Shown here: piece by piece, positions 1-64,000 of the stretch | How the letters are laid out: each line of letters starts with the position of its first letter | Numbering within the stretch: position 1 is the stretch's first letter | NCBI GenBank assembly: GCA_948567375.1 | Contig: OX419756.1 | Location: 40,624,333-40,688,332, forward strand | Direction: 5' to 3' | Source of the DNA: Lunularia cruciata | Lineage: Eukaryota; Streptophyta; Marchantiopsida; Lunulariales; Lunulariaceae | Length of the DNA: 64,000 bases | Notes under the pieces: model-generated | Seen by the model: only the letters and a program-made list of their open reading frames with translations | Told to the model about the DNA's origin: nothing | The model's database searches: none | Translations under genes and position numbers: made by a program

Positions 1-1340
1 AGGAGATAGCCTTGCAATACGCAATGGGTTTACTCGGAGTGGCGCTTGATATCAACTTGTATCTCAGGTCCCAATGAGGGAGGAGATTGACTCTGAGTTG
101 GAGTTTGACACAAGAGTTGATCTAGTTGAGAGTGCACTTGTCATATCTACACCATTGTTGTGGGACATGGATGAGATTTATGGAGCCTCTAAAGGCCTTA
201 GGCATTACTTTGGTACAATGGGTACCATTGAGTTAGATGACTTCATCCAGGAGTAGGAAGACCTCATCCACGGCTACGACTTCTTCTAAAGTGCAGTAGA
301 GTGCACCACGCCCAATTGGTTTTTGAGGACAGGGTGGACAGCCTAGATCCTATGCAGCGAGTGGAGGGCCTAGTGGAGCTAGACCCTTACCTTCATTTTC
401 ATGTCAGTAGCAACTAGTGAGTAATAGTGTTGCTTGTTGGACTTGTGGTAGACCTCACCATAGGAGAGAGTGTACTCAGGGAAACAAACTTGATACCTCT
501 CGTACATCACAGCCAGCACAGAGGCAATGTGAGCATTGCCACAGATTTGGTCACACTAGTGACCGATGCTTTGACCTACACTCGGAGTTACGGAGTAGTA
601 GGGCTGCTATGGCAGGTAGTAGAGGAACTTCAATTCATGGAGGATGAGGTGGTAGAGGTGGTGGTAGAGGATCTACACCTAGTAGGAGTGTAGTACTTGC
701 TCTGACTTCTAATACAACTGTGGCTACTTGGATTGAGCAATTGGAGCAAAGATTGGCTAGTATAGCTATTGCTCAAAGGAGATCAAATTTGGGTGTTGAG
801 GCTTCCACCTCATATGTTGGTGATAGAGATGCTTTGGACTTCATGTGCAGAGCAGCTCAAGTAGATGCATCTGCAATAGTGACTAGGAGTGTAATACATG
901 CTCTAGAGCCTAGAGGAGCATCAATGGAGTTGGACCCATTGAAAGGAGAGGTTGGGAGACAGGTCAGATTCCATCAGTCTTTCATGCTATCTGAGGCATT
1001 ATAGATGACATCTATGGTTCCTAGACGTCCTAGTGCAGGTGTGGTAGGTGGTGATAGAGTGCATGATGGACTACCTACTAGTCAGCTACCTGCTACTACA
1101 CAAACTGAGTCTAGCATGATGTTGGGGGCGGCTCAACTGATTATGCGGTGTTCTTTTTTTTCAGCCAGTGACATGTTTACATTGGGAGTTGACCCAGCTC
1201 CAATGTTTTGGTTGGTGGCTACCACACTTTTTGAGAGTAGGGATGATGCAATTCCTACTATTAGAGCAGAGGTGGTTGATAGTGAAGCTGACTTGGTTGA
1301 GGAGCATGGGATCCGTTCAACAACCAGTGGTTTATAGTAA
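1..1340 (+). pseudogene. gag of copy A (5' cut by window, internally deleted)
   Basis: Nucleocapsid/capsid region of copy A. The first 256 bases match the gag start of copy C (48918 downwards on -), including the segment ending ELDDFIQ. Just after it, copy A jumps to sequence that lies about 650 bases further on in copy C, so most of the capsid core is deleted. At 417-647 there are two zinc knuckles: CWTCGRPHHRREC, a slightly short variant, and a canonical CX2CX4HX4C (CEHCHRFGHTSDRC). The following Gly/Arg-rich part and the open stretches at 720-1004 and 1005-1337 belong to the gag-protease linker, which has LGVDPAPMF in common with copies B and C. Several in-frame stops show that it is dead. 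Confidence 0.8.
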
Positions 1341-1346
1341 GCAACA

Positions 1347-2078
1347 ATGGCTAGACTAGAGGAGTTGCCAACTAGACCGGCCTTTGAGAGAATGCGGTTC
1401 ACACCTGATGTTGTCCTATTGGATAAGCAGAGGGGGATTTTCCATTTGGTGGGAACTTTAGGGAAGGTCTGTACACCACATAGAGTCTTATTAGACTCTG
1501 GTGCGCAGCTCCTTATGTTGGGGAAGGTTGTAGTAGTCGGTCTGGAGTTACGAAAGATTAATGTGGAGAGGTGTCCATTTCAGATCCAGACATATCTAGG
1601 TGGTGGTTCAACATAGTACATCACACGTGGGGAGCTTGTTGGCCAGGTTCAACCTGGTCATCTGATTGATAGCTCGGAAGTGAGAGTTCAGGCTATTGCA
1701 ACAATAGTTGAGTCATATGATGTGCTAGTTGGAGGAGCAATGTTATACCCCATGGGTTTCAATATTGACTATTGGGAGGAGACAGCCCCCTATAGACCAA
1801 GTTGGCAGTCTGGTGAGGGACGGGTATGTCACCTACCAATACGCTTCAGTAGTGGTAGTCTTGGCTCACTACAATCTGGAACCATGGCATCATCAATTTT
1901 AGCTTTCAATGGTGCATTTACTTGGCCTGGTGACTTGTTGGAGGAGAACACCCATGCAGAGGATACTACAATACCAAAAGAGATCACTCGGATTTGGAGT
2001 ATGAGTTGGATTGTTCCATCCACCTTGGATGTTCCATTGTGGAGTTCAAAGGAGGCATTACAACAACATGTAGATTAG
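1347..2078 (+). pseudogene. aspartic protease region of copy A
   Basis: Retropepsin-like region of the polyprotein, which would cleave Gag-Pol into mature proteins. The catalytic signature VLLDSGAQ is encoded near 1486-1509 and lies in the expected place between gag and the polymerase part. The downstream stretch contains YDVLVGGAMLYPMGF and then IDYWEE, a conserved flap/C-terminal segment also readable in copy B (about 16010-16080) and copy C (about 46380-46470). Two stop-separated open stretches (1347-1616 and 1680-2078) cover it. The DSGA match and position make the assignment firm, but the reading frame is broken. Confidence 0.75.
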
Positions 2079-2081
2079 TTA

Positions 2082-3240
2082 GTGCAACAGGATTGGAGTG
2101 GAGCCTTTGTACCATCGGTAGATGAGTATGAAGATGAGCATCTAGAGTTGATTACTTTGACACCTTTGGATACCACACTCATTGCTTGGCAATATCTAGT
2201 AGAGGGGATATGTCTATTGGAGTTGTTTGGTGGGATTAGCACCGGACTAGCTACAATATTACAGGTGGATATACAAGTACAGAGGTACTTGTATGTAGAG
2301 AGAGATGAGACTGCTAGGCGAGTCTCTCTACATCATGTGGCACACTTGGCCTATTGGTATCCGGAGTTATTACCAATGTCAGCAGTTAGAGGTTACCAAA
2401 AGGCCCTACTAGTAAACATTTCTTTATTGGGGGGCGCATGATCTAGAGAGACATGGGCCTATTCACTTGGTGTTTGTTGGATGGCCATGTTAAGGACATA
2501 CACATGCGGGCCAAGGTTTGGATCTTCAGGATCCTCATTCTAGTGTGTTTTGGGAGATGTTATAGATACTACAACATCTCTAGGTTCATCAATCTGTTTC
2601 TCTAGTTTACTTTTTGGATAACGTTCCGTTGATAGGTGATTCTTGCACTAGAGTGGTGGCGAGTACACATCAAGTCCATTCTTAGATGGGACCTGTTGTA
2701 TTGTCAGATGTAGCCAGAGTGGGATCACGTGCTCATTTTCTTTGTCTTTGGTGGACAAACCTCTTACCCAGAGAGGTTTACATCGTGCTTATGATGGGAT
2801 TCAGCGACTTGACCACATCCTTGTTGATGATATCTTGGATGTTGGGCGTTAGTCTCAAACAGTGGTAGTGGCTGATAGGTCACCTTTGGCAGTGGTGAAC
2901 CTAGTTGGACAGCCTAGAGCCACATTTGTCACACTCATGAGTTTACTTGGCTCTCATGCTTTTTGAGAGAGAGGACATGGACTTGTTTGGGACTAACAGT
3001 TATAGCAATTGGTAGAGCCCAACGTTGATGAGAGAGAGACAACGAGCAATTGGTTTTTGCACCGGTATTATTGCTATTCTAGCAATGTCAGAGGCATCAA
3101 GGCGTCAAGTGTTAGGTCAGGCTATGGACCTAAACTATTTGACCTAGATTATGAGCCTTGGCTTGGTAGAGCAGCATAGGATGCACTTGATAGGTATCAC
3201 CACTCGGACACTTGTGAGCCCTGTGCCTATCAAGATGATT
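2082..3240 (+). pseudogene. C5-cytosine DNA methyltransferase domain inside copy A
   Basis: A DNA methyltransferase domain embedded between protease and RT. Motif I (AdoMet binding) reads LLELFGGISTG at 2214-2246, followed by a YLYVERDETARR segment. After a +1 frame change, motif IV reads VGWPC at 2476-2490; the next codon is TAA where copy B has CAA (PCQ). Motif VI reads FLDNVP at 2611-2628, with Asp where B and C keep Glu. Motif VIII reads VGSRAH then LWWTNLLP at about 2716-2775. Motifs IX and X read IGFCTG and RRQVLGQAMDLN at about 3045-3132. The order is conventional rather than the rearranged DRM order, and motif X resembles DNMT3. Such enzymes transfer methyl from S-adenosylmethionine to cytosine C5. 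Stops and frameshifts show it is now dead. Identification is by motifs only. Confidence 0.85.
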
Positions 3241-3639
3241 TAGGAAAATGCTGGGAGCAATGGACCAAGTGGACATGGTATTCTTGGGACACAACCAGTA
3301 GCTACTAGGGAGGGTGGTCTACTTGGAGTCCACCTAGGTGAGTGTGGGCTACTTGGATTACACCCTTGGTCCACTTGGGATGCAGCTAGAGGACATGTGG
3401 AGCTTGTAGCCAGAGTGGAGGGATTTTTTCATACAAAGGTTTGGACCTCTAGTGATCGGGAGCATGACACTATTGCTCCCAAGGGCCCAATGTAGCAGCC
3501 AATCAATATGTCTTCCACTCCTAATACAGTTATAGAGGATACTTGGGAGCTTGATCTTGGACCCAAGCTTATTGGAGAGGAAAGACGGAAGGTTTGGAGG
3601 TTCATGAGGAGCCACATGAGTTTTTTTGCCTTCAATATG

Positions 3640-5000
3640 AAGGATTTGGGTGCTCTGAAGTGACCTGGTATACAAATTGAGCTGACTAGCAATACACCAG
3701 TTTTCCAACGTCCTTATTGATATAGTGATATGGAGAGGACATTGATTTAGAGCCGGATTAGTGACCTTTTTGAGGTTGGTTTGGTGGAGATTTCACATAG
3801 AGAGTATGTATCAGTGACAATGATGCCAACCAAGAAAGATATGCATGGAAACTACATAGATAGACGGATGTGTGGAGAGTATCGTCCTATCAACCAACAA
3901 ACCAGGGTGTGTCATGCCTACACCGGAGGAGATTTTTGTTGCGATTGGGCATGCAAAGATCTTCAATACTTTGGATCTTTGAGCTAGATATCATCAATTG
4001 CCGATCTCAAGGAGGAGGACAAGTCCAAGACAACATTTAGTGCTATTGATCCTCACGGCAAGGATGTGTTATATTACTAGAGGTTCTTACCATTTGGGTT
4101 AAAGAACGCTCCTGTTGAGTTCTAGAGGGTCATGGATAGGATCCTAGCTAAATTGGATTTCACTTGGTGCTATATTGATGACATTTTGGTCTATAGCTCT
4201 ATTGTGGAGGAGCATGAGAGATAGTTGTTGGAGGTGTTTGAGACGTTGAGATCTCATGGACTCAAATTACATCTTGGGAAGTGTAGGTTCTTCCACCAGC
4301 AGGTTGAGTATTTGAATCACACTATCTACCTCAAAGGACTTGGTGTTTAGCAAACCAAGGTGGAAGCTATTGTGCACATTCCTTGGCCTACGGATGTGAG
4401 CAGAGAGCAAGCATTTCTTGGGTTGGCAAACTTCTATCACCGCTATATTAGAGGATTTAGTGTCATTGCCAAGGCATTAATGAAGCTGACCAAGCTTACA
4501 CAAGAGTGGGGTTGGGGAGATGAGCAAGAGAGAGCTTTTGTAGAGCTCAAGGAGGGGTTGACATCTGCTCCTATTTTGAGGAGACCGATCAGAGGACAAC
4601 CATTTCATGTTCATACTGATTAGAGTATGTTGGAGCTTGGAGCGGTGCTCACCCAACATGATGATGAGGGGAAGGAGTTTGTGGTGGCCTATGATAGTTA
4701 CTCCAACAATTCAGCGGAGGCAAAGTATAGTTCATATGAGAGAGAGTGCTTGGCAATAGTTTGGGAAGTAGCACATTTCCGATGTTACCTATTTGGTAAC
4801 CCTTTCACTCTCATCATTGATCATCAACCGCTGAAGTGGTTGATGGAGTCCGACAAGCTTTCAAGGAAGCTTGCATGACGGGCTCTGATTTTACAAGAGT
4901 ATGATTTCACGGTTGTTCACAGACCTGGAGTGGTGAACCGTGATGCAGATGGGTTGAGTAGAACCAACCCATCTGCATCACGGTTCCAACCAGTAGAATC
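3640..5000 (+). pseudogene. reverse transcriptase and RNase H of copy A
   Basis: Polymerase part of copy A. The N-terminal RT segment reads PTKKDMHGNYIDRRMCGEYR (about 3826-3885). Next comes LPFGLKNAP near 4090, the catalytic CYIDDILVYSS at about 4170-4200, and the thumb/connection segment AFLGLANFYHRYIRGF near 4410-4460. RNase H follows: VHTD near 4612 (first Asp; a stop follows), YERECLAIVW near 4735-4764 (Glu) and LIIDHQPLKWL near 4809-4841 (Asp). YIDD is an accepted variant of the Ty3/gypsy YVDD/YLDD box. Stops occur throughout, so no activity is expected. The RNase H tail runs into an inverted repeat at 4935-4986. Confidence 0.9.
4935..4986. repeat. inverted repeat, 22-nt arms with 8-nt loop
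   Basis: Positions 4935-4956 are the exact reverse complement of 4965-4986. It lies at the end of the RNase H region of copy A. Copy B (near 19200) and copy C (near 43300) have no second arm here, so the right arm arose in copy A, apparently by a local template switch that copied the neighbouring strand. Confidence 0.9.
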
Positions 5001-5362
5001 AAACCAGAGCACATTAGCATGGTGAGATAGATGAGGAGATGGTGCCAAGTTGACATGCATATGCCTTTCTCTATATATTTTTTGAGGCTTTGGTGCTATC
5101 TTTGTCAGCGCATACAAGAGGAGTTATTGAGGTCATAGATCCAAAGAGTGAAGATATTGGTACAGTTCAGCAAGACATTCATGATGATGTCTTAGTGATG
5201 TACTATCTTTGCATTGGTGTTGTGGGTGGTATAGTTAGGGCCAAGGAGAGAGACCGTATTCTTCAGCGAGCCAGATGGTTCAGATTGGAGGGTAGGTACC
5301 TTTTGCATGTATGGGAGGATGGTAGAGTGCAAGTAATACCACTTCCATCTCAGAGACCATAG

Positions 5363-6240
5363 TTGGTCCTTCATGCTCATGAGGAGTTAGGACATTTTGG
5401 AGTTAAGCATACATACAACTGACTCTAGAGTCGTTATTGGTGGTGCGGTATATAGACCAAGGTACAACAATTTGTTGCCAAATGTGTGGTTTTTGATTGA
5501 GTTAGAGCATCATTCAATGCTCCTACACCACAGTTACACCCATTACCTATCATGGGATTGCGTTACCGTCGGAGTTTGGACTTTGCTGGACCTTTACCGC
5601 TGATTGTGAGACATCATCGGTATGGCTTGGTGATGGTGGAGCACTTATCTAAGTGGATTGAGTTGGTGGCACTTCCTGACAAGTCTAGTGAAGGGACAAC
5701 TTACTCGTTCCTGGATCGAGTTCTTAGTCATTTTGGTGCACCAACTAAGGTTTTGACTGATCAGGGTATAGAGTTCTTGGGGGAGTTTCAAGTCTTGTGT
5801 GACAAGGCTTTGATTGATCACTTCTCAGGATCACCCTAAGGAAAATGGCTTAGCAAAGAGAGTGGTTCAAACAATGAAGAGAGGATTGAAAAATTGTGGT
5901 TGCAAAGAGGCCACTTAGGAGATTAGGATCTACAATTACCTTGGTTGGCCATGGGCTATCGGTTCAGCCGGCAAGCCTCCTTAGCATCCTTCTCTCTGTA
6001 CTTTCTACTATATGGACAAGATCCAAATTTACCTACAGCTATTTGTCAAGATGCTACTATTGTCTTGGACTTGGATGACCCAGATGTATGGATGAGTGCA
6101 TGTTCTCAATGAGTAGAGATCCTTTGGAGAGTGATGCCGATGGCCTTTGAGAACTTGGTGATTGCTCAGCATAGAGATACTTTACGCTATGCTATCATTC
6201 AAGGAGGAGGTTATAAACCCTTGATCTGTCGATTTCATCC
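5363..6240 (+). pseudogene. integrase of copy A
   Basis: Integrase of the gypsy polyprotein, which would join cDNA to host DNA. A zinc-binding start is visible as HEELGHFGVKH at about 5371-5410. Further on, copy A shows CVVF where a second Cys would be expected. The catalytic core shows RRSLDFAGPL (first Asp, near 5579), KVLTDQGIEF (second Asp, near 5759, about 60 residues on) and, after a frameshift, KENGLAKRVVQTMKR (Glu, near 5841). The D,D,E spacing is normal. The C-terminal part continues to about 6240 and leads into the PHD finger segment. Frames are broken near 5835 and 5900. Confidence 0.85.
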
Positions 6241-6274
6241 AAGAAACTATGTATATCTAAAATATACATAAAAA

Positions 6275-6624
6275 ACGCCAATGACACTTGATGTTTTGAC
6301 AAGCTGCACTATCTTGAGAGTGCGTGAGGTTTTGCCATCTGGAGTCCTTTTGTTAGAAGGACATGATGATGTTTTTTGGAAGGATCATGTGCACAATTGT
6401 GTGCCATGCCACCTCCCAAACATTGATGGTACTCTGGACCCAAGCTTGGCACTTGTACGTGCAGGCTTGAGGTGTATGTTATGTGGCTCTTCTGGCAAAG
6501 CTGCTACTATGTTGGTGTGTGATAGCTATTTGAGAGGATGACATATGGCATGTATGACTCCTCCCCTCCCCCCTGGTGGTTCCTTAGGGACAGTGGTTAT
6601 GTCCTAGATGTACTTGACCTATAG
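6275..6624 (+). pseudogene. PHD finger at the C-terminus of the copy A polyprotein
   Basis: Directly after the integrase comes a conserved segment (CTILRVREVLPSGVLLLEGH, then CVPCHLPNIDGT) and then a zinc finger. Visible zinc ligands: CMLC at about 6475-6486, VCD at about 6517-6525, HMAC after an in-frame TGA at about 6541-6552, TPPLPP, and in another frame QWLCPRC at about 6590-6610, followed by Thr and a stop. The fourth Cys is Tyr here but Cys in copies B and C. Together they give the C4HC3 pattern of a PHD finger including the conserved Trp before the last Cys pair. PHD fingers usually bind histone H3 tails. The position is that of the chromodomain in chromovirus integrases. Confidence 0.8.
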
Positions 6625-6786
6625 CTAGTTCATTCTTTATATGGTATAGATTGCAGACAAACGACTAACAATGGGGCTCCATAGCACCTGGCCTCCTGAT
6701 CTTTGCCCATCAAGGGGTATACCATATACTTGGGGTAGATGGCTATTTGGAGTTAGAGGGACCTAACCGCCAGCTAGGAGGGCAAT

Positions 6787-7391
6787 TGTGGCACTTTAGA
6801 GTTTATGTATGACTTATGTGTGAGTTGTGCTTCTATAGTGTATAGTGATGTATGTTGTGTAGCGATGTATATATGCACAACAACTGTCACACCATTTGTA
6901 GTGTCGCATCTAGATTGCTCGGACACTGGAGTTTTAGTGATAGTAGTTAGAGGCATTCTGGCAATTATTGATAGACTACTTTCCAATAGTCAGATTTCAA
7001 GTTTAGGGTATTGATTTCATGGTGGGGCACACCGTCACTTGCACCATCTGCACCATTGGATGTGCCATCAGCGGGACCGTTGGGATGAGACCCAGGTTGA
7101 AATCAAGGGTATACCTTGGAAGTGTAACTCTAGAGAGCTCACTTCTTTGATGTTGAGCCTTTGAGTTCCTAGCTAGGGTGGGTGTGGCTTGACTGTAATT
7201 AGTGCTCAATTGTTGGCAAGTTGTTGAGGATCAAATCAAGTATTGATTTGAGTTTGATTGATTCAAGTTGTAAACGATCTGATTATGATGGCACTTTAGA
7301 GTTTATGTATGACTTATGTGTGAGTTGTGCTTCTATAGTGTATGATGTTGACAATAATGTATTTTGTGTAGTGATGTTTATACGCATAATA
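6787..7391 (+). repeat. LTR of copy A
   Basis: Begins TGTGGCACTTTAGAG at 6787. It matches the LTR-like units of copy B (21028-21647) and copies C/D (40808-41472, -), which end in ATGCACAACA, giving TGT...ACA termini. The first and last roughly 105 bases are direct repeats of each other (second start near 7286). The end is placed by comparison with copy B and is approximate. Confidence 0.65.
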
Positions 7392-7455
7392 GCTACCATA
7401 CCAAATTTGGCGGTGGTTTTGGTTTGGCAGAGCACATTGAGCTCAACATGGTGGA

Positions 7456-7460
7456 AGAGA
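7456..7460. repeat. target-site duplication, left copy
   Basis: AGAGA directly before the 5' LTR of the nested element; repeated at 14661-14665. Confidence 0.75.
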
Positions 7461-8193
7461 TGTAATACCACAAGCTAGCCATATGATCTAGATGTGAAAT
7501 TTGGTTTGGTAACATCTAGAATGATGTTATAAATGATGGTCAAAATAGATAAGATAGAAGTATCACCAAAAGAGTACTTTTACTAATAGAGCAGAAACCC
7601 AAATAGACTTGAGAACTTTAGAACCAATAGCTAGACATATAATTTAAAGGTGAGAATTGGTTTGGTAACATCTGGAAGGATGTTACACATGATGGACTAA
7701 ACAGATCAGAAAGAGGTGTCACCAAAAGGGGACTTCTACTAATAGACTAGGAACCAAAATATGCCTAAAATCTTTGAATGCAATTTTGGAGGCCTAAACG
7801 GATGAATTAGGCCTCAAAAATGTGTAGATTCCTTCCCCAGTGGAGGAAGAGTTGGCCTTCCTTCCCCCTAGGTTTATCTTGTCGAGAGCTTTCCAACAGT
7901 ACCTTACATGATTCTGAGATTCCTACAGGAAGATTCTCTAAAAGATTTCTTTTGGTCAAAGCTTGTTTGACCAACCAGATAGGACCTAGACCAACATGTC
8001 ACCCATCCAAGTAAGTAATCCAAGGGTGGAGCTTGATGACATGTCACTTATCTGTGTGCCTAATCCTATGGTGGAACTTCCTTGGAAGAGATCCTCTTTG
8101 TCTATATAATAAAGAGAAGGTGCTCCTTTGGGGCACTGAATGTTGAGTGTGTAATTTGGGTTTTCTCTCTTCTCTTGTCCTCGGAGTGTTACA
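7461..8193 (+). repeat. 5' LTR of the nested chromodomain element
   Basis: Starts TGTAATACCACAAGCTAGCC and ends GAGTGTTACA, so the termini are TGTAA...TTACA. It is 733 bases long and matches the 3' LTR at 13996-14660, which lacks a short block near the middle. A TATATAA-like promoter motif lies near 8100-8110. The visible divergence between the two LTRs means the insertion is not recent. Confidence 0.92.
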
Positions 8194-8194
8194 A

Positions 8195-8207
8195 TGGTAT
8201 CAAAGTG
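8195..8207 (+). other. primer binding site (initiator tRNA-Met type)
   Basis: TGGTATCAAAGTG lies one base after the LTR end and resembles TGGTATCAGAGC, the site complementary to the 3' end of initiator tRNA-Met used by most plant gypsy and copia elements. Three mismatches are consistent with decay. Confidence 0.8.
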
Positions 8208-8333
8208 AGTGTCTTAGACCAAGAGAGTGGATCATCCCTCTTGGAAGAACACAAACTTCTGAAACTGAGTAATTTGAGGTGGAGAACATAGAGTAATTGT
8301 TAGACTTAGGAAGGAGTTTAGAGAGCAGACGAG

Positions 8334-10580
8334 ATGGATGCACCGGGAGGACAATTACCTGCACCTAGCTTTCCATTCCCAAATCCATTCCACAACAAGG
8401 TTATGTACATCTAGCGTGAGCAAATGAGGGTATTGCTAGTTGTAATACTCCGAGTACAAGAGAAGAGAGAAAACATAGATTGCACACTCAAACATTTGAT
8501 GCCCCAAGGGAGCACCTTCTCTTTATTATATAGACAAAGAGGATCTCCTCCAAGGAAGCTCCACCATAGGATTAGAGACACAAATAGGTGACATGTCAGC
8601 AAGCTCCGCCCTTGGATTACTTACTTGGATGGGTGACATGTCTGGTCTAAGTCCCATCTGGTTGGTCAAACAAGCTTTGACCGGAGGGAATAGGAATCTC
8701 AGAATCACATGAGTAAGGTACCATTGGAAAGCTCTTGACAAGAAAAAGCAAGGGGAAGGAAGGGCCAACATTTCCTTTGTTGGGGAGGAAATCTGCACAT
8801 TTTTGAGGCCTAATTCATCCGTTTAGGCCTCCAAAATTGCCTTCAAAGATTTCAGACATATTTTGGTTCCTACTCTATTAGTAGAAGTCCCCTTTTGGTG
8901 ATACCTCTTTCTGATCTGTTTAGTCCATCATGTGTAACATCCTTCTAGATGTTACCAAACCAATTCTCACCTTTAAATCATATGTCTAGCTATTGCTTCT
9001 AAGGTTCTGAAGTCTATATTAGTAGAAGTACTCTTTTGGTGATACTTCTATCTTATCTATTTTGACCATCATTCTAGATATTACCAAACCGAATTTCACA
9101 TCTAGATCATATGGCTAGCTCTTGGCATTACACTAGTTTATCACTTTGGTGCAAAATTTGTGGATAGGGTGATGAATTCACCAAACCCGATGATTCTACC
9201 TGTGGTGATATATGATAGTGAATGGGATTTGACAATCTACATTCTATTATGATGATATGGATGTGAATGTTCCAAATCATCTCCCTTTCAGCACTCAAGT
9301 AGAAATCTATTATCTAGTGAGACCGAAAGTGATGTTTAAAGATTTTGTGGTTAGGAATTTTGGTGAGGAGTATTATCAACGAGTGATAGCTTCTAAGGTC
9401 CCAATGGTAGTTTTGATAGTGCGTGCATCTTCTAAAGTGATCATATTGACTTTGTATTGAAGTAAATATTAGCAATTGAGTGTTGCAAGAACCATGGATC
9501 CGCAATTGCAAGAGCTGGTGCAAGGAATGAAGGGGATGTTGAATGAATTTTGAGAAATTAAGATGACCATGGAGACATTACATTGCAAATCCTCAAGAAC
9601 GATCAAGCCATGCAAGAAGAAGAGCCGTCTCAAAACCCAATACCTTTGATAGAAGTACTTGGAGAGACACTTGTGCCTATGAACCCTATCAACGATGAAG
9701 CCATATTGCTACTACGGATGAAGAAGACCTGCAACATCAAGTCTTACAAGGGGTAGCGTATGATGGGAGTAGTGGAAAATTGGATCTCAAGAATGAATCA
9801 ATATTTCTGATTGTTCTCAATAGAGATCATGGAGTATGCTGCAAGCATGTTTGCATGTTGGTACTTGACCAATAAAGCCCTCACATGGTATAATGCTTGG
9901 GAACAATCCATGTTGGCATAGAGAAGGGAGGTCACATGGACAGCAATGCAAGAAGGATTGCTGAAGAATTTCCAATTGATGGATTTTGTGCAGATGGCTC
10001 AAACCCGACTATGGGGATTGAGATAGAAGAATAGCATACAAGAGTATGTGGAGGCATTTCTGGATCTACAAGTCGCAATAACCAACATGAGTCCAGCAGA
10101 GGCTCTTGACAATTTCAAACAAGGGTTAAAGGAGTGGATTCACCAAGAAGTCATGGTGCAAAATCCTCACACGGTATTTGAAGCCATTGCTTGTGCGCAG
10201 AGAGTAGCAAGAGCATTGGGTGGAGGTGAAGGAGTAGTTCCACCTCAACATTATTGGGCAGAAATGCCGCTCATGGGTGGACCAATACCGATAGAACTGG
10301 GCAACCTTCGATTTCAAGATCAAAGAGCAGAACCGCTTCAAGGGGAGCGTGGACGGGTAGAAGAACAAAGAGATGGAGTCCCACAAGGAGAAGAACTTGA
10401 GGAGAAAAATGCCGTTGTTACAATTGTGGCCGTATTGGGCACATATCTACCAACTGTCACAATTTTTTCCCTAGAGACCCTCGGCCTTTGTATAGGCAAT
10501 CTTTGAACAACATGGAGAGGCGCATTGAAGAGGAAGAGGTGGAAATCACTTTGGAAAATGAAGATTGCCAATAAATGTAC
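8334..10580 (+). pseudogene. gag of the nested element, split by a solo LTR
   Basis: The likely start is the ATG at 8334 (MDAPGGQ). The reading is interrupted by the inverted solo LTR at 8441-9132 and resumes after it. A capsid-like core is visible across frames: ACWYLTNKALTWYNAWEQS near 9860-9910, then a more open part at 10048-10400 (VEAFLDLQVAITNMSPAEA, DNFKQGLKEWIHQEVM). A CCHC knuckle CYNCGRIGHISTNC lies at about 10421-10462. This would be the structural Gag polyprotein packaging the RNA. Many stops; inactive. Confidence 0.85.
8441..9132 (-). mobile_element. solo LTR inserted in reverse within the nested gag
   Basis: The reverse complement matches the LTR of the surrounding element over its whole length, from TGTAATGCCAAGAGCTAGCC to GAGTATTACA. 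The five bases CTAGT occur on both sides (8436-8440 and 9133-9137), so it is an independent insertion with its own target-site duplication, later reduced to a single LTR by recombination between its ends. Confidence 0.92.
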
Positions 10581-10639
10581 GTTGTGGCCTTACTGGCTCA
10601 ATAAGGAAGAAGAGAAGCGAGGGAAAGAAGAAGACTAAT

Positions 10640-12470
10640 GTGCAAAGATCCCAAAAGGCAACCTCACAATTGATTGTTGTGAATGGGGTCCTAAAAGGCA
10701 ATCAAGTGAGAGTATTAATCGATCCAGGAGCAACATAGAATTTCTTATCTCGCTCTGTGCAATAAAATTGGGAATGGATCTAGAGAGAGATAGGAGTGAA
10801 GAAGTAGAGTTGCCTAATGGGCAAACAGAAAGGATTGAATCATTACCTAGACATGTCACACTCTCTGTAGGAGAATATCAAGAAGCAATTGAGTGGCAAG
10901 TGATGCAATTAGCTTGTTATGATGCAATCTTAGGCATGCCATGGATGGAGCATTACAACCCTATGGTAGATTGGAGGAAGAAAGTAGTGAGAACCCACCA
11001 ATGGTCAATCATTGGGATTAAAGAAAAATCATCCAAGCAGGATCTGCCTCTATATGTCATAGGGACGGCAACTGTCTATAAGACCGATAGATGTTTCATG
11101 GGTCTAATAAGGGAAGTCCCGAGTGCACAACTCAATGGACAAGTTCCTGAGAAATTGAAGGTTGTGGTGGATGAATTTCAAGATGTCTTTCTTGATGATC
11201 TACCCTCAAGATTACCACCAAAAAGGAGAGTAGATCATAAAATTGAGACACTTCTCAAGAAAACACCTCCTTGTAAGGCCCCATATTGCCTATCACCTCA
11301 TAAGTTGGAGGAGTGTAAGACTCAAATTGAGGAGATGTTGCAGAAGGGGTTCATCCAACCTAGCATATCACCATATGGGGCTCCTATCTTGTTTGTGAAG
11401 AAGAAGGATGATACAATGCGCATGTGCATTGACTATCGAGGTCTCAATCAGCAAACAATGAAGAAAAATACCCCTTACCTTGCATGGATGACCTGTTTGA
11501 TCAACTCCATGGAGCAAGATACTTCACGAAATTGGACTTGTGGACTGGTTACAATCAAATCCAAAGTGCAAAGGAGGATGTGTACAAAATTGCCTTTCAA
11601 ACCAGGTATGGCCACTTTGAGTATCTAGTGATGCCTTTTGGTCTCACCAATGCATCTGCCACTTTCATGAGTCTAATGAATGACATATTTCATCCATACT
11701 TGGATAAGTCTGTTATTGTCTTCTTGGACAATATCTTAGTATACAGTAGCACGATGATAGAGCACAAACAACATCTACGAGAAGCCTTCCAGATTCTAAG
11801 ACAAAATCAATTATATACCAAAATCTCAAAGTGCAAGTTTGGCAAATCTGAAGTAGACTACTTGGGGCATAGAATAAGTGTAGAGTGCATTCAAGTATTG
11901 ATGGATAAAAAAAAGGTCATTCAAAAATGGAGTGCCCTAGAAGATCAGACTCAACTCAAGAGCTTCTTGGGGTTGACGGGATTCTATCATAGATTTGTCA
12001 AGGACTTCTCCAAGGTTGCACAGCCTTTAACAGCACTACTTGGCAAGGGGAAGAAGTGGACATGGGGAACCACACAAGAGTTGGCCTTTCAAGAATTAAA
12101 AGCCGCCTTGCTACATGCACCAATCTTGAAGTGGTATGACCCAAAACGACCAATCAAGTTGGATACAAATGCATCAAGCATAGCAATAGGAGTAGTCCTA
12201 CAACAAGAGTGGCATGACGGATGGCATCCAATTACATATTTCTCTTGAAAGTTGTTAATGGTAGAGCGCAACTTATATACCACCAAATGAGAAGAGCTGG
12301 CCATTGTTCTGGCAACCAAGCATTGGAAGCACTATCTAGGCAAGAAGGCATTTGTAGTAGAGATAGACCACAAACCTCTAGTCTACCTTGAGACGTAGAA
12401 GGATCTATCTCATTGCCAGATCCGGTGGGCATAGTGGCAACAATGCTTCAACATGTCAATCACCTATGTG
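10640..12470 (+). pseudogene. protease, reverse transcriptase and RNase H of the nested element
   Basis: The protease signature reads VLIDPGAT near 10708-10731 (Ser of DSGA replaced by Pro), followed by a stop. A 286-residue open stretch at 10768-11628 carries the protease C-terminus ([15 protein letters not shown]) and the RT N-terminus ([40 protein letters not shown]). A 254-residue stretch in another frame, 11484-12248, continues with [25 protein letters not shown], the active-site box VFLDNILVYSS (second Asp of the pair is Asn, so inactive) and RNase H starting KLDTNASSIAIGVVLQQ. The two stretches overlap and are joined by a frameshift near 11470-11490. Further RNase H motifs continue to about 12430. 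Confidence 0.92.
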
Positions 12471-13740
12471 GAAGGTAAGAAGCAACTTGCAAATGCATTC
12501 ACCTGCATGCCAATGGCAAACAACTTGGTGACAGAGGTTAAGATTAACCCTGAATCCTGGCCAAAGATTCTGGCTACTACAAAAACTGATCCACAAATTG
12601 TAGAAGTGCAATCATCCAAAGGCGTCACCAACACCCAAGGACTCACCTTTTGTGATGGCAGATTATGGATCCCAAATGTCCCAGAATTACGCACCATCAT
12701 TCTAGCAGAATGTCATGATTTGGCCATTGCAAGTCATGCCGGAATGGACAAGACCTTGGATGCAGTCCAATGCCATTACTATTGGCCCAAGATGAGCAAT
12801 GACAGGATGGACTACGTGCACAACTGCCTACTTTGTCAACAAAACAAAGCCTCTAATCAAGCTCTTACAAGGCTACTTCAACCTCTCCCCACGCCCACCC
12901 AACATTGGGAACAAGTGAGTATGGATCTCGTCTGTGAATTACCCAAGACCACCTCAGGGTTTGACTCTATTGTGGTCTTTGTGGACCGGCTCAGCAAAAT
13001 GATTCATGTACACCCTACCACCAAGGATGTGACCGCTCCACAACTAGCTCAATTATACTTAGATGCAGTCTTCTCTCACCATGGCTTGTCTAGAGTACTT
13101 ATCACCGATAGAGGCACTCAATCCACCAATTTGTTTTGGCAAACACTCTTTTTTTTCTTCAAAACCAAGTTTGCCATGTCTATAGCTTACCACCCACAAA
13201 TAGATGGCCAAATAGAGCGAGCTAATCGCACTATTAAAAATATGTTACACAACTTCACCTTAGAAGAGCAAGAGAGGTGAGGCACCTTACTCCCGTTAGG
13301 GGAATTTGCTTACAACAATTCAATGAATGCATCCACCCATGTCACTCCATTCATCCTCATGTATGGTGAGCATCCCTTCACACGTTTTAGCTTGATGAAG
13401 ATTCATCCAATGGCTACCAAAGTTGATACCGTCAACACATTTGTTTCTAGAATCCAACACGGTGTGGAGAGCACCAAGCATAGACTACAGATTGCACAAA
13501 ATTGACAAAAGTAGTATGTTGATGCACACTATAGGCACATGGAGTTCAATGTTGGAGATCAAGTGTGGCTATCGACAACCAACCTCACATTAGTTGGACC
13601 TCGATTTATTGGGCCTTTCTTGATTCTTTGTCGTGTCGGTGCGGTGGCCTATCACCTTGAGCTACCACCACACATGACGATCCATCCAATATTCCATGTT
13701 TCCCTACTATGCAAATATGCTCCCCGATCAGGCTAGGATC
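12453..13740 (+). pseudogene. integrase of the nested element
   Basis: Starts with the RNase H tail (MSITYVEGKKQLANAFTCM), then the zinc-binding domain: SHAGMDKTLDAVQCHYYWPK and CLLCQQNK near 12732-12846. The core shows VSMDLVCELP (Asp near 12921), VLITDRGTQS (Asp near 13108) and QIERANRTIKNML (Glu near 13216), the normal D,D,E spacing. The stop at 13278 and others break the frame; the reading continues in 13323-13505 (YGEHPFTRF) and 13539-13736 (GDQVWLSTTNL, IHPIFHVSLLCKY), the usual C-terminal GPY/F-like part before a chromodomain. Confidence 0.92.
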
Positions 13741-13784
13741 ATTCCACACAAGACATTCAACCTTGTCCGACACTCATTGATGGC

Positions 13785-13982
13785 ATAAAAGAATATGACG
13801 TGGAGCGTATTCTCCAAAAACACATGCGTGGTACTTGCCATCTATGGGTGGAATATCTCATACAATGGAAAGATTATCTCCTTTGTGAAGCAACATGGGA
13901 GTCTGCTGCCAATTTGAGACATGCACCGGTGTTGGTGCAACCAATTGAGCAACAATTGCACAACGATGATGTTGCATCTTAA
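13785..13982 (+). pseudogene. chromodomain of the nested integrase
   Basis: The end of the polyprotein reads EYDVERILQKHMRGT, WVEYLIQWKDYLLCEATWES and AANLRHAP, the aromatic-rich pattern of a chromodomain (Tyr...Trp-Lys...Trp-Glu). In chromoviruses this module binds methylated histone H3 (usually H3K9me) and biases integration to heterochromatin. The frame is open from 13800 to the TAA ending at 13982, immediately before the polypurine tract. Confidence 0.88.
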
Positions 13983-13995
13983 AAGGAGGGAGGTC
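13981..13995 (+). other. polypurine tract of the nested element
   Basis: AAAAGGAGGGAGGTC directly precedes the 3' LTR start, as expected for the plus-strand primer. Confidence 0.85.
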
Positions 13996-14660
13996 TGTCA
14001 TACCACAAGCTAGCCATATGATCTAGATGTGAAATTTGGTTTAGTAACATCTAGAATGATGTTATACATGATGGTCAAAATAGATCAGATAGAAATATCA
14101 CCAAAAGAGTACTTCTACTGATAAAGTAGAAACCAAAATAGACTTGAGAACCTTAGAACCAATAGCTAGACAAATAATTATAAGGTGAGAATTGGTTTGG
14201 TAACATTTGAAAGGATGTTACACATGATGGACTAAACAGATCTGAAAGAAGTATCACCAAAAGGGGACTTCTACTAATAGAGTAGAAATCAAAATGTACT
14301 CAAAATCTTTGAATGCAATTTTGGAGGACTAAACGGATGAATTAGGCCAAAAAAATGTGCAGATATATTCCCCTAATTGGGAAAGACTCTTACAAGAAGA
14401 TTCCCTAGAAGATTCCCTTTAGTCAAAGCTTGTTTGACCAACCAGATAGGACCTAGACCAACATGTCACCCATCCAAGTAAGTAATCCAAGGGTGGAGCT
14501 TGATGACATGTCACTTATCTTTGTGCCTAATCTTATGGTGGAGCTTCCTTGGAAGAGATCCTCTTTGTCTATATAATAAAGAGAAGGTGCTCCTTTGGGG
14601 CATCAAATTTTGAGTGTATAATCTAGGTTTTCTCTCTTCTCTTGTCCTTGGAGTATTAGA
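13996..14660 (+). repeat. 3' LTR of the nested element
   Basis: Begins TGTCATACCACAAGCTAGCC and ends GAGTATTAGA (the final CA has decayed to GA). It is 665 bases long, shorter than the 5' LTR through internal loss near its middle. It is followed by the right target-site copy AGAGA at 14661-14665. Confidence 0.92.
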
Positions 14661-14779
14661 AGAGAGAAGGGTGATATCTGGATTTGGTAGAGAGACCTAA
14701 TCCATATTTGTTACTTCTTCTATAGTGAGGAGAGTGCAACACATCATGTTGACTTTCAAAAGAAGAGTGGATAACCCTA

Positions 14780-16340
14780 ATCTTATGGAGTGAGTGGAAG
14801 GCCTAGTGCACCCTTACCTTCATTTTTTAGTCAGCAATAGTAGTGAGTGGTGGTGTTGCTTGTTGGACTTGTAGTGGATCTCACTACAAGAGAAAGTGCA
14901 TCCAAGGTAGTGGGCATGATATCTCTCAAGCATCTCAACAAACCCAAAGGTAAGACAACCATTGTGCTAGATTTGGTCAAACTAGTGAACAAGGCTTTGA
15001 CTTACACCCGGAGTTATAGAGTGGTAGGGTTGCTATGGCAAGAGGTAGAGGAGCCACAAGTTAGGGAGTACAAGGTGGTAGAGGACCTCCACATAATAAG
15101 AGCTCAATATTTGCCCTTGCTTCTCATAAAATTATGGGTACTTGGATTAGGCAATTGGAGTTAAGATTAGCTAGCATAGGTATAGCTTAGAGTAGATCAA
15201 ATTCCAATTTTAAGACTTCCACCTCTTATGCTAATGATAAAGATGTCTTTGACTTCATGTGCATGTCAACACAAGTAGATGGATCCATTGTATTGACTAG
15301 GAGTGCAATATTTGTTCTTGAGCTTAGAAGAGCATCAATGGATTTGGATTCACAAAGAGGATGGACTAAATACTAGTCAGCCACCTACTTCTACTGAGAC
15401 TTTGTGTAGCCTAATGTTGATAGCAGCTTAACTGATTATGTGATATCCTTTGTTCTTAGGTAGTGACATGTATACATTAGGAGTTGACCTAGCTCCAATA
15501 GTTTGGATAACTAAAACATTTGTGAGAGTAGGGATGGTGTGGTTCTTGCTTCAAGAGCAAAAATGGTTGATGGTAGAGCCTAATTGGATGAGTGAGTCCC
15601 ATGGCATTTGTTTGGTTGTTAATGGCTTGTGGTAAGCAATAACTACTAGATTTGAGGAGTTATGCATTAGACTTGCATTTGAGTGAGTTATGTTTACACA
15701 TGAAGTTGTCCTATTGGACAACTAGAGTGGGATTTCAATATGGTAGGACCTCCAAGGAAGGTCTATACACCATAGAAGGTTGTCTTAAAATTTAGTGTGT
15801 AGCCCTTTATGTTTGGAAGGTTGCAATTCTTGGTCTTAAGCTATATAAGACCAATGGAGAGGTGTCCATTTTAGATGTAGATATCTCTAGGAGATAGTTT
15901 CATCTAGTACATCACATGTGAGGAACTCATTGTCCAATTTCAGCTCAATCATTCGATTGATATTTATGTGATGAGAACCCATGCCATTGTGACAATAGTA
16001 GAGTTGTATGTATGATGTGCTAGTTGGTAGAGCAATGTTGTACCCTATGGGTTTCAACATAGACTATTGGGAGGAAAAAACTTTCTATAGGCTAGGTTGG
16101 CAATCAAGTGAGGATGTGTATGTTGCTTATCAGTGCACTTTAGTAGTGATAGTCTTGGCTTACTACATCAAGGACCATGGAATCAGTCTTTTCTTTCCAT
16201 GGTTTTGTTACTTGGCTTGGTGAGTTATTGGAGTGTAACACCCATACGGAGAATACCCTAATACCAAAATAAATCACTTGGATTTGGAGTACAAGTGGAG
16301 TTGTTTTATCCACCTTGGATGTTCTATTGTGGAATTCCAA
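14780..16340 (+). pseudogene. gag remainder and protease region of copy B
   Basis: 14780-15160 matches copy A 355-710 around the zinc-knuckle part. 15450-15640 carries the LGVDLAPI and HGICLVVN segments of the gag-protease linker. The DSGA motif is not readable, but the protease flank YDVLVGRAMLYPMGFNIDYW is at 16008-16070. The N-terminal part of gag is absent. No open frame survives. Confidence 0.7.
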
Positions 16341-16429
16341 TGAGAATTTGTAGCATCTTGCAGATAGGTTGGTGCAATAGCATTAGAGTAAAGCCATTGG
16401 TGGACCAATCGATGATGGTCCTCTAAAGT

Positions 16430-17560
16430 CTATTACCTTGTCACCTTTGGAGGCAACATCTATTGCTTGGTAGAATCCAATGGAGAGAGTATGCTTATTG
16501 GATCTATGTGGTGGGATCAACACTAGACTAGCCACAGTATTGTAGCAAAGCACATGTGTTTAGATGTACTTGTATGTGAATAAAGATGAGATTTCTAGAC
16601 AATTCACTCTACATCATGTTGCACACTTGGTCAATTGATATTCATAGTTATTGTCAATGTCAATAGTTAGGGATCAAGTTACAATCAAATATTTCTTTGT
16701 TAGGAGCATAAGATCTAGATAGATATGGTCCCATTTATTTGGTGATTTCTAGATGGCCATGTCAAGAACATACCCATGCTAGCAAAGAATAAGATTTGCA
16801 TGATCACCATTTTAGTATGTTTTGAGAGATGTTGTTTATACTATAACATCTTTTATTTCATTAGGAAATTTCTTGAGCATACATTTTGGAAAATATTCCT
16901 TTGATGGGTGACTCTTATGCATAGGTGATAAAGAGTACACATCAATTCTTGTCTTGGATTGGCCTTGCAATGTTGTTGGATGCGGCTTGAATTAGACCTT
17001 GGGCATATCATCTTTGTCTTTGGTGGATAAACCTCTTACCCAAAGAGGTTTTACAACATGCCTATGATGGGAGTCAAAAACTACCACACCTACTATTGAT
17101 GATATTTTAGATATAAGGAACTAGTCATATACAATGGGAGTGGTTGATAGGTCACCTATGGTAATGGTGAACTTTGTTGTACAATCTAAAGCTACTTTAC
17201 TCACACTCATGAGTTTCCCAACTTCCCATGCTTATTTGGAAGGAGGTCCTGAATTTGTTTAGGGCTCACAATTATAATAGTTGGTGAGAGAGAGTGGACA
17301 ATAGAAACCCTAGACTTGTTTGGGACTCGGAATCATAGTAGTTTATGATAGGAGTGGGCAATGGGTTTCCATATCAATATTACTACCATGTCAACAATAT
17401 TAGAGGCATCTAGGCATCAAGTGTTAGGTCAAGCTATGGACCTGAACAATTTGACCTAGATTATGAGCCTTGGATTGGTTGAGTAGCATAGGATGTACTT
17501 TATAGACATCATCACTTGGACATTTGTGAGCTTTGTGCTTATCAAGATGATTCTAACACA
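16430..17560 (+). pseudogene. C5-cytosine DNA methyltransferase domain inside copy B
   Basis: Same domain and position as in copy A. Motif I reads CLLDLCGGIN at 16492-16521 (LFGG decayed to LCGG). Motif IV reads RWPCQEHTHA at 16751-16780, keeping the catalytic Pro-Cys-Gln. Motif VI reads ILENIPLMGDS at 16883-16915 in the same frame, keeping the catalytic Glu-Asn. Motif VIII reads LCLWWINLLPKEVLQ at about 17010-17055. Motifs IX/X read AMGF and RHQVLGQAMDLNNLT at about 17358-17457. Before motif IX, about 17255-17345, there is a short imperfect duplication. Stops between motifs make it inactive. Confidence 0.85.
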
Positions 17561-17939
17561 TGTAGGAATGATTGAAAAAGTAGGGGTATGGTATTCATGA
17601 GATACTACCAATGACTATTAGTGATAGTGGTCTACTTGGTCTACATGAGATATAGCTAGAGCAAATGGAGCTTGCAGCCGAAGCTTGCAGCCGGAGCAAT
17701 GGGCATTTTTGCTTTGAGGTTGGGATTTTAGCAATTAAGGGCATGACAATATTTCTCCTAAGGCAACGGTGTAGTAACAAGTTAATGCATCTTCCACTTT
17801 ATATCAATTATAGAGGATACTTGGGAGCCAAACATTGGATCCAAGCTACCAAGAGGGGAGTGACAAAGAGTTTGGAAGTTCTTGAGGAGCTTCAAAAGTA
17901 TTCTTACCTTTAATATGAAGCTTTGGGTGTTGTAAAGGA

Positions 17940-19230
17940 ACCTAGTCTTCAGATTGAGCTAACTAGTGATATACAAATTTGTTGACATCCTTATAGATAT
18001 ATGACTTGGAAATTTTTGATTTAGAGCCAAACTAGAGACCTTTTTGAAGTTGGTTTCGTAGAGATTTCACATGGAGAGTATACTTCAACTATAGTGATGA
18101 TAGCCAAGAAGGATATGCATGGAAATTACATGGATAGGCAAATATGTGGAGATTATCATCTTATCAATTGATAGACTGAGACTGATCAATATATTATGCC
18201 TACACCAAAGGACATCTTTGATGCAATTGAGCATGCAAAGATATTAAATACGTTGGATCTTCAAGTATGATATTAGTTGTCAATTAAGGAGGAGGACAAG
18301 TCCAAGATAAAATTTTGTGCAATTGATCTTCACAATAATGATGGTATTGTATCAATATTGATTCTTACCATTTGGGCTAAAGAATACTTTTGCCAAGTTC
18401 TAGAAAGTCATGGACAAGATCCTAGTGAGATTGAATTTTACTCAATGCTATATTGATGACATTTTGATTTATAGCACTATTATGGTGGAACATGAGAGAC
18501 ATTTGTTAAGTTGTTTGAGAGATTGAGATCATATAGACTCAAATTTCATCTTGGGAAGTACAAATTCTTCCAAGAGCAAGTTTAGTATTTGGGTCATACT
18601 ATCTACCTAGGAGACTTAGTGTTCAAGAAATCAAGGTGGAAGCTATTGCATGTATTTCTCAGCCTACAGATGTGAGTAAAGTGTAAGAATTCCTTGGGTT
18701 GATAAACTTCTATTGCCAATAAGTCAAAGAATTTATTGCCATTGCCAAGGTATTTACAAAGTTGATGAAACTTACACATGAATGTTGTTAGAGAGACAAG
18801 CAAGAGAGAGCTTTTATATAGCTCAAGAAGAGATTGACATCAATTCTAATTGTTAAGAGACATATCAAAGTTTGTGCATTATAGGTTCATTTTGATTGGA
18901 GTATGTTAGAGATTGGAGCAATGCTCACCCAACACAATGATGAGGAGAAGGAGTTTGTAGTGGTCTATGCTATTTTCTCCAACAATTCAATAGAGGTAAA
19001 GTATAGATTATACAAGAGAGAGTCCTTAGTAATAATGTGGGCAATATCATATTTCCAATGTTATCTATTTGGTAACCTCTTCACTCTCATCACTAACCAT
19101 CAACCCCTGAAGTGGTTACAAAAAACTCTCAAGAAAGCTTGCAAGATGAGCTCTTATTTTTTAAGAGTATGGTTTCACAATTGCACAAACCTAGAGTGGT
19201 GAATTATGATGCAAATGGGTTGAATAGAAA
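17940..19230 (+). pseudogene. reverse transcriptase and RNase H of copy B
   Basis: Readable pieces include the RT N-terminal segment around KKDMHGNYMDRQICGDY (about 18108-18150), LPFGLKNTFAKF near 18366, the catalytic CYIDDILIYSTI near 18448-18483, and RNase [21 protein letters not shown] from 18906 and LITNHQPLKWL near 19086-19120 (the third Asp is Asn here). Strongly decayed; assigned by alignment with copy A by eye. Confidence 0.8.
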
Positions 19231-19599
19231 CTCATGTACCAATCAACTTGATTAGACCAAAGTATGTTGGCATGGTGTGATGGATGAAGAGATGATACCA
19301 CCAAGTTGGCATGTATTTTCATTTTTGTATAAATTGAGTAGAGCTTTGATGATATCTCTCTCAATACAAACAAGAGGAGTCGTTGAGGTCTTAGATCTTG
19401 ATAGTGGAGATATGTATACAAGTTAGCAAGATATTCATGATGATATCTTGGTAATGTACTCTCTTTGCACTAATGTTGTTGATGGCATCATTAGTGCCAA
19501 GAAGAGAGACTATGTTGTTCAAATCAGATTGAAGACTAATCATCTTCTATGGGTATAGGAGGATGATAGAGTGCAAGTAGTATACCTTCTATCTCAAAG

Positions 19600-20420
19600 A
19601 CCATAGTTGGTATGATATGCTTATGAGGAGCTACAACATTTTGGACTACAATGGACCTATAGCTTACTTCAAAGTCATCATTGGTGGTATGGTTTGTAGA
19701 CTAATTTACATAGTTTTTTGCTAGATGTGTTGTCTATGATTGAGTTAAAGCATCATTCAACACTTGTATGCCACAAATACACCCACTACTTATCATAAGG
19801 TTTGGTTATTATTGGATTTCGGACTTTTTTGAACCTTTATCATTGATTATAAGATCTCATTGATATGTTTAGGATAGTGGAAATTCTTTAAGTGGACTAA
19901 CTTGGTGGCACTTCTCTACAAGTCTTGTGAGAGGATAGCTTATTCATTCATGGATCAAGTTCTTAGTCACTTTGGAGCATCAATTGAGGTCTTGACTAAT
20001 TAGGGTACAAATTTCTTGGGGGAGTTTCATGTCTTGTATGAAAATGCCTTGATTGAACACCATATTACCTCTCAAGACCACCTAAGATATATGGGTTAGT
20101 AGAGAGAGTAGTCCAAATAATTTAGAGAGTATTGAGTAAGTGTGATGCAAAGAGACCACTTGGGAAGTTGAGATCTCCAATTTTGTTGGTTGGCTAATTG
20201 GGTAATGGCTTATGGGTAATTGGTTCAGCGGGCAAGCCTCCTTGGTATTCTTCTCTCCTTATTGTATACTCTATGGATGAGATCCAAAATATGCTTGCGT
20301 CTATTTTTCATGATGCTACTATAGTTTGGGATTTGGATGATCCAAATGTGTGGATGAGCACATGTCTCAATGCGCAAAGACCTTTTAGAAAGTGATGCCA
20401 AATGGCCTTTGGAAACTTGG
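19600..20420 (+). pseudogene. integrase of copy B
   Basis: Corresponds to copy A 5363-6180. Visible pieces include the EVLTN equivalent of KVLTDQG near 19986 (second Asp decayed to Asn) and the C-terminal segment around 20198-20395 with WVIGSAGKPPWYSSLL. The first catalytic Asp region near 19830 is frameshifted. Inactive. Confidence 0.7.
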
Positions 20421-20525
20421 CAATTTCTCAACATAAGGATACCTTACACTATGCTTTTATTCAAGGAGGAGCTTATAGACCTTTGATCCATCAATTTCAT
20501 CAAATGATTATGTATATCTATATTT

Positions 20526-20530
20526 TATTA

Positions 20531-20568
<38 letters not shown>

Positions 20569-20582
20569 TTATTTTATTTTTT
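20526..20582. repeat. AT-rich simple repeat
   Basis: A (TA)n run followed by TTTTA/TTTTAT units, at the integrase-PHD boundary of copy B. It has no counterpart in copy A at the same point (6250-6275), so it expanded in this copy. Confidence 0.9.
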
Positions 20583-20589
20583 CCTTCTA

Positions 20590-20872
20590 GAGTCCTCATG
20601 TTAGGAGGACTTGATGATGTTGTTTGGAAGTATCATATGAACAATTGTGTGCCTTGCCACCTCTCAACATTGATAGTACTATCGACCTAAGCTTGGCAAT
20701 TACAAGCAATCTTGTGATGTATGTTTTATGGCTCTTCTTATGGAGCTCCTACCATGGTAGTATATGATAGCTGCTTGAGAGGATGGTATATGGCATGTTT
20801 GACTTCTCTCCTCATGGTGGTTCCTCAAGGACAATGGTTATGTCCTTGATGTACTTGACTTATAGCTAGTTC
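20590..20872 (+). pseudogene. PHD finger of copy B
   Basis: The same C-terminal zinc finger as in copy A. Across frames it shows NNCVPCHL near 20640, then CMFY (second Cys lost), VYDSCLRGWYMACLT at about 20761-20805 (third Cys and His lost to Tyr, fourth Cys kept) and VVPQGQWLCP, stop, CT at about 20818-20868. The kept fourth Cys and Trp complement the losses in copy A, so the ancestral finger was C4HC3. Confidence 0.75.
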
Positions 20873-21027
20873 ACTCCTTATGTGATCTAAATTATAAATA
20901 TGCAACTAACAATGGAGCTTGATAGCACTCAGCCTCATGCTCCTTGCTCACCATATGGCATATCACATACTTGGAGTAGAAGGCTATTTGGAGTTAGAGG
21001 GACCTAACCACCAACTAGGAGAGCAAC

Positions 21028-21647
21028 TGTGGCACTTTAGAGTTCATGTTTGACTTTTTATATGAGTTGTGCTTCTATAATGTATGATATTGATAGTGAT
21101 ATATGCTAGGTAGCAATGTACATATGCACAATAGCTATCACAACATTTGCAACACCAAATCTAGTTTTCTTAGATGTTAGAGTGCTAGTCTTGGCAATCA
21201 TAACTATACCATTAGTTGCTCAAAGACTACTTAATGGCGGGAAAATTTCATATAAGGGCTACTAACCACACTGTTAGAGCTACCATTTGCACTATCAAGT
21301 AGGCCATCATATGCACTATTATAGCTAGAGCTCCAGGTTTTTTCAAGGGGTATACATCTGAAGTACAACACCAAAGAGCTCATTTCTTTGATATTGAGTC
21401 TTTGAGGGGTTATAATGAAAACAAGATCAAGAGGCATCACCTAAAGTCTCTTAGCTAGAGTGGGTGTGGCTTGACAATGTAATCATAGTCTGTTATTTGC
21501 AATATATTGAGTTGAGTGTTGAGTTTCTAATCCATGTTGAGTATATGACCAATTGATTATTGTGGCACTTTAGAATTCATGTGTGACTTTCTATATAAAT
21601 TATGCTTCTATAGTGTATGATGGATAGCAATGTATATATGCACAACA
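21028..21647 (+). repeat. LTR of copy B
   Basis: TGTGGCACTTTAGAG at 21028 to ATGCACAACA at 21647, 620 bases. The opening motif recurs at 21561, so the unit starts and ends with a direct repeat, as in copies A and C. Confidence 0.7.
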
Positions 21648-23762
21648 ATAGTCTTACTATTTTTACCATGCCTTGTTGAAGTCCATTGAAGATATTGGGT
21701 GTTGCATGTATCACATCATCAAATTTGTTGATATTCCAAATATGAGATAATAACCTAAACAAAATGTAAAGACAAATATATATACATCTCAATCTATTTT
21801 AAGTTAAGTGGAGATAGAGATTTAAATGGAGTAGCAATGAACATGATTTATTCATTTCATCAATAAAAGTAGAAAAATATTTTAATTTTCCATATAACTG
21901 ATCCTAATCCTCTTATACTAATCCCTATATTTGTGTTTCACTTGCTATCTTCAATTATATCTTAGTTCATAATTTGATAATCCGCTAAATTTGGCCAAAT
22001 AATGCACAAATTTTGATTAGATATTTTTACCAAACATTTCTATTTAGCTACATTATATGGTCACTCAATGCATGATTAAAAAATATTGTAGCATAGTTTC
22101 ACTTATGATTTTGTAAATTGCCATCTATGATCAAAAACCAATTCCAATGGAAACTAGGTCTAAGGATGTAGCATCCATAAAGAAGTTTTCTAATATATCT
22201 TCATCATGAATTTATAAAGACATCTGCTAACATCTTCATTCTTTGCCTTCAATGGTCTAGCCTTTACCTAATTTTAGAGATAATTAGCAACTACTATAAT
22301 ATTTATAAGGACTCTATTGATAACATACAAGGTCAATATATTACTTCAAGTGGTCTGAATAATAGTATCAATCAAAGAGATGATTTTGAATGGACTTCTT
22401 TGTGGAAGTTTGACAAACATTACAACATCCATTCTACCTCACTATAAGGTAAAAGCTAATGAATTATTTGATAAGCTATATTGAGAGACAAAAATAGTGG
22501 TTGATTGCTCAAGCACATTAGGAAAAAGGAAGGAAAATCGTTTGATTTTGTTACAATACCAAAGTTCTAATTAGAATTTAAGTTTAAGTTCATTTAAAGT
22601 ACAATATTTGTTGGTCAATGGTTTATTAAAGTTTTTACCATGTTTACAAGATGTTTATCCATGGTACTTACTCAATTATTGAATTAATAGTATGGTTAAG
22701 ATTAGGCCAAAATCTCCATAAGGTTTATTAACGGTTGTTGTTATTTTTATCCAAATACTAGCAATGCTTGTGTCTTTTGAACACAATAAAAACAAAGTTC
22801 AAACTTCCAACCCCAACCATAAGAGTCTTGATTGCTTGTTTATGTTTCCTCACAATGTCTGTTAAACTACTTGTGGTATCACATGGCAAAGTTTTGGTTC
22901 TTGCTCATAAAAATCCATGAGAAGCAAAGGAGGATACCCATATAGAATCTAATTCTAAAATATAAATAGACTAGCTCAAAAACATTTGTTGAACATTTTA
23001 ATGTTCATAATCTAAAATCATTATGTATTTTCTTCATCTATGAATTGTGATATAAATATGTAGAAATCATAGACATACAATGACATATTGTCCATGTTTA
23101 TGAGAGAGAAAAATATTGCTATAAAGAAGGTCGTACCTCATTACTATCTTATTGTAAAAAATATGTAGCAAGTTGTTCCAACATCCACTTCAATGCCATG
23201 AGACGTCCCAAGAAAGAAAGAGATGATGCCTTCTTCTTCTAACAATTCTTGTACCAACATGTTAACCTTTATTTCCAATATCTTAATACACACATCCAAC
23301 TTTTTGAGAGGATACATAATGCTCCAACTTCTCATGTTATATTCTCAACTAAACTTAAAATAATAAAGTCCTAGTAAGCAAGGAAAGATAAGAATTATAA
23401 AAAGAGTTGATAACTTGACTATTTTAATTGGCTACAAAGCTTGTTAATGTGGTGATTTCATGTATAAATAAGTAGAAAAATGTAATGATACAAAAATGGG
23501 AAAATAAATCTCCACTAAATCATTATTTTTTATTAATTTCCATTTAGTATGAACCTTTAGCCTTTTTGATATCCATATGAACCATCAACATTGACTATTA
23601 AAATTAAAATGATGTTTGCTTTTGTAAACATGCTCTTTATTTTTGAAGTTTACAAATAATCTTTTGGCAAATAAGGCAAAGTGAAGAAGTATTATTGCAA
23701 ACTTTTTTGGAAATTAATACTTGCAAACTCCACTTGCAAGAAAAATTTTTGCATCATGATTT
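21648..23762. other. AT-rich intergenic stretch, no gene seen
   Basis: No coding region, RNA gene or clear transposon could be supported. Open stretches are short and without recognisable domains. Low-complexity A/T tracts dominate. Confidence 0.6.
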
Positions 23763-24033
23763 TGTTAGGATTAACTCTTATGCCTTAGGGTTACACGGTA
23801 AATGGATCTTTTTTCACAAGTTGATGGTTGGAGTGAATTAAGAGAGTGAGGAGCTCTTGCCTTGTATGCAAAAATATCGTAGTAAGCATGGGGTGTTACT
23901 AAATATTCTTAAGGAATTCCCATGGATGTAGCCTTACATCAAGAAGAACCATGTACTTCTATGTTATGTGTGAATTTGCTAGATAGATACATCATGTGTG
24001 CATGTTGTTGTGACTCTCGTCAATTCTCAAACA
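23763..24033 (+). repeat. possible copia-type LTR with primer site
   Basis: Starts TGTTAGGATTAAC and ends CTCAAACA (TGTT...AACA termini). Two bases later TGGTATGAGAGC (24036-24047) matches the initiator tRNA-Met primer site with one mismatch. Length and termini suit a short Ty1/copia LTR. No matching 3' LTR was found in the window. Confidence 0.45.
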
Positions 24034-24047
24034 AATGGTATGAGAGC

Positions 24048-25600
24048 AAAAAAATATCTTCTCCACTTATCTTTCTCTCCCTCCCACCTCTTAGTGAGCA
24101 GTTGATCCATTGACCTATCCTAAAATTTATGTGTCTTGCCTTCATGTCTGACATATATGAGTTTCTTTGTCTTCTATCTGCTTCTACTGCCGTGTTGCAC
24201 TTTTGTTCTCGCAAGGACATCCTTGGATCAGTTTGGTAGCACTCAATAGGTTGTTTACTAAGACAAGATTGTATGTGCTGAAAGAAGAAGGGATGGAAGA
24301 AATGAAAGGTCTATCTTCCTAGCAACTTGAGAAGACCAAAGACCAATTTTAGTAGGGAGTTCTCCATGCAAGCTGGATCAGGTGGATTGGTTGATATTCT
24401 TTTGTTAGGCAATAGATTGAAGAGGTGATAAATAGGGTTGAAGCTTGACATGTTTGTTCTTTTGGTGAGGTAATAGAAGGTTTCCATGGCAGGAGAGAAT
24501 GGAATATGTGTCCATATTAGGAACCAAATTGACAATGAAGCGGTGATGGTTTATAGTGATATGTGAAGAAGTTTTAAAGGGAAGGAAATAGTCTATAGCA
24601 GAGTGAGATTTGCTAGAAGAGAGTTCTATAAGAAAGATTTGAGAGCAAAGCAAGCTGGTGCAGGGAGAAGAAAGGAGGTGCGAGTTACAATGTAACAAGG
24701 AATTTTTGCAAACTGGTTTGGTAATGTGCACCAAAGTGCAGCCAGTTGAAATTTGAAATTGGTCTTCACTTGGGTACAGCAACATGATTAACATATGACA
24801 CTATCTTATCCATTCTCTGGTTTGAAACAAGTACTTCGGTTGAAAATATGTTTGAAGTCTCTACCTTAGTGAGGATAATGTACCTTGTAATTGAGAATTT
24901 TTAGTATGTTGAAAGAGAACATTTGCATTAAGATCTGGTCTCCTCTCTATGTGCACTCCTATTCCACCAAGTCATCCACAAGGAGAATCTTCATCCATGG
25001 AGCAGTATTCAGTCCTATTATATTAGTTCTTATTCTGCATGTTGTTCTAGTCATTGCAAAAAAAGAATAGAGGTTGTTCAGCCGCTAAAGAAAGCAAGTT
25101 TTGTTTCAATTTCATATCTTTTTGATGTTCTAGTGAGATTTTGAGCACATTGGCAAAAGCTTTTGAAAGGAAAGATGAGACAAGATATTTTTCCATGTTG
25201 CTAGAGAGAAATTTTGGCTTCCTATGCCTGACATAACACACATGAAGAGGGAGGTACACATGTAGGACTATCACTATAAATTCTAGTTGAAGCTTTAGTG
25301 CAACAATTGTGGCTCCTATGGGAGACTCTAGATGATAGTTACGGACATGATGATGAAGTGTGTAAAAATTTGCTTCATGATCTATTATAAATAACTACAA
25401 AAGGTAACTTTGATTGTAGTTGTGTGATTGGCTTTTGGCCTTGGCTTGACGATTTAAGGTTAGGAGCATCAGCAATTGTGGAGCAATGAATTACATTGTA
25501 GCTATACACCCAATTCTATATGATAGTAGCAAGGTTGATTGACTACTATCATGGTACCCCAAGTTGGAGACTAGACTATGTATGTTAGTGAGTGAAAGAG
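24048..25600. other. no gene seen
   Basis: Sequence after the possible copia primer site. A 129-residue open stretch on - (24405-24794) shows no recognisable motif and looks like chance. Confidence 0.55.
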
Positions 25601-27187
25601 AATGTGAGTTTTTGGTGTGAATTGTGTGTGTATTTTTGACCCCCCTACCTCAAATTTAGTTCATAACTTTTCATTCAGTACTCGGATGAACAATCTGTTT
25701 AGTATGTTGGAAAGCTTATCTTCAGGGCTACATGTTGATAGACCTAGTTGTTAATTTTGAGTACTTAAGAAGCTACTGTAAAATTATTTATGTCTCATGA
25801 CCCACTCTCCTAAGTATTTGAGTTTTAAGGTGGAAGGTTCATGGACTCAAGAAGAGTCTCTAAGTGCAACAATAGCCTTAAATGTACTTGTGGAGTAGAA
25901 GAAAGTCAAGATTGGTACTTTGAAGCTTAGTGGACCCAAGTTTGATGGCCTCATGGATTACTTACTGTGGGAATGGCAAGTGAAAGGAGTGTTGAGGGTA
26001 ATTGGTTTGGGTAAGTTCTTGAGGGAGAAACCTGATGATGGTGATTGGGATGATATGCAATAGCAAGTCGTGAATACTATTTTTCTTCACCTTCAGCCAC
26101 CCACGTAATCAAGTAGGTTGGGGAGCATTCCAATTGTTCCTTGTTGTTTGATGCACTTCAGGGCAAGTATCATCAGAATGAATTGTCAAACTGATTGTAT
26201 ACTAATCTAAAACTAATCACATTCAAGACAAAACCACAGACTAGCATCAGAGACAATGTGGATGTATTTTGTGACCTAGTGGTAGACTTGACAAGCTTGG
26301 GAGAGGACTTGAATGAGGAGCGGAAGCCACTGCACTTGTTGGGCTCCTTACCGCCATCCTATCAATCACTTTCATGAGTTTTGTTGCCCCGTGAGAAGAA
26401 GACTATTACTTTTGAACAGGTGACAACAACTCTATTTATAGATGACTTGCAACAAAAACTTGTTGCAACCTTGGTGCCGTCTTTTATTTTAGGTAATGCT
26501 TTGTTTGTTTAGTGTGGGAGACCTCAGTGGAGGACTAATGATGGTGATAAGGGGGAAAAAAAGACCAAGTCCAAGTCTAAGTCTAGAGGTAAATCCAAGA
26601 AAAGGAAACAAGTGACTTGTTAGGGATGTGGCAAAGGAGGCCATATGAAGAAGGAGTGTAGGGTTAAGGGAAAAGGAAAGGTAGATGAAGGAGGCTCTTC
26701 AACAAACATAGTTTATGCTGATGAGAAATCTGATCTATTGGATGATCAGTATGATTTGTGATGATGTGTGTATGCCCTTTGTGCCTCATCTCCTAGTAGA
26801 GATGATGAGTGGATTCTAGATTTTGCTTACTTGTACTATATATGCTATATCAAGGAATTTCCATTCACTTTTAGCATCATATGGTTCAGTTTTGATGGGG
26901 AATGATAAACCTTGTCAGATTGAGGATATGGGATCCGTAAGGATTCAAATGTTTGATAGAGCTATGCATAAGTTGAATGATGTTCAGTTCATACCTAACA
27001 TGAAGAAGAACTTGATTTCACTTGGAGTATTGCATGCCAAAATTCATCAATGAAGTGTTGGTGATGGGGTTACTTTTAGTCACTTTTGGTGGTAAGGTTA
27101 TCTTGCAAGGTAACTTTCAAAAGAATCTATTTGTATTGGATGGAACTACAATGTGTGGAGAAGCCAATGTAACCAGGTCTAAGGATG
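25600..27187 (+). mobile_element. Ty1/copia fragment: gag and start of protease
   Basis: Gag remains: a capsid segment at 26195-26374 (TNLKLITFKTKPQTSIRDNV, then ERKPLHLLGSLPPSYQSLS), a Lys/Arg-rich stretch at 26550-26620 (KKTKSKSKSRGKSKKRKQ) and a CCHC knuckle at about 26620-26660 ending GCGKGGHMKKEC, with a TAG after the first Cys. The protease start reads DEWILDFA at 26806-26829, where copia has WILDSG or WILDSA, followed by pieces of the conserved region (VLMGNDKPCQIEDMGSVRIQ, NMKKNLISLGVLHAK) and GNFQKNLFVLDGTT near 27110-27150. This Gag-Pre-protease order is that of Ty1/copia. Integrase and RT are missing; the fragment runs straight into an LTR fragment at about 27188. Confidence 0.85.
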
Positions 27188-27850
27188 TATTTGGTCAGAT
27201 AGAGGTGTCACAAAAAGAGTACTTCTACTAATAGGGCCTAAAGTTGTAACATCAATAGCTAGACATATTAGCTAGAGGTGAAAATCTGCTTGATAGCATC
27301 TGGAAGGATGTTATGTATGATGGGCTGGTTAGATCAGATAGAGATGTCACCAAAATAGGACTTCTACTAATAGAGTAGGAGCTGAAAATAGCCTTGAAAC
27401 TTTAGAGTCAATTTTGGAGGCCTAAACAAATGAATTAGTCCTCAAAAATGTGCAAATTCCTCCCTCCCCCTCCACTCTTCAAAGGAAAGGCTGACCTTCA
27501 CTCCCCTTGGTTTGTCTCATCAAGAGCTTTCCAACGGTACCTCACCCATGTGATTTGGAGATTCTTACATGAAGATTCCTTAAAGACCCCCTCCAATCAA
27601 AGGTGGTTTGACCAACCAGATAGGATCAAGACGGACATGTCACCCATGTATGCAACTAATCAAAGGGAGAGATCATTGACATGTCACTCATCCATGTATC
27701 TGATCCAAGGGTGGAGCTTCCTTTGGGGTAGTCCCTCTTACCATATAATATAGTCAAAGTGCTCCTTTGGGGCATCGGAGGTTTGAGTGTGAAAGAATGT
27801 GTTTCTTATTTTGTGTTTCTCTTTGGGTCTCCTATCCTTGGAGTATTACA
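27188..27850 (+). repeat. LTR fragment related to the nested chromodomain element
   Basis: Shares with the LTR at 7461-8193 the blocks around TCACCAAAAGAGTACTTCTACT, the stretch rich in GGCCTAAAC, TTGACCAACCAGATAGGA, GACATGTCACCCAT and the end CTTGGAGTATTACA. The first roughly 60 bases of the LTR are missing. It is more diverged than the other copies. Confidence 0.8.
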
Positions 27851-30150
27851 ACTAACAACACATTATTAACTAAGAAGAAACAAGAATCAAACTCCATGAC
27901 ACTCTTGCAAAGTATGTCGAGAATGAAAAAAAGATGAATTCTTCTTCATTCCTTATTTACATACTTATGAAAAAATCACACACCTAAGTAATTAATTAGT
28001 TGTATAACTAAAGTTACAATGCAAAAAGTCTTCAAAAGAAAACTATTTAGAAAATATCCAAACTCATAAAGATATTCATATAAATATCTTTTTTTTATCT
28101 TGATACAAAAACTAAGCCAAGGATTCTTTAACATTGTCTATTTTAAACTAAGAAAAATTTACATTGAAAATACTAATGGACGCAAAAGTTCTAAATTCTT
28201 TCTTTGAAACCAAATATCTATGAAGACCAAGGAATCCCACTACAACCTAAATTAATTGTCCTCACTCTTTCCTACTTGCAAGAATAAGTATTACTAATAG
28301 AGTAATTCAATGATACAAACTAACTAAAATTATTTTATGATAATTATTTCTAACATCAATGTTTTTATAAGTTAAAGTGTTTTTTTTTAAATTACATCAC
28401 AAAAATAAAAATTTCTTTTAAAATATGATTAAAATTAAAATAAAACTTTTTATCATTTTTTGGATATGATTAAAAAAAATTTTAGAAAATAATATTATTA
28501 AATGGCTTATAACGCCCTTAGATTGAGATATATATGCTTCTAAAGGTTATATATTTTTGGGTTGCAAGTTCCTCTAAAATAATACTACTTCTATTTTCTA
28601 ATTATGACAAACTACCATCAATAAAAGCTTGATTTAGATAGAAAGTATGCTAAAATATTTAGATGATATGTCTTTAATTTCTGCGTGGTCAGATGCAACA
28701 AATAGCACATATATGCATGACTAATTTAGAAGCTTGATTAAAATATAAACAGACTATGTCTTTAATTTACACTATCAACTAAAGTTGGACACACTACCAC
28801 TAAATAGAGCACACCCACATATATATTTCCCACATCTAACAATCACTTTATGCTGAAAAAAATTTGACATAGGATAGTTAAAGGATCGTTAATTACATAT
28901 ATGCTTGTGATTATGAAGACTAATTAATTAAACTAAGTTTTAGAGTTTACATTTCTTACCAGTTCAGGAATGGTAGTATTTGAGAAATTCAATGCTGTTT
29001 TATCTCGATTTGATTATTCTTTGAATAAGAGATTTTTCATGCTACATGATTTATTCAAGGATTTGCAGAAAATTGTATGTGAGATATGAATGTAATTAAA
29101 ATATTGTAAAAGATGCTTCGTTATCTTTTATGATCGAATAATATTTCTTGCATTAGTCAATGATTCCATGAATTAATAAAGGAGTCAATTATAAACGAAA
29201 TTAAAATAAAATTAAACAAATTATAAAGGAGTAAATAAAATTTTCTGGAATTATGTACTTAATGATTAGTTATTCTTCTACGCAAAAAATAAGGTCATGT
29301 TACTGCACTTCACTTTAAGTTAATCTAGAAGGGAAAACTTGGAAAAGCCTTTTAGTCATAGTTATAAACTATATAATCCATAGTTGAAAATAATTTTCAA
29401 CATGATAAAATCAATTAAATTTATTCTTTAAGCTAGAGTGGAACGGAGCCTATTAACTTCAAAACGGAAACTAAAAGAAGTCATTGAGAATTTTATATAG
29501 TTTATAAGATGTAATTTGGATTTGACGTTACTGTTAATTTTAGCATACATTTATATAAATTAGAAAATATATCATAAATGTTTTTCACGCTCATATCATC
29601 CAATATCCAAAAAGTAAAATTATAGAAATGCCAGACCCACAGACTAAGTTAAACCATGTATTCTCTGATCCTCTTAATCGAAAGTACATTCCTATCGTAA
29701 AAACAATAAAATTGGGATCACTTTGCAGAATAAGAATTAAGGATTTAAAACCATAATCAGCTACAGCAGACAACCACCACAACGGAGGTGAAAGAGAATA
29801 TAGTAGTGTATTATTGTTTTAAAGCCAAGACTAGGAGCGCACAAGTACAAACAAAAAACAAATAATTATCGGGACGTCGTAACCTAATTACACCCAAAAG
29901 AGTGCGTTGAATCACCAACACCCCATGGACCATAGCGTAATCAAGCACTAGATAAGAGTACACATTTATAGTGGTTTCTCTATTTTCAGAAATCATAACA
30001 CGGTAGCTGAATTTCTTTGTGTGGTATTCCGTGGGTGACATGGACGGTGAATCATATCTTTTCTGGTGGTATGTTATCTCTAGAGTGTATATTAAGCATA
30101 TACACTCTAGAGAATTCAGTGGAAATTCATTGAATTCATGTCCGGGTGTC
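27851..30150. other. AT-rich intergenic stretch, no gene seen
   Basis: No supported gene. It contains long A/T runs, and a short perfect hairpin at 30077-30113 near its right edge. Confidence 0.6.
30077..30113. repeat. perfect hairpin, 16-nt arms, 5-nt loop
   Basis: 30077-30092 is the reverse complement of 30098-30113, with loop TAAGC. It is about 2.1 kb upstream of the transporter start codon. Confidence 0.9.
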
Positions 30151-31320
30151 AGCGACACGTGGCCGAAGCTCGCATGAGGGCTGCTGGAGAGAGAAAGGGA
30201 ATATTCCGACAGCCCACACCAAAGAAAACGTGGCGTGTCCTGCGTAAATGTTAGAATCAGTGCACGGAACTAATAGTTAGAGAGGCCCCGACTGTGTCAA
30301 CAACGGTGGAGTCCGAAGAGTGGTGGCGAAGTCAAGCGTCTTGGAAAGAGCCCCGAGGAAAGAAGAAGGAAGGAAGGAAGGAACGAAGGAATCTTGAGAT
30401 CATAGAGTGCGTTATAACTCCTTACAGCGGAGTGGAGTGGGAATAACAGTGATGCCAGTTCCGGTGCATTTGGGAGGGAGGTACGCTCGAGCCAGCTGAG
30501 CTGAAATGATCGTTCGTGGTGGCACGTTAGACAAAAAGGGAGAGGGAGGGAGGGAGGGAGGGGGCCGTCCGTCCGAAGAAGAGTTCTTGGAGCGTTCGTC
30601 TTTCGCAGGTAGCGAGCGAGCTAGCCCGTATGTAAAGCTTAAGTGCTGCTGACGACTCGGGGGACCATAGCGACAGGAGGGAACAGAGGGGGGGTCTTAA
30701 CTTCAGCTTTGGCTGAGTGGAGTGGATGTGATGGAAGTTCGACCAATTGCCCGTGAGAACAAACGAGAAGAATTTGCTGGAAGCAGCATCGTGGTGCTGT
30801 AATTGAGGCGGAGGAGGGCTGGATGGTCTTCTACTTGTATTACTACTACTCCAGAGCCTCTGATCTGGCAATTGGAAGAAGATATCTTTCGTCCTCACAC
30901 GGAGGCACCATCACCTGCGGCATGAGCTCACCATGCTATTTGCAAAGCCGGCCAATTCCCCCCTGGTCGATCATCCGTGAGGAGAGGAGGCGTGAAGGTT
31001 CGACCAAGAGGTTCTTATCAGTATTTAACAAAAGTAGAGACGGTAAATTCTGGCAGCTTTAATTCTCCTCCACAAATTCTCTCTCTTTGCTTTGCGCAAT
31101 CGGAATTTAAGGATCTTCTTCTTACTGCTGTTGGAACAATGTTGAGTGCTGCTTGGTTGGTAAATTTTCGTATTAAAATTTTTTTCCCTCTCCCGATTGG
31201 AGAGCTTCAGCTTTGGAATCAACGCGTCAGTTTCGAGAGACCTCTTCGGTGTCCGGAACTAGTTCAAATGGTTCATGAATCGCCATCCCTGTTTGCTGTC
31301 TTCTATCTCTCTACTTCTTT
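30150..31320 (+). promoter_or_regulatory. GC- and GA-rich upstream region of the transporter gene
   Basis: Base composition changes sharply from AT-rich to GC-richer, with purine tracts: GAAG repeats near 30360-30395 and GGGA repeats near 30540-30565, followed by CT-rich sequence at 31060-31090. GA/CT tracts are common in plant core promoters and 5' leaders. An intron in the 5' leader is likely, because an acceptor TTCTGTTGCAG ends at 32219, about 37 bases before the start codon, with no coding sequence directly upstream. The transcription start is not defined. Confidence 0.45.
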
Positions 31321-32256
31321 TCTTTAATCTTCGAGTACGACTGTTTCATCTTCGGAAGGCAAACTCTGTGCGGATGCTTGATTTCTACGAGCTCCTGAGA
31401 TCTCAAGTGGAAAACCTTGGAGAAGAAACCTCCCTTTAAATTGCAGTATAGTGAACCACGATCATGACAAGTGATGTCATGATTCAAAGATTCAAATGTT
31501 TTATCTAGGGGGCCTTCACAAAGTCGAAACAATCATGGGATGTATTGTGGTCACCGTTAGGAATTCTGGTGAGTCGGAAAATTATCTCAGTCAGGTTAAC
31601 GATTCATAAATGCAGACATAGGTTTGACCTGATCTTGTGTCTGGGAATGGGCAACTGACCTGGGGTAGGTCTGAAGGTAATTCAATTGTCAAACCATGTG
31701 CCTTCAACTTTTGCCCGAGATGTGGAGTAGAGGTCTTAACAACCTGAGATGTTCTTACTTTCTTTTTAGGCTAACTTTTGAACTTCACCTAGAAGTTGGT
31801 GTGCTTCAATTCATGTGGATGCCTGCAAGGAAAACCATTCGGATTAGACTCTAGGATGTGGTGACGGCGTTTGACCTGAGTTGCTAAGTCGAGCATCTCC
31901 TGGGTCTGTCTTGTCATCCCGATCAGTGTCAAGGTTTTAGTTTCCGAGTGAATGATGCAATGTTTTAGTCCTCCCCCAGTGAGGAATTACTGTGATATGT
32001 TGAGAATAGAGCAAAAACCTACGTGGCTAATCTACCTTGTGCTCAAACAAACTCAGCTGATTGCCTTCATTTCTCGTTGCTTCTGTGATGATTGTCACAG
32101 TGACGATGCTCAGCTTTTGCTCAGTTGATAATATTTTCATCCCATAGACGGATTAAGATATTATGTGGTGTATGCAAGTCTTCCCAAGTTGATACTGTTC
32201 TCGATGAATTCTGTTGCAGGTCGGTCTGTTAAACCCAGCATGTCCGTTTAGGGAAA

Positions 32257-33742
32257 ATGACAGAGTCTCGATTACCTCCCGAAGAGGTTTATGGAGCAGC
32301 ACAAGTTCGTGCACATCAACTTAGGAGTGTTGGAGCTGGCCTGCTCTACGGTGTAGTTGCCCTTGTTATGGGCTTTGTCAATAAGGTAAGGAACTTAAGA
32401 GTAGATACAGTTCCTAATTAGAGTTCGGATAGTTTGCGTTGAGTGACATTTTAGCTGAACAAGTTTTTTGTTGCCTTGATTATGAGTTAAGAAGAGCCTT
32501 AAAGCTGCCGCATTCAGGTTTGACCTCCATAAGTTTGCAACTTGACATTTGCGCATTGTTTGGATCAATACCTGCTTACTGTAGAGTTTCGTTTGGCTTC
32601 AGGGTATTCTTCAATTATGGCCGTACTCAAATACCCTTTTGACTCTTCAAATGGCCGCAACAGTGGGTATAATTTATTTAGGAAAGTTTGCGAATTTAAT
32701 GACAGTTCAGCCGCTTAATCTGGCTTCTGTCAAGAGTTTGCTTCCAGTCGTCTTCTTTTACAACGCAAATGTGGCATTTGCCCTTGCAGGCTTGCAAGCC
32801 TTAAACATTCCCGTCTTCAATGCTCTGAAACGGCTTACACCTGTTCTTATAGTCGCGGCGAAATATTTTATTGGAGACGCCATTCCATCTCGGCATGTGC
32901 TCTTTTCAATCTTTCTTATCGTAGCGGGTTGTATTATTGCTAGCATTGGAGATTTGAGCTTCGATCTAATAGGTTACGGGTTGGCGCTCACAAGCTGTGT
33001 ACTGCAAACAACATACTTAATATTCGTCGAAAAGAGTGGCAGCGAGAAAGGCTACTCCTCTCATGATTTACTACTCTACAATGCTGCGCTTTCTCTCCCA
33101 GTACTCTTAGGGATCATTCTTGCCTCTGGGGAAGCTTCAGAAGCACTGGCAGCCTTCAACGCTCATATGGCATCGGACACAACGTTCTTACTGCTGCTTG
33201 TCTTCTCGCTATTTATGGGGTCTTTGTTAAACTACACACTATTCCTTTGTACATTATGGAACTCTGCACTGACTACGACGGTCGTGGGAGCTATGAAAGC
33301 TTTATTCTCCTCGGTAACAACACTTTACTCTCACCATTTTCATTTCCGATACAAAATGGAAGACTTGTCAAGTGCATTTTTCTTGCGATAATGGAACTGT
33401 GTCGAAAAGTTAATTTAGTAGACATACTAAACTTCCTTCACCTCGGGCATGAATTTGACTGGACGCAAACATGGCTCTTGTCTGCAAAGGAAACAATCTA
33501 AACCTCATGTTTCCCGATTTTCGCAGATTCTAGGCTTCTTTCTTCTCGGAGGAGTGGAGGCGACGCCATTAAACGTGACGGGAATCGCTATGAATACTCT
33601 TGGCGGCATGTGGTACGCGTACGCAAAGTATCAACAAAAGCGAAAAGCCCTGCTGCCTAGGAAATCGTCAGATGTATTTACTACTCCGGAAGGAAAACCA
33701 TTGCTGCCCGTTACCATGCCTCAAGTACAAGGAACCAGATAA
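32257..33742 (+). CDS. nucleotide-sugar transporter, SLC35D/UGNT1-like (three coding exons)
   Basis: A Golgi/ER-type multi-pass antiporter of the drug/metabolite transporter superfamily that exchanges nucleotide sugars for nucleoside monophosphates. Exons: 32257-32385, 32603-33313 and 33527-33742, all phase 0 with GT...AG introns, giving 351 residues, normal for the family. Start: the ATG at 32257 (MTESRLPPEEVYG) follows a stop and a likely 5'-leader intron. Family motifs: FNALKRLTPVLIVAAKYF, LTSCVLQTTYLIFVEKSG, NYTLFLCTLWNSALTTTVVG, and after the last splice ILGFFLLGGVEATPLNVTGI and MWYAYAKYQQKRK. About ten hydrophobic segments can be counted; a Lys-rich tail follows. The best match by memory is plant UGNT1/animal SLC35D, which carry UDP-GlcNAc and related sugars; substrate is inferred only. 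The gene looks intact. Confidence 0.88.
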
Positions 33743-36298
33743 CAGCACTTATAGCTAAAACATAGGCCCGGGGTGTTGGCACTAAATCATCTGCTGAGCA
33801 TACAGTTCTACCGCCCGCCTTTTATTTCAGGTATATAGAGACCTGAAGTGGATTCTTTTAGCTGTCAACTCGATAGTTTTGCAGGGAGCATGTCTGCTGC
33901 TTGTTTAAGCAATTTAAAGTTGTGGCCTCGTCAACCTGGCTGCCTTTGCTCCACGACGATCCTCATAATGGGATCTCTTTACATGTAAATTTGGTTTACT
34001 TCTCTCTTGAAGTCTGGATTTATTGGATGGAACTTGTTTTGCTTTCTAAGTTCGCGAGTTGCTTATTTTTGTAATAAGCTATTGACCATGACCGCCTTGG
34101 AACTTTCTTTCTTGATCAGTGTCTTGCAAACGAGATGTTGAGTAAGAGGAGTGCCTGTGGTTGTGCATGTATGTGTAGACTGCCCTCATGTAACTATTGG
34201 TCGTATAAATTTTGGGTCAGAATTACCTTCTCTCTTTCATGTATGCTTGACCATTTGTCCAGGGGGGGGGTCTGAATTCTTTCAAGTTAGTGTAAGCTTG
34301 TTGAAGTAGATAAACGAATTCTTTTCTTCTTTCTTCAGTAATCATGCACCTTGTACACAGGAATCTAGGCATGCATACATGAAATACTAGCTTTCTGGTG
34401 AAGTCTTTATAGGTTCTGGGTTCATATGTTTATCGATCGAATGAATGAATCAATGTTGCAAGTAAGTTAAGAGTTGATTGCTCTCTCCATCTTACATTCA
34501 TGAACTGTCCAGGAAACTCAATTACTGGACCTCTGGAAGAAATGGTGTGACTGTGAACACAAGAAAAGAGAGCAAATTGTTTGAACAAGACCTCAGATAT
34601 TGCTATCAAAAGGAAATAATCGTGGAGCTCTACATATCAAACGTCGTCAACGGAAATTTCGGAAAGGGCAAGACGACAGGATGAATTCTAAGTCGCTCAC
34701 CAGATAGTGCAACATATGATTCCTGAAGATTCTCCGCAAATGATAACACTATTCAGAAAAGACGCAGTGTGTTGCATTTCTCTAACACGAAGCGAGTTTT
34801 CACTTTACCGCATCCATCATGTAATTTATGGATCAATGGCGATGATTGATCAACTTTCATACCGCCATTGTTTCTGACTTAGATTTCCGATGGACAATAA
34901 TTTATCCCATCTGTGAAGGAGTACAGTCTGTACTTTACGTGCATGTCTTGGAAAACCTGACTGTCACACCTTTTCATCACATGCTCGTGCAGTCTATAAG
35001 CGACTCTCGCATGCATGTTACTGTATGCAGCAAGACTAAGTCCCCGAATTGGGCCACTTGCTTCAGTTCTTTTAGTTCGTGACCACCAGTTTTTCAAAAT
35101 CTGTTGACAACTATTGATACGTAGGAGGTTCACTAGTGTTTACTTTTTATTTGTGGTGTACTCCACAAAACATTTGTTTATTCTTTGCTCCTTTGGTAAA
35201 GTTTACTGTGACACCCAGATACTGGAATCTTCAGAACTGTTTAAAGCGAGACGGAGAAAGATAATTCTTTACCGGGGGAAGAATGGGTTACGAATGGTAA
35301 AAAGTAGCTTCATCCTTGGGACTCAAGAAACACCGTCGAAGGTACAATGATATTTAGCTCAAGTATCTTGCACATGTTGGTCTTTTCTAGTAAAGGTGGG
35401 AAGAGGTCACTTGCGGTTGTCGAATTCTCTCAGTTGGAATTGCGCGTTCGTGATTCATTTTCTGTCTGAGTTGAGAGAAACATTGTTATCTAGATGGTGG
35501 AAACATAGGCGATTTCCCATCTTGGCATATGCACATCTCTGTTGCCTGTTTATGTCAGATTCGTTATAAAGCACAGTAATATTACGAACTCTCTGATAAC
35601 TAAAACTACCATAGATTGATTGGGAAAGAGAAATCATACTGCAGCATGCATATCAAGTAGAATAGCTCACCGAATGAAAAATTAACTGAAGACTGGATAT
35701 GTACTTAGTTCTTTCTCAACATTGTAGCTCTTATAGTGTAATCTTTTATATTTGCACTAATGTACTAGTATAAATTACAAATTGTGTAGACAAGCATGGG
35801 ACATAATTGTGTCAAGTGGAACGAATACTCCGAAAGAAGTTTGCTTGTTAAGGTGTAAATGATTGACGGATGGATGAAAGGTTAAAAGATTGCATGTTGA
35901 ACCTTGTAGAAAAATAGGGTGAGCTAGAAAGGCAATATCAACCAAGCCATGATTTTCACATTAGAAAAAACATGCTAAGGATGAAAAATCTAAAATTATT
36001 GATACAAAATTTGTTAGTTTACTAATGTTTGCTAGTATTCAGAATCGTGGTAGAAATACTGAAGGTTTAAAAGGTACCACTTATTTTGGTAGTAAGCTAA
36101 ACGTCTCAATAAAATCCAATGAGAAACAAGGATGGCAACAAACACAATCTGATCTACAAATTCTAAATGGAGTTATGTTGTTCTTATTTTAGTACTCTCC
36201 AATGTCCGACGAAAGTAAATTATAATTTTCATAAGATAGCGAGAAATTTAAAATAATTCACGAAGTATAAAAATAAATAAATCATGCGATGGCACTTC
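33743..36298. other. transporter 3' flank and intergenic DNA
   Basis: The 3' untranslated region probably extends several hundred bases, with AATAAA-like signals not clearly placed. No further gene could be supported: open stretches such as 34846-35082 and 35114-35350 show no domain. Confidence 0.5.
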
Positions 36299-36299
36299 A

Positions 36300-36347
36300 A
36301 TACTTATTTACGTTAGAAACTCTGGAGTTTCTAACGTAAATAAGTAT
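36300..36347. repeat. 48-bp near-perfect palindrome, 23-nt arms
   Basis: 36300-36322 is the exact reverse complement of 36325-36347 with only TG between. It lies in AT-rich intergenic DNA with no transposon ends recognised around it. Confidence 0.95.
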
Positions 36348-39300
36348 AATATTTGGCGTTAGTCTATAAGAGTTAGAGCTTCTCATTCAAAACTAATTTA
36401 TTATTTGAAAAGTTGGCACATTCCCATACAGAAAGGTCAGATCTATAAGAGTTGTAATTTCCATTTTTCCCTTTTTAATCTTGGAAGGGTGGTACATTTC
36501 CAAATGAAAAGGTCAGAATTATCCTTTCATGTTGAACTTAGCTCCTAATGCGTCCTCATAGAAACCTGCTAATTTGCTATATTTTTAAAGGAAGGTATTA
36601 AAGAAGGTTAGTTCTCATTTCAAAAGAGAGAAACTCTTGAACTCTTGATGTCCGTTGCAATTATTCACAATAGTTAATTTTTTAAAAATCTTAAAAACCT
36701 GAACTTTTTTAGATTTTTGATAAAGCTTGGTTGCCAATTTCAAATCTTACTCAATATAAAACATAATTGTAGATGGGAGTTCAAACAAAGTCAAATCTCA
36801 TAATGGATTCTAGCGATTAAAAGAGATAGAAGATCAAGAAAGGTCCGTCTTTTAATGAAAGATAGCTTGATATCGACTTATAAGATCGTACTCATAACAA
36901 GGACTCAATTGTTCGAATAGATAGAACATATCAAGAATAGAAATAAAATACTTATAAACTGAACAATCAAATTCCAAGTACCTATCACCCTCAAAATGAC
37001 TGACTATATGTATGTGGAGTTCATGTTCTTATTTTCACAACGTCAATGTTACATGAAATAAACAAAATCTTTATAAGACTCACACTAATCAATGCAAACT
37101 TACTTTACTTAGGCTAAATCTCCTTTAATAGGAGATCTTATGTCGACTATTTGATGTCACCATGAACTAAGAATTAGGAATCGGTTATTAAGTTCACTAG
37201 CTAAATTTTGGAAAGTGATGGGTAATGCTTTGCAAGTGGTATGTCTAGACACAAAGATAGGGTAATCTAGATTGCCCTAATTTTTTGCTCCATGTTCAAG
37301 TTTACTATACTTTGGAGATTAATTTTTAATAGTTAACAAGTCAAAAAGCTTACTGCTCTATTCAAGACTGGAATTTAAATTATGATATAGGTCTTAATAA
37401 TAGATATTGACTCTATTGTCATGAACCAATACCCATGCTTTTGATTTTTATGTTTAATATAAATTCAGTATCCGCTAAGACCTATATTAGTTAGTCAAAG
37501 CCCATATGAATGGCTTACGAGGAAAAAATTAATGGTTCCATTTTGAGCCTGATGGATGGTGATCTAGAGATTTAAATTCTAGATGGATGAAATCTGAGAA
37601 AGGTGATTAAGGTTTATGTCATCCCATGAGTCTAGATTGGTAGCGGGCAAAGGTTGCCTAAGATAGTGTCCTAAAAAAATGTGGATATAAAGTATAGACA
37701 CCACAAAGTACATGCAATTTTCCGCAAACGATTAAATACCGTAGTTCAAATTAAAAGTTCATTGTATACATTTCTTTAATTATAGAAAAATCCAAATATA
37801 AAAACCTTTTTCTAAAGATCTGTTCACTTTCTTGAGAGCACTCAAGAATCCAAGGATTAATATTTGTATTTTCACTATCATCTACATTTAACATCTTTAA
37901 ATACTGTAACAATCTGATATGTTTTATATGTTTCTAAAAGAGGAGTAGATGATTCCTTAGCTATATGGGTCTGATCAATTCAGTACAAGAACTTGAAGAG
38001 AACTATATAAATTAAAAAATTATTTGGGCAACATTACTTAATTTCTCCTTGAATTTAAATTATTAAATAATCCCCCACTATCTGCCTTAAGAACCCTTCA
38101 GTTTCAAATCGATTGATTGTATCTTTGCACTTTTGAGTACAGTTTTAGATTTTCTAATATCTTAGAAAGTCTAGAAAATGTACTTTCTAAGATCTTTTAT
38201 CATTGTTGTACCTGCTTCTTATTTTTCCCATGGATAATTAAATCAACTAGAACTTCCAAAATAATTCCATATACAATTTAAGAGATGAAGAATCCACCTT
38301 ATCTAAGATTGGAATCTTTATCTCTTAAAAGTGTTTTGGATAATGAATTTAGAAATCAAGTATTGGAGCATAGAAAAAAATGCAAAGCCCATATAAACTA
38401 CAATGGAAAATATTGTACGGATATTAAGGACCCTTAGATAAGGTTTCATGTTTGATATTGCCATTCATATAGTAACCACAAGTGTACCTTTGACACATAA
38501 TTCTTTACCTTGTATTGTTTGCATATATAATATATATAGCATATATACCTTGGATATCTATCCATTGTATACTACATTTATTATTTAGCATTATTATCTC
38601 TAAATTTTAATATCTTGTACTTTCAACCAAGTTGTAGAAGGATGAAGAAAGTACATGCTTAATATAGATATGGCAAATTCTTTGTACAATTGCCATGACC
38701 ATTGAAATGATTGAGAGATTAAAGATTTGAGTTTAGAGTAGATCAACTAATCAAGAAGGGTTTGCCAGAGGATCTAATAATTGTGCAATAAAGATATAAG
38801 TGAGGATAGTTAAGGTCCAACAATGAGAGTAAAAGCAAGAGATAAGGTAATGATTAAGGTAAGTTTTGGGATAAATTGACCATAAGTACATGGCTACATG
38901 GGATAGAAGAGAAGAACAGTACTCTACTTACAAGATCACTTCAAATAATAACAAATATCAACCAAACTAACATGAAAACCATGCAAAAGTTGTATGGAAA
39001 ATTAACATCCAAAATTTGAAATGCAAATCATCAAACATGAATGATTGCCAAATCTTCAAGATTTGTATATTCTCCTAGAAAATTTCTTTACTTGTAATAT
39101 GTTTGATATCAATAAATTAAATATGAATTCTTGACAAATTTATCTACCAATTCCAAGTAAGCAAAAAGATACAAGAAAAGTAAAAAATATCACCATAATT
39201 ACTCCATGGATCAAGTTTTGCAATGGTAGTGTTTTGTAGCTCAGACCTCAAACTTGGAAGCAAAGAGCATTTGACTTTGGAGGAGGTGGAAGCTTTACAA

Positions 39301-39655
39301 ATCAAAAGGAAAAAGTGGCCAAACTTTCCAAGGAAAAGGTGTTAGATCACAACAAGACCATGATAGCCAATCAACATTGGGAGGCTATCACCATAGCAAA
39401 AGATATAAAGAAGTGGCCAAGCTTAGAGATGCCTTAGCTAATAACAAAGTGCATAGTCATGATTTTGAGATAGTTACAAAATCCTTATATCACACCCTCA
39501 CTTTTGCATTGCAATAGACAAAGCCTCCTAAGTTAACAATCTTTGATCATTGACATAAGATTTTGGCTTAGTTTCATACCTCTACTTCTCCTCCTTAGTC
39601 TTATCACTTTCCATATAAACAAAACGCATTCTTAGGTGTAATTAAGTAGGTGTAG
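36348..39655. other. AT-rich intergenic stretch
   Basis: No gene supported. There is a hairpin with 12-nt arms at 38159-38170/38182-38193. Around 39225-39480 a Lys-rich broken reading (EKVAKLSKEKVLDHNKTM and nearby) could be an old retroelement gag, but no knuckle or other motif confirms it. Confidence 0.5.
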
Positions 39656-39659
39656 GTGT

Positions 39660-40807
39660 AATTATAGTGATTATAGTAACTCACTAAGTGAAATTGATAT
39701 GCAGTCTCATGCAAGTGTATGCCTAACTCACTAAGTAAAACTGATCAGCCATCTAATGCAAGTGTATGCCGCACATAAGCTCTCCCTAACCTTTTCTTGG
39801 AACTCATGCAAGCTCTTCAACTTGTCAAACCGTACTCCCCAAAAGTTCTACCTCAAGCATTGGAAGAACTGTACCATGGGGTTAAAACCCAATATTGTAC
39901 TACCTCTTGCAATGGTACCTCCACTCATAGTATCACCATCTCCAACTAGTCCACCTCCACTCAATAAACCAATGTTATTAGCACTATAACTTACGACTTT
40001 TGCTTATCTACCTCTAAAACTAAGCTTGAAGTGCTAGAGATGTTATTTGGAGACCAATACTATTTCCATAGCTCACTCTCCTCCAAGTGTGCTCTCTTGA
40101 ACTTTTAGTAGGCACCATCCATCCATAGTATGGAAGAGGCTGCTTTATACTTGGAGGGTCCCTCCAAGTATAGAGGTGTTTTGAACAATGTCAGGTTCCG
40201 CATCTATTACTGATTGCACCAACTATCAAACTCCCAGATGAAATCATCAAACTCAATAGTACCCATTGTATCAAGATACCATATGGGGCTTTCTTTTCCA
40301 TGCCTCACAAAAATAGTGTGGATACACAATTTTCACTCAATTGAATTAGCTCCTATGTGATCAATCTAGATCTATCTCCCAATCTAGATCAATCTCCTCC
40401 CTAATTGGCACTTGAGATGCGGGTTGATATTGGGTATCATTTCATGTAAATCCACTACATATTGTAGCAAAATCTCCTCTAGAATCCTTGGATAACTTTG
40501 TCTTGACAATGTACCCCAAACCGTAACCGTAATCGTAACTGCCAAGTACTACCACCAATTGTTGCCAATAATCTAACATCATTCACTAGTGTAACTCTAA
40601 AAATGACAACTAAACTAGAGAAAATGGCAACTTTTTACATGCAATCACAACATGTGCTCTCATGATCATAAATTCTTGCCTCACCAACGAGAAATATAGG
40701 TAGGATGATTGGTCATCACTTCAACCTCACTACCAAGAGTACACCAAAGCACCAAAGCTCTAAATATCAAGGCACCTCACACAAAACATGGTACACAAGC
40801 AAGAAGT
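39660..40807 (-). mobile_element. truncated copy D of the methyltransferase family (leader and gag start)
   Basis: On - this matches the leader and first part of gag of copy C. 40540-40800 matches 48850-49135; 40230-40350 matches the gag segment at 48540-48670; 39700-39960 matches 48095-48300. The match stops near 39660, so the copy is cut short in gag. It directly follows the LTR at 40808-41472, giving a tandem arrangement internal-LTR-internal on the - strand. A small local duplication of the ACTCACTAAGT-containing segment lies at about 39680-39740. Confidence 0.8.
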
Positions 40808-41472
40808 TGTTGTGCATATATACATCACTACACAACATACACTGTTGTCAACATCACACACTATAGAAGCACTACTCACACATAAGTCATTACATGGACT
40901 CTAAAGTGCCACAATAATTAGTTAGTTTACATAACTCAAATCACTCTCAATCAGATCAGTACTTGATCTATCACTCAATAATCTGCCAACAATTGGGCAT
41001 TGATTACAGTCAAGCCACACCCACTCTAGCTAAGAGAATCTAGATGATGCTCACCAGCCTTTGTCCACCATAGCCACAAGAACTCAAAGGCTCAACATCA
41101 AAGAAGTGAGCTCTGTGGAGTTGGACTTTAAAACTATACCCCCTAGACTTGAGCTAGGTCTCAAACCCTAATGGTCCTATTGACGGCACACCAACAGTCC
41201 AAATGGTGCAAGTGACGGTGGGCCCTACCATGTAGTCAATACCCCAAACACAAAATCTGTCCGTCAACAAGTAATCTATGAGTAACTACCAAAATACTCT
41301 TGACTACCAGCAATACTACTCTAGAGTCCAAGCAATCTAGGTGTGACACTACAAATGGCGAGACAACTATCATGCCTACATACATTGCTACACAATATAC
41401 ATCACTACCAACATCATACACTATAGAAGCACAACTCACACATAAGTCATGCATGGACTCTAAAGTGCTACA
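40808..41472 (-). repeat. LTR between copies C and D
   Basis: On - it begins TGTAGCACTTTAGAGTCC at 41472 and ends ATGCACAACA at 40808, 665 bases. The opening motif recurs at 40913, so the first and last roughly 105 bases are direct repeats. It serves as 3' LTR of copy C and precedes the leader of copy D. Confidence 0.75.
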
Positions 41473-41639
41473 ATCGCTCCCTAGTTGGCGATTAGGTCCC
41501 TCTAACTCCAGAAAGCCATTTACTCCAAGTATATGGTATACCTTATGGTGAGCAAAAGATCAGGAGACCAGGTGCTATTGAGCCACATTGTTAGTCATCT
41601 ATCTTCAATCTATACTATATAAAGGATGAACTAGCTATA

Positions 41640-41990
41640 GGTCAAGTACACCTAAGACATAACCACTATCCCTGAGGAACCACCGAAAGGGGAGGAGTCA
41701 TACATGCCATATGCCATCCTCTCAAACAACTATCACACACTAACATAGTAACAACTCCACCAAAAGAACTGCATACATACACCTCAAGCCTGCTCGTACA
41801 AGTGCCAAGCTTGGGTCTATAGTACCATCAATGTTTGGGAGGTGGCATGGTGCACAATTGCGCACATGATTCTTCCAAACAACACCATCATGTCCTTCCA
41901 ACACAAGGACTCCTGATCGCAAAACCTCATGCACTCTCAAGTTAGTGCGGCCGGTGGAAAAATCAAGTATGATTGGTGTTGTCTGCTATA
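41640..41990 (-). pseudogene. PHD finger of copy C
   Basis: On - the segment starts with VLRSGVLVLEGHDG and CAPCHLPNIDGTIDPSLA (41940-41800). After a frameshift come the zinc ligands: a first Cys in LRCM, then MLVCDSCLRGWHMACMTPPL near 41745-41690, complete with Cys-x2-Cys, His and Cys, then VVPQG, a stop, and WLCLRCT near 41675-41645. This copy keeps both Cys of the CDSC pair and the His, so with copies A and B it defines a C4HC3 PHD finger that ends the polyprotein. Confidence 0.82.
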
Positions 41991-41999
41991 GATATACAT

Positions 42000-42900
42000 A
42001 GTCACCTACATGAAATCAATGGATCAAGGGTCTATAACCTCCTCCTCAAATAGTAGCATAACATAAGGTATTCCTATTTTGAGCAATTGTCAAGTTCTCA
42101 AAGGCCATCAGCATCACTCTCCAAAAGATCTCTGCCCGTTGAGAACATGCGCTCATCCATACATCTAGATCATCCAAGTCCAAAACTACAATAGCATCTT
42201 GATGAATGGCTATAGGTAAATCTGAATCTCATCCATAGAGTAGAAATTAAGGAGAGAAGGATGCTAAGGAGGCTTGTTGGCTGAACCAATAGCCCATGGC
42301 CAACCAAGGCATCTAGAGATCCCAATCTCCCAAGTGGTCTCTTTGCAAACCATACTTCCACATTCTTCTCTTCATTGTCTGAACCACTCTCTCTGTTAAG
42401 CCATCTGCCTTAGGGTGATCTCAAGAGGTAGTACAATAATCAATCAAAGCCTTATCATACAAGACCTGAAACTCTCCCAAGAACTTTGTACATGATCAGT
42501 CAAAACCTCAACTAGTGCACCAAAATGATTGAGAACCCAATCCAAGAACAAGTAAGTTGTCTCTTCACTGGACTTGTTAGGAAATGCCATCAATTCAATC
42601 CGCCTGGAGAAGTGCTCCACCATCACCAAAATGTATTGATGATGTCTCACAGTCAACTATAAAGGTCCAAAAAACCCAAACTCCAATAGTAACCCAATCT
42701 CATGATAGGTAATGGGTGCAACTGGGGCGTAAGAGCATTGAATGATGCTCTAACTTGGTCACAAAACACACATCTTGCAATAAACTATTGTACATTGGTC
42801 TGCATACCACGCCACCAATAATGACTTTGGAGTAAGCTATATGTATGCTTTACTCCAAAATGTCCCAGCTCCTCATGAGCATGACGTACCAATTGTGATC
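42000..42900 (-). pseudogene. integrase of copy C
   Basis: Open pieces at 42656-42444 (MVEHFSRRIELMAFPNKSSE, FGALVEVLTDH with the second catalytic Asp) and 42361-42170 correspond to the core and C-terminal part of copy A. The zinc-binding part is near 42870-42760. Broken by stops; assignment by match to copies A and B. Confidence 0.78.
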
Positions 42901-43299
42901 TTTGAGATGGAAGTGGTACTACTCACACTCTACCATCCTCCCATACACAAAGAAGGTGTTTGCCCTCCAATCTAAACCACCTGGCTCATTGAAAAACATG
43001 GTCTCTCTCCTTGGCCCCAATTGTGCCATCCATAAAACCAGTGCAAAGATAGTCCATCACTAAGACATCATCATGAATGTCTCGCTGAATTGTACCACCA
43101 TCTCCACTCTTTGGATATGTGACCTCAATAACTCCTCATGTATGCATTGAGAGAGATACCATCAAAGCCTCAAAAAATATACAAAGAAAGGCATATGCAT
43201 GCCAACCTAGCATTATCTCCTCATTTGTCTCACAATGCCAACATCTCCGGTCTGATCCTACTGGCAAGGACATGGGTTTCTACTTAAGTGATTTGCATC

Positions 43300-44600
43300 A
43301 CGATTCACCACTTAAGTCTATGAATAATTGTGAAATTGTACTCTTGTAAAATTAGAGCCCATTGTGCAAGCTTCCTTGAAAGCTTGTTGGACTCCATAAA
43401 CCATTTTAGTGGCTGATGATCAGTGATGAGAGTAAAGGGGTTACCAAATAGGTAACATCAGAAATGTGGTACTGCCCAAACTGCTGCCAAGCACTCTCCC
43501 TCATATGAGCTATATTTTGCCTTTGTTGAATTGTTGGAGCGACTAGCATAGGCCACCACAAACTCCTTCTCCTCATCATCATGTTGGGTGAGCACTGCTC
43601 CAAGCCCCAACATACTCCAATCAGTGTGAACCTGAAATGGTCATCCTCTGATCGGTCTCTTCAAAATAGGAGCTGATGTCAACCTCTCCTTGAGCTCTAC
43701 AAAAGCTTTCTCTTGCTCATCTCCCCAATACCACTCATGTATAAGGTTGGTCAGCTTTGTCAAGGCCTTGGCAATAGCACTAAATCCTCTAACATAGCAG
43801 CGATAGAAGTTTGCCAAACCAAGGAATGCTCACACTCTGCTCACATCCGTAGGTCAAGGAATATGCACAATAGCCTCCACCTTGGTCTATTGAACACCAA
43901 GTCCTCTGGGGTAGATAGTGTGACCCAAATACTCAACTTGCTCATGGAAGAACCTACACTTTCTATGATGTAATTTGAGTCCATGAGATCTCAACCTCTC
44001 AAACACCTCCAACAAATGTCTCTCATGCTCCTCCATCATAGTGCTATAGACCAAAATATCATCAATATAGCACCAAGCAAAAACCAATCCAGCTAGGATC
44101 ATGTCCACCCTCTAGAACTCAACAAGAGCATTCCTTAACCCAAATGGTAAGAACCTCCACTGATACAATATATCCTTACCATGATGATCAATAGCCCAAA
44201 ATGTTATCTTGGACTTATCGTCTTCCCTGATTAGCAACTGGTGATATCCTGCTCAAAGATCCAAAGTACTAAAGACCTTTGCATTCCCAATTGTATCAAG
44301 ATCTCCTCTGGTGTAGCCATGGCATACCCATCAGCCATAGTCTATTGGTTGATAGGACGGTAATCTCCACACATCCGCCTATCTATGTAGTTGCCATGCA
44401 TATCCTTCTTGGTTGGCATCACTATAGCTTATGCATACTCTCCATGTGAAATCTCCACCAAACTAGCCTCAAAAAGGTCACTACTCCGGCTTTGCATCAA
44501 TACTCTCTCCATGTCACTATATCAATAGGGATGTTGGAAAACTGATGTATTGCTAGTCAGCTCAATCCGTATACCATATCCCTTCATAGCACCTAAATCC
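43300..44600 (-). pseudogene. reverse transcriptase and RNase H of copy C
   Basis: The open piece 44108-43887 reads FAWCYIDDILVYSTMMEEHE and LHHRKCRFFHEQVEYLGHTI: the catalytic YIDD box and following thumb. 43603-43406 holds the RNase H part ([11 protein letters not shown] frame and its shifted neighbour with the Glu motif). The upstream N-terminal RT matches copy A around 44450-44350. Inactive. Confidence 0.85.
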
Positions 44601-44984
44601 TTCATATTGAAGGCAAAAAAATTTGTGTAGTTCCTCAAGAACCTCCAAACTCTCCGTCTTTCCTCTCCTATAAGCTTGGGTCCAAGATCTAGCTCCCAAG
44701 TATCCTATGTAATTGTCGTAGGAGTGGAAGACGTATTGATTGGCTGCTACATTGGACCCTTGGGAGCAATAGTGTCATGCTCCCAACCACTAGAGGTCCC
44801 AACCTTAATGTGAAAGACTCCGATTGCAAGCTCCATGCGTCCTCTAACTGCATCCCAAGTAGACCAAGGGTGTAATCCAAGTAGACCACTCTCCCTATTA
44901 GCCATTGGTTGTGTCCCATACCTTGTCCATCACCCCAGCATGTGCTTGAATCATCTTGATAGGCATAAGGCTCACAATTGTCCG

Positions 44985-46030
44985 AGTGGTGATGCCTATC
45001 AAGCGCATCCTACGTTACTCTACCAAGCCAAGGCTCACAATCCAGGTCAAACAGTTTAGGTTTATAGCCTAACCTAATATCTAACACTTGGATGCCTCTA
45101 ACACTGTTTGAATAGCAAGAATACCGGTGCAAAAACCCATTTCCCGCTCTCTCTCATTGGCATTGGGCTCCACCAACTATTGTAATTGAGAGTTCCAAAC
45201 CAATCTAGGACCTCCCTCTCAAAAAGCATGGGAGCCTAGGAAACTCATAAGTGTGGGAAAAGCGGCTTTGGGCTATCCAACTAGGTTCACCATTGCCATA
45301 GGTGACCTATCAGCCACTACCACCATTTGAAATTGACGCCCAACATCCAAGATGTCATCAACAATGATGTGGTCTAGTCATTGAATCTTGTCATAAGTGC
45401 ACTGTAGAACCTCCTTGGGTAAGAGATTTGTCTACCAAAGATGAAGATGATGAGCACGTGATCCCACTTTGGTTGCATCTAAAAACAAGGCAGGTCTTAT
45501 CTAAGAATGGACCTAATGTGTACTTTCCACCACATGGCTACAAGAATCACCCATCAAAAGGACATTCTCCAAAAGTTAAGCTGGAGAAAAAACTAATGAA
45601 TATGGAGATGTCGTAGTTTCTGTAACATCTCCCAAAACACACCAGAATAGGGATCTTGAAGACCCAACCTTAGCCGGCAGGTATATGTCCCTAACATGGT
45701 CATCCAAAAATCACCAAATGAACATGCTCATGTCTCTCTAGATCATGCGCCCCCAATAAGGAAATGTTTGCTGGTAGGACCTTTTGGTAACCCCTAACTA
45801 TTGACATAGGATACTAATAGTCCAAGTGTGCCACATGATGGAGAGAGACTTGCCTAAAGTCTCATCTTTCTCCACATAAAAGTAATTCTGTACTTGTATA
45901 CCCACCTATAGTACCATAGCTAGTCCAATGTTGATCCTACCAAACAACTCCAATAGACATACTCCCTCTATTGGATATTGCCAAGCAATGAGTGTGGTAT
46001 CCAAAGGTATCAAGGTAATTGACTCTGGAT
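44985..46030 (-). pseudogene. C5-cytosine DNA methyltransferase domain inside copy C
   Basis: Same domain and place as in A and B. Motif I: SIGVVW-like frame, with LLELFGRIN readable at 45955-45929 (FGG decayed to FGR). Motif IV: Gly, stop, Pro-Cys, stop, Gly at 45705-45688; the stops are TGA for Trp and TAG for Gln. Motif VI: LLENV then LLMGDSC at about 45576-45540, with Glu-Asn-Val intact at 45569-45561. Motif VIII: KVGSRAHHLHLW, a stop for Trp, TNLLPKEVL at about 45475-45415. Motifs IX/X: REMGFCTG near 45160-45135 and the decayed ILG segment near 45085. The conventional order agrees with a DNMT3-like fold. Inactive. Confidence 0.85.
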
Positions 46031-46199
46031 GCTCATACTCACATTGGTCTCCTGGTGGTACAAAGGCTCCACTCCAAGCCTACTACATCAACTAATCTAC
46101 ATGCTATTGCAATACCTCCTCTAAACTCCACAATGGAACATCCAAGGTGGATGGAAAAATTCCACTTGTACTCCAAATCCAAGTGATCTCCTCTAGTAC

Positions 46200-46850
46200 A
46201 GGGTTATAATTTGCATGGGCATTCCCCTCCAATAAGTCACCAGGCCAAGTAACAGTACCACTGAAAGCTAAACTGATGTTGCCATGGTCCCAAATGGTAG
46301 TAAGCCAAGACTGCTACTAGTAAAGCATACTAGAAGGCGACATAATTGTCCATCACCAAACTGCCAACCTAGTCTATAGGAGGTTGTCTCCTCCCAATAG
46401 TCAATAGTGAAACCCATGGTGTACAACACTACTCTCCCAACTAACACAGCATATGACTTAGCCATTGTCGCCATGGCTTGAGCTCTCACCATAAAGCTAT
46501 CAGTCGGATGACCGGGCTGAATTTGAACAGCAAGCTCTCCACATTTGATGTATTGTGTAGAACCACCACCTAAAGATGTTTGGATCTAAAATAGACATCT
46601 TTCCACATTGGTCTTCCATAACTCTAGACTGACAACTATAGGCTTCCCCAACATAAGGGATTGCGCACCAGAGTCAAGTGGTGTATAGACCTTCCCTGAA
46701 GGTCCCACCAAACTAAAAATCCCCCTTTAGTTATCTAACAAGACAACCCCAAGTGTAAACTATGCTCGCTCAAAGGCTGGTCCAGCTGGTAACTCCTCCA
46801 ATCTAATCATTGCTGCCTACCATAAACCACTAGTTGTTGAGCGAATCCCA
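46200..46850 (-). pseudogene. protease region of copy C
   Basis: LDSGAQSLMLG is readable at about 46680-46645 on -, the retropepsin active site. It is followed by the open piece 46492-46268 with MATMAKSYAVLVGRVVLYTM and DYWEETTSYRLGWQ, matching the protease tail of copies A and B. Confidence 0.78.
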
Positions 46851-48918
46851 TGCTCCTCAACCAAGTCAACTCCACTATCAACCACCTCTTCTCTAGTAGT
46901 AGGGATCACATCATCCCTACTCTCACAAAGCATGGCAGCCAATTGGAACATTGGAGTTGGGTCAACTTCCAATGTACACATGTCATTGGCTAAAAATAAA
47001 GGATAGCACATAATTAGTTGAGCTACCTCCACCATTGTGCCAAACTTAATTTGTGTAGTAGTACGTGGTTGACTAATAGATAGTCCATCATGCACCCCAT
47101 GACCACCTACCACACCTACACTAGGACGTCTAGGAGCTATGGATGACGTCTATAGGGCCTTAGAGAGCATAAAAGACTACAAAAGTCTAACCTATCTCCC
47201 AACCTCTCCTCTTTGTGAGTCCAACTCCACTGATGCTCCTCTAAGCTCTAGAGCATGTATTACACCCCTAGTCATTGTGGCAGACGCATCCATCTGAATT
47301 GTCCCGCACATGAAATCCAAGATGTCTCTATATCACCAGCATATGGGGTAGAAGCCTCAACACCCAAATCTAATCTTCTTTGAGTTATGGCCATGCTAGA
47401 CCACATTTATTCCAACTTGTCAATTTGAGTAGCCATGGTTGTATTAAAAGTAAGGGTAGGTATTGCATCCTTACTAGGTATGGATCCTCTATCACCACCT
47501 CTACCACCTCTACCACCTTCTCCTCCATGACTTGGAGCTCCTCTACCACCTGCCATAGTAGCCCTACTACTCCGTACCTCCGGGTGTAGGTCAAAGCACC
47601 GGTCACTAGTGTGACCAAATCTATGGTAATGCTCAAACTGTGTCTATGTTGGCTATGATGCACCAGAGGTATTAGGTCCAATGCCTTGAGTGCACTCTCT
47701 CCTACGGTGAGGTCCACCACAAGTCCAACAAGCAACACCACTACTCACTGGTTGCTTTTGACCCAAAAATGAAGGTAATGATCTAGCAACACCAGGCCCT
47801 CCACTCGCTCCATGGAATCTAGGTTGTCCACCTTATCCTCAAAAACCAACATGGTGTGGTGCACTCTATTGCACTCTAGAAGAAGTAACAGTTATGGATG
47901 AGGTCTCCCTACCAAATTCAGATGTCACCACTCTCTTCTCCACCATGTTAAGCTTAATATACTCAGCCAAACCAAAGACCATTGCCAAAGTAGGTGAAGT
48001 AGCTTGTAACAACGTAGCATCACATACTCTACATTGCAACTCTATGTCAAGTATCCCATACCAAAACTTGACTACCTAGGCCTCAATAACTCCTTGAGTA
48101 AAATTGATCAGCCATCTCATGCAAGTGTATGCCTCACGTAAGCTCTCTCCAGCCTTCCGTTGGAACTTTTGCAAGCTCCTTAGCTTGTCAATCCGCACTC
48201 CCTGGTAGTTCTGCCTCAAAAATTGGAAGAACTCTACCATGGGGTTAAACCCCGGTACTACACCACCTCCACTTGTAGTAGCACCATCTCCAAGAGATCC
48301 ATCAACACTAATAGAGCTAGAACTTGTAGGCACAACCAATCTACTCCTAGAAATTGAGCTTGAAGTAATGGAGACATAGTTTAGAGACAAGTATTGTCTC
48401 CATAGCTCAATCACCTCCAAGTGAGCTCTCCTAAACTCATGGTAGTCATCCATTAATGGACCCTCTAAATGCTGAAACAACCCCTTCCATGCCATGAAAG
48501 GTGTGAACAAAGTTGAGTTCCGCATCTATTGCAGATCACACCAACTATCAAAATCCTGGATGAAGTCATCCAACTCAATGGTACCCACTATACCAGAGTA
48601 ATGTTTGGGGCCTTTGGAGGCTCCATAGATCTCATCCGTGTCCCACAAAAATGGTGCAGACACACCAAGTGCACTCTCAACTGGGTTAACTCTTGTGTCA
48701 GACTCTAACTTAGAGTCAATCTTCTCCCTCATTGGGACTTGAGATACAGGTTGATATTGAACGCCACTCCTAGTAAACCCACTCCATATTGCAATACTAT
48801 CTCCTCCAAAATCCCCAAAGAACTCCGTCATGACAAAGTAACCAAGAATTGTAACCCGTAATTGTAACCTCCGCAAGCACCCCACCAAGTGCCAACACCA
48901 CCAGCTAAACGTCACCAA
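46850..48918 (-). pseudogene. gag of copy C (fullest copy)
   Basis: Reading on -: 48918-48526 begins the conserved N-terminal part (VQYQPVSQVPMREKIDSKLE; ASKGPKHYSGIVGTIELDDF), 48525-48076 is a 149-residue capsid-like stretch (FTPFMAWKGLFQHLEGPLMD; FNPMVEFFQFLRQNYQGVRI; KFQRKAGESLREAYTCMRWL), then the zinc-knuckle part near 47760-47590 (CWTCGGPHRRREC and a second knuckle with lost Cys) and a Gly/Arg-rich tail. The capsid stretch has the normal retrotransposon gag pattern (F..L.......RE....M.W). It is split by a stop near 48526. Confidence 0.8.
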
Positions 48919-49634
48919 CTAATGTAGCTCTAACTATTACTACAACAACAATTATAGGTGAAAGTGCAACCTGTAACCTGCCATCACAACATGCACTCTC
49001 ACGGTCTATAGGTCATCACTTCCTATCTCACCGGAGAGAGAAACATAGGTATTTTGATTGGTCATCATTCTAGCCTCACTACCAAGAGCACACCAAAGCA
49101 CCAATGCTCTAAAGTCAGGGCACCTCACAAAAACAAGGCGCACAAACAAGAAGCAGAGGATGGAGGAGGTCCAATCACAAGAAATCTAAATGAAACCACT
49201 ACATCTCATGAATAAACATTGGACTAACTCTACCACCATTTAGCATTTGACATAATATGAGTTCTCTACTTCTTATAAGCTACCAAGATCAGCTACCAAG
49301 ATCAGCAAGAACAAGATCGGACTGTCTCTCCTAGCCAAAGCTACATGTGTATAGATAACAATGGAACAGTCACTAGGACAACAAGTGAAGGTGGACCAAT
49401 TGGCTAGGGCACTAGTCTAAGAACCAGAGATCTAGGGGTCAAACCTTGTTGTGCACAATCTAGCAAGATGGGCAGATTTTTCCAAAAAATGACAAAAATC
49501 TACTGTAAACTAGCTAGCCTCATGCCAACAAGTTGGCTTGTTGGCCCTTCTAGGCCTTCGGAGCCTCTCATAGCTCACAGCCCTATGCCTTGAAATGCCA
49601 AAATTTAGCTAAATGAGGCCTTCCTTCTTGCCAC

Positions 49635-49668
49635 TTTGAAACTCCTCCAACACTAGAGGAGTTTCAAA
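49635..49668. repeat. hairpin, 13-nt arms, 8-nt loop
   Basis: 49635-49647 is the reverse complement of 49656-49668. Confidence 0.88.
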
Positions 49669-50920
49669 CTCAAAACTCAAAACTCTTCCTAATTTGGCCA
49701 ACGAGCAAAACGTAAGCTCCAACAAAAATTTGACATAAAATCTGATGTAAGTCCCTAAAGTTGGCTAACTGCCAAATCCTCCGCTAGCTCTCTGCTCGAG
49801 CCAAATTGAAATGAAAATTTCTCCAAATCATAAATTCACAAGGATGGGTTCCCAACTCCACCTTCAATTTCACTTTTTGAGCCCATCTTGCACCAGATTG
49901 GTTCTACTTTCACCCCAAAATCATAACCACTGCTCAAAATTGCTTCTCTTTGCTCAAAATTTGGCCAACGCTTCCACACACCGTCTGCCTCATTGCCAAA
50001 TTTGCATCAATCAAATGAGCTTCTGCACATTAGGGAAAAGTTGAACTCCGATTGAGCTACCAATGATCAGCAAGTCTTAGAGATACCACCAACACTCTTA
50101 GTTTGTGCACTCAATTTTTCCTTGACTTCTCTTCTCTGATGTAACCAGTTTGTTTACACAACTCAAATCACTCTCAATCAAATTAGTACTTGATCTATCA
50201 CTCAATAATCTACCAACAATTGGGCATTGATTATAATCAAGCCACACCCACTCCAACTAAGAGAATCCAGGTGATGCTCGCCGGCCTCTATCCACCATAA
50301 CCAAGAACTCGAAGGCTCAACATCATAGAAGTGAGTACTTTGGAGCTACACTTCAAAACTATACTCCTTGGACTCAAGCTAGGTCTCAAACCCTAACGAT
50401 CCCACTAATGGCACACTCGACGATCCAAATGGTGCAAGTGACAATATGCCCCACCATGTCAATTCCCCGAACATGAAATATATCCATCAAAAAGTAGTCT
50501 ATGAGTAACCACCAAAATACTTATGACTACCAACACTACTACTCAAGAGTTTGAGCAATCTAGATGTGATGCTACAAATGACTTGACAAAGTAAAGAATT
50601 GACGGAGTCCAATCACAAGAAATCTAAACAATAACACTCCATTTCACAAATCCAAACAAGATTGATTCTACCTCCATTTGGCACTTGATATAATATAACA
50701 TCTATCTATTCTTACATTACCAAGATCACCAAGGATGAGATCAATTGTAATCTCCTAACCAAAGCTACATAGGTATAGATATGAGTCTACCCATCTTTTA
50801 GACAACAAGTGAGGGTGGTATATGACCACCTTCACTATTAGCAAGGGATCAGAGGAGCATAGCACTCCCTATTGGGATCTCACCACCAAGTCAATGAATG
50901 GGATCAAGGAGAAGCTGCAC

Positions 50921-50976
50921 TCCAACTACACTAAATTTTTCTTCCAAGGTTGGAAGAAAAATTTAGAATAGTTGGA
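50921..50976. repeat. long inverted repeat, 17-nt and 8-nt paired arms
   Basis: 50931-50947 pairs exactly with 50950-50966 around GG; two mismatched bases further out, 50921-50928 pairs with 50969-50976. Confidence 0.9.
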
Positions 50977-52032
50977 GCTCTGCAATCATAAATTTCAAGA
51001 CCTCCAAAAGCCTCTCCAAATCCGGTAGACTCCACCAAATCTGACTTTAACTTGAACAACCTCCAAATTATGTCAATCCTCTACCAATCTAGCATATCAC
51101 TAACTATTCCACCAAATCTAAAATTCCAAATCAAGCTACTTTCTCCAAATTGGGAGATGTAGAACTCCAAATCCTTAATTTGAGGGAAATAGTTCCTATA
51201 TTTGACCTCAATTTTGCATCTTGGCTCAACACTCAACCTTGAATTTCACCTTTTTGAACTTAGAGTGACTCTTTGATCCAAGAAATTGAAATTGAATTGA
51301 CAATGTATCTCAAATTGCAATTGTAATCACCAAGTACCACCAACCACCGAGCACCACCCACTAATGTAAACCTAACCATTACAACTATTCTAGGAAAAGA
51401 GTGATGTATAATCTGCCATCACAACATGCACTCTCACATTCTATAGAACTTCCTACTTCACCAAAGAGAAACATAAGTGGTCTTGTTGGTCATTACTCCA
51501 ACCTCACTATTGAAAGCACACCAGAGCACCAATGCTCTAAATATCAAGGCACCTCACACAACTATGGTGCACAAAAAAGAAGCAAAGAATAAAAGGTATC
51601 CAATCACAAGAAATCTAAATGATAACTCTCTATCTCACAAATCCAAACTAGATTGACTTTACCACCATTTGGCATTTGACTTTTAGGAGCATCTATCTAC
51701 TCCTACATTACCAAGATCACCAAGGATGGGATCAATTGCAATCTCCTAGCCAAAGCTACATAAGTATAGATATGAATCCACCAATCTCTTTGACAAAAAG
51801 TGAAGGTTGACCAAAGGCACCCGTCAAAGATCCATAGTTCAAACTTTGTTGCGTGCAATCTTGAATGGTGAGTTTATTTTACCAAAATATTACCAAAAAC
51901 CAAATTAACTAGCTAACCTCATGCCAACACGTTGGTTGGCAGGCATTTCCATGTCTTCGTAGCCTCTCTAGCCCACAACCTTATGCCTCAAAGTGCAAAA
52001 TGAGTCATTTATAGTCAGCAATATCAAACCCG

Positions 52033-52377
52033 CTCCAAATGGGTAAACTTAGACTAACTTGTTCACTAGCTCACTTTGAGACCTCCAATTGCCTCTCCAA
52101 TTCTAACCGACCCACAATACTTGCTCTACCTTGGGAAATCAAAACCTCTCCAAATGGGTTAACTTTGACTAACTCTGTCACTAACTCACTTTGAGATTTC
52201 CAAATGCCTCTCAAACTCTAGCAAACCTTCAATACTTGCTCTACCTTGGGAAGTCAAACCTTCTCCAAATAGGTTAAATTTGACTAACTTGGTCACTAAC
52301 TCACTTTGAGACTTCTAGATGCTTCTCATACTTTGGTCGACCTCCAACACTTGCTCTACCTTGGATTCACCTCCAAA
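52033..52377. repeat. tandem repeat, about 115 bp x 3
   Basis: CTCCAAATGGG (or AGG) starts at 52033, 52148 and 52263, each followed by a matching block that includes CACTTTGAGA and CTTGCTCTACCTTGG. The units are diverged by point changes. Confidence 0.88.
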
Positions 52378-52750
52378 TCAAACTTATCTCCACTCTGGTA
52401 GGCCTCTATTACGGTTTGTTGACTTCCAAATTGTTCATCAAATATCAAATTGAATCAAATTGAGAGGATGAAGAACTCCAAATCTTTAATTCAAGGGGAT
52501 AAGTTCTTAAATCTACCTCCAATTTTGGGACTCATTTTTCATCACTCAACCTTGATTCCCTTCCTTGTGCTCAAATCAAACTCAATTTCAATACAATTGA
52601 ACACAAATGGACTTGATTTGGATAATTTTAACAACGCTTTTACATCATTAAAAAATACATCAAAATCTTCACACAAACTCAATTTAATCTCCTTGTGCTC
52701 TAATCAAATCTAATTTTTGTGCAATTGAATACTCACACACTCTTATTTTT

Positions 52751-54043
52751 ACAATTTTTAAATATTTTTTATTATATATTATTATCTAATTTAATCTTAT
52801 ATTTGAATTATCAATGGTAAAATTTAAACTATGACTGAATGTAAGATGAATATACGTGCAAACAGGTGAGCTACTTTCGAACTCCATTTCTGCTTGTGAA
52901 CCCAATGCTAAGGCCCTAATTTTATTTATCCGTTCTAATATAAAATACACTTCCATCGGTGTGTGTATGTAGAGGAGGAAAAATGTGTAGAGACTAACAT
53001 CCTTCTTGCAATCATAAAGCAAATAATAGACAAAGGAATTTCGGTGTCAACACTCTATGCTTTACCATGACTTTTGCAATATTTCAAATAAAAGAGAAAA
53101 AAGATATTACCATGTACACCATTATTCTAACACTAACAACGTACTATCCATATCAAGCTCCCGCTCAGCTGAAAATCTTCGAAATCAAGTTAAAACTTGC
53201 CTGTAAAAGAGCACTAACGAATCGTGACCAAGATATGGCATACTTGAAGTTCTCCACTGTGCATTATTGAGTATGTTCTTGATTCATACACCCGGTGAAA
53301 GAATTTATATCTGGTTTACTACTTAGTAAACCAGGTACAAATTATAAAACTTCTCAATACAGGAAGTGTTTCAAAGCTTTTCCGACCTCCACAGTCGGGA
53401 GAGCTTGAAAGGTTCTCAAATTTGGCTTCCAAGTCTTCCCATTTGACACCATAAACGACGTCGTCGATACTATATACCAAGGTTGCCTTGTGGATCTGTG
53501 CTTGAAGTGACATGTAAATACTGGAGGAGAATAACACTCTATGTGTCAAGGTTTTGCCTGTTCACTCCTGAGAGTCTTCTTTGAGTTTCCATGAAATGAC
53601 TACCGAGGTTGTTTTCCAGTACCGTATTCTGATGATGGAAACGACGTGCAAGTGATTATCCAGCAGTCTCCTGCTTTCTTCACATTTCAAGCTTTGAAAG
53701 TCGGTGACTTCCTTCGCAAAAGAGATAGATTATGCACCAAAGACATTACAGGGTTTAATGGTCGTAGCTCTAGAGAAGTGCATCGTCTTAGAGAACAAAC
53801 TACTGTATCTCGTGTGACTTTTGCTGAAGAAGGAGCAAACTAACACACATTGGCTCTTAACATCCTATGTTAAGAACTAACACACATTTGCTCTTAACAT
53901 CCTATGTTAAGAACTACAGTATGTATGCAACAGATTGCCTATTTCGGTCCGCAGACACCCACTATCAATTTTCTCCTAGAATCAGTCCGAAGATGACTCT
54001 CCAAAAAAGTTTGCCATGGGAGGAATCCTCCATCTAGCGGGTA
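52751..54043. other. intergenic stretch left of the F-box gene
   Basis: Unique-looking, moderately AT-rich. A palindrome with 11-nt arms lies at 53311-53334. Two small open stretches (53549-53319 on -, 76 residues; 53646-53843 on +, 65 residues) show no recognisable domain and are not called. Confidence 0.5.
53839..53912. repeat. 37-bp tandem duplication, each unit with a hairpin
   Basis: 53839-53875 and 53876-53912 are the same except for one base. Each contains TCTTAACAT-CCT-ATGTTAAGA, a hairpin with 9-nt arms. It lies about 130 bases beyond the stop of the F-box gene, possibly within its 3' untranslated region. Confidence 0.9.
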
Positions 54044-55291
54044 TCAAACAGCAAGGAAAGAATTCAAGCCAGGTCGAAAGGAGAATGCGCTCCACTGAAA
54101 GCCTCGATTGATTCCCGAAGTCTGGCAGAGAGAAGGAATACTACTCCACTCGTCTTTCTCTACGTCGTAAGCAACGACCGAGTCGCTGGTCTTGGCACCG
54201 AAGTATATCAACGTGCCATCCGTCAACGGATTATTGTGCAACAATCCTGCATTAAGAGCCTCGGGAGGTCCTCGAGTCAACACGGTAAGTTGTCTGGTGT
54301 CGAGGTTCAGATTCATCACCAACAAGCTCTGTTGAGAGCTGCTGAAAGTGGTTCTCTGACGAAAGGACTTATCCCACAAATTGAGCCAGGTCCGGCGAGG
54401 TTCTACATCCAACGACAACACCACCAGTATTCGGCCCCCACAACGGACCAGGGTGACTGAAGTACACGGTCTGCTGAGCGTGGGGAAAGACAAATCATAC
54501 ATCTTCCAGCTCAAGTCCTCCACATTCAAGGCAAGAATTCCAATTTGCCCAGATGTTAGTACTCCCAGGCCGTGCCTCGACACTACGTACAAGGTTTCAT
54601 TCTGGTAAGCGCTGCACTGAGCGTTCATGTAGAAGTCATTCTCAATAGTGACTTTCGTGGTCCTCCATGCGTGTATTTTGGAGTTGTAGACATGTGCATC
54701 GAATGTGCATGGGTCGCTCTGCCTGCAGCTGGGATCCAGACTGAACACAACCACAGTGTACCCGTCCGATCCCTGCTGCAGCAAATGTTTGCAAGCCACA
54801 GATGTCATATTGGGTGGTAGGGGGAGTACCCTGTAAGCTCTGGTCAACACATTGGACACGTACAAGCTCTGCTCTCGCACATTCCACTCCTGAATCACGG
54901 ATCCACAAACCAAACTGCCTTCCGAAGTTATGTCTTGGCGGACGAAATCTCCGGGGAGATAGGCCAAAGAGTGCATCTTTCTCCAGCTGTTGGTGGTCCG
55001 ATTGTAGCCGATTACGTCGAAGCTGTCCCTGAGTAAGAAAGCAGGGCAGTAGGCTTCCCAGCTGTTGGACCTTTCGTCCACCTGTTTCAGAAATAGGGAG
55101 TTGTCTGAAACTCGAATGAACTTGGCAGCCCAACCCTTGGAAAGCACTCTCACTTTGAGTATGGATGGAAATGGCATCATTGAGGCGATCTTTTCCACCA
55201 GTTCCTCCGGTAGAGAAGGTCGTCGGTCTTCCATGGACGCTAGCTTACGATTACCTTCACCTGTTCCTCTTCCGCTGTCAAGCCCCCCCAT
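54044..55291 (-). CDS. F-box protein with kelch/F-box-associated C-terminal region
   Basis: Single-exon gene, 415 residues. The F-box at about residues 24-60 reads RPSLPEELVEKIASMMPF and LKVRVLSKGWAAKF, the usual Leu-Pro...Ile...Leu-Pro/Phe...Val...Lys-Trp pattern that binds SKP1 in an SCF ubiquitin ligase. The rest (about 75-410) has beta-propeller-like repeats: YNRTTNSWRKMHSLAYLPGD, YNSKIHAWRTTKV, LNVEDLSWKMYDLSFPTLSR, and YDVEKDEWSSIPSLCQ near the end. The second Met at residue 20 (MEDRRP) is an alternative start closer to the F-box. Substrate is unknown. Codon use and an uninterrupted frame suggest a working gene. Opposite-strand open frames over it are shadows. Confidence 0.9.
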   Translation of the reverse strand: MGGLDSGRGTGEGNRKLASMEDRRPSLPEELVEKIASMMPFPSILKVRVLSKGWAAKFIRVSDNSLFLKQVDERSNSWEAYCPAFLLRDSFDVIGYNRTTNSWRKMHSLAYLPGDFVRQDITSEGSLVCGSVIQEWNVREQSLYVSNVLTRAYRVLPLPPNMTSVACKHLLQQGSDGYTVVVFSLDPSCRQSDPCTFDAHVYNSKIHAWRTTKVTIENDFYMNAQCSAYQNETLYVVSRHGLGVLTSGQIGILALNVEDLSWKMYDLSFPTLSRPCTSVTLVRCGGRILVVLSLDVEPRRTWLNLWDKSFRQRTTFSSSQQSLLVMNLNLDTRQLTVLTRGPPEALNAGLLHNNPLTDGTLIYFGAKTSDSVVAYDVEKDEWSSIPSLCQTSGINRGFQWSAFSFRPGLNSFLAV

Positions 55292-58200
55292 CTTCGACCT
55301 CCACCTTCCTTCAACTGTTTTCCTTCATAGGCATCGAGGGTACCTTATTTTGACCGTGACTGTCAGACTGCTGTTGCTTCTTCTCCGAATATGTCCATTG
55401 TGGGAAGAGAATGAAATTGAATTGATCGGTCCTCTTTGCATCTAAGGCAGTAGAGCGGAACCATCTGTTCTTACAGACCCGATGGACGCGTGTTCCAAAT
55501 GCGCAATAGACGAACCGAGGCAATTAAGCGAGGCGATTTATGGATTTCTAACACTGAGGTGCCTGTCATCTGCAAGCCCTGTAGATATCTGTGGTCTCCA
55601 GGTTGAGTCTCTTGCTCACCTGAAAAGAATAATAGATCATGCTGCTGCCGACTCGCCTCTTCTTGGGATGGACAAGACAACACAAGGTTGGCAACTACGA
55701 TAACAGATTGTACTGATTCCGCCATTGCAGACGAGCTCAAAGCGAAGGGCGATGATTACGCTAAGGGGGCTCGCTACTACGTGCGGGGTGCCACTGCCGG
55801 CTACAATTGACCTCAAGGGAGATGAAATCACGAATCTTACTGTTCGCCGCGACAAATTAGAAAATCGCCTAGTCGACGACCACGCATGTTGAGAAATTAG
55901 TAAATATTCCATTCCCAGCATTGCTTGCATGCCACTACTGTACAGTTAGAATTTCAAGATGGCAGATTCGCACATTCTTTTTCGACGGTACTGACGGCAA
56001 GGGAATCAAGCAACCTAGCAAGCCATGTGGCCCACCCCTTTTCTCGATCACACTTACACTACTATATTATCAACATTGTTGATCTCAGTCAACTAAAGTG
56101 CCGACTTTCTTCATTGTCCTCGAAAGGCGCATATCTCTTTGCTTCAAGGTGCCTCTCAGATATTGGACACGAATCGCACTGTGGGCCATGCCTGGCATAC
56201 AAACGCCTCCTCCCGGATGACAGCATGAAATCCACCGACCGACTAATTGAAATTCGGAGAGGAAACCTTGGGGACCCACAAGAACCTTGCACTACTGGGA
56301 CATGGACTCCCAGATTCGTCAAGGACTGAGAGACTCAAGAAAGGTTCTGATTCCACGACTCGAAGTCAGGATCTACAAAACAGAAACCACTTTTCAAACT
56401 TTTCCTTCTCCCGAAATTTTGCCTAACGAGATTACAGCAGAATTTCAGTCCAGCTTTGCCTCTTCACGGCTCCAGACACCTACAGCTTCAAGGCTGATGT
56501 TAAACCCTAAAGCTTTGGCTGTTCCTACCTGTTTAGTTTTGCTTTTCGGCTAATTTCTCGGCGTGGTGTGAATCAAGTCTATTGCAACAGTGATGGCTGG
56601 GTGGAAGCATGCAACATGTGATCTTGACTAGAAAATATCACCAACGATTAGATAGAGTATCTGCATCTGGGGCAGTGAGGAAGTTAAGAGAGACGATTCG
56701 TCAACTGCCCCACCGGTAGAGCGAAGTTGCCCTGTGCCAGCCAAGTTATTGACAGCATTTCGATTGTGAAATATGCCGTTCCGCTACTCAAACCATTGAC
56801 CCAGCAAATGTGGAAAGTGATACATTACACTCGCCAACGGAGCAGGTAGGTTCGGGAACATCATCAGGCTGTCATCGACCCGATCGCAACACCTTGATGT
56901 CATAATATCTCTTTAGTAATCGCTCGTGAGTTGAGGCATTCTGGTAATAAGACACAATCGCCTACTGGAAAGCTGTTTCGACAAATTACTTGATGAACTT
57001 CAACAAATGTTTCTAAATCCCTCACCCAACTATGAGTGAACAGTAAACTTTGGATTCGCAATACCGGACTCATCTGATCGCTCCCCATTTAGCCCATCTT
57101 GTTGCGCATGTTCCGGTCCGCTTCGATGATCTGAATTCGGGAAGGGTTCGTTCACCAAACATCATCATCATCATCATGAGCGAGTAATCGGTCGCTCGAG
57201 CTAAATTCAAGAGCCAGCAGCAGCTTTCATAGACCTGGCTAACATAGCCGCGTTTGAACCGGACTTTTGACTTTGTAAAAGAGTATTTAGGTAGAAACAA
57301 GTGCATCAGGACGATCAGGGTCAGCAGGATGAGCCAAAGATACTATAGGAGAGGTGCTTATTGGAAAAGCAATACTGCACTGCTGTGCTTCTTTTCATCG
57401 GCTAGATTTCTCCTGGGTGGTAAATAAAAGAGAAAGGAAGATCACATGCAGTGGAGACTCCTCGAAGATATCCGAAGTGTAGTGCAAAGTAACTACAAGT
57501 CCCTGGACTTTCTCCATAGGTTACCGAGAGTCCACCTAAATAACCTCTCTTATCAATCAGTGAAGTTGAAATAACATCGATGTACCTAAGCAGCTGAATC
57601 AGCTGAATCGATAGTTTACGTCGCAAGCAATGTAATTCTCTCCACATAATGAGTTGGTATCTCCCTGAAAAGATTCATGTAAGTTGAACAAATTCATATC
57701 ATTTGCTCATAATAATAACAATAAGTTGTGCCCAAAATGAAGGTTTTTGTGTTTCAATAAATCTGAAAATCTGTTGCAACTGAACGTCTTGGCCTTTTGG
57801 TTGAGGAGCTTTGAATCTCCTTTTCTAAGTTCTGTTGAGTTTAAACTCATATATGAAATTCAGAGATCATTCAGACAAGTGTTTCTTACTTCTCAATCTT
57901 CATGCTTAAAACATCCAGCAATGCAACGATTGGTGATTTAGTAGATCTATAAGAGCATTAGAGAACTCTCATATACAATTGGAATAGCTTTCCTTCCCCA
58001 GGTAGTGGTGCATAACCTGGTAAACGTGTACCTGCTCAGTTTAAATTTTAGAATATTAAGGTCAGAAGAGCCTTGGGAAGGACCGAGAATTTAGAGTCTT
58101 ACGTGGAATGTTGCTACAATAGAATTGAGTACTGCTTATAAGAAGCCTCATCAGCAGCTCCACAATAACAACATTTACAAACGAAGAAAATCATTTATGA

Positions 58201-59606
58201 TTACAATAGGCAATTTACAAAGCGCCTGGCTTTCTTTTTCATGGCTTCGTAGCCATGTTTGTTGATTACTGTCACCTTTCTTCATGTCCATTTCTTCTGC
58301 TATCTCGTAACTTCAAAGCGTTGTCATGGCAAGTGACATCGATGTCTCTACCCATACAAGACTGCATTCTTTCTCGCAATTATTGTGTATCACACTATTT
58401 GAGTTAAGTGACTCTTCGGGCCTCTCTCTGTTTAGTGTTCACAACATTATTTAAGTAAGAATCAACGTTGATAGACGATTAAAATTACTAGCGTAGATGC
58501 ATATTATTTCCTAGCGAATTTCATTACTACGTGAAGCTAATTAATAGTACAAAAGTTCTTTAACAACACAAGCCTTACAGTAAGCATTTGGACGTTGTTT
58601 CCTTCTTTCCAAATGATTGAATAGAGTTACAAATTGGCCTTTGCTCTCCTCTTTTCAAGTGCTTGAATTTGAATTCCGGCACAAGCTTGCAACCAAGTAC
58701 GAAATCAATTTTCTTAAGAATTCAACCTCTATTCTCTTTTTGTTTAATTGATTGGATTTGAAGTCAAGCTTGCAAGAAAGAAAGAGACGCCAGTGACAGA
58801 TGCTCTTTGAAATGGCAAACATATTTTGACCGCTGAATCCTGCACCCTTCGGAACCTTACAGAATATTCCAGTCTCAACACGATTTAAACTATTCCCAGT
58901 ATCAACTTCTAAACCTCTAATTAGTGTTTATGCCCTAAAATCATCTCAAGGCCTCTGTCAGTGTAAACAACACTAATTATAATTATCTACACACACTAAT
59001 TAAGTGTCCACGCTAATTAGGGGAAAATAATAGTTCAAGCTGCTTTTTATTCATGACCAGGGTACTCATTTGGAAACAGCAGATTGTAGTTCTGCTACGT
59101 CTGCTTCGGTTGATGCTGAAAGGCATCCGAAGGGATTGTTACTGATCGCCTACCGAAATATTGAGGAAGTACATGATTGTCATCGAGCTGGTGTATGTAT
59201 GTTCCGAGCTAAAACATCCAGTGAATAGCTAGCCAAGAGCTTTTTGATCTCCTAACGCAAGTTCACGTATTTGTAAGCCTCCAAGTACGAGAAATAAAAG
59301 AAGTCGGAATCGGTTTCCAAGATTCCACTATTGAGTGACAAATACAAAGCTCCGTTCGCAGACGAGAGCCTCCTCTTGATGTACCTTTCTCTTTCTCTGC
59401 AGCCCCTGAACTAGATGGAATGGGCTGTAGGCAACACAGTATGTAACAAAGAACATGAGTCAAAACTGTTAATAGTGGACACTTTCGTGCCTTTCACCAG
59501 AGCTTCTTACTGAGCAATCTGAGAAAGTGACCACCTGTTGATGCTCATATTTCGCTCAATATACAGGCACTCTGTCTTCATGAACCACAAAATTGTTCAA
59601 GGCAAC
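55292..59606. other. region between the F-box gene and FTSH12
   Basis: The first kilobase has gene-like composition and should include the F-box promoter. A possible small + strand reading at 55482-55686 (MDACSKCAIDEPRQLSEAIY...) can be joined in phase over a 44-base GT...AG gap to 55731-55808, but the gap is too short for a normal plant intron and no domain is recognised, so it is not called. A (CAT)n run lies at 57160-57178. From about 57300 the sequence is AT-richer, with no supported gene. Confidence 0.45.
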
Positions 59607-62600
59607 TCAACCTTGATGTTGAGGAGCTTGATATATATTTAACTCTTTATATCGACCCGCCATATTTGGAGATGGCACACTCTCTTCCTCCTGTCAATAC
59701 GGAAACATTAAGATCAGAAAGTCGTCAACATCAAATAACTAGACAGTAAATATCCCATGCGATCGCTGAGCACTTTGCAGGCAGCAAAAATTGATTAAAA
59801 TTATACCTCAAGGGATTGCAGGCTTGTATCTTCGTTGTCGTTCATTATATCAGGTAAATACACAGGGTTCATTGATCGGATGATATCCTCAGCTTCCTGT
59901 GATCCCCAACACAGATCGCAATGCTAAGTCCATAAGAAAATTAACAGGCAAGGCACTTATATCTGTATCTGAAGAGATTTGTTTCATTGTGTCTAACATG
60001 GCTGCTGTCCATATGATCCTGATTGGTTTCCATTAACCTTATCAGAGTAAAATTTCCTTTTGCTTCATAAGTTCTACTCAAAGTCCATACAAGCATTTAC
60101 ACCAGTTTGGGTGGATATTCGCAAACTGGACTTCGTGTACTTACAAATCCACTGAGTTTGGTCTTCGAGAGAAGCACGTCCGTCAGCTCCTCCAGAATAT
60201 GTCGATTGGTAGCCAAAGCTTCCATAGCCATCTCCTCTGTTTCGTCCGCATACTGTACTCACAAAAAGGTAGCTCCATTACATCTCAATATATAGTTGGT
60301 GTAAAGTCAGCGAATCGTAAGGGCAATTCGGATTTAGGTCCCACTAGCTTTACTTTTGCTACTCACATAAGATGTCATCTTACCATGGATAATCAACGGA
60401 GCCCAAATGTATAAGCAACCCAAACGGGCGAATTGTGAAAGCAGTCTTCACTTTCACGGCTCCGTTGATTTTACTATCAAACTAGGTAGGAGGTTTCGCA
60501 TATCTATGCGATAGGAAGTAATAAGTATCAACAGTTCTCCATAGTGACTGAGGAACTGGAGTATATAACCAGCTTTCTGAAAGAGATTCAATCCTTCTCC
60601 TTTACGCTCCTTGACGGATGATTGACAAAAAAAAGGTGCACGACATAGAGTTGACATACATACCCTGGTTACTTCGCGAGTGAATAATTCAGAAAGTTCA
60701 ACAGTCATATTCGCGATCTGAGAACCAGGTTTGTCCCACTGCAACCGAGAGTTTTCACTTGTTTCAGAAATTGAACAGAAAGAGTCAACTGACATCATAG
60801 CAAGAACCAGACTGCCTATCAGCAGGCTCCGGAGCAAACGTTACCAACGCCAAGAACTTGTTTACATCTAGTTCTTGTGACCACAACAATCTAGCTGTTA
60901 TTGATCCCTCTCAACAGAAGCGTTCTATTCTTTTAACTTCCAGTGTAGAAGACACCGAGCATCAAAGTCAGAAATTAATTTCGAATTTACGAGCAAGTAT
61001 GCACGATATACCTCATTTGGCACCAATGCCATTTCACCAGGAAGTTTGGGTGCGTCAAGAGTGTCTTGCCATTTCATGGGCAGCAACCCTAGCCGGTTGT
61101 TTGTGTTGCTGATAGTCAACTCTCGTGCCATCTGCATGCCAGATATATAGAAGATGCCCAATCAGAGTCGTCAAGCAATATCGAAGTTCATGTTACGTAA
61201 AAGAAATTCGTGTTATGCATGCATAAAGTATATTTGGAGAAACTCCTTTTCAGTAGATAACAACGCCTGCCGTTTAATTTAAGTCTTCATACAGTATATT
61301 GGAAGAGGAGAGGAGATAAGCTCAGCAAATATACACATACCGCAGATATTCTGGCAAGATCATCCTGTCCACCATCACTGATATTGTCACCGTAGATAAG
61401 CCGCTCGGCACATCGTCCACCATGTGCGACTACCATTTGCATTTTCACATATCCCACTGTTGTGTACCCCGATTGAAGCATCTCTTGTCTCGGGAAAAAG
61501 ACTGAAAGAGCTGCTTCCTGCGACAATATCCGACAAGGATGTACAAAGCAAGTCAACCAAATGTACAGAGAATCTACAGAGTTGATTCTTTCCTGTAATA
61601 AAAGAGACTACTTAGATCTCAAAACCTCACATAATCCGGTAGCCTAGGTTTGCTGTATCAAACCAACATACAGGTATCGACAGAAATACTCAGCCTTCAC
61701 TTACCGATCCTCCAGGTAGCAGATGACTGAATGCGTGCCAATCAAAACTTGGGAAGAGGTGTGCCAAAAGAATATGGCCAGCTTCATGAACTGCCAGCAA
61801 CTTTTTGCTGTCCATGGGTATCTGCATTCATGACATGTGAAACACTTTATGAAACTGCAAGATGGGAGAAGTAGTCCGTAATCTCCATTATTGTGGCAAT
61901 CCACGACCTGGACAACGTAAGGTGTACACTATGATCAAAATGGACTTGATAAAATGAGCACCAATTAACTAACGATCTCCTTAAGAATCATATGACTATA
62001 ATCAGCAGAAATAGCGAACACAAAATCTCAGAGCAGCCTAAGCTTTACCTACCTTTTCCTCAACTCGCTTCTGTTCATCATCCATGAGCACAACACCCAT
62101 GCCTTCAAATAGCTGCTTATCGAGCACGTCGATCAAATCTTGTTGCATGATCTGCTCGTGCCCTTTCCTGACCTGATATGAGACACGGGTTAGATTGTAA
62201 TCATAATCATGAATGGCCATTAGGTGATTCGTTACCAAAAATGAAGCTCCGGAAGTATGTTTACTTACAGCCATGATCCCCGCTTCGTTGATGAGGTTCC
62301 GGATATCAGCGCCAGAGTAGCCAATTGTTCGGAAAGCAACCTGCAACAGAATAACATCATTGCGATTCAGAAGTTGATCCAATGACGGATTGAGCAAGGG
62401 GTAACGAAAGCCCAGATGCAACACTCGGTGCTCTAATGTTCACAGCAATCACCTCTAATGTTCACAGCAATCACCTCGTCTACTCGGCAGTATCAGAACA
62501 CTCTCTTTGTAAATACTCTTCAATTTGAACTCTCATCTATCACAGAAGTATCAACAGAACGAAAATTCTTCTATAAGTAAGTTACCTTGGTAAAATCAAC

Positions 62601-64000
62601 GTCTTCTGCTAAAGGCTTGCCCTGACTATGGACACCAAAAATGGCCACACGCTCCTCCTCTCCAGGAAGACCAATATGAATTTCACGATCTATTCGCCCA
62701 GGCCGCATGAATTGCTCATCGAGCTCGTCTGGCCGATTCGTCGCACAGATCAGAATCACAGCTTGGCGAAGCGAGTACCTATCCACATCAGTATCCTCGG
62801 GTCTGTGGAGCACGAAGCCAAACGTCTGGATTACTACTAGATGAAAGTCCGTGCTAAGGTATTGTTCACGCATGATCCACGAGATAGACTTGCTTGATAG
62901 AACCAAGACTTCTAATCAGCGAAACGGATTATGAAGATGTAAGCATAACATGTAACAGTTCAAGGTAAGGTCCCGTACTCGCCATCCAACTCTGATAAAA
63001 GTTGCTCAAATGTAGCCCGGCGCTCGGCATCATCATTCACATTTTTCCCAGCTAGCGCATCAATCTCATCTATGAAGATGAATGACGGTGCCTGCAGTGA
63101 AAAGAAAGGAGTGGCAAATTTTAAACCAACTGTCCTTCCCAACTTGTCCAATTGAAGAAGACTATCTACTAAACTGTTGTAGAGTTACAGAGTGCTACAG
63201 GAATATGGTAGAGAAGAAGTTCTATTACATTTGCTCTCGCTGTGAAAAAGATATCGAAGATCTTATCAGAACCGTTGCCGGTGCTGGACTCTACAAATTC
63301 GGCACCTGACGCAAACACAAAGGGAAGGCCACTTTCTCGTGCGATAGCCCGTGCAAGAAGTGTCTTCCCTGTACCGGGAGGTCCACTTATCAGAATTCCC
63401 TGACCACCATCACGGCACGTTAGCATGACTAGCCTGACAAAAAACTACAAATAAACAATGAAGCGTGAATGCCAAGAAAGGGGAGGAAAAGTATGGTATA
63501 GATACGTAAGAAAGAAGCTCAAAGCAGAGTGCAGTTTGTAAGATATGCGCGTCCAGAGGATGTGAACACAGGTTATTGCACGACATTAGAACCTGACTAC
63601 TTAAGAGACAAAAAATGAGCAGTCCACATTACAATAAAAGCCCATTCGATACTTTCTGTTATAGAGTCGACAGACCTACTGCTGCATGCAGTTACAAGAA
63701 AACAGGTAAAACCTGCCAAGTTAAACTAAGAAAAAGAATTACCCGAGGAAGCTTGACCCGTTTATCGTAATACTTCATTGGGTTGCGCATATAGATCATT
63801 ATCTCGTCGATTACTTGCCAGATATCCCCTCCGACAATCACATCCTTGTACTGTGACCTTGCTTTTTCAGCTGCATCCTCCGGCTATGACGAGCAAGATA
63901 TGGTGCCATGAATAAGTAATACAACAAACCCTTTATGGATAGCGTACAACAGCCGAATACCATGTACCAATCAGACGTAATCTTGTCCATTCCAACTCTT
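59607..64000 (-). CDS. FTSH12: chloroplast AAA metalloprotease FTSH12-like (3' part, continues beyond window)
   Basis: Membrane-bound ATP-dependent zinc metalloprotease family of the chloroplast envelope. Exons on -, all with GT...AG borders and consistent phase: 63883-63743, 63399-63229, 63091-62979, 62802-62586, 62340-62269, 62172-62053, 61821-61705, 61517-61341, 61131-61012, 60738-60664, 60252-60145, 59896-59807, 59690-59607; 64000-63961 is a possible earlier exon. About 534 residues in view. Walker A GPPGTGKT; Walker B FIFIDEID; second region of homology CATNRPDEL with Arg finger in FMRPGRIDR; zinc site HEAGH; third ligand Asp in SDGGQDDL. C-terminus YKELNIYQAPQHQG resembles that of Arabidopsis FTSH12. 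Both ATPase and protease residues are kept, unlike the FTSHI group. The N-terminal transit and membrane parts lie outside the window. Confidence 0.93.
62431..62474. repeat. 22-bp perfect tandem duplication in an FTSH12 intron
   Basis: CTCTAATGTTCACAGCAATC plus two bases is repeated once, in the intron between exons 62802-62586 and 62340-62269. No effect on splice sites is apparent. Confidence 0.88.

Follow-up and report, generated by a model that had tools for sequence, protein, structure and literature searches.

Retrotransposons that carry a DNMT3-type cytosine methyltransferase (MTase) are already known as a kind from algae, having been described in charophyte and dinoflagellate elements (de Mendoza et al. 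2018, PMC5890265). According to the parts of that paper drawn on here, the charophyte element KnitGypsy-Dnmt3 of Klebsormidium nitens is a Ty3/gypsy retrotransposon whose DNMT3-type MTase shows the conventional motif order with its key residues kept, and whose repeats are arranged A-coding-B-A-B as in DIRS elements (Fig. 4c legend). In a yeast test, KnitGypsy-Dnmt3 gave no methylation, a result that its authors considered inconclusive. Since 2018, the question has been why a transposon would bring along an enzyme by which it is itself silenced, and the algal examples are hard to manipulate.

Here, we describe a 64,000-nucleotide stretch of Lunularia cruciata DNA (the window), in which three copies of one Ty3/gypsy family, A, B, and C, each contain a decayed C5-MTase domain between protease and reverse transcriptase (RT). 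The original prediction was of C5-MTase motifs in conventional order in copy A, lying between the protease and RT of a Ty3/gypsy element, and both parts of it are confirmed by tblastn and Pfam, for copies B and C as well. In tblastn searches, the MTase of an intact relative (P0002) matches copy A at 2166..3174 on the plus strand (E 4e-72), copy B, in pieces, at 16447..17483 on the plus strand (E 1e-65), and copy C, in a single frame, at 45018..46004 on the minus strand (E 3e-75). All three copies thus have a methylase match, the opposite of what would speak against the claim. When the reversed window was searched as a control with two MTase queries (P0001 and P0002), the best match reached only E 3.9. 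The motifs of copy A run in the order I, IV, VI, VIII, IX/X, which is conventional and not the DRM order. A piece of copy A used in a protein database search returned nine proteins (E 1.3e-31 to 4.6e-40), eight of them from Marchantia polymorpha; seven of the nine score above the Pfam cut-off for PF00145, and the two that miss it (P0006 and P0008) are without a block of the MTase domain. The PF00145 profile search that had been proposed along with the prediction found no match in the raw decayed frames, with stops read as X, neither in nine frames nor in six further ones. Against the PDB, one 101-residue piece gave marginal matches (E 0.095-0.45), 16 of 17 of which are DNMT3A, and a second piece gave no match. 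These MTase remains are real and not chance. All three window copies are nevertheless dead, and none can make the enzyme because of stops and frame changes in the MTase: there are 14 stops in 329 codons in copy C, 13 in 204 in copy B, and in copy A none in the 90 codons of a first stretch and 10 in the 248 of a second, with two alternating frames that switch near 2431 and a second time near 2778-3038.

As for the type of enzyme, the MTase is nearest to DNMT3 by profile and by fold, and its motif order is likewise DNMT3-like. In the profile comparison, DNMT3 matches far better than Dnmt2, which matches weakly (E 2e-5). In a protein search with 8000 candidates scored, the next match outside the family is a fish DNMT3B (E 8e-4, 25% identity). 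The structure prediction used was based on a 34-row alignment, an earlier 8-row model with a pLDDT of 31 having been dropped. By profile and predicted fold, the enzyme is DNMT3-like, with what appears to be a complete DNMT3-type domain in relatives. Residues were counted in 193 MTase segments of suitable length from 203 proteins, two fish proteins included. The catalytic Cys is kept in 190 of these segments and the motif-VI Glu in all 193, and the two Arg residues of motif VIII are found in 190 and 192 of them. In 57 segments (e.g., P0176, P0188, and P0042), a Glu replaces the Pro ahead of the catalytic Cys (GWECQ), which is unusual for C5-MTases. When compared with the catalytic domain of DNMT3A and DNMT3B, the MTase of this family has no adjoining ADD or PWWP that we could find; in their place, the far end of the polyprotein has a PHD finger.

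The rest of the element is readily recognizable. The products read from the family's sequence are Gag, protease, the DNMT3-like MTase, RT/RNase H, integrase, and a PHD finger. In copy A, all on the plus strand, an aspartic protease region (LLDSGAQ) lies at approximately 1440..1740, as seen in the sequence and in a tblastn match between residues 1-424 of P0001 and positions 1140-2435, the protease being residues 101-200 of P0001. It is followed, past the MTase, by RT (RVT_1, 4006..4326, Pfam E 9e-19), the RNase H of RT (4513..4902, E 2e-30 and 8e-31), and an integrase with a zinc-binding H2C2 and an rve core (5348..5824, E 1e-11 and 9e-7). On the minus strand, copy C shows RT at 43914..44300 (RVT_1, E 3e-22) and, at 42492..42907, an integrase with H2C2 (E 2e-15) and part of rve, weak at E 0.027. 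The order RT-RNase H-integrase with a DDE (rve) integrase is that of Ty3/gypsy, the rve match of copy C being weak. The PHD finger, 3' of the integrase, is at 6452..6568 (+) in copy A (PF00628 E 1.3e-3, below the curated cut-off; tblastn with the PHD of P0008 E 3e-13), at 20700..20855 (+) in copy B (same query, E 8e-11), and at 41645..41788 (-) in copy C (PF00628 E 2.2e-6, above the curated cut-off; tblastn E 4e-11). It is present in 126 of 136 integrase-bearing relatives; eight of the other ten have no more than 83 residues beyond the integrase, and the remaining two have 92 and 556. The closest relatives of known structure are CHD4, PHF12, DPF2 (ubi-d4), and ATXR5, which makes a histone-reading role plausible. 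Chromoviruses are Ty3/gypsy elements with a chromodomain on the integrase, and both they and this family thus have a chromatin-reader-like module past the integrase; in the decayed frames of copies A and C, however, Pfam found no chromodomain, and a PHD finger stands in its place. No tyrosine recombinase was matched in these frames either.

The ends of the element are unusual for Ty3/gypsy. Copy C is a complete element of 9781 bp on the minus strand (40808..50588), with TG...CA ends and a 4-bp target duplication, ACTT, at 50589-50592 and 40804-40807. Its 5' end is formed by repeat A1 (50147..50588), an end known from copy C alone. Beyond the coding region come B1 (41373..41474), A2 (40920..41366), which lies between B1 and B2, and B2 at the 3' end (40808..40915). 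A1 and A2 are 83% identical over 448 nt, and B1 and B2 84% identical over 103 nt. The plan is therefore A-coding-B-A-B, with DIRS-like split direct repeats, and ordinary identical LTRs at both ends are absent from copy C; the 5' ends of copies A and B lie outside the window. The 3' ends of these two copies, both on the plus strand, consist of B1 (6785-6885), A2 (6885-7285), and B2 (7291-7391) in copy A (whole, 6785..7391), and of B (21028-21131), part of A (21344-21474), and B (21559-21637) in copy B (whole, 21028..21637). Directly past A1 of copy C, at ~50146-50133 on the minus strand, is TGGTTACATCAGAG, which we take to resemble the initiator-tRNA primer site TGGTATCAGAGC with three extra bases.

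The split repeats are common to copy C and DIRS elements, but the latter have a tyrosine recombinase and make no target duplication, whereas this family has an rve integrase and the ACTT duplication. The same holds for SymbioDIRS-Dnmt3 of Symbiodinium, which, as described in the part of PMC5890265 used here, is a retrotransposon with a DNMT3-type MTase and split repeats, but with a tyrosine recombinase and no DDE integrase. The likeness to KnitGypsy-Dnmt3 is closer, and whether the family is kin to charophyte elements, which the original prediction had left open, can be answered in part: the superfamily, a DNMT3-type MTase within the gypsy coding region, and the DIRS-like A-coding-B-A-B plan are common to both. 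The terms "PHD," "Marchantia," and "moss" are absent from its main text, and neither a land-plant branch, nor the PHD finger, nor two Pol orders were found in the literature searched, with subscription journals and supplements outside its coverage.

Two insertions of the family into its own older kin, of copies A and C, can be counted in the window. The two flanks of copy C match internal family sequence that adjoins at a single point (e3850 / e3848), which places copy C inside an older copy of its own family. Copy A is followed by internal family sequence at 7392-7460, and this sequence picks up again at 14658 as copy B; judging from this arrangement, copy A and a Ty3-type element at ~7461-14657 look inserted into copy B. 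The 3' flank of copy B does not match the family. The Ty3-type element, which apparently went into copy B 65-70 bases away from where copy A did, looks younger; it has no MTase match, its ends are repeats of each other (7450-8194 and 13985-14661, 92%), and it holds several open frames within 10027-13280. More pieces of the family flank copy C at 39724-40806 and 51328-52000 (gag and 5' region, ~70% identity), representing the older copy interrupted by copy C plus another fragment. Adjoining the nest is a 115-nt repeat in three head-to-tail copies (52023-52367). Elsewhere, the window has two host-like open frames, named by eye: a membrane transporter-like one of 268 residues (32585-33391, +) and one for an F-box-like protein of 426 residues (54044-55324, -).

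The decayed copies bear a methylation footprint. CpG observed/expected ratios are 0.28, 0.08, and 0.22 in copies A, B, and C, and CHG ratios are 0.67, 0.18, and 0.50; the corresponding values are 0.31 and 0.52 in the neighboring Ty3-type element without MTase, and 0.88 and 0.71 (CpG) and 0.94 and 1.13 (CHG) in two host genes used for comparison. By this composition, copies A, B, and C were evidently methylated by CG and CHG systems. Extra self-methylation of the MTase-bearing copies is unsupported, the depletion in A and C being no stronger than in the MTase-less neighbor. In a test in which codons were chosen by similarity to a relative, RT showed little or no third-position excess (p 0.24, 0.04, and 0.07), and the excess in the MTase A-C was not significant (p 0.16).

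Between the MTase and RT, copy A has an amber stop at 3493..3495 (+) in the context TAG CAG CCA. At the matching place, copy C has a TAG in the same context (44747-44749, -) and copy B a TAG followed by TAA CAA (17772-17774, +), which is not the leaky context. A leaky stop, as in tobacco mosaic virus, has the context TAG CAR YYA, and in copies A and C it is such a sequence that separates MTase and RT in frame. The window has five of these 9-mers, both strands counted; one, at 17729 in copy B, lies next to the matching place and not at it. Of the 36 relatives in which protease and MTase occur without RT, 28 are proteins that end 57-168 residues past the MTase. We take the amber stop to be real and perhaps read through, so that Gag and the MTase would be produced together; the TAG may also have come from CAG by C-to-T decay at a CHG site.

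Relatives whose MTase motifs are intact come from Marchantia and Calypogeia, from green algae, and from metagenomes. Of two further protein searches, one gave 88 proteins, with 8000 candidates scored, and the other 221 (120 of them listed). The named sources among the matches listed are the liverworts Marchantia and Calypogeia, Sphagnum fallax, Closterium, Monoraphidium (a short match, 19% of the query), and Haematococcus, with one source tag that we read as Chromochloris; also among them are two fish DNMT3B and one metagenome-assembled genome labelled Minisyncoccia bacterium, the rest being metagenome or untitled entries. No Klebsormidium-named protein was among the 88 matches or the 120 listed of 221. 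A viral contig (L001) has a stand-alone MTase with ~30% identity to the family; its best 40 rows all fall within 4986-5522, with no RT or integrase match among them. Viral contigs have 25 further loci with partial MTase matches, and bacterial and archaeal genome contigs gave 84 pattern matches, none of them a relative.

Where MTase and RT are on one protein, the MTase comes after RT in 123 and before it, as in the window, in 16; the 36 RT-less proteins that have protease and MTase are additional to these. Trees of RT (25 rows, 99/99) and of the MTase (32 rows, 100/99, with the two fish DNMT3B as sole outgroup) each unite the RT-first order in a single group. The MTase-before-RT order as a clade is neither established nor rejected (p-AU 0.43). 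Moreover, MTase and RT distances agree (Spearman 0.63 for 32 proteins, 0 of 2000 permutations). Because of these order groups and agreeing distances, the sequences suggest a long joint inheritance of MTase and RT, with one order change rather than many captures. The MTase of copy C groups with Sphagnum fallax (SH-aLRT 93) inside an 11-row set (SH-aLRT 99) of Marchantia, Calypogeia, Sphagnum, copy C, and three other entries. A piece at the beginning of copy A is likewise nearest to Sphagnum, while middle pieces of A and B are nearest to Marchantia; a bryophyte is accordingly the probable host.

The explanation that we favor as a whole, with a probability of roughly 0.55, is a readthrough Ty3/gypsy element with a particle-borne, self-methylating MTase and an insertion-steering PHD finger. 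It starts from what we observed, namely the domains and their order, the co-inheritance of MTase and RT, the conserved catalytic residues, the split repeats, the position of the stop, and the nesting; from these, we infer readthrough translation, packaging, methylation of the element's own DNA, histone reading, and a benefit to the element. In the branch to which the window belongs, the first open reading frame would end with the MTase, and RT-integrase-PHD would be made via amber readthrough. An MTase made at the level of Gag would be packed into the particle, where it might methylate cytosines de novo in the newly made DNA of the element, or it might do so in copies after insertion. A new copy would then resemble silenced host chromatin from the outset. 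Positioned at the integrase's end, the PHD finger would read histone H3 tails and steer insertion to chosen chromatin. As originally suggested, such an enzyme might hide the element's copies, mark its targets, or compete with the host.

Alternatively, the MTase could act in trans, methylating host DNA or rival elements and thereby shifting host chromatin in the element's favor. A complete DNMT3-type domain would suit such a role, and stray methylation of the host is raised in the text of de Mendoza et al. (PMC5890265), but the enzyme would be made within Gag-protease-MTase or Pol and is hence expected in particles, and we hold this alternative to be unlikely. We give still less credence to another job for the MTase, such as methylating the RNA of the element or its primer tRNA, or mere DNA binding. 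C5-MTases include the tRNA enzyme Dnmt2, and both the weak Dnmt2 match and the Glu ahead of the catalytic Cys in 57 of 193 relatives could be read in this way; the match to DNMT3 is far better, however, and the near-invariant catalytic Cys and Glu would be needless for binding. Chance capture of a host MTase gene by one element, with the gene as a useless hitch-hiker, fits with every window copy being dead, but is very improbable given a domain found in three copies and ~200 relatives, from bryophytes to chlorophytes, with its motifs kept and its distances tracking those of RT. Finally, chance matches in decayed sequence, for which the lack of a PF00145 match in raw frames might speak, are refuted by E-values of 1e-65 to 3e-75 with an intact relative versus a best of 3.9 in the reversed window.

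The family described here is one of retrotransposons equipped with just the type of enzyme by which plants silence such elements. It places a chromatin-reader finger in an MTase-bearing element, and within it MTase and RT stayed together while the order of the polyprotein changed. Since relatives with intact MTase motifs are found in Marchantia polymorpha, a laboratory plant, and two transcript-derived relatives (P0096 and P0128) have both MTase and PHD, why a transposon carries such an enzyme can be tested by knock-out and methylome. Tentatively, and going further than we would expect to be borne out, this may be an ancient green-lineage clade with its own writer-reader system, in which a Gag-level particle MTase methylates new copies and the integrase PHD targets the chromatin of older ones, which land plants still carry and of which Marchantia keeps copies with intact MTase motifs. 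If this is true, such a writer-reader element would build, and re-enter, its own silent refuge.
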